From: a virus
IMG/VR virus record: IMGVR_UViG_3300047480_000419
Location: 1 to 41,142 of that record
Reading direction: 5' to 3' (one strand)
Length of the DNA: 41,142 bases
Shown: piece after piece, positions 1 to 41,142 of the stretch
Position numbering within the stretch: position 1 is the first letter of the stretch
Layout: each line of letters begins with the position of its first letter
Made by a program: the position numbers and the translations under genes
The notes under the pieces: model-generated
Database searches by the model: none
What the model was told of the DNA's origin: nothing
What the model saw: the letters and a program-made list of their open reading frames with translations, nothing else

Positions 1-108
1 GTAGGGCGATGGCATGGGGTACGGCATCGATGGTGGTGACATCGATGGGACTGACTCACTGAACGTGCCGTCGTCATAGAACGTGACGATCTTTATGATT
101 CGTTTCAT
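1..108 (-). CDS. Partial unknown protein, runs off left edge
   Basis: Only the N-terminal 36 codons are in the window. It starts MKRIIKIVTFYDDGTF and becomes rich in Pro, Ser and Met (PSMSPPSMPYPMP). The ATG overlaps the stop of the preceding gene (ATATGA), which suggests translational coupling in the same minus-strand operon. No family is recognised; the proline-rich run looks like a linker. Confidence 0.6.
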   Translation of the reverse strand, partial: MKRIIKIVTFYDDGTFSESVPSMSPPSMPYPMPSPY

Positions 109-338
109 ATGTAGACCTCCAAGTAACATGCATTAGTCTCAACCCAATCGTAGTATTGGATCGGGAACTTACCCAAGTGTGAGTAGCGGGACACCAGCTT
201 ATAGACCTGCTGTGACTCATACGTCTCGAGCCATACCGTGTATCCACCGTCGCAGCGCTTAGGTAGCCAAGCAAACTTGCGCTTGAGTCTAGTGGCTCCT
301 TCTCTCGGTGTACCGTATCGATCAGTCCTCCACTTCAT
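105..338 (-). CDS. Small basic phage protein, unknown function
   Basis: 77 residues, beginning MKWRTDRYGTPREGATRLKR, rich in Arg, Trp and Tyr. The ATG at 338 was chosen over an in-frame GTG at 350 because an AGAGGTGG Shine-Dalgarno-like stretch lies upstream. It overlaps both neighbours by 4 nt, so it belongs to an early-type gene string. No domain is recognised; the size and composition suit a small phage effector or nucleic-acid-binding protein, but that is only a guess. Confidence 0.65.
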   Translation of the reverse strand: MKWRTDRYGTPREGATRLKRKFAWLPKRCDGGYTVWLETYESQQVYKLVSRYSHLGKFPIQYYDWVETNACYLEVYI

Positions 339-679
339 AGTTCCCACCACCTCTTGTGTCCATGGCGATATAGGTGCCGATTAAAGAACCCATTCACTGG
401 TCCATACATGTGGGCGAAGCCGACCCAGATGCGTAGGTATGGGATGCATGCACCGACGCCGATACGAGTGGGTGATAGCTCAGCATCAAAGGATAGACTG
501 AAGTGTGATAGCGTCCACACATTAAAGACGAGCCAGTGCACGCTACAGTCCCATGCATTATGGTCGTCCTTCTCGCGTGTGCTGATACGTGGTACCAACG
601 GGCATAGGTCGTTACACCACAGCTTATGGAGTGGGTAGTGTTCCCACCAATTTAGTTCTCTTACCGGTCCTTCACTCAT
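335..679 (-). CDS. Unknown 114-aa protein rich in Trp/His
   Basis: Aromatic-rich protein with HYPLHKLWCNDLC near residues 14-26 and scattered hydrophobic stretches (HWLVFNVWTLSHFSLSF) that may be amphipathic or membrane-associated. The start overlaps the stop of the upstream gene (676-1011) by 4 nt. I do not recognise a family. Confidence 0.65.
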   Translation of the reverse strand: MSEGPVRELNWWEHYPLHKLWCNDLCPLVPRISTREKDDHNAWDCSVHWLVFNVWTLSHFSLSFDAELSPTRIGVGACIPYLRIWVGFAHMYGPVNGFFNRHLYRHGHKRWWEL

Positions 680-1011
680 ATAATCGTCCTCACTCCACTC
701 ACAGAAACTTCTTTAATTGTAACCTTACCATTGCTTTCTTCTGCTTGCTTGTAGAATCGATTAAGAATGCTATTGCCATAGAAGTTAGTTCCATAAGCAT
801 TCTTATAGCACTCATAGATCGATCCACTTACGTTATGAATCTCATATCGATCTTCATGCTCTACGATCTTTGTAATTCCAGATGAAAGCTTCCACGAATC
901 GCTACCAGCGTATCCGCCATACCAATTACCAAAGACTTTGCAAATTGGACCTTCACCATCTGCTTGCTCCATCTCGAGGATGATCCATCGATCAGGTGTA
1001 TATTCACTCAT
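676..1011 (-). CDS. Unknown 111-aa cytoplasmic-type protein
   Basis: Begins MSEYTPDRWIILEMEQADGEGPICKVFGNWYGGYAGSDSW in part; a soluble, mixed-charge protein with no signal peptide or membrane helix. The DRW/FGNWYGG pattern is of a kind common in short conserved phage proteins, but I cannot assign a fold. It is coupled to the small membrane protein upstream (stop and start overlap by 8 nt). Confidence 0.7.
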   Translation of the reverse strand: MSEYTPDRWIILEMEQADGEGPICKVFGNWYGGYAGSDSWKLSSGITKIVEHEDRYEIHNVSGSIYECYKNAYGTNFYGNSILNRFYKQAEESNGKVTIKEVSVSGVRTII

Positions 1012-1165
1012 CGCCTAACTTCCTTACCCAACACATGACCCAACCACCGATGGTGACTGGGATATAGTACACGATTGCCACGATAGCGGCGATCGGCAAT
1101 AAAAATGGGATGAGGACGAGACAAGCCACACCCAGCACCCAACGTAATACCTTCTCTAATATCAT
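1004..1165 (-). CDS. Small membrane protein (53 aa)
   Basis: Translates as MILEKVLRWVLGVACLVLIP followed by FLLPIAAIVAIVYYIPVTIG, which is one or two membrane helices, and ends in a short charged tail. Its stop lies inside the start region of the next gene. Function unknown; phage inner-membrane proteins of this size occur in early regions. Confidence 0.6.
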   Translation of the reverse strand: MILEKVLRWVLGVACLVLIPFLLPIAAIVAIVYYIPVTIGGWVMCWVRKLGDE

Positions 1166-1169
1166 GCTC

Positions 1170-1331
1170 CTACCCTCTCTTTATACACAGGACACGTAAG
1201 TCCTTCGTGCCCTTCATCTCTTGTTCTATCCTCGCCTTGGCTTCATAACACCCACTGGCCGAACCGATCTCCGTGGCTTGCATCTGCTGACCACTCGAGG
1301 TGACCCAAAATACCAATAGTAGGTAGTTCAT
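1170..1331 (-). CDS. Small protein with hydrophobic N-terminus and two Cys
   Basis: 53 residues starting MNYLLLVFWVTSSGQQMQAT; the hydrophobic start may be a short signal or anchor. Cys28 and Cys49 could form a disulfide if exported. Its ATG overlaps the stop of the upstream gene by one base (TAATG). No family recognised. Confidence 0.55.
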   Translation of the reverse strand: MNYLLLVFWVTSSGQQMQATEIGSASGCYEAKARIEQEMKGTKDLRVLCIKRG

Positions 1332-1528
1332 TACCAGTTCTCCGTATCACTGATCGTGTAGCTGAAGGTGCCGCTCAAGGATTGGATGGCCTGTGGGACA
1401 TGGGCGATGACGGTGGTGCCGATGCCTGAGGAGTTATCGACCTCGAGTTCAAATGTGCCGTCATAGTCGAGCGCCTCCATCAGTGCTTGTAGGCGGGTGA
1501 TGTCATCTGTGTGTAGGTATACCTTCAT
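1331..1528 (-). CDS. Unknown 65-aa protein
   Basis: MKVYLHTDDITRLQALMEAL at the start, then an acidic, beta-rich looking half (FELEVDNSSGIGTTVIAHV). Soluble, no cysteines. Coupled by a 4-nt overlap with the DUF2384-like gene upstream. Not assigned to a family. Confidence 0.65.
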   Translation of the reverse strand: MKVYLHTDDITRLQALMEALDYDGTFELEVDNSSGIGTTVIAHVPQAIQSLSGTFSYTISDTENW

Positions 1529-1731
1529 GAGTAGTCTCCGTTACAGTGATGGGTGAGGTAGTCAAATACCATCATCGCCTCATCCCCTTCAAATAGTTCT
1601 GATGGCATGCGACCCTCGAATGCCTTGTTTGGTGATCGCCACCACTTCTCAACAAGCTCGTGTGAACCCAATAACCCGAACAACATCATGTTGCACCGAG
1701 ATTCTATGTTATCCTTAGTTGCCGTTACCAT
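1525..1731 (-). CDS. DUF2384 / MbcA-ParS-type small protein
   Basis: 68 residues if started at the ATG at 1731, chosen because AGAGG sits 7 nt upstream and the ATG overlaps the previous stop. The core LVEKWWRSPNKAFEGRMPSE followed by LFEGDEAMMVFDYL matches the pattern W-x3-PN-x-AF-x-G-x-x-P-x-x-L-x(n)-YL of the antitoxin/toxin-binding DUF2384 domain (MbcA/ParS/Xre). In bacteria this domain forms the antitoxin half of RES- or ParT-type systems. No toxin gene is adjacent here, so a solo antitoxin-like or regulatory role is inferred. Confidence 0.6.
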   Translation of the reverse strand: MVTATKDNIESRCNMMLFGLLGSHELVEKWWRSPNKAFEGRMPSELFEGDEAMMVFDYLTHHCNGDYS

Positions 1732-2057
1732 CGACTGTCCTCTACCTCTGTCCATCCTTCATCATTAAAATCATCGTCCTTGTCATGTTCTGGCACCACA
1801 TACCAATCATCCTCATCGGGTACATACTCGCCGTTCTGTCTTCGTTTATGCTTCTCAATGTCCCGTGCAAACTTCTTAGTGGTGGCTATGCCCTCGGGTG
1901 TCTGCTTCCAATCCCGACTGTTACGTTGGTGTAGGAGCTTGGTCTTATCGCTGATGGTGCGGTGTGAGTTACTGCATGCTATACTGCAATACTTCCCTCT
2001 CTTGCGATGCTCGACACCACAATGCGTACACACCTTCTTACGATATATTCCTGGCAT
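1725..2057 (-). CDS. Zinc-finger protein
   Basis: 110 residues. The N-terminus VCTHCGVEHRKRGKYCSIAC has two CxxC/CxxxC pairs (about residues 10-13 and 25-29) spaced as a treble-clef or MYM-like zinc finger, followed by a basic stretch and an acidic C-terminus (DEDDWYVVPEHDKDDDFNDE). Probably nucleic-acid binding. A -10 element lies only 2 nt before the annotated ATG, so this ATG can be used only on readthrough mRNA, or the true start lies further in. Confidence 0.6.
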   Translation of the reverse strand: MPGIYRKKVCTHCGVEHRKRGKYCSIACSNSHRTISDKTKLLHQRNSRDWKQTPEGIATTKKFARDIEKHKRRQNGEYVPDEDDWYVVPEHDKDDDFNDEGWTEVEDSRW

Positions 2058-2059
2058 AT

Positions 2060-2088
2060 ATTATACCACAACCCTCACAGCTTGTACA
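2060..2088 (-). promoter_or_regulatory. Early-type sigma-70 promoter
   Basis: On the minus strand: TGTACA (2083-2088), 17-nt spacer, TGG-TATAAT (hexamer 2060-2065). Same layout as the other promoters in the window. It drives the zinc-finger gene and the small genes after it; the -10 almost abuts the ATG at 2057. Confidence 0.75.
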
Positions 2089-2593
2089 TGTCCCAATACT
2101 TTGCTGACTTCCATCCGTATTGTAACCATGTTGGTATGCGTGCATCGACCTTCAATTTCCATAGCAAGAATGACGTGAACGTGTTACAGTTCTTCGTTAG
2201 CAAGTTAAACTCTTTTTGGTGTGGGTACTCATAGCATGCATCGACCACGTCATTGAACTTCACTCTGTACGGGTGGATCCATTGGACATGTGGATCGTGG
2301 CCAAACCATTGACGGTTCGGTGCACGTGTACTAATGAACGGGCGGTGTGCATCATACGGTGCATGACGATCACTCGTGAGTATGATCTCTGCTTTCTGTA
2401 CATCGAGCGTCTCACGTGTGGTCAACTCCACTGTCAACCATCGATCATTGTGTTTGAATGCACACCATGAGTGGCGCCCACCGAGGTATCCCTTGATGTG
2501 CCATGCCTGTGCGTTGATGTAGTAGAACCCATCGTATGATAGGTCCATCGGTCTGTACTCTTGGCTGCATTTTTTCCAGTGTTTAAACATCAT
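2075..2593 (-). CDS. Papain/LRAT-like (DUF3750-type) protein
   Basis: 172 residues. A His in GGRHSWCAFKHNDRWLTVEL (about residues 39-58) and a Cys in LLTKNCNTFTSFLLWKL (about 132-148) form the His-first, Cys-later order of permuted NlpC/P60, LRAT and DUF3750 proteins, with the NCNTF box being the most telling. Members act as amidases, peptidases or acyltransferases through a Cys thioester. It is the last gene of the aminotransferase/PP-loop/GNAT cassette (its start overlaps the GNAT stop by 4 nt), so an acyl- or amide-transfer step in that pathway is plausible. Family assignment is by motif only. Confidence 0.5.
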   Translation of the reverse strand: MMFKHWKKCSQEYRPMDLSYDGFYYINAQAWHIKGYLGGRHSWCAFKHNDRWLTVELTTRETLDVQKAEIILTSDRHAPYDAHRPFISTRAPNRQWFGHDPHVQWIHPYRVKFNDVVDACYEYPHQKEFNLLTKNCNTFTSFLLWKLKVDARIPTWLQYGWKSAKYWDMYKL

Positions 2594-2997
2594 AGTCTCT
2601 TCGTTGTTCTGAAGTATTCTAGCTTTCGCCCGTTCTTTACAGCTGATGCAAGCATCGCTTGATTCTCGATGTGTATGTTAGAATTAAGCACACGCATGCC
2701 ATGACGATAACACGTCTCTTCTACTTCAGTATAGATCTCTTGGTACACACCGGTGTTTTGGTATGCCTTATCCACACCCGCAGAATAGATGATCGCTTGC
2801 CTCTTGTCCATGTCCATGTCATACACACATGCACCAATGACCTTGTCGTCTTCCTTTGCATAGGTGACGTACATCGAGTTGTTGATACAGAGCGAGTGCT
2901 CTGCGTGTCCTGCTTTGAGTATGCGTACGAAGTTATCCATCACAAAGATGAATGCCTCTGAGTACGCCAATGTGTCATCAGTAATAATTTGTCTCAT
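2590..2997 (-). CDS. GNAT-family N-acetyltransferase
   Basis: 135 residues. VIGACVYDMDMDKRQAIIYS, then AGVDKAYQNTGVYQEIYTEV (about residues 74-93), is the beta4 strand plus motif A loop (Q/R-x-x-G-x-G/A) that binds the acetyl-CoA pyrophosphate, followed by the RVLNSNIHIENQAML segment typical of motif B. Known GNATs acetylate primary amines of small molecules or proteins. Its start overlaps the end of the PP-loop gene by 20 nt, and the pathway-like neighbours suggest an amine made by the aminotransferase as substrate (inference). Confidence 0.75.
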   Translation of the reverse strand: MRQIITDDTLAYSEAFIFVMDNFVRILKAGHAEHSLCINNSMYVTYAKEDDKVIGACVYDMDMDKRQAIIYSAGVDKAYQNTGVYQEIYTEVEETCYRHGMRVLNSNIHIENQAMLASAVKNGRKLEYFRTTKRL

Positions 2998-3964
2998 CTA
3001 AACTTCTCCATGATTTGACCTCACCCGTGCATGCGTTCAGGTGTCCTAAAATCTCTTCATACTTCCATTTGACCATCTTCGCCTTCGGGTTGATATGATC
3101 GTTCATCTTGTATATCAACTTGCGTACGACGTTCAGGTATGGGTAACCCTCGAATCCTGTGTACTTCTTGCGCTTGACCAATTCTGGCCACTCGTTTGCA
3201 TACATCATGGCTTTGATGCAATACGTGAAGTACATGTATGATGCACCATCACGGATGGCATCACGTGCACCGTTATAGTAGTGCATGACAGGGTGGTCCA
3301 AGAATGCAGCGATCTGTTCTGGTGTGTACATGAAAAACTTCAGGCAACCTTCGATGCCATGGTCCATCATGTACTGCTCGATCGGTGTGGGACCAAGCTC
3401 ATATGCTATATACGTCTCACCCGTCTCCTCGTCTGTCTTCTTCAACAGGATCGGGTCGCCACCACCATTGATGTATGCGTGTGTGTCTTTGTACTTACGT
3501 ACCAAGTGTAGCTGCACTGATATCTCTGCTGAGGTGATGCAGTACTCCTCGACCAATGGGAATAGCTGTGTACAGTAATAGTTATCGAGGTCCAACTCCT
3601 CGATGATTGGTATGATCTTATGCTTTCGACAGAACTCGAATGCGCCATCAATATCAAATCGATTGTATAGTCTACCCTTCGAGCTGACCAATCGTAGGAT
3701 CACAGGAGTGAATGGCACACCTGCTTGCATCAATGATAGACACACCACCTGTGAATCAGATCCACCTGATAACCCAACGAGGATAGGTTTGGTTAGTCGT
3801 TCACCTAATAGTCGTGCTGTGTTGATGCACTCCTCTCTGAACGTACCATGTGGTCGTGTGCATGAACCGATGGACACATTGAACCATCCATTCGGTTCTG
3901 CTTTGTTAAACCAACCATCATTGAAACCCCACTTATAGTGGTTGTTTAGACTATACTCGTGCAT
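2978..3964 (-). CDS. N-type PP-loop ATP pyrophosphatase (asparagine-synthase-like)
   Basis: 328 residues. LVGLSGGSDSQVVCLSLMQA carries the SGGxDS pyrophosphate loop (residues 66-71) of the asparagine synthetase / GMP synthetase / NAD synthetase class, which adenylates a carboxyl or carbonyl and lets an amine attack. No N-terminal glutaminase domain is present, so ammonia or an amino group would come from another source. A second conserved block, YINGGGDPILLKK, lies near residue 170. The ATG at 3964 was chosen because GAGG precedes it by 9 nt; it overlaps the aminotransferase stop by 14 nt. Probable role: amide or ligase step in the cassette (inference). Confidence 0.75.
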   Translation of the reverse strand: MHEYSLNNHYKWGFNDGWFNKAEPNGWFNVSIGSCTRPHGTFREECINTARLLGERLTKPILVGLSGGSDSQVVCLSLMQAGVPFTPVILRLVSSKGRLYNRFDIDGAFEFCRKHKIIPIIEELDLDNYYCTQLFPLVEEYCITSAEISVQLHLVRKYKDTHAYINGGGDPILLKKTDEETGETYIAYELGPTPIEQYMMDHGIEGCLKFFMYTPEQIAAFLDHPVMHYYNGARDAIRDGASYMYFTYCIKAMMYANEWPELVKRKKYTGFEGYPYLNVVRKLIYKMNDHINPKAKMVKWKYEEILGHLNACTGEVKSWRSLDETNYY

Positions 3965-5171
3965 CGTTGATCGCCTCATGTAGTATGCCCAACCCCTCAC
4001 GTAGCACTGACTCCTCAATGGTCAGTGGATACAACAATCGAATGCACTCTGCATTGAAACCACCCGTGATGAGGATCAATCCACTATCACGAGCGCGCTG
4101 TTGTACTGTACGAGATGTAGATGTACTGTTAAACTCAATAGCGATCATCGACCCGACGCCTCTAACGTCTTTAACGTATTCATTATTAAGTGTTGATAAT
4201 GACTCCTTAACGATGCTACCCAGATGACACGATCGTTCAACCAGCTTCTCATCGCGTATGATGTCGAGGACTGCATGCGCTGCTACACACCCAAGGGGAT
4301 TTCCGCTGAACGTACCACCATATGTGGCATCATCCATGATCTCTGCTTTACCTGTGACCGCACTCATTGGTATACCTGCGGCTAGACTCTTTGACATACA
4401 CACCATGTCAGCTACTACGCTGTAGTGCTCCATAGCAAACATCTTACCAGTCCTACCGAACCCACACTGCACCTCGTCGACGATGAATACGATGCCATAA
4501 TCGTTGCATATGTCTCGTATAGCACGCATCATCTTATCTGATGAGATGTTAAAACCACTCTCGCCTTGTATAGGTTCTATGATGATAGCTGCTACATTAG
4601 ATGGATCGACAGTGTACTTAAACAAACGCTTGATATTCTGCCCTGCATCATCATTGAATGGGATGTGATGGATATCGGGTGATGGTGATAGTAGACCATC
4701 TTTATATGGCTTCACCTTACCTGATATCGTGGCTGTGAGGTGTGTACGACCGTGGTACCCACCTTGGAATGATATGATTGCATTCCTACGTGTGTATGTA
4801 CGAGCAACGCGAATGGCGTTCTCTACTGCTGTAGCACCATCGGTGAATAATACCGTACGCTTGTTGAATTTGCCTGGAACTAGGACGTTTAGACGTTCAG
4901 CGAGCCTTACATATGATTCGTATGGCAGTTGCTGAAAGAATGTATGTGTGAACCTATCCACCTGAGTGTGGAGTGCATCTAACACACGTGGATGACTATG
5001 ACCAACGTTTAAGGTCGATGTACCACTAGCAAAGTCGATGTACCTATTTCCATCGATATCCCACACCTCTGCATTCACTGCTCTGTCGACATATACGTCT
5101 GACATGTTTGTGAGACCAAGTGGTGTGTTTGCTTTTCTTAGAGATATTAGATCACTGCGGGTCGTACTCAT
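3951..5171 (-). CDS. Class III PLP aminotransferase (GABA-aminotransferase-like)
   Basis: 406 residues, full length for the family. Hallmarks: DIDGNRYIDFASG (39-50), SFQGGYHGRT (134-143), VFIVDEVQCGFGRTG (228-242; D232 contacts the PLP ring nitrogen), the Schiff-base Lys in CMSKSLAAGIPMSAV (K261), and TFSGNPLG. These enzymes move an amino group between an omega-amine (GABA, ornithine, diaminobutyrate and similar) and 2-oxoglutarate or pyruvate. Substrate cannot be read from sequence. A complete, intact class III aminotransferase is unusual in a phage and is the centre of the overlapping 2075-6434 cassette. Confidence 0.9.
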   Translation of the reverse strand: MSTTRSDLISLRKANTPLGLTNMSDVYVDRAVNAEVWDIDGNRYIDFASGTSTLNVGHSHPRVLDALHTQVDRFTHTFFQQLPYESYVRLAERLNVLVPGKFNKRTVLFTDGATAVENAIRVARTYTRRNAIISFQGGYHGRTHLTATISGKVKPYKDGLLSPSPDIHHIPFNDDAGQNIKRLFKYTVDPSNVAAIIIEPIQGESGFNISSDKMMRAIRDICNDYGIVFIVDEVQCGFGRTGKMFAMEHYSVVADMVCMSKSLAAGIPMSAVTGKAEIMDDATYGGTFSGNPLGCVAAHAVLDIIRDEKLVERSCHLGSIVKESLSTLNNEYVKDVRGVGSMIAIEFNSTSTSRTVQQRARDSGLILITGGFNAECIRLLYPLTIEESVLREGLGILHEAINDARV

Positions 5172-5631
5172 CGATCATCTCTTCATTATTAAGGAATAGT
5201 GTATGCTGACCACGTTGATTTTCTTGTTCTGCATTGACGATGAAGTTACGTAGTGCAAAACCAGCCTCATCGACTGTGATTCGTGATGATAGCTTCTGTG
5301 CTTTCAATTCAGGTGTATCTGGTAGCACACATGTGCTTACCTCTTTGGTTACACCAGCTCTCTTCATGTATCGCTTAAGCGCATTGAAGAACATCTGGTT
5401 GTATCGATTCTTGAAGTTTGCACCAGATACTTGGGAATCCCACAACGTAATGACCTTCAGTTGTAGTTTGTCTGGTGACATGACGTATGACATCGAGATG
5501 AAGCCATTCGCATTGATGATCTCATTACGATATAGGTTGTGTGCGTATAGTAAGTCTTTGTCGAAGGTGTGGAATATGAACCACTCTTCCTTCGTGTCTT
5601 GTCGAGTGAACGTTACTGTTATCTCAAACAT
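5152..5631 (-). CDS. Unknown protein of the biosynthetic cassette
   Basis: 159 residues if begun at the ATG at 5631 (the longer frame needs a TTG start). Soluble, with MFEITVTFTRQDTKEEWFIF at the N-terminus, a central FKNRYNQMFFNALKRYMKRAG helix-rich part and an acidic C-terminus. No family recognised. It overlaps the dioxygenase upstream by 13 nt and the aminotransferase downstream by 20 nt, so it is probably co-translated and may be a partner or a pathway enzyme of new type. Confidence 0.65.
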   Translation of the reverse strand: MFEITVTFTRQDTKEEWFIFHTFDKDLLYAHNLYRNEIINANGFISMSYVMSPDKLQLKVITLWDSQVSGANFKNRYNQMFFNALKRYMKRAGVTKEVSTCVLPDTPELKAQKLSSRITVDEAGFALRNFIVNAEQENQRGQHTLFLNNEEMIDEYDPQ

Positions 5632-6434
5632 CTCTGTTGCATCCAATAATAATTGTCATGTTGTCGATCATATGCTGCTTTCCAATTCTTCACGTCAGTT
5701 TCCCAATCCCCCGTGGGGCGTGGGTCGTGCAGCATATAGTTGTACTTATCTTCTCCTGATACCATCACTGTGGATTCAGGAGATATCTCGAGAGTAGGCT
5801 TGCATTCAGTCGATACGAATAACATACCCATTGCAATCCTATCTGTCGATGCTTTATTTATCCCTGACCCATGGATGATGTGTGGACCATGTATCAATGC
5901 ACAACCACCTGGCACAGTCATCTTCACACGTGGTAGTTTTTTATATGCATCTAAGTCTGCTACTGTTTGTCCACGCATCAGTAGATTACTATCAGTCTTG
6001 ATATCCTCATGCATCGTAGCGCTGTGATGGCTACCTATGATGTATTCGAGTGGACCATGTTCCTCTGTCACATCATCGAATGCAAACCAAACGGTAAGTG
6101 CTTTCTCAGGCTTATCGAAGTTCCAATACGTTGAGTCTTGGTGATAGCTTACGTCTTTACCACCACCTGCTTTTTTAATCCACAGCAGTGTATCCCAACA
6201 ATGGAAGTTTGGACCAATCAGTTGTGATACCACCTCGATGAGGTGTTGGTTCCTCGTGATCTCATCGATCCATGTAAACAACACGTTGCTCTTACAACGA
6301 TAGTCACTGTTCATTAAGTCGAAGCATGCATCAGCTTCTAATAGCTTTTGCTTATAACGTAGAGCATCATCGCGACTCATCAACTTAATTGGTCCTATGA
6401 CACCGTTCTGTGCGTACTGTTGTTTTATATGCAT
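5619..6434 (-). CDS. Phytanoyl-CoA-dioxygenase-like Fe(II)/2OG oxygenase
   Basis: 271 residues. Iron ligands are visible as HQD in VSYHQDSTYW (H98, D100) and H178 in PHIIHGSGIN; R189 in STDRIAMG is placed to bind 2-oxoglutarate. LTVWFAFDDVTEEHGPLEYI and GSHHS are standard PhyH/EctD signatures. The Asp in HxD argues for hydroxylation, not halogenation (halogenases carry Gly/Ala there). GGATCGAAC gives an SD before the ATG. First gene of the cassette; it lies just after a terminator, so it needs readthrough or a promoter I could not find. Confidence 0.88.
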   Translation of the reverse strand: MHIKQQYAQNGVIGPIKLMSRDDALRYKQKLLEADACFDLMNSDYRCKSNVLFTWIDEITRNQHLIEVVSQLIGPNFHCWDTLLWIKKAGGGKDVSYHQDSTYWNFDKPEKALTVWFAFDDVTEEHGPLEYIIGSHHSATMHEDIKTDSNLLMRGQTVADLDAYKKLPRVKMTVPGGCALIHGPHIIHGSGINKASTDRIAMGMLFVSTECKPTLEISPESTVMVSGEDKYNYMLHDPRPTGDWETDVKNWKAAYDRQHDNYYWMQQRCLR

Positions 6435-6444
6435 GTTCGATCCA

Positions 6445-6470
6445 AATAAAAAAGGGGCCAGAGCCCCTAA
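6445..6470 (-). terminator. Rho-independent terminator
   Basis: Minus strand: AGGGGC-TCTG-GCCCCT stem (6453-6468) followed by TTTTTTATTT. It closes the gp32/6488-6916 transcript just before the PhyH cassette. Confidence 0.75.
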
Positions 6471-6487
6471 AATTTAGTGTTTATAAT

Positions 6488-6916
6488 TTATAAAACATCT
6501 GGCCTTTTCTCTGCGATACTCAAGTGTGCAAGAGATAGATCAAATGTGAAGTTCTTTCTATGTGCTATAGCTAACTTCTTACGATCTAGTGACTCAATAA
6601 CGATGAAGCCAATCATCATTTTGGCCCTTGTCATCGTCTCATCCATACTTATAGAAGGATCCAAGCCTTCTGCTCGTGATAGCATCTCAGAGATGAGGAT
6701 CAGTTCACCGAAGTGTTCGTGCTCCTCATCATTTGCGATCTCGACCAGTTCTTCCACTTGAGAGGTAGTCAACAGAGATGTGTACTCCCCGGGTGTGATG
6801 TAACTGCGTGATTTAACCAACCTTGCGCAGTCACGTGTAGCAGAGATAGTGTCTACGTTCATGATCTGATCATAGTTAATCTCATATGGAAAGCCGTCAT
6901 CAATGTCTTCAATCAT
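6488..6916 (-). CDS. Unknown protein downstream of gp32
   Basis: 142 residues if started at the ATG at 6916, which has AGAGG 8 nt upstream (a longer in-frame start at 6931 lacks one). Acidic, largely helical (LLTTSQVEELVEIANDEEHE), with a hydrophobic MMIGFIVIESL stretch that looks like a buried helix more than a membrane span. It follows gp32 by 26 nt and ends at a terminator, so it is probably co-transcribed with replication genes. No family recognised. Confidence 0.7.
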   Translation of the reverse strand: MIEDIDDGFPYEINYDQIMNVDTISATRDCARLVKSRSYITPGEYTSLLTTSQVEELVEIANDEEHEHFGELILISEMLSRAEGLDPSISMDETMTRAKMMIGFIVIESLDRKKLAIAHRKNFTFDLSLAHLSIAEKRPDVL

Positions 6917-6942
6917 AATATAACCTCTCAAATGGTACTAGC

Positions 6943-7836
6943 TTAAGCTTCTTGTGCGAGCTTGCTGAAGTAGCTCAGCGTATCGTCATCCTCGTCAGAT
7001 TCGATAGGAGCGCTCTTAGCTTGTGCTGTCTTTCCGACTGGTCTTGCCTCAGCCGATTCATCAAGGGCGATAGACTCAGCAGTTGTACGTGGTGCAGATC
7101 CACCGAGGACTCGCTCAAGCTTTGCTTTGAGTTCGTCGTATGTCTTGTACTTGCTTGGGTCTGTAAACTCTTTGAGTGAGTAGCACTTACCATAGATTTC
7201 CTCCAACTCTGATTCATCAGCTGACACAGGAGAAACTTTATCGAACTCAGATTTGTCGTAGTTGCGATAGCCTTCTACGTTGCGAATCTTAAGCTTAAAG
7301 TTTGCACCTTCCCAAAGGTCGAACGGGTTGATAGGCTGTTCGTCTTGGAATTGTGGCTGCATGACGTCCATCATCTTGTCATAGATCTTCTTACCGTATT
7401 GGAATAGGAATACCTTGCCTTCGTTTTCGGGATGAGCAGGATCAGAGATGACAAGGATGTTAGACACATAGTGAAGACGACGCTTCTGCTTACGTGCGAT
7501 CTCTTTGTCAGATTCTAAACCGCTATTCCAAAGCTTGCTGTTAAGCTCGCCGACTGGGTCTTGTTGACCGATTGATGTGAGAGACTTCTCGATGTACCAA
7601 CCACCAGGACCTTGAAAGCCGTGATCCCAATAACGAGTCCACGGATAATCATCACCTTCGGGTGCAGGTAAGAAACGAATGACAGCGAAGCCGTTACCAG
7701 CTTTGTCTACTTCTGGTTTCCAGAATCGATTGTCTTCGTAGGATTGTTGTTGCTGACCACCGCCGACTTTTTCTGCGGCTGCAACGAGTTTGTTGATTGC
7801 GCTTGCGCGACTTGCTTTGAGATTTGCTAAAGACAT
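6943..7836 (-). CDS. 32: Single-stranded DNA-binding protein gp32
   Basis: 297 residues. Coats ssDNA at the replication fork and in recombination, and recruits gp59/helicase. The family signature SYEDNRFWKPEVDKAGNGFA then VIRFLP (about 32-57) is clear, as are DYPWTRYWDHGFQGPGGWYI and FQYGKKIYDKM. The N-terminal LAST-like basic region (MSLANLKASR) and acidic tail (ESDEDDDTLSYF, about 277-290) used for cooperativity and partner binding are present. Only one Cys occurs, so the zinc site of T4 gp32 (H64, C77, C87, C90) is absent. Own promoter at 7884-7912 and an AAGGAA SD suit high expression. Confidence 0.95.
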   Translation of the reverse strand: MSLANLKASRASAINKLVAAAEKVGGGQQQQSYEDNRFWKPEVDKAGNGFAVIRFLPAPEGDDYPWTRYWDHGFQGPGGWYIEKSLTSIGQQDPVGELNSKLWNSGLESDKEIARKQKRRLHYVSNILVISDPAHPENEGKVFLFQYGKKIYDKMMDVMQPQFQDEQPINPFDLWEGANFKLKIRNVEGYRNYDKSEFDKVSPVSADESELEEIYGKCYSLKEFTDPSKYKTYDELKAKLERVLGGSAPRTTAESIALDESAEARPVGKTAQAKSAPIESDEDDDTLSYFSKLAQEA

Positions 7837-7883
7837 GTGTATGTTCCTTTATATAGCATTGTTTAACATTGTATGGAATAACT

Positions 7884-7912
7884 ATTATACCACAGTTGCG
7901 TTTGATTGTAAA
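7884..7912 (-). promoter_or_regulatory. Early-type promoter of gene 32
   Basis: Minus strand: TTTACA (7907-7912), 17-nt spacer, TGG-TATAAT (hexamer 7884-7889). Leader of roughly 40 nt to the gp32 ATG. It lies in the last codons of gp59. Confidence 0.85.
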
Positions 7913-8505
7913 CAATCTTTTAACGCCTCTTTGATCTTTTCGTTATTCACCGAGATGAATGGGTTATACTTAGCGACCTTCATTGAGATATCTGGCCATG
8001 TGATTGGATCAGTGATCTCTTTGTTGAACTTAGGCATAAACCCAATGTAGCGATTTAAGACAGTAAAAGTTTCCAACGGTATCTCGTCATGCAGTAATGC
8101 TTTGACGAGTTTAGGATGTTGTCCATCCTCTACCATAAACAAGCTCTTAAAGTCATTCTCGCTTACTAACTTATATATATCGTTTTTAAAGCGATACGTA
8201 AAACTTTCCATCATTCCTTTGAAACTCTTATAAGTCTCATCAGCTGACTCCTCTGCAAGTGCACCGATCCATTTGGTTCCGTGGTGTGCAAAGTTACAAG
8301 CATAAAAATACTTCAACTCGTTTAGATCGTACTTACGTACGGCCTTCGCGAAGAAGAACTTATCTCGTCGTGCAAAGAAAGACTTAGCGTTCACACTCGT
8401 CTTACCATTGTACTTGAAGTAGTCATACGATGGTGATTCGAAGTGAAGCTTACATGCTATGTAGATCTTATAAGCCTCAAAAGGCTCATTCGAATCGTAT
8501 TTCAT
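7885..8505 (-). CDS. 59: Loader of DNA helicase, gp59
   Basis: 206 residues, near the 217 of T4 gp59. It loads the replicative helicase gp41 onto gp32-coated ssDNA. Recognised from the N-terminal FEAYKIYIACKLHFESPSYD with YFKYNGKTSVN and FFARRDKFFFAKAVRKYDL, and from its place between gp33 and gp32. The start overlaps the gp33 gene by 20 nt. The C-terminal half (LFMVEDGQHPKLVKALLHDE) is helical, as expected. Confidence 0.9.
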   Translation of the reverse strand: MKYDSNEPFEAYKIYIACKLHFESPSYDYFKYNGKTSVNAKSFFARRDKFFFAKAVRKYDLNELKYFYACNFAHHGTKWIGALAEESADETYKSFKGMMESFTYRFKNDIYKLVSENDFKSLFMVEDGQHPKLVKALLHDEIPLETFTVLNRYIGFMPKFNKEITDPITWPDISMKVAKYNPFISVNNEKIKEALKDCLQSNATVV

Positions 8506-8722
8506 TCTTCTTTTTCAAATAACCTAAATTCATCCCTTCGGCTTCAAGCTTTGCCTTAATGGGATTACTCAACAGTTTTACGATGTCTTCAGGATCAATC
8601 ATACGCTCTTTGCAAATATCGATGATTGCTTCGAGGTATGTTGATTGATCCTTCTTTACTCGATTTTGTACTAGTTCACTGAACGACTTCTTTGTGTACA
8701 CGCCATCTGGTTGTTCTGACAT
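8486..8722 (-). CDS. 33: Late-promoter transcription accessory protein gp33
   Basis: 78 residues, the short form seen in cyanophage-like T4 relatives (T4 itself 112). gp33 binds the RNA-polymerase flap and connects it to the sliding clamp so that sigma gp55 can fire late promoters. Recognised from KKSFSELVQNRVKKDQSTYL, EAIIDICKERMIDPEDIVKL and LKAKLEAEGMNLGYL-like helices and from synteny (33-59-32). GAGAG precedes the ATG. It overlaps the hydrolase upstream by 52 nt out of frame. Confidence 0.85.
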   Translation of the reverse strand: MSEQPDGVYTKKSFSELVQNRVKKDQSTYLEAIIDICKERMIDPEDIVKLLSNPIKAKLEAEGMNLGYLKKKNEIRFE

Positions 8723-9210
8723 CTCTCATTCACCTTTGTATCTTTATAATATATGTGACTACCAATTACGGTAACCTTCTCTAAATGCCTCCACCCTGGA
8801 CTAACATAGTTTGCATGATAGTATGTTGATCCTTGTGTGACGTCGACATGACGATGATAATACATCTTCAATGCCTTTTGTACTGCTTCGAGCGATGCTT
8901 GCCAGTGTGGACCTTCTACATCTGGTAATTTACCCATCAACTTCTTATCGCAGTACCAACTAAACTGACATGTCGTTCCTGCCACGTGCTTAGTTTTTTG
9001 GTACACTACTTCGCATACATTTTTAGGAAAACCTGGATCCTTCGCACGATTAAGTACGACGTGTGTCACAGCGATCTGCGACATCTGTGAATCACCTTTC
9101 GCTTCATAGTATGCGTTACGTGTTAGACAATATACATCTTGCTCATTTAGTGGTATCGGGTTTACCAACGCCGATAGCCACGCTGTGATCGCGACTAATA
9201 TCTCTGTCAT
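8671..9210 (-). CDS. SleB/CwlJ-type cell-wall hydrolase
   Basis: 179 residues. Cleaves peptidoglycan; phage copies serve in lysis or virion entry. CLTRNAYYEAKGDSQMSQIA with VTHVVLNRA carries the catalytic Glu (E36), and CQFSWYCD and TYYHANYVSPGW are further Hydrolase_2 signatures. The N-terminus (ILVAITAWLSALVNPIP) could be a signal-anchor, implying export like a SAR endolysin (inference). ATG overlaps the stop of 9207-10403 by 4 nt. A second lysis enzyme (GH19) lies at 18065. Confidence 0.9.
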   Translation of the reverse strand: MTEILVAITAWLSALVNPIPLNEQDVYCLTRNAYYEAKGDSQMSQIAVTHVVLNRAKDPGFPKNVCEVVYQKTKHVAGTTCQFSWYCDKKLMGKLPDVEGPHWQASLEAVQKALKMYYHRHVDVTQGSTYYHANYVSPGWRHLEKVTVIGSHIYYKDTKVNERCQNNQMACTQRSRSVN

Positions 9211-10403
9211 CTATTTGCCTTTAAGATTATCGTATCTTCGTTAATCCTGCCGTTCGGTTCTTTTGGCTTCGTAGTTAGTGAAGCAAATAGTTTGGCTGCT
9301 TTCGTTTTTGAAGACGACAGCACCTCTGACAATGTTTCTTCAGGCTTTCGCAGCGTGCGAGATTGGGATTCGGATGTGTTGAACTTGTTAAGGGAAGTGC
9401 CCTTGATTTCAAACCCAAGACCTGACTCAGCGATATAGCGCGTTAGAGTTTTGTATCTTACATTGTAAGTCCACAACTCCGTGGCACCGATTATCAGAGA
9501 CGGATTGATCGAAACTAATTTATGCTCGGGCGACTCCTTCAAGTATTTGAGCTTCGAGACTTGTTTCTCGAGAGATACGGGTTTTTTCGTACGGGCTTTG
9601 CGAACAGTTTTAGTGTTAGTACCAAAACGCTGAGCGTCAGCAATAATACCCTCGAACCATGATACAAATTCTTTCTTACGCTTTAGTGTAAGATGAGAAT
9701 AACCCTCAACTAACTGAGGATCTGATTTATTTATAGCACCTTGGATCTCCACGAGGTGCTTTTGAGCCCAATCTACGATGTATTTAGATGCCATGGCAGG
9801 TAAAATAGCTGCTTTCATAGCTTCATACACGTCAATGGATGGAGATTGGCCCATGATCCATTGATCTAGCATGTCTTCGAGGTCGCCAAGTACGGTGGCA
9901 TCGATCTTCATACGAAGACGTTCTTGCACAGAGATGACTTCACGCTTTACGTGACCGTTGGCTGCATCTTTAGCATCATCGATTTGGTCTTGCTTAACTT
10001 TGCGAATAGCAAAACCAATCATCTTCTCGAGGGTGTTGTTTATGTGTTTGTATTCGCTATCACGAAGAACAAGACCACGGCTACGCATGCGCAGAAGAGC
10101 TCCAGATTGTAGTTCAGCAGCCCAGTCAGGCGAATCATCCAACAATTGAAGCTTGTCTTTAGAGAATTTAAGCTCGTCTTTAGCATACTTAATCAGATCC
10201 TTTTTAAAGTGTTTACCGCTGTTAAAGTAGTTGTAATAGAAGAACGCTTGCATCAGTTTGATCTTGCGCGCAGTCTCGTCTTTAAACTCAACACCAATGA
10301 ATGATGGTTCTTCACCTGTGTACTTCTCATCCAACATCAGTGGATTCGTTACACGCTTCTTTGGTGGTTTAAATGCTTTGCCGTTAATCTTTACTGTTGC
10401 CAT
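9207..10403 (-). CDS. Conserved phage protein, unknown function
   Basis: 398 residues, Lys-rich, helical, no signal or membrane segment. It begins MATVKINGKAFKPPKKRVTN. It is the first gene of the operon that carries SleB, gp33 and gp59, with a GGAGG SD and a promoter that leaves only about a 10-nt leader, so it should be strongly expressed. I do not recognise a domain; a DNA-associated or structural role would fit its basic C-terminus but is not shown. Confidence 0.75.
   Translation of the reverse strand: MATVKINGKAFKPPKKRVTNPLMLDEKYTGEEPSFIGVEFKDETARKIKLMQAFFYYNYFNSGKHFKKDLIKYAKDELKFSKDKLQLLDDSPDWAAELQSGALLRMRSRGLVLRDSEYKHINNTLEKMIGFAIRKVKQDQIDDAKDAANGHVKREVISVQERLRMKIDATVLGDLEDMLDQWIMGQSPSIDVYEAMKAAILPAMASKYIVDWAQKHLVEIQGAINKSDPQLVEGYSHLTLKRKKEFVSWFEGIIADAQRFGTNTKTVRKARTKKPVSLEKQVSKLKYLKESPEHKLVSINPSLIIGATELWTYNVRYKTLTRYIAESGLGFEIKGTSLNKFNTSESQSRTLRKPEETLSEVLSSSKTKAAKLFASLTTKPKEPNGRINEDTIILKANR
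9728..9735 (-). promoter_or_regulatory. Possible internal late promoter
   Basis: An exact TATAAATA reads on the minus strand inside the 398-aa gene, about 520 nt upstream of the SleB gene. Matches the T4 late consensus by sequence only and could be chance in coding DNA. Confidence 0.25.
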
Positions 10404-10420
10404 AGTTCCTCCATTACACT

Positions 10421-10449
10421 ATTATACCACAACGAAAACCCGCTGTACA
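10421..10449 (-). promoter_or_regulatory. Early-type sigma-70 promoter
   Basis: Minus strand: TGTACA (10444-10449), 17-nt spacer, TGG-TATAAT (hexamer 10421-10426). Drives the 398-aa gene and the SleB/33/59 string. Confidence 0.85.
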
Positions 10450-10450
10450 T

Positions 10451-10693
10451 CTACACAAATTGTGTAATAGCATCGTAACGGAATGATCGCCAACCATTGG
10501 CTTCTAAATCCCATACAGCTACAGCATCATCGCTGCGATTTACAGTTTCGTTACCTTTCGGTCGTGCCTCAACAGGAATACTATCTTCCTTAAGAGTACA
10601 CAACATAGTTCGAACTGTACCATCTTTCTTTGTGAAAACTACAGTGCAGTTTCCCGCACGTAGTTTTTCTTTAATAACGTTTTTATCGAACAT
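10451..10693 (-). CDS. SH3 beta-barrel fold phage protein (DUF2693-like)
   Basis: 80 residues. TVVFTKKDGTVRTMLCTLKE plus AVAVWDLEANGWRSFRYDAI is the pattern of the small phage proteins with an SH3-like barrel (WYL/DUF2693-like): a KKDG hairpin followed by V-x-V-W-D-L-E-x-x-x-W-R-S-F-R. Molecular role unknown; such proteins are thought to bind nucleic acid. It follows the SPFH gene with one base between. Confidence 0.7.
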   Translation of the reverse strand: MFDKNVIKEKLRAGNCTVVFTKKDGTVRTMLCTLKEDSIPVEARPKGNETVNRSDDAVAVWDLEANGWRSFRYDAITQFV

Positions 10694-10694
10694 G

Positions 10695-11492
10695 TTACTT
10701 AGGCATCATCAAAGCGTTAAAGTTAGCAGGTACAACGATCGTTTGTACTTTGCCGTTCTTGATACCTTCAGAGATGTTCAATGCAGCTTGAGCATTCATA
10801 AAGGCGATTGAACTTGCAGAGTTGTTAGCGAGTGCTGCCATACGTTCAGCTTCTTTACGAGCAGTCTGCACTTCAACTTCTTTCTGCTTATATTCGTTCT
10901 TAGCACGAACGAGTGCATTTGCCGATTCAACAACTGAGTCAGCAGGTACAACGTTACGAATCAACACTTGAGAGATGGTAATGGTACCATCAAGCTTTTC
11001 TTCTGCTAGATTTTTGTTGATCTCTTCTTGGATCTGACGCTCCATGTTCTCACGATTGTCAGCCATATCAAGAGCTTCATACTTACGAGCTGCTTTGTAG
11101 ATTGCGTTACGTGCATTCTGAACGATGTAGTTATACATCACATACGTATCGCCTTTGAACTCAGCGTGGAAGCTACGATTCTTGGTGCTATACAGTTCAG
11201 CGACTTGAGTAGGGTTGATGTTATATACGACCACAGCATCGAGGTCTTTCATCGTGCTGTTGTCTTTTGCAACAGGTGTCATATCATTGAGCACTACGTT
11301 AACGTCTTTCACAGGGAAAGTAAGAACGTCGCCAATGATAACTTGATTGAATGAACCGGGCAAGAGTTCGCCAGGTTTTACTTGCTTGTCGAATCCAACA
11401 CGTACACCAACTTCACCAGTCTCAATGCGAGTACATGCAGGTAGAACGGCGATAGCAGCAACGATGGCCAAAAGCTTCATAGAGGTCTTCAT
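10695..11492 (-). CDS. SPFH/prohibitin-domain lipoprotein
   Basis: 265 residues from the ATG at 11492 (AGGA SD; longer frames lack one). MKTSMKLLAIVAAIAVLPAC is a type II signal peptide whose Cys20 would be lipidated. The rest is an SPFH (band 7) domain: TGEVGVRVGFDKQV, DLDAVVVYNINPTQVAELYS, then the long Ala/Glu-rich helix KQKEVEVQTARKEAERMAAL. SPFH proteins oligomerise into membrane rings and control proteases or membrane domains (for example HflKC). A phage lipoprotein version could alter the envelope or protect from host defence or degradation (inference). Confidence 0.85.
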   Translation of the reverse strand: MKTSMKLLAIVAAIAVLPACTRIETGEVGVRVGFDKQVKPGELLPGSFNQVIIGDVLTFPVKDVNVVLNDMTPVAKDNSTMKDLDAVVVYNINPTQVAELYSTKNRSFHAEFKGDTYVMYNYIVQNARNAIYKAARKYEALDMADNRENMERQIQEEINKNLAEEKLDGTITISQVLIRNVVPADSVVESANALVRAKNEYKQKEVEVQTARKEAERMAALANNSASSIAFMNAQAALNISEGIKNGKVQTIVVPANFNALMMPK

Positions 11493-11500
11493 AATATTCC

Positions 11501-11677
11501 TTAAAACATGATAACGATAGCAGTCATCACAGCGACTGCGAAGAACGAACACACGAGACTATAAAGGGCGAGCTTTGTGAATGCCCACTTTTCTTTACCG
11601 CTCATCTTAATTGCTGTAGCGATTCCACCATAGAACAGCAAGAACAGCAACACAAAAGCCAATATAAGACGAATCAT
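11501..11677 (-). CDS. Small two-helix membrane protein
   Basis: 58 residues: MIRLILAFVLLFLLFYGGIA, a charged loop KMSGKEKWAF, then a second helix ending AVAVMTAIVIMF. Lies 8 nt before the SPFH lipoprotein gene, in one transcript, and may work with it at the membrane. A related short protein starts MIRMVVGFLLVFG at 12586. Confidence 0.6.
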   Translation of the reverse strand: MIRLILAFVLLFLLFYGGIATAIKMSGKEKWAFTKLALYSLVCSFFAVAVMTAIVIMF

Positions 11678-11679
11678 AT

Positions 11680-11777
11680 AGTTCCTTTAATGGAGCCGCT
11701 TACTCCGTGCGGCGACCTATGGGCGGACGTCATCGCGACGGCGCTGGTCAGTCTAAGCTTCTTTGGAAAGGAGTTGC
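11680..11777. other. GC-rich structured intergenic segment
   Basis: 98 nt without a gene but richer in G+C than its surroundings. Two hairpins are visible: GCCGC/GCGGC near 11695-11713 and CTAAGC/GCTTAG near 11753-11781. No U-tract follows either, so it is not a clear terminator; a 5' UTR element of the small membrane/SPFH operon is possible. Confidence 0.4.
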
Positions 11778-12263
11778 TTAGTCTAGAGTATTGCGGAATT
11801 CACCGAGACCGAACTCGCCACGAAGCGATGCAACATCATCGTAGCTTACACTGTCATCGTAACCACCGCTAATATCTTTGTCTGCTTTAGAGGACTTTGC
11901 AACTTTAGGTGCAGAGACCGACTTAGCTTTGACAGCTTTAGGCGCTGCAGCAACTTTGCTGACAGTAGCTTTATTAGCTTTGACTTTAGTCTTAGGCGCG
12001 AGAGCTGCATCAGCTTCAGGCGTACCTTTGATGAGTGCACCTTTCGCAGGCATCTTGTAGACACCTTTCGACACTTGGTTAGTGAAGAAGTAGAAAGGAT
12101 ACTCGTTACCGTTGCGAGGGTTCAAGCCCATAGCGCGAATAACTTTGATTGCATCTTTCCACTGGAAAGTTCCACCTTGTTTAACTTCAGGATGTGCAGC
12201 GTAGAACTTGCTTTCGAAAGTCTTGACGAAATCTGCATCATACACACGTGCTTTACGACCCAT
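11778..12263 (-). CDS. Unknown protein with Lys/Ala-rich linker
   Basis: 161 residues. About 75 N-terminal residues (QGGTFQWKDAIKVIRAMGLN, YPFYFFTNQVSKGVYKMPAK) look like a compact DNA-binding or winged-helix-like domain; then 50 residues of KVKANKATVSKVAAAPKAVK-type low complexity, then an acidic tail with SYDDVASLRGEFGLGEF. The architecture recalls histone-like proteins with a disordered basic linker. Co-transcribed with the tiny basic gene upstream (stop and start overlap by 11 nt). Confidence 0.65.
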   Translation of the reverse strand: MGRKARVYDADFVKTFESKFYAAHPEVKQGGTFQWKDAIKVIRAMGLNPRNGNEYPFYFFTNQVSKGVYKMPAKGALIKGTPEADAALAPKTKVKANKATVSKVAAAPKAVKAKSVSAPKVAKSSKADKDISGGYDDSVSYDDVASLRGEFGLGEFRNTLD

Positions 12264-12408
12264 AATTTAACTCCTTTTCAGTTTCACGTTTAGTCGTTTG
12301 TCGATTAAAAACCAACTTCTTACTCATGACTACACGCATGCGGTACTTCGGTGTACGCAGATCCTTGGCTACAGGATTTGCTTTGCGATTTACTTTTCGT
12401 TTAGTCAT
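12253..12408 (-). CDS. Tiny basic protein (DUF7230-like), probably leaderless
   Basis: 51 residues: MTKRKVNRKANPVAKDLRTP then KYRMRVVMSKKLVFNRQTTKR. The NPVAKDLRTPKYRMRVV core is a recurrent tiny phage protein (DUF7230-like; assignment from memory of the motif). No SD is present: the -10 hexamer ends 6 nt before the A of the ATG, so transcription should begin at or within a base or two of the start codon. Confidence 0.7.
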   Translation of the reverse strand: MTKRKVNRKANPVAKDLRTPKYRMRVVMSKKLVFNRQTTKRETEKELNYGS

Positions 12409-12413
12409 GAGAT

Positions 12414-12442
12414 ATTATACCACACTTTTACTTGCTTGTAAA
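12414..12442 (-). promoter_or_regulatory. Early-type promoter giving a leaderless mRNA
   Basis: Minus strand: TTTACA (12437-12442), 17-nt spacer, TGG-TATAAT (hexamer 12414-12419). ATG of the next gene begins at 12408. Confidence 0.85.
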
Positions 12443-12586
12443 CTGGGCCCCCTTCGAGCCAAAGTACATGAGCATGAGACCAATGGCAGCAGCAATGACT
12501 TGATACATCAGTGCGTCTTGAGGACCATTGTCCATACCACCAACAGCACCAAAAACCAGTAAAAAACCAACAACCATGCGAATCAT
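12428..12586 (-). CDS. Small membrane protein
   Basis: 52 residues, MIRMVVGFLLVFGAVGGMDN then a second hydrophobic run VIAAAIGLMLMYFGSKG. AGGA lies 8 nt before the ATG. Its 3' end contains the next promoter. Two short helices suggest an inner-membrane protein of holin/antiholin-like size, but nothing specific supports that. Confidence 0.6.
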   Translation of the reverse strand: MIRMVVGFLLVFGAVGGMDNGPQDALMYQVIAAAIGLMLMYFGSKGAQFTSK

Positions 12587-12615
12587 ACTATGTCCTTTTT
12601 TCAATTTATGGATCT

Positions 12616-12644
12616 ATTGTACCCTGTTCCTGGCTGTTTGTACA
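12616..12644 (-). promoter_or_regulatory. Early-type sigma-70 promoter
   Basis: Minus strand: TGTACA (12639-12644), 17-nt spacer, TACAAT (12616-12621). Slightly weaker -10 than the other copies. An A-tract and the conserved GGATTTCACCCTGT block lie upstream. Confidence 0.7.
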
Positions 12645-12659
12645 TAGGCCCCCCTAAAA

Positions 12660-12740
12660 ATAATTCGCTTTTTTTACAGGGTGAAATCCAGACCGGCCAT
12701 GGATGTCACGGACCGGGGCTGGAGTATATTTCAAGGGGTG
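12660..12740 (-). promoter_or_regulatory. Conserved upstream block with hairpin
   Basis: Contains TTTTTACAGGGTGAAATCC (plus-strand reading, 12671-12689), repeated exactly at 40442-40460. After it TCCAG-CCGG ... CCGG-CTGGA (about 12686-12722) can fold, and GGGTGAAAT recurs at 12737. In both places the block lies upstream of an early promoter with an A-run between; a regulator or UP-element-like site is inferred. Confidence 0.5.
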
Positions 12741-12743
12741 AAA

Positions 12744-13022
12744 TTATAACTTTTGTATCTGATCCAATTTAGATCTAAAAGCTTTAACTTTGGACGTACG
12801 ATCTGGCCAGTGAATGTATTGTTTTTCTGGGTTCTGTTCGAGGTTCTTGAGCAATGGTTCTATCGCCTTCCTCAACATCACGAGTTTTTCTTTCAGTTGC
12901 TCAACCTCTGTGCTTGCGACTTCTACTTTTGCAGTATACTGCTGGACTGTCTCGAGTTCTTCCTCGTCGACTGCAGTAAATCCAAAGTCAAAGTCAATCT
13001 CTTGTATCTGGTTTCTATTCAT
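12744..13022 (-). CDS. Small acidic coiled-coil phage protein
   Basis: 92 residues, starting MNRNQIQEIDFDFGFTAVDE. Central heptad-like region VEQLKEKLVMLRKAIEPLLK, then QNPEKQYIHWPDRTSKVKAF. Proteins with this DFDFGFTAVDE start and WP(N/D)R end are widespread in T4-like marine phages (recalled, not searched); function unknown. Start overlaps the stop of 13019-13531 by 4 nt. Confidence 0.7.
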   Translation of the reverse strand: MNRNQIQEIDFDFGFTAVDEEELETVQQYTAKVEVASTEVEQLKEKLVMLRKAIEPLLKNLEQNPEKQYIHWPDRTSKVKAFRSKLDQIQKL

Positions 13023-13531
13023 AGTAACTCTCTAAGTTGTGTTCCTTCTATGGTATTATGCACGATGATGTTCTCACTGATGAAAGGCTTCCACTTCTCT
13101 CTCCAATGTATGTATAGGTCAAACTGCGCACGATTACGCGGGACTATCTCATCAGTCTTTGTTTCTTGGGTGTCTGCCCAAATTGAATCAAATCCCCAAA
13201 GATGTATCTCTTCGTATCCGCTGTCAAGTGCCCACCTTGTAGCTATATGGCCTGCGCTATCATACTTATCCATATGTGGTACGACATGAGATATATTTAG
13301 TTCGTCTTTGATCTTTATCTCTTCGATCGTAGGCATAGCATAACGAGAAGTAATAACAGGTTTGCCTTGTAACAAGCTACGGTTTCCTTTGTATATGAGG
13401 AATGGCCTTTTGTCCAATACAACTGAAACATCAACAGGGTGCGTATGGAAGTTGCAACCAATAACAAAGCCTTCAGCTGGACTGTAGAGCTTGATCGATG
13501 GTCCATTTCCTAAAATATGTGCTAATAACAT
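13019..13531 (-). CDS. DUF115/GT29-like nucleotide-sugar-type protein
   Basis: 170 residues. HILGNGPSIKLYSPAEGFVI then NFHTHPVDVSVVLDKRPFL gives a Rossmann-like start with the GNGPS loop, and SAGHIATRWALDSGYEEIHL with WGFDSIW matches the C-terminal signature of DUF115 (MptE-like) and some sialyltransferase-like proteins. Enzymes with this fold bind nucleotides or CMP-sugars. Late-type TATAAATA lies 6 nt before the ATG, so a minus-strand late transcript would start on or near the start codon. Confidence 0.5.
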   Translation of the reverse strand: MLLAHILGNGPSIKLYSPAEGFVIGCNFHTHPVDVSVVLDKRPFLIYKGNRSLLQGKPVITSRYAMPTIEEIKIKDELNISHVVPHMDKYDSAGHIATRWALDSGYEEIHLWGFDSIWADTQETKTDEIVPRNRAQFDLYIHWREKWKPFISENIIVHNTIEGTQLRELL

Positions 13532-13536
13532 GCCTT

Positions 13537-13548
13537 TATTTATAAATA
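13537..13548. promoter_or_regulatory. Palindromic (bidirectional) T4-type late promoter
   Basis: TATTTATAAATA is its own reverse complement, so TATAAATA, the T4 late -10 motif read by sigma gp55, occurs on both strands (plus 13541-13548, minus 13537-13544). It stands exactly at the divergence of the 13019-13531 gene and the plus-strand block, with a 52-nt gap to the ATG at 13601. Confidence 0.8.
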
Positions 13549-13600
13549 GATTGGGGGACGTATTGTTCCTTGTTTTTAAAATTAGCTTTAAGGAAAAGCC

Positions 13601-14149
13601 ATGTACAAAAAGATCGTTACAACGGTACTTTTTGTTATGACTACATCAGCGATTGCACAACCAATCGTAACTGACTCGACTAGTAGAAGCACAACTGACT
13701 CTACTTCAAATAGTACTACTACAATTAAATCTCCGCCACCAACTGCAGTGGCACCAGCAGTAACAACAATCAATAATGATGTGTGCGCTGTAGCAGCTTC
13801 AGGCGCAGTACAAACACAGATCCTTGGCATATCCATGGGCGGTACGATGAGGGATATGAACTGTGAAAGGATCAAACTTTCGAAGAACTTATATGACATG
13901 GGCATGAAGGTTGCTGCTGTAGCTACCTTATGTCAGGACGAACGTGTGTTCGCAGCTATGTTAGCTGCTGGTACTCCATGTCCAGTAGATGGTAAGATTG
14001 GTGAAAGAGCGAAGGAAGAATGGAAAGCTCGTGGAGCGTTAGAGAACGTTGACAAGAAATCTGTAGGCAACTATGCTATAAAGCCTCCAGTCTTTGATGC
14101 AAATCCAACTTTAACACCAGTACCATTACCAACAGAAGTAGCTAAGTAA
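13601..14149 (+). CDS. Secreted protein, virion/late block, unknown function
   Basis: 182 residues. MYKKIVTTVLFVMTTSAIAQ is a Sec signal peptide (cleavage after AIA). A Ser/Thr-rich linker follows, then a conserved-looking core AVQTQILGISMGGTMRDMNC and MGMKVAAVATLCQDERVFAAM with four Cys that could form disulfides in the periplasm. AAGGA lies 6 nt before the ATG. First gene after the late promoter, so made late; could be a lysis-associated or virion-surface protein. Family not recognised. Confidence 0.75.
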   Translation: MYKKIVTTVLFVMTTSAIAQPIVTDSTSRSTTDSTSNSTTTIKSPPPTAVAPAVTTINNDVCAVAASGAVQTQILGISMGGTMRDMNCERIKLSKNLYDMGMKVAAVATLCQDERVFAAMLAAGTPCPVDGKIGERAKEEWKARGALENVDKKSVGNYAIKPPVFDANPTLTPVPLPTEVAK

Positions 14150-15936
14150 TGAAGAACATCGTATTAGCTTTCATATTAACTATCTGTGCATCCTTTGTCA
14201 ATGCGCAGATAGTTGCTGTGCCTATTCCTGGTGCGCCAGGTTTAAACGTCACAGTTGGTGTAGGAGCTAATGCATTACCATTACAGGATATTCGTAATAA
14301 TCCAAACGCCGTTAACATTACTACATGGGATGATCATATCACTGAAGTCCCGCTTGGATTTAACTTTCCATTCTATGGTCAAACATTTACAAATTCATGG
14401 GCAGCTACTAATGGATATGTAACGTTCCAAAATCCATGGCAATCTGGCCTTGGTGGAGGTTGTTGTTCAGGTGTGGATTTGAGAAACACAACACACCCAG
14501 CATACAACTACACGATCTATGGTCTACACACTGACCTATACTCGTGGAATGGTGCTAATCAATACTACCTTCGTGGCACAAATGAGATGACTTATGGTTG
14601 GTATAACGTAAGTCAATGCTGCTCATCACAAGGCGGTAACAGCTTCGAGATTAAGATCAACTCTTCTGGTTTGATTGACACTCGTATCGCTGGTGCTATG
14701 GTAAGTTGGAATGCTGTAACTTCGGGTATGGCAGGTAACTTAGCTAATGGTGAATACTATCAGTATTATCATGGACAAGGTTTAAACATCACGCCTGGTT
14801 CTGCTAATATATTTAGTTGGCAAGCATTGAATGGTACAGGACAAGGAGTTGATCAGTGTACGATCAATCCTCTCTACAATGCGTCGTGTCCTGGTTATGC
14901 AGCTGCATACTTATCACAGCAGTGTACGATAAGCGCGTTATATAATCCATCGTGTCCAGGTTATGCACAAGCATACTTCACACAACAGTGCACGCTCAAT
15001 CAGTTGTACAATGAGAACTGTCCAGGGTATGCGCAAGCATACTTGACATATCAGTGTTCATTGAATGCGTTGTATTCTACGACGTGTGAAGGATATGAGC
15101 AAGCGTACTTCAATCAACAATGTTCATTGAGTGGACTGTACAGCACACAGTGTCCAAACTACGCTGAAGCTTATTTTGCGCAACAGTGTTCGTTGAATGG
15201 TCTATACAACACGCAGTGCCCAAATTATGCTGAAGCTTATGCTACACAACAAGCGTTAAGATTATCACAACCAACCACGACAACTAATAGTTCAACTACG
15301 ACAACTACTACTATCACATCCGCACCAACAGTAAGTTCTTCTGGTGAGACTAGAGTTGCTATCGTGGCTGATCCAGTTGTAAACAATGTAGTGACTACTA
15401 CTGCAACTTCTGCTAGCCCTGCACAAGCTGCGACTGCTACAGTACCACTAGTTCAGTCTAATACAACAACGACTGAGACTAAAGCCGTTACAGCAGCTGT
15501 AGTACAAGAGCAGAAGAAAGAAGAGAAGAAAGATGCTGTTAGCACAAGTACATCACCGACTACAACTCCTGATACTTCTTCGGCGTCTTCAGAGAAAAAA
15601 GATCAACCAAAGTCTGCAAGACAAGAACTACAAGAACGTAGAGTCGCAGCAGCAAGAGCAGCAGCCGTTGAAGCTGGAAAAAATCTAGCAGCAACAGTTG
15701 GTAACGCAGCGTCCATTGAACAGCAAGTAGCGGTACAAAACGTCGTGATCGCTGCAATGGGTTTTACACCGGGTTTTGATGCGTATGGAAAGGTATTTGT
15801 ACCAGATGCAGTAGGATACAAGCCATTTGTGATATACGCAAACCAAAGAAACATTGATAATCCTGCCGGTAGAAGGTTTATGACAGGATCAGATAGATTA
15901 CACGAGGAGATGGTTGATGAACAATACAGAAAATGA
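14149..15936 (+). CDS. Large secreted repeat protein with Cys repeats
   Basis: 595 residues. Signal peptide MKNIVLAFILTICASFVNAQ; residues about 40-220 form a beta-rich domain (LGFNFPFYGQTFTNSWAATN) reminiscent of nidogen-like or PEP-CTERM-neighbour domains; then six 22-residue repeats with pattern QCxLxxLYxxxCPGYAxAYxxQ (two Cys each); then Thr/Ser/Ala-rich low complexity and a Lys/Glu/Ala helix. The ATG overlaps the previous stop by one base (TAATG). Likely an exported adhesin or virion fibre component; this exact role is inferred. Confidence 0.75.
   Translation: MKNIVLAFILTICASFVNAQIVAVPIPGAPGLNVTVGVGANALPLQDIRNNPNAVNITTWDDHITEVPLGFNFPFYGQTFTNSWAATNGYVTFQNPWQSGLGGGCCSGVDLRNTTHPAYNYTIYGLHTDLYSWNGANQYYLRGTNEMTYGWYNVSQCCSSQGGNSFEIKINSSGLIDTRIAGAMVSWNAVTSGMAGNLANGEYYQYYHGQGLNITPGSANIFSWQALNGTGQGVDQCTINPLYNASCPGYAAAYLSQQCTISALYNPSCPGYAQAYFTQQCTLNQLYNENCPGYAQAYLTYQCSLNALYSTTCEGYEQAYFNQQCSLSGLYSTQCPNYAEAYFAQQCSLNGLYNTQCPNYAEAYATQQALRLSQPTTTTNSSTTTTTTITSAPTVSSSGETRVAIVADPVVNNVVTTTATSASPAQAATATVPLVQSNTTTTETKAVTAAVVQEQKKEEKKDAVSTSTSPTTTPDTSSASSEKKDQPKSARQELQERRVAAARAAAVEAGKNLAATVGNAASIEQQVAVQNVVIAAMGFTPGFDAYGKVFVPDAVGYKPFVIYANQRNIDNPAGRRFMTGSDRLHEEMVDEQYRK
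14854..15249 (+). repeat. Six tandem 66-nt coding repeats
   Basis: Six in-frame copies of a 22-codon unit, consensus QC(T/S)LxxLYxxxCPGYAxAYxxQ. The copies differ by many synonymous and some amino-acid changes, so the protein pattern and not the DNA is conserved. Confidence 0.85.
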
Positions 15937-16186
15937 AGTCGATATAAACAAAGACGGTTTAGTATCTGAGACAGAAGCACAAGCTTATGAAAGGAAAGCA
16001 GTCAACCGTAGACGCATGGCATGGGTATCACTCGTTGCTATGATTGCTACAGCAGCTGCTATCTTATTTGTGGTACCAGAAACTAAATTAGATAGAATCA
16101 AAGACATGTTAGACTTATACTGGATAGCGTTAGGAAGTATCGTTGGCGCTTATGTTGGTATATCAACATGGATGTCAAAAAAGTAA
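15917..16186 (+). CDS. EF-hand plus two-helix membrane protein
   Basis: 89 residues from the ATG at 15917 (GAGGAG 7 nt upstream), overlapping the previous gene. DINKDGLVSETE (about residues 9-20) is a textbook calcium-binding EF-hand loop, followed by two membrane helices (WVSLVAMIATAAAILFVV and WIALGSIVGAYVGISTW). Position in a late block beside other one-helix proteins suggests a holin/spanin-like or membrane-signalling role (inference); a Ca2+-responsive holin would be unusual. Confidence 0.7.
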   Translation: MNNTENEVDINKDGLVSETEAQAYERKAVNRRRMAWVSLVAMIATAAAILFVVPETKLDRIKDMLDLYWIALGSIVGAYVGISTWMSKK

Positions 16187-16197
16187 AGGGATAAAAG

Positions 16198-16698
16198 ATG
16201 TCAGAAGAAATTAAAGACGTCAACAAAAAGATTGACGCTGCTGAGGCAGCAGTTAAGAAGTATGCAAGTAAAGATACAGTCATCAGCATCGGTGGATATG
16301 AATTTACTCCAGCTAAGTTGATGGTTGCATTTACGATCGTGTCCTCAATCCTAGGCGGTTTGTATGGTGCCTTTGAGGTCTATAAGTCATATCAAGACAT
16401 GAAGACTAAGATCGAGAAATATGTAGCTCCTGATCTATCAGAGTTTGATAAGCGTTTAGCTGTGATCGAAGAGAACTCAGCTAAGACTACTGACTACACA
16501 CGTGATATCAAGAACGACCTCAAGAACGATATCCGCAAGCTTGAAAATACAGTTGAGCAAGTAGAACGTAGCGCCAAACAAACACAAAGAGAGACAGCTC
16601 AGGACGTTAACGAAGTAAGAAGAGAGCTTAAGACTTTAGATCAAGCAGTTGATAAGAAGATTCAAAGAGCTCTGGATAACCCGCTGGCAGGCAAATAA
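16198..16698 (+). CDS. Membrane-anchored coiled-coil protein
   Basis: 166 residues: a helical N-terminus, one membrane span (LMVAFTIVSSILGGLYGAFE, about 41-60), then about 90 residues of heptad-like charged helix (LENTVEQVERSAKQTQRETA). AGGGATAAAAG gives a weak SD. Resembles i-spanin/holin-partner layouts in size and topology, but no family is recognised. Confidence 0.7.
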   Translation: MSEEIKDVNKKIDAAEAAVKKYASKDTVISIGGYEFTPAKLMVAFTIVSSILGGLYGAFEVYKSYQDMKTKIEKYVAPDLSEFDKRLAVIEENSAKTTDYTRDIKNDLKNDIRKLENTVEQVERSAKQTQRETAQDVNEVRRELKTLDQAVDKKIQRALDNPLAGK

Positions 16699-16737
16699 GC
16701 ATATATAGTAGGATAATATATGCCATCAGGATATAAG

Positions 16738-17016
16738 ATGAATGATAAAAAACTATTTAAGTGGTTAGCCTTAATTATCTTTATGCCTTTGGGTCTAGCG
16801 ATAGTGGGTGGAGATTCTTTCAGATACCCGTGCCAAGACCCAAAGAATTGGGATAAAGAGATATGTCAAAAGCCGTTGTGTGATGTTACACGTACATGCC
16901 CAGAACATATCTTCAAAGGACAGAGAGATCCAAGATTGGGTCCACCTACAGAAGCTGAAGCAGCTAAAGATAAGGCAACACCAAAACCACCAGTAACAGG
17001 AGCCAATTGCAAATGA
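16738..17016 (+). CDS. Small membrane protein with Cys-rich tail
   Basis: 92 residues starting MNDKKLFKWLALIIFMPLGL (AGGA 7 nt upstream selects this ATG over 16720). After the hydrophobic anchor come RYPCQDPKNWDKEICQKPLC and DVTRTCPEHIF: five Cys plus a C-terminal Cys, suggesting disulfides in the periplasm. Overlaps the next gene by 4 nt. Confidence 0.65.
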   Translation: MNDKKLFKWLALIIFMPLGLAIVGGDSFRYPCQDPKNWDKEICQKPLCDVTRTCPEHIFKGQRDPRLGPPTEAEAAKDKATPKPPVTGANCK

Positions 17017-17543
17017 ACTTAGATTTATTTAAGAAAGAACAACTTGAAAAAGTGAATGAGAAGCCAGAAGCTTCAACACAAGAAGTGTTTATCTATACAG
17101 AAGATCAGCTTATGGCTCGTCTTCGTTTCTTCATTGGTATTTGCTTAGCGTTGACCTTAACTGGTATCGTATTCGTTGTCTTGTATTCGATCATCTTCGT
17201 TACACAACCATTGAACGCGATCTCACCGATCGACCAAAAGTTCTTTGAGTTGATCATTCCTATCGCAACATTCTTGACTGGTACACTATCAGGCATCATG
17301 CTTGCTGGTAAGGATAAAGACGCAGCAATGAAAGCGATGGACATGGCATCAGGCGTTAATAAGCCTACACCACCATCAGCACCTCGTCCTCCATTACCAA
17401 CACCAGGCGGATCACCTGCTCCTGTAGTACCACCTTCTGTACCATCTGTTAGCGTACCACCTGTAGCAGTACCACAAGTTGATGTACCAGCAGCAGAAGT
17501 TCCAAGAGTTCCTGTTGTGCCAATCGTAAGACCACCACAATAA
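17013..17543 (+). CDS. Two-helix membrane protein with Pro/Val tail
   Basis: 176 residues. Helices at about 32-58 (FFIGICLALTLTGIVFVVLY) and 75-95 (IPIATFLTGTLSGIMLAGKD), then a long PPLPTPGGSPAPVVPPSVPS-type proline-rich tail that would be extended. AGGAG precedes the ATG. Probable envelope-spanning late protein; family unknown. Confidence 0.7.
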   Translation: MNLDLFKKEQLEKVNEKPEASTQEVFIYTEDQLMARLRFFIGICLALTLTGIVFVVLYSIIFVTQPLNAISPIDQKFFELIIPIATFLTGTLSGIMLAGKDKDAAMKAMDMASGVNKPTPPSAPRPPLPTPGGSPAPVVPPSVPSVSVPPVAVPQVDVPAAEVPRVPVVPIVRPPQ

Positions 17544-17638
17544 TGTACTACGATCTAATGTTAGACATGTGGGTAAGGATGATGCTGTCGCTTTATTACA
17601 TGCCGTACATGATGATAGGTGCATCTACTAAGCAATAA
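17543..17638 (+). CDS. 31-aa Met-rich peptide
   Basis: ATG overlaps the previous stop (TAATG). Translates MYYDLMLDMWVRMMLSLYYM then PYMMIGASTKQ: seven Met and many aromatics, amphipathic or membrane-active looking. Ends at the A-run of the terminator. Small, so support is positional. Confidence 0.4.
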   Translation: MYYDLMLDMWVRMMLSLYYMPYMMIGASTKQ

Positions 17639-17660
17639 AAAAGGGGACGAATGTCCCCTT
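17637..17660. terminator. Bidirectional terminator between converging operons
   Basis: GGGGAC-GAAT-GTCCCC stem (17643-17658) flanked by AAAAAA and TTTATATT. Works as a U-tract hairpin for both strands (stronger on minus: TTTTTTATT). It sits exactly between the plus block and the minus genes from 17954. Confidence 0.85.
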
Positions 17661-17720
17661 TATATTATCTATCCCCTGGCCTTATAGATCTATCTATAAA
17701 AACCAAGTTCTCTGCAACGC

Positions 17721-17954
17721 TTACTTCTTAGCGTTAGCGTCTGCTGCTTTTTTCTGCACATCTTTAGGTGCATCGCGCTTCTTCTCAGGTTTCTTAATCT
17801 CTGGTGCAACCTTAGGTGCTGGAGGAGTCTCTTTCTTTTTCTCAGGTGCTTTCTTTTGTTCGACCTTCTTAGGCGCTTCTTTCTTTGCTGGTTCAGCAGC
17901 GTAAACCGCCGACATACCAAACATCATAGCAACTAACAGTGCAATCTTCTTCAT
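17721..17954 (-). CDS. Secreted Lys/Pro/Glu-rich protein
   Basis: 77 residues: signal peptide MKKIALLVAMMFGMSAVYAA, then KKEAPKKVEQKKAPEKKKET-type low complexity, highly charged and presumably disordered in the periplasm. AACGTT/GGAGAACGTT provides the SD. Function unknown; may bind peptidoglycan or LPS electrostatically (inference). Confidence 0.65.
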   Translation of the reverse strand: MKKIALLVAMMFGMSAVYAAEPAKKEAPKKVEQKKAPEKKKETPPAPKVAPEIKKPEKKRDAPKDVQKKAADANAKK

Positions 17955-17973
17955 AACGTTCTCCGTTTAAATT

Positions 17974-18063
17974 TTAGCAATATCCGAAGTGTCTCGACTT
18001 GGCAAATCTAATAATAGACTTAGCCGTATCGAGATACATCTGACGTAATTTTTCTTCTGTCAT
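17974..18063 (-). CDS. 29-aa basic peptide downstream of endolysin
   Basis: MTEEKLRQMYLDTAKSIIRF then AKSRHFGYC. The ATG starts one base after the endolysin stop (TAATATG), consistent with translational coupling. Small and unassigned. Confidence 0.4.
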   Translation of the reverse strand: MTEEKLRQMYLDTAKSIIRFAKSRHFGYC

Positions 18064-18064
18064 A

Positions 18065-18694
18065 TTAGTGTTGTAAAACTTCTACTGCATGGTTATAGTG
18101 TTTGATACGATCATCAAGACCAATCGTACCACCATTAATGCGTTTAGTCATACCTACAAAATCACCAGCGTCTGCGTATGTGTTCAAGTCGTTTGAATAC
18201 CAGAACCAACATGCTGAATGTACAGCACCGCGCGGTGTCTCGATATATTCAGGTGCATCTTCAACAGATAGACCAGCATATTGTGCAAATGCAGAGTAGT
18301 TAGACTTACCTGTCAATTGAAGTAGACCACGTCCACGATAGTGCCAACCTTCTCCGCTCGCCTCATCTCCGTTACCCATACGTGAAGCATACACTTTATT
18401 AGCGATTGCTTGTGGGTTACGATTGTATGGCATTGCTTCTTCTACTGACTTGAAGCGAGATGGCCAAACTTTGCATAGTGACTCAGCACTATAGTTTAAG
18501 TTCTCCATCATTGCAGTGTAGCCACCTGACTCGTGCGCAGTCTGTGCTACGAATGCTGCTACTCGACCAACAGATGTGATCTCAAATACTGGTAGCAACT
18601 CATATAGTTCTTTGTACCACACCTCTGGACCGTACTTAGCCCTTGGAATAAGTTGTGATAATTTTTCTTGTGTAAAATCGAAATCGAAAGACAT
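18065..18694 (-). CDS. GH19 chitinase-like endolysin
   Basis: 209 residues. Degrades the glycan backbone of peptidoglycan at lysis. QTAHESGGYTAMMENLNYSA contains the catalytic pair (E55, E64); WPSRFKS, NPQAIANKVYASRMGNGDEA and HYRGRGLLQLTGKSNY are classic GH19 phage-lysozyme motifs. No signal peptide, so a holin is needed. GGAGAT/AAGGAG-like SD lies upstream. Sits in the minus late block just behind tail genes. Confidence 0.93.
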   Translation of the reverse strand: MSFDFDFTQEKLSQLIPRAKYGPEVWYKELYELLPVFEITSVGRVAAFVAQTAHESGGYTAMMENLNYSAESLCKVWPSRFKSVEEAMPYNRNPQAIANKVYASRMGNGDEASGEGWHYRGRGLLQLTGKSNYSAFAQYAGLSVEDAPEYIETPRGAVHSACWFWYSNDLNTYADAGDFVGMTKRINGGTIGLDDRIKHYNHAVEVLQH

Positions 18695-18703
18695 TTAATC
18701 TCC

Positions 18704-19111
18704 TTAGCTTAGTACGAATGCCACAGCAAACTTAGCGTTTCCTACGGTCTGGATATTTTGGTTGACAGCCGTGATTTGTCCGTCTGTATAGTCATTCACT
18801 TGTTCTTCAAGTGCTTTGATGAATCCAGCAGAGATACGAATCTCAACCTTAGAACCTTTTGGCCATGCACGAGGAGTAGAATCATCATATCCTCTTTCAA
18901 TGGTCAACAGTCTATTAGGTCTATCTATAAAAGTTATCTTGATCTGTTCAGTCAAGCTATTATCGTTGTTTGCGATCGTAGCAATTGCGAAGTCTGTTGG
19001 AGAAATGTTTAATGGAAAAGATGCCACTGATTCGAGTTGTGCGAATAGTGCTGTTTCACTGATTGGATCTTGTAGTTGTGATCCAACGTTGTCTGCGTAT
19101 TTTAATGCCAT
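18704..19111 (-). CDS. Tail/virion protein
   Basis: 135 residues. ERGYDDSTPRAWPKGSKVEI with RISAGFIKALEEQ is the pattern of phage tail-fibre or baseplate-associated proteins (a 'gy-d-g-t-x-a-w-x-x-G' beta turn before a coiled C-terminus). ATG is one base beyond the PAAR stop region, so the two are made together. Probably part of the tail tip or fibre attachment; exact homologue not identified. Confidence 0.6.
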   Translation of the reverse strand: MALKYADNVGSQLQDPISETALFAQLESVASFPLNISPTDFAIATIANNDNSLTEQIKITFIDRPNRLLTIERGYDDSTPRAWPKGSKVEIRISAGFIKALEEQVNDYTDGQITAVNQNIQTVGNAKFAVAFVLS

Positions 19112-19112
19112 G

Positions 19113-19439
19113 TTAACCTAGCTTTTCTATGCCAAACTTTGATATACCAAATCGTGTTGGTCCGGGGTTCGGATAGAAACCAGTCAACACGTTATCTGAA
19201 CCAGATATTGCGTGACCGCACGTGGCTAAGTCACCAGTCCTACATATACCTATTCCATGAGCAAATACGTCTGTTGACGCTTCGTCCATAACTGGACCAG
19301 CGTGTACGCCAAGGCCGTGGCCTTGGATTGCTGCGCCTTTGACTACTATTGGTGATCCATTGACAAATACAGTTGGAGCTAAGTTACCTACTACTAGTCC
19401 ACCTGCTCTGTCTACACCTACTCGCGAAATTCCTGGCAT
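19113..19439 (-). CDS. PAAR-motif spike-tip protein (gp5.4-like)
   Basis: 108 residues. PAAR proteins cap the central spike of contractile tails (T4 gp5.4) and sharpen it for membrane piercing. VFVNGSPIVVKGAAIQGHGL, DVFAHGIGICRTGDLATCGH and SGSDNVLTG are the expected V-x-V-N-G, H and G-D-x-x-x-C-G beta-hairpin repeats with His/Cys available to bind a metal. Late promoter and an RBS-covering hairpin are directly upstream. Confidence 0.85.
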   Translation of the reverse strand: MPGISRVGVDRAGGLVVGNLAPTVFVNGSPIVVKGAAIQGHGLGVHAGPVMDEASTDVFAHGIGICRTGDLATCGHAISGSDNVLTGFYPNPGPTRFGISKFGIEKLG

Positions 19440-19440
19440 A

Positions 19441-19472
19441 CTGATATCCTTTATCTGATATCAGTATTTATA
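19441..19472 (-). promoter_or_regulatory. Late promoter with RBS-sequestering hairpin
   Basis: Minus strand: TATAAATA (19465-19472), then CTGATATC-AGATAAAG-GATATCAG, an 8-bp inverted repeat (19441-19464) ending one base before the PAAR ATG. AAGGA straddles loop and 3' arm. A late start 5-7 nt after TATAAATA would cut away most of the 5' arm, so only readthrough mRNA folds the block. Same layout as T4 e, soc and 49. Confidence 0.75.
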
Positions 19473-19473
19473 C

Positions 19474-19740
19474 TTATTTTTTAGGAACTGGAGTGGCTGC
19501 TGGTGCTGAGCTGTCTTTGAATTGTCCTGACAAGGACATTGACATGATCATGTTTTTGCATGCTTCTGATGAGCTATCGTATGCACATTTGACATACAAT
19601 GGATTCTGACCTTTTTCTAAGGCCATCTTTATGGCTTCTGTTTGCCATTGGGTTGATAAGATGCCCCATGCAATTAAGGCACCCATCAAAATGGTTACTG
19701 CTGCTATACTAGCATAAACTAATCTCATACTATTTTGCAT
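19474..19740 (-). CDS. Single-span membrane protein
   Basis: 88 residues: short N-terminus, one helix (VYASIAAVTILMGALIAWGI, about 8-27), then a periplasmic-type part with two Cys (KCAYDSSSEACKNM) that could pair, and an Ala/Pro tail. Overlaps the upstream gene by 11 nt. Function unknown. Confidence 0.7.
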   Translation of the reverse strand: MQNSMRLVYASIAAVTILMGALIAWGILSTQWQTEAIKMALEKGQNPLYVKCAYDSSSEACKNMIMSMSLSGQFKDSSAPAATPVPKK

Positions 19741-20044
19741 ACTTGTTTAATACCTCCTGTGGGACATTGAACAACTTGTTTGGAAACCTAGTTTTAGCAT
19801 TCGCGTTTAGTTCTTCCATGTCTTTACCTTGTGCGATGAAGTCATGAGTCTCATCGTTGTACAAATAAAGGTATCCACCATGTTCTTCGATGCGAGAAGG
19901 GATGATAGTCTCTTTTAGCTTCTTCATGCCTTCTTGTACTTTAAACTCGATCATGGCTTCGTTCTTTGCTTGCATGATAGCAGTCATGATTCTGAATGTG
20001 AACAACATAACAAAGAATAACAACAAATAAGTTAAGATGTCCAT
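19730..20044 (-). CDS. Membrane-anchored small protein
   Basis: 104 residues: N-terminal helix MDILTYLLLFFVMLFTFRIM, then a soluble alpha/beta part (EEHGGYLYLYNDETHDFIAQ, ELNANAKTRFPNKLF). Conserved-looking phage membrane protein; no family assigned. One base separates it from the next gene upstream. Confidence 0.7.
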   Translation of the reverse strand: MDILTYLLLFFVMLFTFRIMTAIMQAKNEAMIEFKVQEGMKKLKETIIPSRIEEHGGYLYLYNDETHDFIAQGKDMEELNANAKTRFPNKLFNVPQEVLNKYAK

Positions 20045-20045
20045 A

Positions 20046-20225
20046 TTACTTCTTATATTTTAAGACTCCGCCACCAATCACAGCAGTCAACCAGAATGCA
20101 GCTAGCCAAGTGACAAGAGTTACTTCTAAGTTAAGTCCAAATAAAACGTTCAAAGACAAGATAGTTGCGATTGGACCACCGATAATGATAGCGATTGCCA
20201 ATAAAACTAAAATTAGTACTTGCAT
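20046..20225 (-). CDS. Two-helix membrane protein
   Basis: 59 residues from the ATG at 20225 (the 20237 start lacks an SD): MQVLILVLLAIAIIIGGPIA and LVTWLAAFWLTAVIGGGVLK span the membrane twice with no large loops. ATG lies 2 nt after the stop of 20228-20986. Holin-sized, but no direct support for that function. Confidence 0.65.
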   Translation of the reverse strand: MQVLILVLLAIAIIIGGPIATILSLNVLFGLNLEVTLVTWLAAFWLTAVIGGGVLKYKK

Positions 20226-20227
20226 AA

Positions 20228-20986
20228 TTAATCCCACAGTGTTCTAAAGTATTTACCAAATAGGCGAAGTCCATTGTCGACTCGCTTCCATTCTTCGAAT
20301 AGACCATCATAGTCACACTTAAATGTATGATTAGGGCCTTCTTTTAAATCATATAGAGTTGGCTTACCGTTCTCATCCCACTTACATGGCTCAGAGATAT
20401 GATCCATTTCTCCGCTACGATACTTGTCTTCCCATGAATCGTCGACCAAATGTTCAAAGGCAAAGATCATTTCATCTAATGCCCATTCATATCGATCATG
20501 CACATCGTACTTACGCTTCTCTTCGTCTTCGTGGTAGAAGTCGAAGCACTTTTGATCTTCATACGTTTCGTGATCAGTAGTACGCATATATTCTGGTACG
20601 TCTTCAAGATCAATATAACCAGAACCATGCTTTGTAGCTTTCAGCTGCTTCAACATTGGCAAGATGATGGGTGCAAGAGTATGATCCATACTCCACGTAT
20701 CCCAATAATCGATTTTAATGTACTTCTTCTCCGGTTTTTTAGAGTCGATCCATGTCAATAGTTTATAAAGCCATGTAGTTGGTCGCTCTCTATTAAACCA
20801 ACGCTTAGCTTGTTCTGGTGTTTCTTTCTGAAAGCCATGTGCTAAGAAGTCACCGAAGTCATGAACCCAATCTGGCTTGCTTTCCATACCAAATTCATCT
20901 TTAACATTTGGTGCCCAGAAACAAAGCAACTCTGCAAGTTGATAAGGTCCAAACCAGTTTTTGGGTTTTCCTAAATAGATCTTCAT
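20228..20986 (-). CDS. Conserved phage protein, unknown function
   Basis: 252 residues, very rich in Asp, Glu, Trp and His. IKIDYWDTWSMDHTLAPIIL and MLKQLKATKHGSGYIDLEDV form a block recurring in many large phages (recalled), always uncharacterised. Acidic surface and conserved H/D residues (DHTLAPIILP, FDFYHEDEEK) would fit a metal-binding or structural role. Start overlaps the upstream stop of 20983-21207 by 4 nt in reverse order. Confidence 0.75.
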   Translation of the reverse strand: MKIYLGKPKNWFGPYQLAELLCFWAPNVKDEFGMESKPDWVHDFGDFLAHGFQKETPEQAKRWFNRERPTTWLYKLLTWIDSKKPEKKYIKIDYWDTWSMDHTLAPIILPMLKQLKATKHGSGYIDLEDVPEYMRTTDHETYEDQKCFDFYHEDEEKRKYDVHDRYEWALDEMIFAFEHLVDDSWEDKYRSGEMDHISEPCKWDENGKPTLYDLKEGPNHTFKCDYDGLFEEWKRVDNGLRLFGKYFRTLWD

Positions 20987-21207
20987 GCCAATAATTCTCT
21001 TACTACGTTGTGTATTCTGCTCAACGCTGCAAACTGGTTACGCGTCATCGCCAAGTTATCGTCTTGCTGTAAATATAGAATGTCTGATTGGATATCTTTG
21101 AGTAATAGGTAAATCTCTTCATGCTTCTTTAGTGAAAGTCTTTCAACTCCACGTCGGTAAGCTTCTTCATAAGCGTCTTCGTACATACGCTTAATGCCGT
21201 CACTCAT
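20983..21207 (-). CDS. Small helical protein
   Basis: 74 residues, MSDGIKRMYEDAYEEAYRRG, mostly charged helix with leucine heptads (IYLLLKDIQSDILYLQQDDN). Likely oligomeric. Overlaps both neighbours. No family. Confidence 0.65.
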   Translation of the reverse strand: MSDGIKRMYEDAYEEAYRRGVERLSLKKHEEIYLLLKDIQSDILYLQQDDNLAMTRNQFAALSRIHNVVRELLA

Positions 21208-21634
21208 AGTCTTTTCTCCAAGTTACCAAGCCTAGCTTTTTCTCTTCATCCCAATCTTTTAGATATGCGTTGTCTTCATCGCACAATCTAAGGATCTCTG
21301 CTTTATCGATAACTCGGTGACTGACGATGTGCTCTCCGATATGTTCTTGAGAGAACTCTTTTCCTTCTTCACAGGTTACCGTATCAAGCGCCCATTCTTT
21401 TTTACCTTTAGGCACTTCTACTATATATCGCATACGAAACTGAGACACAGTCTCTACGAGGACAAATTCATTTTCTTCCATCACCTTCTCCAATTTCCAA
21501 GAGCCATTACCAATATCGATCCACTCAAGCTTGTCGCCTTCTTTCCACCCAGTTTCGGCGAGTATCTCATCGTTAAACTCTATGAAATATTCACCGTCTG
21601 GATGTTGCTGTACGTCAAGCGTCCAACTCTTCAT
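21200..21634 (-). CDS. Phage protein with AbrB-like N-terminal motif
   Basis: 144 residues from the ATG at 21634. The start GEYFIEFNDEILAETGWKEG followed by DKLEWIDIGNGSWKLEKV resembles the AbrB/SpoVT swapped-hairpin pattern (x-x-I-x-x-P/N-x-x-L-x-x-x-G-W-x-x-G-D). The C-terminal part (KEFSQEHIGEHIVSHRVIDK) is unassigned. Could be a DNA-binding regulator or just a conserved early protein. It overlaps 21615-22160 by 20 nt. Confidence 0.6.
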   Translation of the reverse strand: MKSWTLDVQQHPDGEYFIEFNDEILAETGWKEGDKLEWIDIGNGSWKLEKVMEENEFVLVETVSQFRMRYIVEVPKGKKEWALDTVTCEEGKEFSQEHIGEHIVSHRVIDKAEILRLCDEDNAYLKDWDEEKKLGLVTWRKDYE

Positions 21635-22160
21635 TCTGATGCTCTTTAAGGTTTTCTTTATCTTCCTCGCTTGCGTGATCATCACATGCTACATGATGCC
21701 AACCAAACGGATAATACGTGCCTGGTTTACCACATACTTCACATGTTTTATAGCTCATGCTCTCGGCGAAGGTGATATAGTTCCAATGCTTTTCAGTTGC
21801 ACCGTTTACATAGAATCGTAGACCACCAAACTTCTCTTTGATTTGAGACGCTACAGGTACAGTCTTCTCTGCTTCGACCATCGCTAGTCGTCTCTCTTCA
21901 ACTTCTTCAGCAGTGATCTCTTTGCCGCCAACCCACGGATAACGACCGCCATTTTCATAGTACTCTTTAATGGATTCGTATCGATCTTTTGCTTGGCGAT
22001 AGTCACTATAAAGTAAACCACAGAGTGTATCGAGGATGTTGTACCAACCATCACCGTGACTGAAACCCCAACACATAGCAGTTTCATTCATAGGCTTGTA
22101 ACGATCTTTAAAGATTAGCGGGTACTTCTCTACGAGTTTAAGATCAAGTTCTTCTCTCAT
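21615..22160 (-). CDS. Conserved phage protein with CxxC
   Basis: 181 residues. CWGFSHGDGWYNILDTLCGL and VASQIKEKFGGLRFYVNGAT are blocks seen in many phages (recalled) and in some prophages; near the C-terminus SYKTCEVCGKPGTYYPFGWH holds a CxxC-x(n)-H-x-x-C (VACDDH) that could bind zinc. Function unknown. Its ATG overlaps the stop of the gene upstream by 4 nt. Confidence 0.7.
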   Translation of the reverse strand: MREELDLKLVEKYPLIFKDRYKPMNETAMCWGFSHGDGWYNILDTLCGLLYSDYRQAKDRYESIKEYYENGGRYPWVGGKEITAEEVEERRLAMVEAEKTVPVASQIKEKFGGLRFYVNGATEKHWNYITFAESMSYKTCEVCGKPGTYYPFGWHHVACDDHASEEDKENLKEHQNEELDA

Positions 22161-22327
22161 GATAAATTCTTCTCCATTTCAACTTTGTAATGTTGCTTCA
22201 AAACTTCAAAGGTTTTTACTAGTTCATCAGGAAGTTTTACATTCTGCGCTCGACAATGATCCAGATATTCATCAAATTTACAAGCAAATTCTCTGCTCAA
22301 ACGCATCTCTATAAAATAATCTTCCAT
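22157..22327 (-). CDS. Small helical protein
   Basis: 56 residues from the ATG at 22327 with GGAG 5 nt upstream. MEDYFIEMRLSREFACKFDE then DELVKTFEVLKQHYKVEMEK: two charged helices. Unassigned early-type protein. Confidence 0.6.
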   Translation of the reverse strand: MEDYFIEMRLSREFACKFDEYLDHCRAQNVKLPDELVKTFEVLKQHYKVEMEKNLS

Positions 22328-22341
22328 AATATCTCCATGTT

Positions 22342-22542
22342 TTACTGTGGTAATACCCAATCTTCGGCAGAGTCTTCTGCATCTTGCAAGTTATCGTACA
22401 CGTTATTAAAACCAGGTGTAATGCCTTCGTGTGTTCGTTCTACGATATACTGACGTGTGACCAAGTCCTGATAGACTACAGCACGACGGCGTTTATCACC
22501 AATGAATTCACTACATATACGTCTAGGTTTATCTGATAACAT
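22342..22542 (-). CDS. Unknown 66-aa protein
   Basis: MLSDKPRRICSEFIGDKRRR then AVVYQDLVTRQYIVERTHEG; a basic start and an acidic end (NLQDAEDSAEDWVLPQ). The EDSAEDWV ending is of a type common in short phage proteins. ATG overlaps the phosphoesterase stop by one base (TAATG). Confidence 0.65.
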   Translation of the reverse strand: MLSDKPRRICSEFIGDKRRRAVVYQDLVTRQYIVERTHEGITPGFNNVYDNLQDAEDSAEDWVLPQ

Positions 22543-23471
22543 TATACCTCCACAACTTTAAGTTTCCAATTATCTGCGATAGCTTCATAGCTATCATAAC
22601 CACGAGGGTTACAAACAACTCGTGTTGATCCAATCATATAGTCATATAACTCGTGTGTATGTCCATGCGTCCACAACTTGATCTGAGGATGATCCAAGAT
22701 ATATTCTTCTAAGTCATTGTGATAACCACCGTTCATCTGATGATCTGATGCATAACGAGGATGGCAACTTTGACGGCTCGGTGTGTGATGAGTACACATC
22801 ACTACTTTCTTATCATAGTTGTTGCCAACTTCTTTTTCAAAGAACTCTCTAAACTTAAAGTGCTCTTCGACTGCATCTTCAGGACAGAAAGTAGAAGGCT
22901 CTTCTTTTACTTTCATACCGACTTCCATCAATCTTTGGTGACCGTTTACAGTCTCATATACGTAGTTACCTTCTTCATCTTTCTTGTAGAGTGGTACTTT
23001 ACGAGCGACCATACGATTGCTATTCTTAATAATACGGAAATCATTCATCATACCGCGAATCATTTGAATAGTCAACGGGTCTTGGTTATTCATAGTGGTC
23101 CACATAGTACCACCGATAAATGTAACATCATCGATGACCTTAACTTCTTTATCCAAGAAATGAATATTTTCATAGTGTTTAATCTGTTCACGAATATGAC
23201 TAGCAGTAAACGCAAAGTCAAAGTTGTAGTGTTCATGGTTACCCATGATATAGATGACATTCTTGAACTCTTTATTGACATTTGAAAGAAATTCGTGATA
23301 GCGAGATGCCACAGCTGAATGGCGCGAGTCACCATACATGGCTCCTGTATAATCAAGCGCGTTCGCGGTGAGTATATCACCGCTGAGGATGAGCACATCA
23401 GCGCCTTGCTCGTTTTTGATCTCGAGCGGGGCAAATTCTAGATGCACATCACTTGTTACTGCAATTTTCAT
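22542..23471 (-). CDS. Calcineurin-like metallophosphoesterase
   Basis: 309 residues with a full set of metal-binding motifs: TSDVH (D8, H10), LILSGDI, IMGNHEHYN, VMCTHHTPS and WTHGHTHELYD. Members hydrolyse phosphodiesters or phosphomonoesters using two metal ions; substrates range from nucleotides to RNA ends. A role in turning over a nucleotide signal or repairing RNA would fit a phage but is inferred. Own promoter at 23495-23523 and AAGGAG SD. Confidence 0.88.
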   Translation of the reverse strand: MKIAVTSDVHLEFAPLEIKNEQGADVLILSGDILTANALDYTGAMYGDSRHSAVASRYHEFLSNVNKEFKNVIYIMGNHEHYNFDFAFTASHIREQIKHYENIHFLDKEVKVIDDVTFIGGTMWTTMNNQDPLTIQMIRGMMNDFRIIKNSNRMVARKVPLYKKDEEGNYVYETVNGHQRLMEVGMKVKEEPSTFCPEDAVEEHFKFREFFEKEVGNNYDKKVVMCTHHTPSRQSCHPRYASDHQMNGGYHNDLEEYILDHPQIKLWTHGHTHELYDYMIGSTRVVCNPRGYDSYEAIADNWKLKVVEV

Positions 23472-23494
23472 GACAACTCCTTAATATATGGTAT

Positions 23495-23523
23495 ATTATA
23501 CCATAAAAATAACATGCTGTAAA
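23495..23523 (-). promoter_or_regulatory. Early-type sigma-70 promoter
   Basis: Minus strand: TTTACA (23518-23523), 17-nt spacer, TGG-TATAAT (hexamer 23495-23500). Drives the metallophosphoesterase string. Confidence 0.85.
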
Positions 23524-23530
23524 CAGTTAT

Positions 23531-24076
23531 TTAAACGTAGTGTAAATATGTGCCCGCGATATATTTGGGGCAAGTTATTGGCGCTAACCCAGCGTGAGGG
23601 TGTGTCCACATTGGCGGAAAGACTAGTAACCTACCAGCTTTCGGTTGAACTCTGATGTTATGATCTATGTCGATGAAAGCGGTCTCACCGCCCTCAGCGA
23701 CGTTATTCAAATAGAAGAACATTACGAGAAACCTTCTAGCTGAAGGGTAATCACCCACGTCAACGTGTTCTCTGAACTCTTCTTTACCACCAATCTCATA
23801 GCGCTTCATACGTACCTGTTCGAAGCCCATTTGTTGTGGAAAGAATTTAATGTCCCACTCTTTTACATAACGATCAATATAAGGTTGAACGTTGTTGAAG
23901 ATCTTGTTCTGTTCTTCTGCGAAGAGCGGGAACTGCCCAAAGTTTACTTCATTGAAGCATTTGAACTCACTATCTCTGCGTACCCACAACGTCTTGTTTC
24001 GTTCGAACTTGTCGATCAACATCTTACAGAAGTCTTCTTCTAAAACATTGTCATATACAGAGATATAGTGTTTCAT
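23531..24076 (-). CDS. Prolyl-4-hydroxylase-like 2OG-Fe(II) oxygenase
   Basis: 181 residues. FREHVDVGDYPSARRFLVMF carries the HxD iron ligands (H104, D106), WTHPHAGLAPI the distal His (H159/H161) and PKYIAGTYLHY the 2OG-binding Lys (K171), with FFYLNNVAEGGETAF between them. T4-like marine phages often carry such enzymes; targets are unknown, with protein side chains, nucleic acids or small molecules all possible. One base links it to the HNH gene upstream. Confidence 0.88.
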   Translation of the reverse strand: MKHYISVYDNVLEEDFCKMLIDKFERNKTLWVRRDSEFKCFNEVNFGQFPLFAEEQNKIFNNVQPYIDRYVKEWDIKFFPQQMGFEQVRMKRYEIGGKEEFREHVDVGDYPSARRFLVMFFYLNNVAEGGETAFIDIDHNIRVQPKAGRLLVFPPMWTHPHAGLAPITCPKYIAGTYLHYV

Positions 24077-24633
24077 TAATTAATTACCCTAGAATGTTTA
24101 GGTACACCTGAAGCCAAGTATTCCATTTGATCTGCCAAGATATTACGATTCATGAGGATCATGTGTTCGTAATGATTTGGTTCGTATGGAATATATAGTA
24201 GTTCCAGGCCACACTCTTTCAAAGTGTGATCACTCTTCAATGAATTGCATTTCTTACATGCACTAACAACGTTAGTCCATGTATTTTGACCGCCGCGTGA
24301 TACAGGCATAATGTGATCACGAGATAGTTGTGCAGAAGTAAAGTGATTACCGCAATAAGCACATATGTGTCGATCTCTACCGAACAGTGTCTTATTAGTT
24401 AGTACAACACGACCAAACTTAGCTGGGTTGAAGTGTTCACCACCTTTAATAGCGATGATAGATGGAGATTCTAGGTACGATTCTGTACCGTCTTGTTGCA
24501 CTCCACCTCTGAACTTGGCTACTGTTTCTCCAAGAGACCAAGCCACTTGTCCTTTAGCATGGTATAGGATAGCCTGTTCAAAGTTCAACCATTGACGTGG
24601 AATTCCACCGACGTCAAGTGCTAAGATGTTCAT
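24076..24633 (-). CDS. HNH endonuclease
   Basis: 185 residues. CAYCGNHFTSAQLSRDHIMP, VSRGGQNTWTNVVSACKKCN: CxxC, DH-x-x-P, N and CxxC/H positions of a zinc-bound HNH nuclease, embedded in a McrA-like frame with an N-terminal WSLGETVAKFRGG region. May be a homing-type free-standing nuclease at the edge of the tRNA cluster, a typical place for them, or part of DNA packaging/degradation. GAGGT SD present. Confidence 0.88.
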   Translation of the reverse strand: MNILALDVGGIPRQWLNFEQAILYHAKGQVAWSLGETVAKFRGGVQQDGTESYLESPSIIAIKGGEHFNPAKFGRVVLTNKTLFGRDRHICAYCGNHFTSAQLSRDHIMPVSRGGQNTWTNVVSACKKCNSLKSDHTLKECGLELLYIPYEPNHYEHMILMNRNILADQMEYLASGVPKHSRVIN

Positions 24634-24668
24634 TGTTTACCTCATTAATGTTTCTCTTTATATTTATC

Positions 24669-24744
24669 TGGTACCGGGTGTTGGACTCGAACCAACATCG
24701 CTCTCCTTGTAAGGGAGACGTATCACCTCTCTACGCAACCCGGT
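24669..24744 (-). tRNA. tRNA-Val(TAC)
   Basis: Anticodon arm TCTCC-CTTACAA-GGAGA, T arm GTTGG-TTCGAGT-CCAAC, acceptor ACCGGGT/ACCCGGT, encoded CCA. Reads GUA. Last tRNA of the cluster in transcription order but one. Confidence 0.93.
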
Positions 24745-24750
24745 ATATTT

Positions 24751-24824
24751 TGGGGTGACCGGTGGGTAACGCTCCCACTTAACTGGAGTCACAATCCAGG
24801 TCATTACTTTTATGATACGGCCAC
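24751..24824 (-). tRNA. tRNA-His(GTG), odd T and D loops
   Basis: Acceptor GTGGCCG/CGGTCAC, D arm TCAT-AAAAGTA-ATGA, anticodon arm CTGGA-TTGTGAC-TCCAG, T arm GTGGG-AGCGTTA-CCCAC, C73 and CCA. All stems pair, but the D loop has no GG and the T loop no TTC, so the usual elbow contacts are missing. C73 is a His identity base. Confidence 0.75.
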
Positions 24825-24873
24825 AAGAAAGTAGACTGAACGGAATTATGGGCCGCTCGATCTGCAAATCGAC

Positions 24874-24902
24874 TTGAATATTTTCCATTGCAGTGGTATA
24901 AT
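24874..24902 (+). promoter_or_regulatory. Plus-strand promoter inside the minus tRNA cluster
   Basis: TTGAAT (24874-24879), 17-nt spacer, TGG-TATAAT (hexamer 24897-24902). It has the extended -10 of the phage promoters but faces the opposite way, towards the structured element at 24934-25055. Start expected near 24909. Confidence 0.7.
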
Positions 24903-24933
24903 AATCTCGTCAATCTACTTACTTGTGAAGATC

Positions 24934-25055
24934 ATATAGAAGCTCTTTGTAGCGCTTGAATCTATGGTAACCCATCTTCCTGGCCGGTCCTTGCTTTGGT
25001 CGACGTTGGCAAGTTTTTCGGTGTTCCAGTGTAGTTACTCAAAGAGCTTTTATAT
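24934..25055 (+). ncRNA. Candidate structured RNA
   Basis: Closed by a 16-bp stem, ATATAG-AAGCTCTTTG (24934-24949) with CAAAGAGCTT-TTATAT (25040-25055), one G-U. Nested inside: GGTAAC/GTTACT (24966-24971 with 25034-25039), CTGG/CCAG (24980-24983 with 25026-25029) and CTTGC/GCAAG (24990-24994 with 25009-25013). No ORF. A plus-strand promoter lies just upstream and U-rich DNA follows. T4 makes two stable non-tRNA RNAs in its tRNA cluster; this could be an analogue. Confidence 0.6.
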
Positions 25056-25060
25056 AATTT

Positions 25061-25134
25061 TGGTAGGGGCACAGAGAATCGAACTCTGATTTACTGGTTA
25101 AAAGCCAGTTACTTTGCCATTAAGTTATACCCCC
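25061..25134 (-). tRNA. tRNA-Lys(TTT)
   Basis: Anticodon arm ACTGG-CTTTTAA-CCAGT; T arm CAGAG-TTCGATT-CTCTG; encoded CCA. Reads AAA/AAG. Confidence 0.95.
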
Positions 25135-25162
25135 TCAATCTTTCGGGATTTACGTTTTCGTT

Positions 25163-25393
25163 TCATTTTCGTCTTTTCATCCATTCATAATTGTTACCAT
25201 CTGGTAGTTTACCATCGATAACACTGTCTACGCCTTCTTTACTCACACAGTTTATATCGTGTGATGCCATTACTACAAAACTATTCCTTGTGTTGCGTCT
25301 TAGTCCTTCAGCTAACTTCAATGCTTCTGACAATGACTCTTCATCATAAGATCTAGCTTCACCATACTCATTTGTAAAATATACCTTGTACAT
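25163..25393 (-). CDS. Small protein among tRNAs
   Basis: 76 residues from the ATG at 25393 (AAGGAT 5 nt upstream); a longer frame would run into tRNA-Gly. MYKVYFTNEYGEARSYDEES, then LSEALKLAEGLRRNTRNSFV and VMASHDINCVSKEGVDSVID. Compact alpha/beta with a basic end (KRRK). Unassigned. Confidence 0.65.
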   Translation of the reverse strand: MYKVYFTNEYGEARSYDEESLSEALKLAEGLRRNTRNSFVVMASHDINCVSKEGVDSVIDGKLPDGNNYEWMKRRK

Positions 25394-25401
25394 AAAATCC
25401 T

Positions 25402-25475
25402 TGGAGCGGAATGTGAGAATCGAACTCACGACTTAAGCTTGGAAGGCTAACGTTTTACCATTAAACTAATCCCGC
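25402..25475 (-). tRNA. tRNA-Gly(TCC)
   Basis: Anticodon arm TTAGC-CTTCCAA-GCTTA with one T-T mismatch; T arm TGAG-TTCGATT-CTCA; acceptor GCGGGAT/ATTCCGC; CCA encoded. Reads GGA/GGG. Confidence 0.9.
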
Positions 25476-25477
25476 AT

Positions 25478-25551
25478 TGGCTACCCACCACGGACTCGAA
25501 CCGCGACCAACAGTTTTGGAGACTGACATGCTGCCATTACACCAGTGAGTA
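25478..25551 (-). tRNA. tRNA-Trp(CCA)
   Basis: Anticodon loop CTCCAAA closed by CAGT/ACTG; acceptor TACTCAC/GTGGGTA; G73; CCA encoded. Reads UGG. Confidence 0.92.
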
Positions 25552-25555
25552 ATAT

Positions 25556-25770
25556 TGGGTGGAGATAAGAATTCAATTCGAATCGCGATAAGTCGCTCAG
25601 CAACCTGCAAACTAGCAATATACAACATGCAGGCCACAAAGTATTATAATCCCGTTAACAACAAGCAGCAACTTACGTTATATTTTGACGGGAGCAACTA
25701 ACTATGGGTTGGCCAAATTAGTCGGATTAGCTTTCAAGGCTAACCAATTACTGTTATGGAGTCAGTAATT
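25556..25770. other. Structured gap in tRNA cluster, no gene
   Basis: The 271 nt from 25552 to 25822 hold no convincing ORF or standard tRNA. Visible folds: GCGA-TAAG-TCGC (25585-25596), CCTGCA/TGCAGG (25604-25633), CCCGT/ACGGG (25651-25692), GATTAGC-TTTCAAG-GCTAACC (25725-25745; on minus its loop would read anticodon TGA) and, directly after, AATTACTG/CAGTAATT (25746-25770). Possibly a degenerate tRNA-Ser plus another RNA. A weak minus promoter (TTGCTG, 17 nt, TATAAT at 25643-25648) lies inside. Confidence 0.4.
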
Positions 25771-25822
25771 GTTTGTGCGCTTATCAAATGCAGATTCTCT
25801 TATCCTTCTTACCTCCGAAACT

Positions 25823-26401
25823 TTAAATCAATCCTTCTTCTTGCAGTGTTAACTTAGTTGCATCTGTCAACTGAATTAACGTGTTGACGTTTAGTTGCAA
25901 CAGTTTATCGTTCAAAGCTTGACGCTCGCGCTTCAATGCTTTCAACTCTGCCTTTGCAGCTGCGACGTCTACTTCAGACACCACACCTGTATCGACATTA
26001 TTATAGCGATCGCCATACAATGACATACGCTCGCTAGTTTGCACTTGCTTAAGCTTGACGATACGAGCATTGATCTCGCTGATATCTTTCTTAAGCGTTG
26101 CACTTGCAAACGCATTCTTTACTGCGATACGTGCATCCAACAACTGGATGTCAGCGAGTGTATCACTGATACCACTCTCCACGTTCGCACGTCCTACTGC
26201 TGCACGGATCTGAAATAATGCCTTGTTCAGAGCCTCTTTCTTTTCTAGAGCTTGACGAAACTCTAGAGCAGCTTTACTAATTACACCTTCAACATCACTA
26301 GTGAACTCAGTCACAGTCACGTTATCTTTTGTATTCACCTGACCGATAGAACGGCGGATCTCAGCTTGGATTGCATTTGCTTTACGTAGATTAATTTGCA
26401 T
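25823..26401 (-). CDS. Conserved coiled-coil phage protein
   Basis: 192 residues: MQINLRKANAIQAEIRRSIG, a long helical middle (KKEALNKALFQIRAAVGRAN), a Gly-Asp hinge (LYGDRYNNVDTG) and a second helix pair (AAKAELKALKRERQALNDKL). The shape suggests an antiparallel coiled-coil. The MQI-LRKAN-IQ start recurs in phages (recalled) with no known function. AAGGAA SD, own promoter at 26429-26457. Confidence 0.75.
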   Translation of the reverse strand: MQINLRKANAIQAEIRRSIGQVNTKDNVTVTEFTSDVEGVISKAALEFRQALEKKEALNKALFQIRAAVGRANVESGISDTLADIQLLDARIAVKNAFASATLKKDISEINARIVKLKQVQTSERMSLYGDRYNNVDTGVVSEVDVAAAKAELKALKRERQALNDKLLQLNVNTLIQLTDATKLTLQEEGLI

Positions 26402-26428
26402 ATTATTTCCTTTTCAATCTGTTTGTAT

Positions 26429-26457
26429 ATTATATCACAATAATAACGTGTTGTAAA
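26429..26457 (-). promoter_or_regulatory. Early-type promoter within tRNA cluster
   Basis: Minus strand: TTTACA (26452-26457), 17-nt spacer, TATAAT (26429-26434), here preceded by TGA instead of TGG. Overlaps nothing; drives the 192-aa gene and downstream tRNAs. Confidence 0.8.
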
Positions 26458-26458
26458 C

Positions 26459-26553
26459 TGGTACTCCCGACAGGATTCGAACCTGTATCATCCCCTCATC
26501 TAGAGGCATCGCTGAGGTATAAGCTCAGAGTTTTACCGTTAAACTACAGGAGC
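26459..26553 (-). tRNA. tRNA with anticodon TAT and long variable arm
   Basis: Acceptor GCTCCTG/CGGGAGT, D arm GTTT-AACGGTA-AAAC, anticodon arm CTGAG-CTTATAC-CTCAG, 25-nt variable region with CCTC-TAGAT-GAGG, T arm ACAGG-TTCGAAT-CCTGT, CCA. UAU reads the Ile codon AUA, yet a long variable arm belongs to Leu, Ser and bacterial Tyr tRNAs. Identity uncertain. Confidence 0.85.
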
Positions 26554-26560
26554 AAAAATC

Positions 26561-26636
26561 TGGCACCCCGTAAAGGAATCGAACCTCTACCTCAACGTTC
26601 GTAGCGTTGTATGATCTTCCATTTCACCAACGGGGT
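26561..26636 (-). tRNA. tRNA-Arg(ACG)
   Basis: Anticodon arm CAACG-CTACGAA-CGTTG; acceptor ACCCCGT/ACGGGGT; G73; CCA. A34 needs host TadA to become inosine for CGU/CGC/CGA reading. Confidence 0.93.
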
Positions 26637-26641
26637 AAAGT

Positions 26642-26717
26642 TGGTCCCGACACTTGGTTTCGCGCCAAGCTCTCATGTTCTTCAGACATGCGCTTTCACT
26701 AGATTAGCTTTATCGGG
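26642..26717 (-). tRNA. tRNA-Phe(GAA), odd T loop
   Basis: Anticodon arm CATGT-CTGAAGA-ACATG; acceptor CCCGATA/TGTCGGG; CCA. T arm CTTGG-CGCGAAA-CCAAG lacks the usual TTC, and the D stem is weak (GCT/AGC). Confidence 0.82.
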
Positions 26718-26727
26718 AAACGTTGAA

Positions 26728-26810
26728 TGGTGCCCCAAGAGAGACTCGAACTCTCACGCCGAAGCACTGGCTTCTAAGACCAGCGTGTCTACCAATTCCA
26801 CCATCGGGGC
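26728..26810 (-). tRNA. tRNA-Leu(TAG)
   Basis: Class II. Anticodon arm CTGGT-CTTAGAA-GCCAG; variable arm TGCTTCGGCGT; T arm GAGAG-TTCGAGT-CTCTC; CCA. Reads CUA and wobble partners. Confidence 0.95.
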
Positions 26811-26823
26811 TACTACTAAGATT

Positions 26824-27081
26824 TTATTTTTTGACTTGCTTTTTTGCTACAGGTTTTTTAGCTGCTGGTTTTTTAGCAACTGTCTTCTTCGCTGGCGCTT
26901 TTTTAGCAGGTGCTTTAGCGACTGGCTTTTCAGCTTCTACTTTAGTTTCTACTACTGGTGCACATACAGCTTCATGAACTGCAGCTTTAACTTCTTTATT
27001 TTCTACCTTTGGTTTAGATCTGTTAAGAAGCAAAACACCAAAAACGACGATCACAACAATCGCAATAATAATTTCAACCAT
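26824..27081 (-). CDS. Membrane-anchored histone-H1-like protein
   Basis: 85 residues. MVEIIIAIVVIVVFGVLLLN is a membrane anchor; after an acidic linker comes KAPAKKAPAKKTVAKKPAAK-type repeat, as in histone H1/HU C-tails, which bind DNA or polyanions. AGGAG SD. Placed inside the tRNA cluster. It could tether phage or host DNA at the membrane (inference). Confidence 0.7.
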   Translation of the reverse strand: MVEIIIAIVVIVVFGVLLLNRSKPKVENKEVKAAVHEAVCAPVVETKVEAEKPVAKAPAKKAPAKKTVAKKPAAKKPVAKKQVKK

Positions 27082-27104
27082 TTTATTTCTCCTATGTTAT
27101 TAAA

Positions 27105-27180
27105 TGGAGCGGGAAACGAGTCTCGAACTCGCGACCTCAACCTTGGCAAGGTTGCGCTCTACCAACTGAGCTATTCCCGC
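27105..27180 (-). tRNA. tRNA-Gly(GCC)
   Basis: Anticodon arm CAACC-TTGCCAA-GGTTG; D arm GCTC/GAGC; T arm GCGAG-TTCGAGA-CTCGT; CCA. Reads GGC/GGU. Its 5' end overlaps the stop end of the next gene by 10 nt. Confidence 0.95.
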
Positions 27181-27365
27181 ACTGTATTATCTATAGCATT
27201 TAAAACACAGTCTTCTGTAGATAAAATGTCTTGATAGTCAGACGTTTCTTTTTTATCATCTAAACCATCTCTTTGAAATATTGCATCCCATCGTTGTGCA
27301 TACTCGTCTTGAGATACACTGAATGGACGAGGTTTACTACCTTTACCTGCTTCTCTATTCGACAT
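27171..27365 (-). CDS. Small conserved phage protein
   Basis: 64 residues: MSNREAGKGSKPRPFSVSQD then EYAQRWDAIFQRDGLDDKKE. The GKGSKPRP-(F/Y)S-x-x-x-(Y/F)-x-x-(N/R)WDAIF block recurs in phages (recalled); role unknown. Its final codons overlap the tRNA-Gly gene. Confidence 0.7.
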   Translation of the reverse strand: MSNREAGKGSKPRPFSVSQDEYAQRWDAIFQRDGLDDKKETSDYQDILSTEDCVLNAIDNTVRE

Positions 27366-27383
27366 GATTAATTCCTAATTAAT

Positions 27384-27459
27384 TGGTGGAAGTGGACGGG
27401 ATCGAACCGACGACATCTAGCTTGCAAAGCTAGCGCTCTCCCAACTGAGCTACACCCCC
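27384..27459 (-). tRNA. tRNA-Ala(TGC)
   Basis: Anticodon arm CTAGC-TTTGCAA-GCTAG; acceptor GGGGGTG/CACTTCC; T arm GTCGG-TTCGATC-CCGTC; A73; CCA. The usual Ala G3-U70 position reads G-T here, as expected. Confidence 0.95.
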
Positions 27460-27466
27460 ATAAAAC

Positions 27467-27544
27467 TGGTCCGAGTAGTAGGATTCGAACCTACGACCCT
27501 CTGGTCCCAAACCAGATGCGCTAACCAGACTGCGCTACACTCGG
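27467..27544 (-). tRNA. tRNA-Pro(TGG)
   Basis: Anticodon arm TCTGG-TTTGGGA-CCAGA; T arm GTAGG-TTCGAAT-CCTAC; acceptor CCGAGTG/TACTCGG; CCA. Confidence 0.95.
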
Positions 27545-27551
27545 ATAAACT

Positions 27552-27625
27552 TGGTGCTCCATGATAGAATCGAACTACCTTCTACGGACTACAAAACCGT
27601 CATAATACCAATATACTAATAGAGC
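27552..27625 (-). tRNA. tRNA, probably Thr(TGT), imperfect anticodon stem
   Basis: Acceptor GCTCTAT/ATGGAGC and T arm GGTAG-TTCGATT-CTATC are sound. Anticodon arm ACGGT-TTTGTAG-TCCGT has a T-T mismatch at the closing pair, leaving an effective 9-nt loop, so the anticodon (TGT by position) is not certain; a normal Thr(TGT) is the next gene. Confidence 0.7.
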
Positions 27626-27631
27626 AATTCT

Positions 27632-27707
27632 TGGTGCTGGTTGTCGGATTCGAACTGACGACCTACTGCTTACAAGGCAGTTGCTCTACCAACTGAGCTA
27701 AACCAGC
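27632..27707 (-). tRNA. tRNA-Thr(TGT)
   Basis: Anticodon arm ACTGC-CTTGTAA-GCAGT; acceptor GCTGGTT/AACCAGC; T arm GTCAG-TTCGAAT-CCGAC; CCA. Reads ACA and wobble partners. Confidence 0.95.
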
Positions 27708-27723
27708 ATAAACTTATATATCT

Positions 27724-27808
27724 TGGTGGGGACAGAAGGATTCGCACCTACTCATCCGAAGAAACTGATTTACAGTCAGCCGCGACTCTCTAACTTCGCC
27801 GTGTCCCC
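27724..27808 (-). tRNA. tRNA-Tyr(GTA)
   Basis: Class II bacterial type with long variable arm; anticodon arm GCTGA-CTGTAAA-TCAGT; acceptor GGGGACA/TGTCCCC; CCA. T loop TGCGAAT is slightly unusual and the T stem has one mismatch. Confidence 0.93.
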
Positions 27809-27815
27809 ATAAAAT

Positions 27816-27893
27816 TGGCTGTGCTCCTAGGGATCGAACCTAGCTCATTCCTGATTAACAGTCAGGCGCATACACCTTGCTTGCTCGAGCACA
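27816..27893 (-). tRNA. tRNA-Asn(GTT)
   Basis: Anticodon arm CCTGA-CTGTTAA-TCAGG; acceptor TGTGCTC/GAGCACA; G73; T arm CTAGG-TTCGATC-CCTAG; CCA. Confidence 0.94.
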
Positions 27894-27901
27894 ATAAAAC
27901 T

Positions 27902-27977
27902 TGGTTGCGGAGGATGGATTCGAACCACCGTCTTCTAGCTTATGAGGCTAGTAGTCTGACCACTGACGTACTCCGCG
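27902..27977 (-). tRNA. tRNA-Met(CAT), initiator-like
   Basis: Acceptor 5' CGCGGAG faces CTCCGCA, leaving C1 opposite A72 unpaired, the hallmark of bacterial initiator tRNA. Anticodon arm CTAGC-CTCATAA-GCTAG lacks the three G-C pairs usual in tRNA-fMet. A73, CCA encoded. Confidence 0.85.
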
Positions 27978-27985
27978 ATAATCTT

Positions 27986-28060
27986 TGGTGGTAATGGTTG
28001 GATTCGAACCAACGTTAGCTTCCGTATGAAGGAAGTGCAAGGCCTCTTTGCTACATTACC
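27986..28060 (-). tRNA. tRNA-Met(CAT), elongator type
   Basis: Anticodon arm CTTCC-TTCATAC-GGAAG; fully paired acceptor GGTAATG/CATTACC; A73; CCA. No C1-A72 mismatch, so elongator, although a lysidine Ile tRNA cannot be excluded from the anticodon alone. Confidence 0.88.
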
Positions 28061-28063
28061 ATC

Positions 28064-28138
28064 TGGTGGGCCGAGTAGGAATTGAACCTACACTCAATCG
28101 ATTATGAGTCGACTGCTTTACCATTAAGCTATCGGCCC
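28064..28138 (-). tRNA. tRNA-Ile2(CAT)
   Basis: Acceptor GGGCCGA/TCGGCCC; anticodon arm GTCGA-CTCATAA-TCGAT. The GCGACTCATAATCGC-like arm matches the bacterial ileX type, whose C34 is changed to lysidine by TilS so it reads AUA. Confidence 0.8.
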
Positions 28139-28144
28139 AAATTC

Positions 28145-28223
28145 TGGCGATACGTAGGGGATTCGAACCCCTGATCTCTTGCGTGACAAGCAAGTGCATT
28201 AAGCCAGACTATGCTAACGTACC
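28145..28223 (-). tRNA. tRNA-Asp(GTC)
   Basis: Anticodon arm CTTGC-TTGTCAC-GCAAG; T arm AGGGG-TTCGAAT-CCCCT; acceptor GGTACGT/ACGTATC; G73; CCA. The 5' three bases are also the start of the 20-bp inverted repeat next door. Confidence 0.94.
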
Positions 28224-28347
28224 CTTAATTATGTTGTTTGCACTATATGCTATAGTTCAACACGCTTTACGATCGATTACGGTTTATTGCTATAGTTACA
28301 TAACGCTTGATCATGCTTCTGAGCTTACAAACAACATAATTAAGGGT
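28221..28347. ncRNA. Candidate RNA closed by a perfect 20-bp stem
   Basis: ACCCTTAATTATGTTGTTTG (28221-28240) and its exact reverse complement (28328-28347) enclose 87 nt holding two copies of TGCTATAGTT. No ORF or tRNA fits inside. The foot of the stem touches the 5' end of tRNA-Asp, so it would be released by the same 5' processing. Strand unknown; the tRNA transcript (minus) would include it. Confidence 0.6.
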
Positions 28348-28353
28348 GCTATG

Positions 28354-28463
28354 TTTGGTAACTACTGCAAGTATACTTACAGTCACCTTAAGCGAGGCGA
28401 TGCCGGTTTATGTTGTGCTGAACCGTACAATTAACAGCGATAGTTGATTTAGATACTACCAAA
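28354..28463. ncRNA. Second stem-closed element
   Basis: TTTGGTA (28354-28360) pairs TACCAAA (28457-28463). Inside: ACTGCAAGTATACTTACAGT, a hairpin with one mismatch, and CGGTT/AACCG (28404-28425). The remaining 100 nt up to tRNA-Glu contain TTAGTTT/AAACTAA (28495-28516) but no gene. Confidence 0.4.
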
Positions 28464-28571
28464 ATCTGGGCCCATTGAACGTGATACCCCTACGTTAGTT
28501 TTGCATATCAAACTAAATAACTTACCTTGCTTTTACATCTCGAGGAAGATGACGCTGTTACCAGCAACGTT

Positions 28572-28646
28572 TGGTACACGGTACGGGAATCGAACCCGTC
28601 TTACATACGTGAAAGGCATGTGTCCTAACCGATAGACGAACCGTGC
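28572..28646 (-). tRNA. tRNA-Glu(TTC)
   Basis: Anticodon arm CATGC-CTTTCAC-GTATG; acceptor GCACGGT/ACCGTGT; T arm CGGG-TTCGATT-CCCG; CCA. Confidence 0.94.
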
Positions 28647-28653
28647 ATTAAAT

Positions 28654-28736
28654 TGGTGCGAGTGGACGGACTCGAACCGTCAAGCCGAAGCGGGAGATTT
28701 TAAGTCTCCTGAGTTTACCAATTTCTCCACACTCGC
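28654..28736 (-). tRNA. tRNA-Leu(TAA)
   Basis: Class II; anticodon arm GGAGA-CTTAAAA-TCTCC; variable arm with CGCTTCGGCTT; T arm GACGG-TTCGAGT-CCGTC; CCA. Reads UUA. Confidence 0.95.
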
Positions 28737-28744
28737 AAGCTTAT

Positions 28745-28773
28745 ATTATACCATACTTTTTTATTGTTGTACA
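28745..28773 (-). promoter_or_regulatory. Early-type promoter within tRNA cluster
   Basis: Minus strand: TGTACA (28768-28773), 17-nt spacer, TGG-TATAAT (hexamer 28745-28750). Lies between tRNA-Arg(TCT) and tRNA-Leu(TAA) and should transcribe the latter onward. Confidence 0.85.
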
Positions 28774-28774
28774 C

Positions 28775-28849
28775 TGGCGCGGCCGATAGGACTCGAACCT
28801 ACATAGGACGCTTTAGAAGAGCGTTGCCTTTCCATTAGACTACGGCCGC
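28775..28849 (-). tRNA. tRNA-Arg(TCT)
   Basis: Anticodon arm ACGCT-CTTCTAA-AGCGT; acceptor GCGGCCG/CGGCCGC; T arm GTAGG-TTCGAGT-CCTAT; CCA. Reads AGA, a common phage tRNA. Confidence 0.95.
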
Positions 28850-28855
28850 AATGTT

Positions 28856-28933
28856 TGGAGCACCGAGCAGGATTTGAACCTGCGGTTTTACTGTTTTGCA
28901 GACAGTTGCGTTGGACCTCTCCGCCATCGGTGC
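28856..28933 (-). tRNA. tRNA-Cys(GCA)
   Basis: Anticodon arm ACTGT-CTGCAAA-ACAGT; acceptor GCACCGA/TCGGTGC; T73; T arm GCAGG-TTCAAAT-CCTGC; CCA. Confidence 0.95.
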
Positions 28934-28934
28934 A

Positions 28935-28989
28935 TAATGTATCATAAAAGAATCATTAAGCTACTTAATGCCGCTTTTATGATCCATTA
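28935..28989. repeat. Long AT-rich hairpin between tRNAs
   Basis: TAATG, ATCATAAAAG and CATTAAG pair in series with CTTAATG, CTTTTATGAT and CATTA: 22 bp with small internal loops and a CTA loop. Fills the whole gap between tRNA-Cys and tRNA-Leu(CAA). RNase processing site, cruciform or weak terminator. Confidence 0.6.
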
Positions 28990-28992
28990 TTT

Positions 28993-29070
28993 TGGTACCC
29001 TCGCTCAGATTCGAACTGAGAGAACTTCTCCTTTTGAGAGAGATGACTTTACCAATTTGTCCACGAGGGC
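28993..29070 (-). tRNA. tRNA-Leu(CAA) with short variable loop
   Basis: Acceptor GCCCTCG/CGAGGGT; anticodon arm TCTCT-CTCAAAA-GGAGA; T arm CTCAG-TTCGAAT-CTGAG; CCA. The region between anticodon and T stems is only 6 nt, whereas Leu tRNAs normally carry a long arm. CAA reads UUG. Confidence 0.82.
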
Positions 29071-29075
29071 ATAGT

Positions 29076-29150
29076 TGGTAGCCATGGACAATTTCGAAAT
29101 GTCGACCTATCGCTTATCAAGCGATTGCTCTTCCTCTGAGCTACACGGCT
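29076..29150 (-). tRNA. tRNA-Ile(GAT)
   Basis: Anticodon arm ATCGC-TTGATAA-GCGAT; acceptor AGCCGTG/CATGGCT; T arm GACAT-TTCGAAA-TTGTC with one mismatch; CCA. Confidence 0.92.
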
Positions 29151-29155
29151 AAATT

Positions 29156-29246
29156 TGGTGGTAGATATAGGATTCGAACCTATGGACCGTTCGACACGAT
29201 CTTCGGTTTAGCAAACCGACGCAATCAGCCTCTCTGCCAATCTACC
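29156..29246 (-). tRNA. tRNA-Ser(GCT)
   Basis: Class II; anticodon arm TCGGT-TTGCTAA-ACCGA; long variable arm; acceptor GGTAGAT/ATCTACC; CCA. Reads AGC/AGU. The next inverted repeat starts exactly at its 5' end. Confidence 0.95.
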
Positions 29247-29325
29247 ATATTGAAACACACTCAGAGTCGTCTTACTCCATCACTCGACGCAACGGGCTAA
29301 CCGGGGATTCAATGTGTTTCAATAT
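29247..29325. ncRNA. Candidate RNA closed by a 13-bp stem
   Basis: ATATTGAAACACA (29247-29259) and TGTGTTTCAATAT (29313-29325) are exact complements around 53 nt that include GTCG/CGAC pairing and CCCCGG-type G/C runs. Begins at the mature 5' end of tRNA-Ser(GCT). No ORF. Confidence 0.55.
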
Positions 29326-29332
29326 AGCGTAT

Positions 29333-29446
29333 CACCATTTTTAAGTACACCTGCAGGAATTGAACCTGCCAACCCCACCAAAAGGTGAAGCTGTTTCCGC
29401 AACATCGGCTGGATCCGTTTAGCCTTTGATGTACTTAAAAATGGTG
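29333..29446 (-). ncRNA. Class-II tRNA-like RNA inside a 17-bp clamp
   Basis: CACCATTTTTAAGTACA (29333-29349) is the exact complement of 29430-29446. On minus, 29345-29433 reads as a tRNA: acceptor TACATCA/AGGTGTA (6 of 7), D arm GGCT-AAACGGATCC-AGCC, long variable arm CTTCACC-TTTT-GGTGGGG, T arm GCAGG-TTCAATT-CCTGC. The anticodon arm (GATGT-TGCGGAA-ACAGC) is poor and no CCA is encoded. The clamp lengthens the acceptor stem to over 20 bp. Confidence 0.55.
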
Positions 29447-29533
29447 GAAGCGGTGAGATTCGAACTCACGGACCGCGCTAACGATCGTCTGTTTTCAAGA
29501 CAGGTGCAATAAACCGGGCTCTGCCACGCTTCC
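29442..29533 (-). tRNA. tRNA-Ser(TGA)
   Basis: Class II; anticodon loop CTTGAAA closed by CTGT/ACAG; acceptor GGAAGCG/CGCTTCC; T arm GTGAG-TTCGAAT-CTCAC; CCA. The CCA overlaps the clamp of the tRNA-like element. Confidence 0.94.
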
Positions 29534-29566
29534 AAATGCAATCCAAGTTTTTAAAGAACGTAGTGT

Positions 29567-29595
29567 ATTATACCATACACTTTACCAGTTGTAAA
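29567..29595 (-). promoter_or_regulatory. Early-type promoter within tRNA cluster
   Basis: Minus strand: TTTACA (29590-29595), 17-nt spacer, TGG-TATAAT (hexamer 29567-29572). Between tRNA-Gln and tRNA-Ser(TGA). Confidence 0.85.
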
Positions 29596-29596
29596 C

Positions 29597-29670
29597 TGGC
29601 GGGGGTACTAGGAATCGCACCTAGGATACTTGAGTCAAAGTCAAGTGTGTTACTGCTACACCATACCCCT
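29597..29670 (-). tRNA. tRNA-Gln(TTG)
   Basis: Anticodon arm CTTGA-CTTTGAC-TCAAG; T arm CTAGG-TGCGATT-CCTAG; G73; CCA. First base pair A1-C72 is unpaired, in keeping with the weak 1-72 pair that GlnRS prefers. Confidence 0.92.
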
Positions 29671-29707
29671 ACTGGCTGCAACATACAACTGCTGCAGAAG
29701 AACATCT

Positions 29708-29736
29708 ATTATACCCTGATTTTTTCTCTTTGTACA
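29708..29736 (-). promoter_or_regulatory. Lead promoter of the tRNA cluster
   Basis: Minus strand: TGTACA (29731-29736), 17-nt spacer, TATAAT (29708-29713), preceded by GGG and not TGG. First promoter after the ahp terminator, so it starts the cluster. Confidence 0.82.
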
Positions 29737-29784
29737 TAGTAGTCTACTGTTTTAGTATACTATTGCGCAAGCTATGACCCATAA

Positions 29785-29817
29785 GAAAAAACCCCGGATT
29801 TTTTAGGTCCGGGGTTT
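29785..29817 (-). terminator. Terminator of the ahp operon
   Basis: AAACCCCGGA (29789-29798) pairs TCCGGGGTTT (29808-29817); on minus the stem is followed by a T-run (TTTTTTCTTATG). Separates ahpCD from the tRNA cluster; the flanks let it act on plus as well. Confidence 0.85.
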
Positions 29818-29839
29818 CTGATATAATTCTTTAGAACTA

Positions 29840-29966
29840 TTTTCCTACTTTACCCCGTTAGACCTCCATCAAGATTGTGATAAAAGCCTAATGACCATGA
29901 TGTCTCAGGACGAATGCTCGCCTGAACGCATGATGTCATCGTTGCTTTAGGGGAAGTTATAGAAAA
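29840..29966 (-). ncRNA. Candidate structured 3' UTR element
   Basis: Between ahpD and its terminator: TTTTC, ACTT and CCCC (29840-29856) pair in order with GGGG, AAGT and GAAAA (29950-29966); inside, TCAGG/CCTGA forms a hairpin and CATGATGTC occurs twice. No ORF. With 29671-29839 this fills the 337-nt gene-free stretch, which otherwise holds only a promoter and the terminator. Confidence 0.4.
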
Positions 29967-30007
29967 TTTATTCATAGATTTATATATACAAACTTTTCGT
30001 TCAAAGC

Positions 30008-30520
30008 TCAACTATTTAAAACTTTTGCGACAGAATTTACGACTGCTGCGATGCGACCGATATCACGCAACTGTTCAACAGAGTATCCTTCTTTCTTCAA
30101 AGTCTCGTAGTGTGCCTTCACACAGAAGTGGCACTTGCCAACGATCGATGCAGCAAGTGAGTATGCTTCAAATCGATCTTTAGTTGTACCGCCATGAGAT
30201 GCAATTGCATTCATGCGAAGCTGTGCTGGCAATCCAGTCAAACGCTCGTCTTCTGCCATCTCAACGTAAGGATACCAAACGTTATTCATAGCCATCAACG
30301 ATGATGCTGTGAGGGCTGCGTCTCGTTCCGTGGCATCTTCCACACTTGACTGTATAAAAGTAACGAGTTTTCCGTTGCCAGTTGCCATTGCTGCTGCAAG
30401 TGCGCAGGCGTTAGCGACGCCACTATCCAAGGTGCTACGATTAATAACGCTATCAATATTGAGTTTAGTATCTTTCGCATACTCAGGCAAGGCCTCCTTG
30501 ATTTGGTCAACCCAACTCAT
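30008..30520 (-). CDS. ahpD: AhpD-like alkylhydroperoxidase
   Basis: 170 residues. GKCHFCVKAHYETL holds the CxxC and His of the AhpD active site (C130, C133, H137), with E118 in KDRFEAYSL; these positions match mycobacterial AhpD almost number for number, although H132 of that enzyme is shifted to H131 here. AhpD reduces peroxides weakly itself and passes electrons from lipoamide/SucB to AhpC. Co-encoded with AhpC here, with coupled starts, so an electron donor role is very likely. Complete, no truncation. Confidence 0.88.
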   Translation of the reverse strand: MSWVDQIKEALPEYAKDTKLNIDSVINRSTLDSGVANACALAAAMATGNGKLVTFIQSSVEDATERDAALTASSLMAMNNVWYPYVEMAEDERLTGLPAQLRMNAIASHGGTTKDRFEAYSLAASIVGKCHFCVKAHYETLKKEGYSVEQLRDIGRIAAVVNSVAKVLNS

Positions 30521-30660
30521 TTAGATTGCTCCTCTTGTTTTTTATATTCTTCAAGCTTCTGCTTGAACTGTTCTTCAGTTAAGCCGTGCCAACCGATACA
30601 TTGACCGGTTGGACTACGACCACAACCACATGATGGGATATCAGTGACTTTTAACTGCAT
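30517..30660 (-). CDS. Tiny CDGSH-like Cys/His protein
   Basis: 47 residues. PSCGCGRSPTGQCIGWHGL reads C-x-C-x2-S-x4-C-x-G-x-H, close to the [2Fe-2S] CDGSH motif (C-x-C-x2-S-x3-P-x-C-D-G-x-H) but one residue shorter and with CIGWH in place of CDGSH. The remainder is a charged helix (LTEEQFKQKLEEYKKQEEQS). Its ATG overlaps the ahpC stop (TAATG) and its stop overlaps the ahpD start (ATGA), so it is made with both. A redox cofactor or zinc-binding adaptor of the Ahp system is inferred. Confidence 0.6.
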   Translation of the reverse strand: MQLKVTDIPSCGCGRSPTGQCIGWHGLTEEQFKQKLEEYKKQEEQSK

Positions 30661-31196
30661 TATAGAGTCTCGCCACCGACTGTGCGGTTACATGCACATA
30701 GCTCACCAGTTTGAAGAGCATCTAACACACGTAGCGTTTCTTCAGGAGAACGACCAACGTTTAAGTTGTTTACAGTCACATGTTGAATCACATTATCTGG
30801 ATCAACAATGAATGTAGCACGAAGCGCTGCGCCTGCTGGTGCATAGAACACACCGAGTTGTTCAATCAATGATTTTTCCCAATCACGTTGTGTATCTGCG
30901 AATTGGATATGCTTGATCTTTGCAAGATCTTCGTGGTGTTTTTGCCAAGCAAGTTTACAGAACTCGTTGTCAGTGCTACCAGTCAACAAGACTGCATCAC
31001 GATCAGCGAAGTCTTGGAATAATTTGTCGTATGCAACGATCTCTGTAGGACACACGAATGTGAAGTCTTTAGGATAGTATACGATAACTTTCCATTTACC
31101 TGCAAATGATTCTTCTGTAATGTCAAAGAACTTGTCGCTTCCTGGATTGATGCCAGTAACGACAAATTTTTCTAATTTATCTCCAACGGTCTTCAT
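30660..31196 (-). CDS. ahpC: Peroxiredoxin AhpC
   Basis: 178 residues, full length. Peroxidatic Cys49 in YYPKDFTFVCPTEIVAYDKL with T46 and R126 completing the active site; resolving region GELCACNRTVGG has two Cys (C167, C169), the CxC type found in actinobacterial AhpC that uses AhpD. Reduces H2O2, organic peroxides and peroxynitrite. AAGGAA SD. Terminal gene order ahpC - CDGSH-like - ahpD forms one operon. No clear sigma-70 promoter in the 111-nt AT-rich space upstream. Confidence 0.93.
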   Translation of the reverse strand: MKTVGDKLEKFVVTGINPGSDKFFDITEESFAGKWKVIVYYPKDFTFVCPTEIVAYDKLFQDFADRDAVLLTGSTDNEFCKLAWQKHHEDLAKIKHIQFADTQRDWEKSLIEQLGVFYAPAGAALRATFIVDPDNVIQHVTVNNLNVGRSPEETLRVLDALQTGELCACNRTVGGETL

Positions 31197-31283
31197 AATT
31201 TTCCTTTATTGAAATGTGTAATTGATTAAAAAAATTAATCTATAGTTATGTATACTACAAACGCTTATACGAGAAAATAATAA

Positions 31284-31304
31284 TTTTAATAAGGGTTATT
31301 AAAA
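31284..31304 (-). terminator. Possible weak AT-rich terminator
   Basis: TTTTAATAA-GGG-TTATTAAAA, 9-bp stem followed on minus by TTATTATTTT. After the 31308 gene and before ahpC. Only A-T pairs, so stability is doubtful. A second repeat, GATTAA/TTAATC, lies near 31226. Confidence 0.35.
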
Positions 31305-31307
31305 AAA

Positions 31308-31604
31308 CTAATTAGGCATACAATTAAACGTCAAGAATGTACGAGCATCATCGACAGTGCGAAAATGCTTGTTGAATTCTTTTCCATCACAGCGTTTAGC
31401 AACTACGCTGATGCTACGTGGTGTGTCAACCATTATGAAGCCTTTGATGAAGTCAGATTTGAATGGCACTTCATAGTACGAATCTTTTCCATCAGTTACT
31501 TTACTAAAACCATATAACTTGTCGCTGACACCACTGAAGAAGACCCAATCATACAGATCTTGAGCCATGTCTTTACGAAGTAAGTAACGATTGACACCAC
31601 GCAT
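31308..31604 (-). CDS. Unknown 98-aa protein
   Basis: MRGVNRYLLRKDMAQDLYDW, then FKSDFIKGFIMVDTPRSISV; soluble. GAGG lies 7 nt before the ATG. Tandem with 31604-32173 (one base overlap). More AT-rich than the surrounding genes, which may mark recent acquisition. Confidence 0.6.
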   Translation of the reverse strand: MRGVNRYLLRKDMAQDLYDWVFFSGVSDKLYGFSKVTDGKDSYYEVPFKSDFIKGFIMVDTPRSISVVAKRCDGKEFNKHFRTVDDARTFLTFNCMPN

Positions 31605-32173
31605 TAAATCACCTCAATGATATATTTTGGTTCGCCGCCATTTTTAGGCTTGGTCATTTTTTTAGGATTTACCATCTTGTGTAGTAACATACCAGCTGAA
31701 ATAACATTAAGCAGCAAAAATTGAGGTTGATCTCCAACTTTAAGTGGTTCAGTTGGTCTTTCCATGAATCTCCAAAACGCAAAGTAGTGTAATTTACCCT
31801 GATTAAAGGATTTTAAATATTGCATGTACTTTTCTGGGTGTAAATAAAATTTGTCTTGATGGACAACTTTATTATCCATACACCATATAACATTTTCTGG
31901 ATCTTTCCTAAATCTAAAATCATACTTTTTAATATTTTCAGATTCTAAAATGAAGTCTCTACCAGATTGTTTGACCATCTCATCGACGAACTCGCAGTCG
32001 ATGTCCATCTGTTTTTCTTTTTCAGTTCGTTGTTTTCCGTTATTATCTCCATATTGATAGATCTTAACGGTATCACGTTCAGTGACAAATTTCTGATCGA
32101 CACGATATGTCGTATTAAGATTGATCTCAGAAAGTTTGTCTAGGATGTATTTAGAATTAGGATCAGTTTGCAT
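31604..32173 (-). CDS. Unknown 189-aa protein
   Basis: Begun at the ATG at 32173 (the longer frame runs back through the upstream gene). MQTDPNSKYILDKLSEINLN, a Lys/Asp-rich middle and a C-terminus with a hydrophobic LLLNVISAGMLLHKM stretch. AT content is clearly above its neighbours. 2OG- or glycosyltransferase-like features were looked for and not seen. Confidence 0.6.
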   Translation of the reverse strand: MQTDPNSKYILDKLSEINLNTTYRVDQKFVTERDTVKIYQYGDNNGKQRTEKEKQMDIDCEFVDEMVKQSGRDFILESENIKKYDFRFRKDPENVIWCMDNKVVHQDKFYLHPEKYMQYLKSFNQGKLHYFAFWRFMERPTEPLKVGDQPQFLLLNVISAGMLLHKMVNPKKMTKPKNGGEPKYIIEVI

Positions 32174-32414
32174 AGTATAAAAAGTATTTGACGAACATAA
32201 AAACAATAAAACCAGCTACTGCATACTTTAGGATAAACAATATCGGTTTAATAAGCAACACGATCAACAACACTACGATCAATGTAGAGAAGCCACTGAA
32301 GTCATAGTGAATGATGTCATCGAAAGCCTTCGACCAACCATCAGGTTGAACCTGAATGGTTTCGGTACGAGGTTCTTCTTGTTGCTTACGTTCTTGATGT
32401 ATGTCTATAGCCAT
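32163..32414 (-). CDS. Membrane protein
   Basis: 83 residues: about 45 soluble residues (QEEPRTETIQVQPDGWSKAF), then helices FSTLIVVLLIVLLIKPILFI and LKYAVAGFIVFMFVKYFLYY. Probably inner membrane with cytoplasmic N-terminus. Promoter at 32449-32477. Function unknown. Confidence 0.7.
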   Translation of the reverse strand: MAIDIHQERKQQEEPRTETIQVQPDGWSKAFDDIIHYDFSGFSTLIVVLLIVLLIKPILFILKYAVAGFIVFMFVKYFLYYAN

Positions 32415-32448
32415 AATATAGTTCGCAAAGTTTCATTTTCCAGGTTAT

Positions 32449-32477
32449 ATTATACCATATTTTTTGCTTGTTGTACA
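32449..32477 (-). promoter_or_regulatory. Early-type sigma-70 promoter
   Basis: Minus strand: TGTACA (32472-32477), 17-nt spacer, TGG-TATAAT (hexamer 32449-32454). GGCCTA precedes the -35, as at 12645 and 40896. Confidence 0.85.
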
Positions 32478-32522
32478 TAGGCCTAAAGTTCTAATACTCC
32501 AGCCACCGTCCGTGGCCAGAGC

Positions 32523-33221
32523 TCACCGGACAGTCGTGGACATGATGATGGCATCGCCTCTGGCAATAGCATCTTCAACCTGTTTCTTCACGACTGGGTC
32601 GCTTATGGTGTTATGGGGAAGTTCGTTTGCACGCTGACTAAGTGGCTTATTCTCTGGATTGGTTGGATTGACAGGAGCAGCTTCTTGTTTCTTTGCTGCA
32701 GCCTTTTCTTTGCGCTTCTCGATACGCTGTGCTTGCTGAACCAACTTGTTGGTGTCGGTATAGTCATACACTAAGCGAACATAAACACGATAGCCACGAC
32801 CTTCTCGACGTACTTCAATCTTGTCTCGCTTGAAGCCTACGATGAGTGTGCTATCAACTTTAGAAGATGTGATACGTTCTGTCTTACGTTCTACATCATC
32901 GATGTCTGTACCGCTACCTTCTTCGGCGATGTATGTGTTCGTCTCCATTTGGATTCGATTGTTGACTTGTGATGCAAGCTGTGCTTTTGCTGCTAGCATA
33001 GCTTTATCGATAGCAAATTGATAGTCTGCTGAATATTCAGTTGCTACAGCAAAGATGTGTGATCCATCATTTGCTAAGTGCATAGTAAACCATTCAGGTG
33101 CCATAGACACATCAACTTTGTCTGAGCCCTGCACCCACTCTGCTTTCTTTTCGACTAGCGAAGTCGTGCCACAACCTGTTAGTGCGGCGGCAATCATTGC
33201 TGCTAAAATAACCTTCTTCAT
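32523..33221 (-). CDS. LPP20-family lipoprotein
   Basis: 232 residues from the ATG at 33221 (AAGGA upstream). MKKVILAAMIAAALTGCGTT is a lipoprotein signal (LTGC). APEWFTMHLANDGSHIFAVA then AMLAAKAQLASQVNNRIQME matches the LPP20 fold shared with Vibrio FlgP and Helicobacter LPP20. C-terminus is an Ala/Lys/Glu-rich low-complexity part. Predicted at the inner leaflet of the outer membrane. Paired with the DUF4384-like protein upstream. Confidence 0.75.
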   Translation of the reverse strand: MKKVILAAMIAAALTGCGTTSLVEKKAEWVQGSDKVDVSMAPEWFTMHLANDGSHIFAVATEYSADYQFAIDKAMLAAKAQLASQVNNRIQMETNTYIAEEGSGTDIDDVERKTERITSSKVDSTLIVGFKRDKIEVRREGRGYRVYVRLVYDYTDTNKLVQQAQRIEKRKEKAAAKKQEAAPVNPTNPENKPLSQRANELPHNTISDPVVKKQVEDAIARGDAIIMSTTVR

Positions 33222-33231
33222 AATATAGTCC

Positions 33232-33969
33232 TTACTGTTCAATAACAAGGTTGCGACGAACGATTCGTCTATCTTTGATCGGAATAGAAACCAACTTCGT
33301 ATTCAGATCTTCAACATCATAATCACGCATGAGCTTTAAATCCTCATTCGTGAATACGAATACTAACGACTCGTCAAATCTACCACGACTTGCACGAGCT
33401 ATAAGCTTATATCCTGGGGTTGGCAAAGTCAACTCATTTGCTACCGTATTATTTGTACCGACAAATGTAGGCCACATGAGCGTGGCTTTCTTACCTTCTA
33501 CATGGAAGATATAAACTTTTGTAGGAGTATTTGTAGCCATCTTAAACTGCATCGTTTCACCGTCTTTATACATGAAACGACCATCTACGTATGCATCGAT
33601 CTTTGGTCGATCAGTTGTGACACGCGCTTCTATGTCTACGGTACATGTCTTTCTACCATATAACTCGTGCACTGTACGACTTTTAGCTTTGATGCTTTTA
33701 ACGTATGAGTCTGTCATCGAAAAGATTGCCATGTCATTGACACAGTTCTTGCCGCTCTCAGTCTCTTTACATTGATAGAACTCATCAACGTAGATATTCT
33801 CGCCTACGACTTTACGTATGGCATCCATTCGCGCATTGATTTCTGCCCTGTAACAGGCATAATTTTCACTGACATCGGGTCCAAAATGATAGACGCCTGT
33901 GCCAGTAGAGGCCACACTAGTCGTGGTGACTAGTGCGAATAACCATGAAGCAAGACTTAAGTGTTCCAT
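33232..33969 (-). CDS. Secreted DUF4384-like envelope protein
   Basis: 245 residues. Signal peptide MEHLSLASWLFALVTTTSVA; then CYRAEINARMDAIRKVVGEN and a Cys pair (YQCKETESGKNC) as in FlgT-type N-domains; C-terminal TPTKVYIFHVEGKKATLMWP is the DUF4384 signature. In bacteria such proteins accompany LPP20/FlgP-like lipoproteins in the outer membrane. A phage-borne pair may modify the surface or block superinfection (inference). Confidence 0.65.
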   Translation of the reverse strand: MEHLSLASWLFALVTTTSVASTGTGVYHFGPDVSENYACYRAEINARMDAIRKVVGENIYVDEFYQCKETESGKNCVNDMAIFSMTDSYVKSIKAKSRTVHELYGRKTCTVDIEARVTTDRPKIDAYVDGRFMYKDGETMQFKMATNTPTKVYIFHVEGKKATLMWPTFVGTNNTVANELTLPTPGYKLIARASRGRFDESLVFVFTNEDLKLMRDYDVEDLNTKLVSIPIKDRRIVRRNLVIEQ

Positions 33970-33998
33970 CTGCAGTATAATTTTCCTTTGTTAGGAAT

Positions 33999-34027
33999 AT
34001 TATACCACAGATTTTGCTTGCTGTAAA
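33999..34027 (-). promoter_or_regulatory. Early-type sigma-70 promoter
   Basis: Minus strand: TTTACA (34022-34027), 17-nt spacer, TGG-TATAAT (hexamer 33999-34004). Drives the DUF4384/LPP20 pair. Confidence 0.87.
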
Positions 34028-34033
34028 CCTTTG

Positions 34034-34696
34034 TTATTTGGAAGTTTTTTGTGCTGGCTGTTTCTTTGCAGCAGGTGCTTTCTTGGCAGCAGGAGCTGGT
34101 TTTTTGGCCGGTGCTTTAGCTTGCTTCTCGCGTTCTTTAGCGATCTTCTCATATTTCTTTTGACGAGCTTGTAAACGCTTTAGAACTTCTTCACCGTCCA
34201 TCCAAATATCCTTGTTGGCCAATAAGGATTGAATCTCTTCTTTTTCTAAGAAGCCATCATACCCTCGATTTAAGAGGTGCTCTGACCACTTACGCTCATG
34301 AACGATGTTATCAAACGTTGCGCTTGAGTAATTGTGGAACATAAACATTGAGTGCTCACTGACTTCAAATGTGTCTCCACACAAGAAGATCATTGTTGCA
34401 GCCGACATACAAGCACCTTCAACAGAGCAAATCACATGGGCTTGAGTGTCTGCAATCGCTCGCATAAACTGGATAGCTGTGAATAGATCTCCACCGTAAG
34501 AGTTAATATGTAGCTGAATCACATCATTCTCACCAGCGTTTCGCATTAATTCAAACCATGCGACGTACTCTGAAGGATCTTCAATGTTACCGCTTAGATA
34601 GAATGAATGTAGTTGGTTGATTGATTTATTAACAAACGCCTTCTGGATAGAAGAATTTTGTTGGATTGGAGCTGGTGCATTATTACGCGTCATCAT
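34034..34696 (-). CDS. ClpP-like serine protease with histone-like tail
   Basis: 220 residues. IQLHINSYGGDLFTAIQFMR and CSVEGACMSAATMIFLCGDT (Ser98) with HSMFMFHN (His121) follow the ClpP/S49 crotonase-like active-site order; a later Asp completes the triad. C-terminus is PAKKPAPAAKKAPAAKKQPA-type and basic. No ClpX partner is seen in the window. May be a prohead or host-targeting protease. AAAGGA SD. Confidence 0.85.
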   Translation of the reverse strand: MMTRNNAPAPIQQNSSIQKAFVNKSINQLHSFYLSGNIEDPSEYVAWFELMRNAGENDVIQLHINSYGGDLFTAIQFMRAIADTQAHVICSVEGACMSAATMIFLCGDTFEVSEHSMFMFHNYSSATFDNIVHERKWSEHLLNRGYDGFLEKEEIQSLLANKDIWMDGEEVLKRLQARQKKYEKIAKEREKQAKAPAKKPAPAAKKAPAAKKQPAQKTSK

Positions 34697-34703
34697 TAGT
34701 CCT

Positions 34704-35393
34704 TTAGTAGGTTATGTTTTTTTCTTTTTCGTAAATCCTGATCTTATTTACAAGATCTCCAATGTAGTTGTCACGATGCTCCTTGAACACCAGTGGCTTA
34801 CTATTTTCAACAGCCATAATCGTCACTAAGTTTACGACTGGTATCTTAGTGCGTTCTTCGAACATCACAGCATACGCAGCTTCTTGCTGGTAATAGTCTG
34901 TGATATCACTAGCTTCCTTTATTCTGCTCGACGTTTTAAAGTCGATGATTGAGGTGACTCCATCGAATTTTGCGATAAGGTCCACCCTACCCGCCAACCT
35001 GAGGTGGTCTGAGTAGAGCGGCACTTCTTGCATGTATACCAAACCAATTCGCTCATCCAAGATAGGTCTGATTGAGTTGAACATTCCTTGCACATACGGC
35101 ATCGAATTCTCGAAGTAGTCTTCTTCATTATCTATGTACCTCTCACAGATCTTATGAAGCGATGTGCCTCTACTACTTGCTTTTGCAGATATCTTATTTG
35201 CTTCTTCTTCACCGACTCTTTTCCTCCAGTCAATGATAGCTTGTTTTGTGAAGTGACCTAAAACGGTAGTGATAGATGGATACTTAACCCCGCTTGGAGT
35301 TACATATCTCCGTCCCTCGTCTGTTGATTCTGTCAATAAGTCTGCATAACCAAGATCAACTGGTTGGTGTGTAAACATCTTCCTCATCATCAT
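34704..35393 (-). CDS. RecB/MGME1-like PD-(D/E)XK exonuclease
   Basis: About 229 residues; the start is uncertain (ATGs at 35393, 35390, 35387 and 35378). YPSITTVLGHF, then SRGTSLHKICERYIDNEEDY (motif I), AGRVDLIAKFDGVTSIIDFK-TS with catalytic D, D and K, and DYYQQEAAYAVMFEE (Q-x-x-x-Y motif). Cuts or resects DNA ends; fits replication/recombination. Overlaps the short gene upstream by 38 nt. Confidence 0.82.
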   Translation of the reverse strand: MMMRKMFTHQPVDLGYADLLTESTDEGRRYVTPSGVKYPSITTVLGHFTKQAIIDWRKRVGEEEANKISAKASSRGTSLHKICERYIDNEEDYFENSMPYVQGMFNSIRPILDERIGLVYMQEVPLYSDHLRLAGRVDLIAKFDGVTSIIDFKTSSRIKEASDITDYYQQEAAYAVMFEERTKIPVVNLVTIMAVENSKPLVFKEHRDNYIGDLVNKIRIYEKEKNITY

Positions 35394-35532
35394 ATTTTCT
35401 ATATTTTTCACGTTTATCTTTACTAAACATACGTTTTACTTTTTGCTGAATATGTTTAGAATTTTCATAATCAGGACGTTCACGCTTCTTACTACGCCTA
35501 TTTTGTTGGGCGTTTTCTCTGTTACTGCTCAT
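35356..35532 (-). CDS. 58-aa basic protein
   Basis: MSSNRENAQQNRRSKKRERP then DYENSKHIQQKVKRMFSKDK and REKYRKYDDEEDVYTPTS. Very basic with an acidic end. Start overlaps the phoH stop by 4 nt (ATGA); end overlaps the exonuclease start. Probably nucleic-acid binding. Confidence 0.55.
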   Translation of the reverse strand: MSSNRENAQQNRRSKKRERPDYENSKHIQQKVKRMFSKDKREKYRKYDDEEDVYTPTS

Positions 35533-36239
35533 GATGAGATTTTCAGTGTTTCCTTGGTGACAATATAATCTCTGACAAAGTCAGAGCGGACGATGTCGGC
35601 CCACTTAAACTCAATGTGATGGAATGAGTTCATTGTTTCGACAATCTTCATAAAGCCAATGATACCTTGTTTATCTTTGTCTTTATCGAAGTCTGATTGA
35701 TAGTAATCGCCGCACATAATAAATCGTGCATTTTGACCAACACGTGTGATCACAGTATCAAGTTCTCTGAATACACAGTTTTGCATCTCATCTAAAATGA
35801 TGACACAGTTATTCAACGTTGTACCACGAATAAACGATGTCGTTAAAAATTCAATCTGTCCATTTTCAAACAGTCTTTCGAATGCATCTTTCACACCGAA
35901 TAACTCTGTACAAATGTCGATATACGGAAGCATATACACTTCCTTCTTCTCTTGTTCATCTCCTGGCAAAAAGCCAATGTCACGTGTAGGTACAATAGAA
36001 CGTACGATGACCACCTTCTTATACGGTCCTTTTCCTTCTAACACTTCGCGCAATGCAAGATACATTGACAAGAACGTCTTACCAGTACCAGCTGAACCCG
36101 ATAAAATTAGGTTGCGACCTTTATGGTATGCATGAAACGCAGAAGATTGATTATCTGTTAGTGGATCTACTCGCTTAAGATGTTCAATTTTTAATTTTGG
36201 TGGTTTTTTAGTTACTGTTTCTGCTGTAGGTTGTTTCAT
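35529..36239 (-). CDS. phoH: PhoH-like ATPase
   Basis: 236 residues. Walker A GSAGTGKT (48-55), Walker B CVIILDEMQN (D150, E151) and LILSGSAGTGKTFLSMYLAL context identify a PhoH-type P-loop ATPase/RNA helicase-like protein, common in T4-like and marine phages. ATP hydrolysis is sure; the process it serves is not. Coupled to the FmdB gene by one base (TAATG). Confidence 0.93.
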   Translation of the reverse strand: MKQPTAETVTKKPPKLKIEHLKRVDPLTDNQSSAFHAYHKGRNLILSGSAGTGKTFLSMYLALREVLEGKGPYKKVVIVRSIVPTRDIGFLPGDEQEKKEVYMLPYIDICTELFGVKDAFERLFENGQIEFLTTSFIRGTTLNNCVIILDEMQNCVFRELDTVITRVGQNARFIMCGDYYQSDFDKDKDKQGIIGFMKIVETMNSFHHIEFKWADIVRSDFVRDYIVTKETLKISS

Positions 36240-36490
36240 TAAATGTGCTTAATCGTATTCCTACGACCAGAACCTTTCTTAATCTGCTTTAATCTATCAT
36301 TAAACTCTTTACCAGCACGAGCATGATGGTCCATCCTATCGCTCACTAAACCGCCAGTCTCCATAGTGCGGTATACTTCACCGCCACATTCAGGACAGGG
36401 TTCTTGCGTTGCTTCGTCCCGTTTTGACATTGTCACGATCTTTTCGAAATAATGTTCGCAGCTCTTGCATTGATATGCGTACGTAGGCAT
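36239..36490 (-). CDS. FmdB-type zinc ribbon protein
   Basis: 83 residues. MPTYAYQCKSCEHYFEKIVT and EPCPECGGEVYRTMETGG give the YxC-x2-C ... C-x2-C zinc ribbon. FmdB-like proteins are thought to be regulatory. The first 101 nt overlap the previous gene in another frame, yet the ribbon is intact. Confidence 0.85.
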   Translation of the reverse strand: MPTYAYQCKSCEHYFEKIVTMSKRDEATQEPCPECGGEVYRTMETGGLVSDRMDHHARAGKEFNDRLKQIKKGSGRRNTIKHI

Positions 36491-37046
36491 CTTTTTCCTT
36501 AAGTCCTTTAATAAACCATTCAGGTGGTTCTCGATTAGTCCACTTGGCCATTTCAGCCTTTTTATCTATATAGTAACGTTTGTATGATGCTAATGGATCG
36601 CCAGGAACTTTGCATTCATCTGGCATAGCAGGTGTAGGTCCAACCCAAACCTGTGATTTTCCTATACTCTTAGGATGTCGCTTGAGCACATCTCTAAGTT
36701 TTGTATCAGTGACATGAATTTTTCCATAACGGTGTGTATATTCGTCACACGTTGCACAAAAGAGCTTGTAGAGCCATTCGTAATTGCATGAAGTTCTTCT
36801 AGCCCAGATAGCTGATGGATGATTAATGTGAGTTGCTGAATAAAGCACTAAATCTCGATCATCATCTAATTCCCACACTTTCTTTTTTCTTCCAGAGTCA
36901 GAAAGCACGACTCGTTCTGTACCGTCTATGATACGATGAGCTGTGCATAGTAGTTGAGCATACTCGAGGATCATCTTAACGACGTGCTTGTCGAGATGAG
37001 CTCGAGCAGCTTCAACCGGATCATTATGTAGATAGAATATGTTCAT
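36390..37046 (-). CDS. Conserved phage protein, unknown function
   Basis: 218 residues from the ATG at 37046, which overlaps the previous stop (GTATGA). MNIFYLHNDPVEAARAHLDK with HVVKMILEYAQLLCTAHRII is a long-known uncharacterised phage motif (PVEAA-x(3)-DKHVVKMI-x-E-x-AQLL-x-TAHR); then HINHPSAIWARRTSCNYEWL. Invariant His/Asp suggests metal-dependent catalysis. Role unproven; related to Pyr_excise-type proteins by memory only. Confidence 0.75.
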   Translation of the reverse strand: MNIFYLHNDPVEAARAHLDKHVVKMILEYAQLLCTAHRIIDGTERVVLSDSGRKKKVWELDDDRDLVLYSATHINHPSAIWARRTSCNYEWLYKLFCATCDEYTHRYGKIHVTDTKLRDVLKRHPKSIGKSQVWVGPTPAMPDECKVPGDPLASYKRYYIDKKAEMAKWTNREPPEWFIKGLKEKDAYVRISMQELRTLFRKDRDNVKTGRSNARTLS

Positions 37047-37561
37047 ACGTAACCTGCAAGAGCTTCGTCTAAATACCAATAAATTCGATCGATGGTATCT
37101 AAGTAGTTTTCATCGGTGTGCAATAAACCCACACCACCAGCTGCATTGAATGGAGCGATGCAGCCTTCACTGTCATCTACCAGTAGTGTATGAACACCAG
37201 CATAATTTGCTTTTTCAGGTTTTGAACACACAAAGTTGGGTTTGTATGTGATGCCGTGACGAAGCAACCATTCTGTCTTTTGTTCACGACCCATTGCACC
37301 CATTTCAGTGCGATGAGTACCAACAGAAGTAAGCATCTCGATCTTCATATGGTTGCCGTAACCGCTCTCGATCTCTCTGATCTTTTCTAAGAACTTAGTT
37401 GCATTAGGCATAAGTTCTAGGTTAGAAAAGATGCGGCGTTCCATAACAGCTTCTCTAAAGCGTTCGCGGTCAAATTTAAATTCATCCCACATTGCACGAT
37501 ACGCCTTCTCAAAGTTAGAGACGACGCCGTCCATATCAAGGTATAACGTGATCTTGTTCAT
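37043..37561 (-). CDS. HAD 5'(3')-deoxyribonucleotidase-like
   Basis: 172 residues. LYLDMDGVVSNFEKAYRAMW has D9 (nucleophile) and D11 (acid); EMLTSVG supplies motif II and LLVDDSEGCIAPFNAAGGVG motif IV. Size and DMDGV-x-x-(D/N)F pattern match NT5C-like phage nucleotidases that remove phosphate from (d)NMPs, probably balancing dNTP pools. AGGAAT/AGGA SD. Confidence 0.83.
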   Translation of the reverse strand: MNKITLYLDMDGVVSNFEKAYRAMWDEFKFDRERFREAVMERRIFSNLELMPNATKFLEKIREIESGYGNHMKIEMLTSVGTHRTEMGAMGREQKTEWLLRHGITYKPNFVCSKPEKANYAGVHTLLVDDSEGCIAPFNAAGGVGLLHTDENYLDTIDRIYWYLDEALAGYV

Positions 37562-37877
37562 AGTGATTCCTGTGTAACATAATAATATATTGTGCTTTTC
37601 TCATGACCCAAGGATCGCGGTGCGGTAGATGATTACCTGTTGCACCAGTCCAATTAGCGAATTCACTGTCATAAAACCCAATATTACAACAATGAGGATG
37701 GTTCCTTTGTAGTTCTTCAAGTTCGTCAGCCCATTTTTGCCAACGATGGTCGCTAACGATATTGTCATTAAGTTCATAATATATGCAAGAGTGCACGAGC
37801 ATCTGTGCCCTACGTTGCCTAATTTTTGCTTTAATCTCGTCATCATCGCTTGCAACAAAGAATTCTTCCAAACTCAT
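37536..37877 (-). CDS. Ligase-Ia-like small protein, probably leaderless
   Basis: 113 residues. LVHSCIYYELNDNIVSDHRW then QKWADELEELQRNHP resembles the Ia subdomain of NAD-dependent DNA ligases (Y-x-Y-x-(x)2-I/P-x-(I/V)-SD-x-x-W/Y-D-x-L-x-x-E-L), without the adenylation domain. Possibly NMN/NAD binding or a relic. The -10 element ends 6 nt before the ATG and no SD exists. Confidence 0.6.
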   Translation of the reverse strand: MSLEEFFVASDDDEIKAKIRQRRAQMLVHSCIYYELNDNIVSDHRWQKWADELEELQRNHPHCCNIGFYDSEFANWTGATGNHLPHRDPWVMRKAQYIIMLHRNHYEQDHVIP

Positions 37878-37882
37878 GATAT

Positions 37883-37911
37883 ATTATATCACATTGTTGG
37901 TCCATTGTACA
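37883..37911 (-). promoter_or_regulatory. Early-type promoter giving a leaderless mRNA
   Basis: Minus strand: TGTACA (37906-37911), 17-nt spacer, TATAAT (37883-37888), preceded by TGA. ATG follows at 37877. Confidence 0.82.
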
Positions 37912-38047
37912 CCTGTTGCTCAGCATATTTTAATTGATCTCGAAGAGCACGGCATTCTTCCTCTAACATCTTAATTTTTTCGTGTAGTTCTTTGTTATCT
38001 TGCTGTAGCTGTCCACAGAGAACATCTAATTCGTGGTAATTCATCAT
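37889..38047 (-). CDS. 52-aa coiled-coil peptide
   Basis: MMNYHELDVLCGQLQQDNKE, LHEKIKMLEEECRALRDQLK: leucine/heptad helix, two Cys. Start overlaps the stop of the gene upstream (CAATGATG). The downstream promoter lies in its last codons. Zipper-like oligomerisation likely; function unknown. Confidence 0.6.
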   Translation of the reverse strand: MMNYHELDVLCGQLQQDNKELHEKIKMLEEECRALRDQLKYAEQQVYNGPTM

Positions 38048-38202
38048 TGCATCACCTCGAATGTTTGAAAATGACTACGTTTTTCGGCGACAGCTTCAAA
38101 TATAAGATCTTCTAACTCACGGATCTCATCCATAGTTAGATAGCTTGCATCCAAACCATCGAATAATACAGCTTTTGCTACCATCATCCTATCTTCAGTC
38201 AT
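38044..38202 (-). CDS. 52-aa acidic peptide
   Basis: MTEDRMMVAKAVLFDGLDAS, YLTMDEIRELEDLIFEAVAE. A short helix-turn-helix-like acidic protein. ATG overlaps the stop of 38195-38452 and its stop overlaps the next start, so it is a link in a coupled string. Confidence 0.55.
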   Translation of the reverse strand: MTEDRMMVAKAVLFDGLDASYLTMDEIRELEDLIFEAVAEKRSHFQTFEVMQ

Positions 38203-38452
38203 CCTTCAATCGCTCCTTTTGTTCGAACTTGCGTTCTTGCATAGTCTTCTCTCCGAATCCCTTGCGGGGATTCATACACATAATACATTTCGGATTTCCA
38301 CAACTAAAGACTGAAGACTTATGATACTTGTGTGGGTTGTCTTTAATGTGATCGTAGCCGTAATCTTTGGCTAGCTTTAACTTTCGTGCAAGCTTCTTGA
38401 CCTTCTGAAAGAACCGTTCACCATGCTTTTGTTTATCAAATTCGTTGGCCAC
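38195..38452 (-). CDS. Small Cys/Lys-rich protein
   Basis: 85 residues with GTG start. SVFSCGNPKCIMCMNPRKGF has CGNPKC-x2-C, a zinc-knuckle-like cluster often seen in tiny phage proteins; the flanks are strongly basic. RNA or DNA binding is likely. Confidence 0.65.
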   Translation of the reverse strand: MANEFDKQKHGERFFQKVKKLARKLKLAKDYGYDHIKDNPHKYHKSSVFSCGNPKCIMCMNPRKGFGEKTMQERKFEQKERLKDD

Positions 38453-38636
38453 TTCTCAGTCTCCTACACTCTTGTTTAACTTCTGGCGGAAAATCTGGTG
38501 ATATCTCTGCCAACTCACAGTTGTATACACGACCATGATCTTCGTGTGATCTGATAAAACCGTATGCTGCCATCAGCCAAAATAAAATACCAGAGGCAGC
38601 AAAAAAGTATAACAGCAGAGATTTAGTTTGTGTCAT
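38436..38636 (-). CDS. Small membrane protein with Cys pair
   Basis: 66 residues: helix SLLLYFFAASGILFWLMAAY, then NCELAEISPDFPPEVKQECR, a block seen repeatedly in short phage/bacterial proteins (recalled). The Cys pair could form a disulfide if periplasmic. Confidence 0.65.
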   Translation of the reverse strand: MTQTKSLLLYFFAASGILFWLMAAYGFIRSHEDHGRVYNCELAEISPDFPPEVKQECRRLRSGQRI

Positions 38637-38920
38637 AGCATCCTAATCAATCCGATTGTGTCGATTGTGGTGAGAAGCACATAATTAGCAAGCATACCAA
38701 ATGATTTACGAGTATAGGCAGCCCAACCATACATAGCGCAACCGGCAATCCAAATAGGGTATAAGATAAGAAGCGGGGGGTTGGGAACGGTGAGAGCCAT
38801 AGTGATACTACAACCAATGCTAATAGCCCAAGCAATGAGTTCAACACAAAAACGTAGTTTATGGCTTTTCCAATCATCTTTGATCCATCCAAACGTATTC
38901 AATACAAAGTCTATCATCAT
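38633..38920 (-). CDS. Polytopic small membrane protein (PnuC-like pattern)
   Basis: 95 residues: MMIDFVLNTFGWIKDDWKSH, helices LIAWAISIGCSITMALTVPN, PPLLILYPIWIAGCAMYGWA and NYVLLTTIDTIGLIRML. The WAAY-x-R-(K/R)-S-x-G-x-x-x-NY-x-L-x-x-ID-x-x-G-L block recurs in marine phages (recalled). A transporter or signalling role is unproven. Confidence 0.7.
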   Translation of the reverse strand: MMIDFVLNTFGWIKDDWKSHKLRFCVELIAWAISIGCSITMALTVPNPPLLILYPIWIAGCAMYGWAAYTRKSFGMLANYVLLTTIDTIGLIRML

Positions 38921-39132
38921 CTTTCCAATATAACGTACTCTCCAAAGTACTTATCGAACACTTCAAGGAGATGTTCGTAATCTCCGCTCATCATCTCTTC
39001 TTGGATCTTCTTGTGATCCAAATTAAGTTGTCGAGAAAATTGTTTAGCATAACCCATCAAGACAAACGCATTTCCATCTGGACTCGTGAGGTCGATAATA
39101 GGTGTACGATCTTGTTTAGCTCTAATCACCAT
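38917..39132 (-). CDS. Unknown 71-aa protein
   Basis: MVIRAKQDRTPIIDLTSPDG then NAFVLMGYAKQFSRQLNLDH. The LTSPDGNAF-x-LMGYA motif is typical of short conserved phage proteins. ATG at 39132 overlaps the region after the 39134 stop; the longer frame from 39192 is not used here. Confidence 0.65.
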   Translation of the reverse strand: MVIRAKQDRTPIIDLTSPDGNAFVLMGYAKQFSRQLNLDHKKIQEEMMSGDYEHLLEVFDKYFGEYVILER

Positions 39133-39133
39133 A

Positions 39134-39517
39134 TTACCACCATGAATCGTAGTAGACTGCATCACCTTGCTTGATTGCATCGCGTGCTTCAAAGATAAAC
39201 TTCATCGTTGCAGCGATGTCCTCTGGATATATAGTCTGCGCCCCAAAGAAGAATCCTTCAGTAGGTACTAGCTTATTTTCTCCGATGTCTCGTTGCAGCT
39301 TGTCAAGATCCTCAAGATGCAACCGAATAGGTGCGCAGTTAAAGCTTTCTTTAGGACCACCACGATCGCGATAGAGACGCTCCATCCAACCATGAAGCGC
39401 ATTGAACTTACGCCAATATGCCAAGTCTTCAATCGTATCATCTTGGTTACTATCGAACTCAAAGTCGTTTTTCACGTTTTCTTGCTTAATGCGATAAGCG
39501 TACATATCCAAACCCAT
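39134..39517 (-). CDS. Conserved MGLDMY-family protein
   Basis: 127 residues from the ATG at 39517 (GAGGAG 8 nt upstream). MGLDMYAYRIKQENVKNDFE, LAYWRKFNALHGWMERLYRD, SFNCAPIRLHLEDLDKLQRD. This family is widespread in phages and bacteria (recalled), with conserved W, H and the MGLDMY start; role unknown. Confidence 0.72.
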   Translation of the reverse strand: MGLDMYAYRIKQENVKNDFEFDSNQDDTIEDLAYWRKFNALHGWMERLYRDRGGPKESFNCAPIRLHLEDLDKLQRDIGENKLVPTEGFFFGAQTIYPEDIAATMKFIFEARDAIKQGDAVYYDSWW

Positions 39518-39519
39518 GA

Positions 39520-39723
39520 TCAAATCTCCTCAACAGTTACACGATACATTTTGCCGCTATGATCAGTCACTGTCATAGTCTTTTTAGTTGATACGAACGA
39601 ACCATTCTCGTCCAAATCAAAAGAAACCTTTGAAACATCTCTTAGGTATGTATCACCGCTTTGTGTGATTTCGCCTAAAAATTTTTGTGCACGAAATGCA
39701 ATGTAGTCACAGAATGCTAACAT
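39520..39723 (-). CDS. Unknown 67-aa protein
   Basis: MLAFCDYIAFRAQKFLGEIT, then SFDLDENGSFVSTKKTMTVT. Small beta-rich protein. Coupled to neighbours by a 1-base overlap. Unassigned. Confidence 0.6.
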   Translation of the reverse strand: MLAFCDYIAFRAQKFLGEITQSGDTYLRDVSKVSFDLDENGSFVSTKKTMTVTDHSGKMYRVTVEEI

Positions 39724-39950
39724 TAATCATACTCCTTTTTTCCACCAAATTCTTCATTGTAATTATAACCTGCGAGATAGTCTTCGATCTCTTTCTTACT
39801 CATGTCCACTAGATCAATGCGAGTGGTAGTATGAGTGTCACCTACATAGTAGTGAGGATCAATTGGTCGACTGTACCAACTATCTGCAGATCCACGATCA
39901 AATGGACCACCATGTCGATCGTTGTATTCAACACCTTTGTACATTCTCAT
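39723..39950 (-). CDS. Unknown 75-aa protein, DRG/GSADSWYSR type
   Basis: From ATG at 39950 with GGAG 6 nt upstream: MRMYKGVEYNDRHGGPFDRG then SADSWYSRPIDPHYYVGDTH. The HGGPFDRGSADSWY block is a recurrent phage/host small-protein pattern (recalled); possibly nucleic-acid or nucleotide binding. Acidic C-terminus. Confidence 0.68.
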   Translation of the reverse strand: MRMYKGVEYNDRHGGPFDRGSADSWYSRPIDPHYYVGDTHTTTRIDLVDMSKKEIEDYLAGYNYNEEFGGKKEYD

Positions 39951-39951
39951 A

Positions 39952-40335
39952 TTATTCTCCATAAGCAATCGCATCGTTATCAGCAGCCATCTCAGCGTAA
40001 GCCATAGGATCTTCATAGCGTGCGACTAAGTCGCTGTATTCGATCACTGGCTCCTTGAAGGTAATTTCGCCTTCGTACTCGAGTTGTGACTTCTCAAACC
40101 AACTGAGATAGTCATCGCTCTTTGCAGCATAACCGATGATGGTCGTTTGAAAGTACTCATCATCGCGTTCGATCTCGTCACGAACCATTTCAACTACTTC
40201 TTCGATGTCAACACCATCAGGAACTCCTGTGATCTTGAACTCTGAACCACCTTTAGCTTTCCAACGGAAAGTACCGTCGAAGCCTTGGTGAGCATTGTAG
40301 TTTTCATAGTCCTGTGTAGCAATAACGATCATCAT
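39952..40335 (-). CDS. Unknown 127-aa acidic protein
   Basis: MMIVIATQDYENYNAHQGFD, GTFRWKAKGGSEFKITGVPD and a long acidic helix part. Conserved in phages by pattern (Q-x-YENY). AAAGGAC SD. Function unknown. Confidence 0.7.
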   Translation of the reverse strand: MMIVIATQDYENYNAHQGFDGTFRWKAKGGSEFKITGVPDGVDIEEVVEMVRDEIERDDEYFQTTIIGYAAKSDDYLSWFEKSQLEYEGEITFKEPVIEYSDLVARYEDPMAYAEMAADNDAIAYGE

Positions 40336-40366
40336 ATAATTTGTCCTTTTTTCAATCTATGGAACC

Positions 40367-40394
40367 ATTATACCATAGCTGCAGGGAATGTACA
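40367..40394 (-). promoter_or_regulatory. Early-type sigma-70 promoter
   Basis: Minus strand: TGTACA (40389-40394), 16-nt spacer, TGG-TATAAT (hexamer 40367-40372). A-tract and the conserved block at 40442-40460 lie upstream. Confidence 0.82.
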
Positions 40395-40439
40395 TAGGGC
40401 CCCTGGCCTTGCAAGTTATTGATTTTATTAGCTTTTTTA

Positions 40440-40506
40440 TTTTTTTACAGGGTGAAATCCTGGGGAGCTTAGGGGGCCCGGGAATTCCCGCGCAGCCGTT
40501 TCACCC
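40440..40506 (-). promoter_or_regulatory. Conserved upstream block, second copy, with hairpin
   Basis: TTTTTACAGGGTGAAATCC (40442-40460) matches 12671-12689. GGGTGAAA (40450-40457) pairs TTTCACCC (40499-40506), enclosing GC-rich CGGGAATTCCCG, a palindrome. Lies between two transcription units; no U-tract, so not a standard terminator. Confidence 0.5.
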
Positions 40507-40524
40507 CATGAAAAAACTGGGAAT

Positions 40525-40860
40525 TTAGCCTCTCCGCATTCGACTGATCTCTTTAGCGTCATCGCTGCTAAAGACAGGAACTGCGTTCGACTTGTGCAGT
40601 GTACCGATACCAATCATAGCTGTACCAGTGTACTGAGGTTGAGCGCGCTTAGCGGTATCGTGATAGCCACTATTCAATGAAGGATAGTGTGGTGTCTCAC
40701 GTACGTAAGGCTTAGGTGATTTTGTGGGTTGTACGCTTTTCGAAAGAACTTTCTTCGGTGCATACTTTTGCATGATCGCTTCCCAACTTGCTGCAAGCTC
40801 GCGCTGCTTAGCAGTAGGTTTACGCTTCTTCGACTTAGGCATAGGAGTGTGTATAATCAT
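40525..40860 (-). CDS. Basic unknown protein, probably leaderless
   Basis: 111 residues from the ATG at 40860: MIIHTPMPKSKKRKPTAKQR, then LAASWEAIMQKYAPKKVLSK and YTGTAMIGIGTLHKSNAVPV. The -10 hexamer ends at 40867, leaving 6 nt before the ATG and no SD. An in-frame ATG at 40842 also lacks an SD. SWEAI-x-(x)-KYAPKK-type basic phage protein, DNA-associated by charge. Confidence 0.7.
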   Translation of the reverse strand: MIIHTPMPKSKKRKPTAKQRELAASWEAIMQKYAPKKVLSKSVQPTKSPKPYVRETPHYPSLNSGYHDTAKRAQPQYTGTAMIGIGTLHKSNAVPVFSSDDAKEISRMRRG

Positions 40861-40866
40861 GGATAG

Positions 40867-40895
40867 ATTATACCATGTTTTTCCTTGCTTGTACA
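40867..40895 (-). promoter_or_regulatory. Early-type promoter giving a leaderless mRNA
   Basis: Minus strand: TGTACA (40890-40895), 17-nt spacer, TGG-TATAAT (hexamer 40867-40872), GGGGGGCCTA upstream of the -35. Confidence 0.87.
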
Positions 40896-40904
40896 TAGGC
40901 CCCC

Positions 40905-41142
40905 CTAAAAATATTTTTCCATGCTGGGGAACGAACACGGGGAACCGAAGTCCCCCGTGCCGAGATATGGATCACCTGCCTTTATTGGTAATATTCTTCT
41001 GCGATTTTGTTGATGGTAATTATCAACGTGCTGTTTCTTCATCTGAAGCTGACCGACCTTGTCGCTTCGACCCTCCTTTTTCATTCGTGCTATACAATGC
41101 TCAAGCTCTCTTGAATCTTTTTTTAATTTTTCTAATTGGGAA
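40905..41142 (-). CDS. Partial coiled-coil/unknown protein, runs off right edge
   Basis: 79 codons visible, no start in the window. SQLEKLKKDSRELEHCIARM, then QMKKQHVDNYHQQNRRRILP and IKAGDPYLGTGDFGSPCSFP; stop TAG at 40905-40907. Basic helix followed by a loop-rich tail. The coding frame covers a GC-rich hairpin (CACGGGG/CCCCGTG, about 40937-40960). Confidence 0.5.
   Translation of the reverse strand, partial: SQLEKLKKDSRELEHCIARMKKEGRSDKVGQLQMKKQHVDNYHQQNRRRILPIKAGDPYLGTGDFGSPCSFPSMEKYF

Follow-up and report, generated by a model that had tools for sequence, protein, structure and literature searches.

The cassette and its surroundings

The window, by which we mean the whole 41,142-nt (41-kb) fragment that was analysed (IMG/VR record IMGVR_UViG_3300047480_000419, positions 1 to 41,142), carries on its minus strand a 4.4-kb cassette of six open reading frames (ORFs) between positions 2075 and 6434. 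In the order of transcription, the genes and the features that border them are the following.

6453..6468, minus strand: strong terminator-like hairpin, AGGGGCTCTGGCCCCT then TTTTTT, 18 nt before the PhyH start codon
5619..6434, minus strand: PhyH-family Fe(II)/2-oxoglutarate (2OG) oxygenase, HxD type
5152..5631, minus strand: probable ABM-type alpha/beta barrel protein
3951..5171, minus strand: class-III aminotransferase, nearest PuuE/GabT
2978..3964, minus strand: stand-alone PP-loop ATP pyrophosphatase
2590..2997, minus strand: GNAT N-acetyltransferase
2075..2593, minus strand: PPPDE/DUF3750-like papain-fold protein with a candidate His41/Cys136 dyad
2060..2088, minus strand: sigma-70-like promoter TGTACA-17-TATAAT at the cassette end, directed towards the next downstream gene (pattern match only)

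A preliminary description had the six genes overlapping end to start, and this was borne out for all neighbors, with overlaps of 13, 20, 14, 20, and 4 nt in the order of transcription when the best-supported starts are used (ATG 3964 for the PP-loop gene and ATG 5631 for the ABM-like gene). The ORF listed for the ABM-like gene starts at TTG 5646, which would lengthen the first overlap to 28 nt, while ATG 5631 agrees with the start in relatives. The hairpin at 6453 to 6468 sets the cassette apart from both gp32 and the adjoining ORF. Since it lies 18 nt before the PhyH gene and leaves no space for a promoter, expression of the cassette would need either read-through or a start within the hairpin region. 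Promoter-like matches in the region were no more numerous than in shuffled sequence, and the T4 late-promoter motif TATAAATA was not found at the cassette, its frequency likewise not exceeding chance.

Predicted functions of the encoded proteins

The first gene of the cassette encodes a clear member of the PhyH family (Pfam PF05721; E=5e-21 in a profile search), whose nearest solved structures are 6zyk/6zyl. Its HxD/H/R residues (H98, D100, H188, and R199) do not vary across 18 homologues. The HxG/A signature of SyrB2-type halogenases, in which Gly or Ala replaces the iron-binding Asp, was thus not found, D100 being invariant in the same set. The second gene, formerly unassigned, probably encodes an ABM-type fold resembling cofactor-independent oxygenases: its AF2 model is weak (pLDDT 60), and the best Foldseek matches are SnoaB and other ABM proteins. 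Homologues of this protein were recovered only from L003 and L021, the two contigs that also carry the aminotransferase.

The aminotransferase belongs to class III (E=9e-116 in a profile search) and is closest to PuuE/GabT 4-aminobutyrate aminotransferases, with which it shares about 42 to 48% identity and the catalytic lysine, K261, invariant in all three phage aminotransferases. It differs from them in that the phage enzymes form a clade of their own (support 98/98) and score under the curated cutoffs; the top-scoring curated models are GABA aminotransferases, at 488 versus 724 and 472.7 versus 506.65 bits, so that the GabT/PuuE equivalog level is not reached.

The PP-loop protein matches its family profile only marginally, and its AF2 model is confident (pLDDT 88.8). 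The top Foldseek matches of this model are asparagine and beta-lactam synthetases, at a TM score normalized by query of 0.44 at best, and TtuA/NcsA are also among the structural matches, sulfur-transferring PP-loop enzymes scoring comparably. The predicted fold therefore appears nearest to, but distant from, asparagine/beta-lactam synthetase domains. The N-type SGGxDS motif of these synthetases is present and invariant in 14 homologues, as are C46, C75, and C112, while the match to the synthetase-domain fold is partial (TM up to 0.44). A beta-lactam-synthetase-like role was considered and, the structural match being partial, is not claimed here.

Of the last two proteins, the first is a GNAT (PF00583; E=8e-8), 47% identical to the GNAT that adjoins the PP-loop gene in L021. 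The second had been described as LRAT/papain-like, a label better replaced by PPPDE/DUF3750-like. The window protein itself matches a PPPDE (C97) profile at E=1e-4, under the gathering cutoff, and among its homologues PF05903 was found in 11 of 13 and PF12570 in 6 of 13; H41 and C136 are invariant in all 13. Bacterial PPPDE-like matches (L061/L062) were set aside, since they lie in unrelated surroundings and look by eye like DUF3750-type proteins. Of the catalytic motifs previously read as intact, HxD/H/R, K261, and SGGxDS are both present and invariant among homologues.

Recurrence and joint inheritance

We found PhyH at 16 further loci in IMG/VR beyond the window. A PPPDE gene lies within about 1.7 kb of PhyH at 13 of these 16 loci (14 of 17 counting the window), and in a separate search with PPPDE, all 11 IMG/VR loci recovered were on PhyH contigs. 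The complete six-gene set occurs again in L021, a 177-kb contig. Because contigs independent of one another carry the gene set, the cassette is more than a chance assembly. Its core consists of PhyH, PPPDE, PP-loop, and usually GNAT, while the aminotransferase and ABM-like gene are optional. Most relatives, among them the L004 and L006 contigs, lack the aminotransferase, and the optional pair was found only with one clade of PP-loop proteins (support 100/100). Together with the support for the aminotransferase clade, this argues against repeated independent pick-up of the pair.

The genomic site of the module differs between phages; the window cassette adjoins gp32 and the L010 type adjoins gp46, and the module is also present in a bacterium. 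Relatives encode other tailoring enzymes as well, namely, tryptophan halogenase, radical SAM, TauD, Asp hydroxylase, desaturase, and SDR. These observations support the earlier suggestion that the cassette genes behave as one pathway, with a core kept together in distantly related phages. Separation of the genes among unrelated partners, which had been named as evidence to the contrary, was mostly not seen, the exception being L019/L020 at the PhyH locus.

Bacterial counterpart and comparison with known systems

A metagenome-assembled genome of Herminiimonas sp. (JAQGMR010000075.1, L045) contains adjacent homologues of the PP-loop (39% identity), PhyH (52%), and PPPDE (37%) proteins. This bacterial cluster additionally encodes a cupin, an AsnB-like enzyme, a 115-amino-acid protein, an ATP-grasp-like protein, and TPR proteins, whereas no GNAT, aminotransferase, or ABM gene was seen in the stretch examined. 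The company of AsnB-like, ATP-grasp, and cupin proteins is typical of amide-forming natural-product clusters. An hhalign comparison of the phage PP-loop protein with the bacterial AsnB-like protein gave a match over 29 columns only. The 115-amino-acid protein, a candidate RiPP precursor, had no match in the phage loci; within the cassette there is no obvious precursor peptide and no intergenic gap for one, nor is there a scaffold enzyme (NRPS or PKS). A pattern scan of GTDB genomes for the PhyH family yielded no confirmed member, and given that it missed the Herminiimonas locus reached by the PP-loop scan, little weight can be placed on a negative outcome from scans of this kind. The search with PADLOC defense-system models gave no family at an E value of ≤0.01.

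Among phages, the closest parallel is found in the halogenase/2OG-oxygenase arrays of T4-like cyanophages (Syn9, Sf-CH11, and S-B64; VirX1 family, cyanophage Syn10), which are likewise overlapping strings of natural-product-type tailoring genes. These arrays nevertheless have no PP-loop, PPPDE, or PhyH match and represent a different gene set; conversely, the window cassette has no halogenase, although the version of the cassette in L018 includes a tryptophan halogenase that belongs to the cyanophage family. Against the isolated-phage collection, PhyH gave a single match at 30% identity, outside the cyanophages with such arrays, and PPPDE, PP-loop, and a second PP-loop protein gave none. A near-identity search of isolated phages with the first 20 kb of the window returned gp32-type matches only, and literature searches for the gene set produced nothing relevant. 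The earlier impression that no known phage pathway has this exact gene set thus agrees with the phage records and literature searched.

The cassette, with several biosynthetic enzymes in one conserved and co-inherited phage operon, is a candidate phage-encoded biosynthetic gene cluster (pBGC) and resembles the known pBGCs in being a cluster of biosynthetic genes on a phage genome. It differs in its non-bacteriocin gene set and its occurrence in T4-like phages. In PMC10452541, known pBGCs are described as mostly bacteriocins of temperate phages and as thought to be rare (citing Dragos et al. 2021), and antiSMASH is described as having detected no pBGC in 153 cyanophages.

Proposed pathway and alternatives

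Our leading interpretation, which we hold with about as much conviction as doubt, is that the cassette is a mobile, translationally coupled biosynthetic operon of T4-like phages of uncultured bacteria, producing a small amine- or amide-containing compound. PhyH would hydroxylate a precursor, and the ABM-like protein may help its further oxidation. The GABA-type aminotransferase would then form an amine from the resulting carbonyl or supply an omega-amino acid, and the PP-loop enzyme would adenylate a carboxylate and couple it to an amine. The GNAT may acylate an amine, and the PPPDE enzyme, via a Cys thioester, may catalyze acyl hydrolysis or acyl transfer. The amine/amide chemistry proposed in the preliminary description fits these families, N-acetylation and acyl transfer being family-level predictions. 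A soluble metabolite used in infection is our first choice for the product, and a macromolecule could just as well be what these enzymes modify. More tentatively, and with the balance of belief against it, T4-like phages may carry in this cassette a hitherto undescribed type of natural-product pathway, mobile and non-bacteriocin, whose amide/amine compound acts on the host bacterium or its neighbors during infection. If the proposal is right, T4-like phages run dedicated small-molecule or modification chemistry from a cassette that is swapped between sites and is common to a bacterium. At six genes and 4.4 kb, the cassette is small enough to be expressed whole, so the phage product is directly testable.

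An unlikely alternative is that the cassette modifies virion proteins, such as tail fibers, by hydroxylation, amidation, or acylation, thereby altering adsorption to the bacterial host. A larger cluster in L042/L044 does lie among tail-fiber-like genes (by eye), the cyanophage halogenase/2OG arrays are also near tail fiber genes, and many prolyl- or aspartyl-type oxygenases are close by in relatives. However, the gp32 and gp46 sites are away from structural genes, the substrates of GABA-type aminotransferases are small molecules, and clusters at variable sites may neighbor tail fibers without acting on them.

As had been suggested, the cassette could serve to make a hypermodified DNA base or to attach one; we consider this improbable. 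Amine- and amide-decorated bases are known from phages, which provides a general precedent, and in three relatives a ThyX-type thymidylate synthase gene directly precedes a second tailoring cluster, and one relative has a Tet/JBP protein. Yet searches of seven relatives, five of them 159 to 231 kb long against the 41-kb fragment that is the window, recovered neither a ThyA-type hydroxymethylase, as in thymidine/cytidine hypermodification (PF00303, 0/7), nor a TGT/DpdA-type enzyme, as for 7-deazaguanine (PF01702, 0/7, a family search that a distant DpdA could escape). Tet/JBP was absent from six of the seven, and the cassette showed no transferase that acts on DNA. These results do not support the suggestion of base hypermodification and weaken that reading.

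Less probable still is that the PP-loop protein is a sulfur-transferring thiolase and that the cassette thiolates tRNA or a small molecule, the other genes serving the same sulfur-containing product. The best PDB sequence match is indeed the NcsA thiolase, with MnmA lower, and the TtuA/NcsA structural matches and three invariant cysteines are compatible with such a role. On the other hand, synthetases top the structural matches, the cysteines lie to either side of the ATP loop, not obviously in the layout of thiolase cluster ligands, and the amine-handling partner genes would be left unexplained. Least likely of all is a coincidental grouping of separate auxiliary metabolic genes, for instance, a GABA-shunt enzyme: although the aminotransferase differs little from ordinary GabT/PuuE enzymes and is absent from most relatives, it occurs only together with the ABM-like gene and a single PP-loop clade, phages with the cassette at differing genomic sites have kept its core, and all cassette genes overlap.

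Gene content of the cassette and its surroundings

The window, a 41,142-base virus record, belongs to a T4-like phage, an assignment based on gp32, which matches Synechococcus and Sinorhizobium phage single-stranded DNA-binding proteins. This gene and one more ORF lie upstream of six minus-strand genes, here called the cassette, which follow one another with end-to-start overlaps:

6943-7836: gp32
5619-6434, minus: PhyH oxygenase
5152-5631, minus: second gene
next, minus: class-III aminotransferase
2978-3964, minus: PP-loop protein
next, minus: GNAT
2075-2593, minus: PPPDE-like protein

With the starts that are backed by relatives, the overlaps measure 13, 20, 14, 20, and 4 nt, and the genes are intact. 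A terminator-like hairpin precedes the PhyH start by 18 nt, and where the last gene ends there is a promoter-like site; promoter-like matches in the region are no more frequent than expected by chance. Elsewhere in the window are the following:

10695-11552: prohibitin/SPFH-like ORF, start lipoprotein-like (by eye)
23531-24076: second 2OG-Fe(II) oxygenase-like ORF, prolyl-4-hydroxylase type (by eye)
24669-29670, minus: 27 tRNA genes with many anticodons over ~5 kb (ARAGORN)
30008-30520 and 30660-31196: adjacent AhpD-like and peroxiredoxin-like ORFs (by eye)

A recurring module in phages

The cassette is a real module. Profile searches of IMG/VR returned 16 loci for PhyH and 15 for the PP-loop protein, and, with the window included, 14 of 17 places have PPPDE next to PhyH or close by. 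The exceptions are L003, which ends past the PP-loop gene, and L019 and L020, where the gene is absent. All 11 loci from a separate PPPDE search were on contigs already known to carry PhyH. The most frequent form (L008, L010, L011, L015, and L016) reads gp46, GNAT, PhyH, PPPDE, PP-loop, and second PP-loop; another (L018) adds a tryptophan halogenase, while the L019 contig has PhyH near gp32 and a group of GNAT, PP-loop, and second PP-loop at a separate site (L028). In L013 (2462-7384; two pairs) and L014 (5379-7900), pairs of a GARS-like ATP-grasp and a third PP-loop family lie near PhyH.

The complete six-gene set occurs in L021 as GNAT, PhyH, PPPDE, second gene, aminotransferase, PP-loop, and GNAT. 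Searches with the second gene matched L003 and L021 only, both of which bear the aminotransferase. PP-loop proteins of the window, L003, and L021 form one clade (100/100 support), as do their aminotransferases (98/98), separate from 13 sampled bacterial-type sequences. The aminotransferase and second gene are an add-on. Since the L021 PhyH departs from this grouping, albeit with long branches that make its exact position unsure, the trees suggest exchange of parts; the pattern is one expected of a mobile pathway that exists in several variants.

The module has a bacterial counterpart. Searching GTDB genomes with the PP-loop profile gave one locus, on a Herminiimonas MAG contig, and among 399 genomes sampled from the phylum this genome alone carried the PP-loop family. 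There, PP-loop, PhyH, and PPPDE stand side by side downstream of genes for a cupin, an AsnB-like enzyme, a 115-aa protein, and a probable ATP-grasp. Given a PhoD phosphatase downstream and a G+C content of 58%, versus 42% in the window, we take this contig to be bacterial, though a binning error is possible.

Predicted functions

The HxD, H, and R residues of PhyH are retained in 18/18 homologues, and because HxD is kept, the known halogenase rule predicts that it should hydroxylate rather than halogenate. The aminotransferase is nearest PuuE/GabT, with a score under the curated cutoff for that function, and H41 and C136 of the PPPDE protein are invariant. The model of the second gene is weak (pLDDT 60); its best matches include SnoaB and other antibiotic-biosynthesis monooxygenase proteins, intermingled with unrelated ferredoxin-like folds, and are taken here as a lead.

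SGGxDS is invariant across 14 homologues of the PP-loop protein, whose confident model (pLDDT 88.8) matches uncultured Caudovirales proteins in a viral library. Its top PDB matches are asparagine and beta-lactam synthetases; since the match is partial, we infer amide formation with caution. Alternatively, the enzyme may transfer sulfur, consistent with its weak similarity to thiolases and with three cysteines (C46, C75, and C112) invariant in the 14 homologues.

Taken together, the families represented in the cassette suggest oxidation, transamination, carboxylate activation, acylation, and Cys-based acyl chemistry. To these, the bacterial cluster and the larger phage ones contribute amide ligases, a halogenase, radical SAM, TauD, an aspartyl hydroxylase, desaturases, and SDRs. 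A pathway to an amine or amide metabolite is our first choice. T4-like cyanophages carry arrays of halogenases and 2OG oxygenases, and phage-encoded biosynthetic clusters are described in one account as rare, with most of them bacteriocins carried by temperate phages (PMC10452541). These are the nearest known kinds, and neither has a matching gene set. The set was also not found in the isolated-phage collection searched.

Some clusters adjoin tail fibres, making modification of the virion possible. DNA hypermodification is less likely, since ThyA- and TGT-type enzymes were not found in seven relatives and only one of them has Tet/JBP. A point in its favour is that three relatives (L040, 4580-15206; L041; L043) have a second, larger tailoring cluster that starts right after a thymidylate synthase of the ThyX type. 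The ThyX-adjacent cluster contains PP-loop proteins and a desaturase, with radical SAM, TauD, Asp hydroxylase, and SDR in L040 and L041. On one 177-kb phage contig (L042, 5000-16001; L044, 1-11162), more than 20 biosynthetic-type genes lie amid tail-fibre-like genes, in a run that terminates in the full six-gene cassette.
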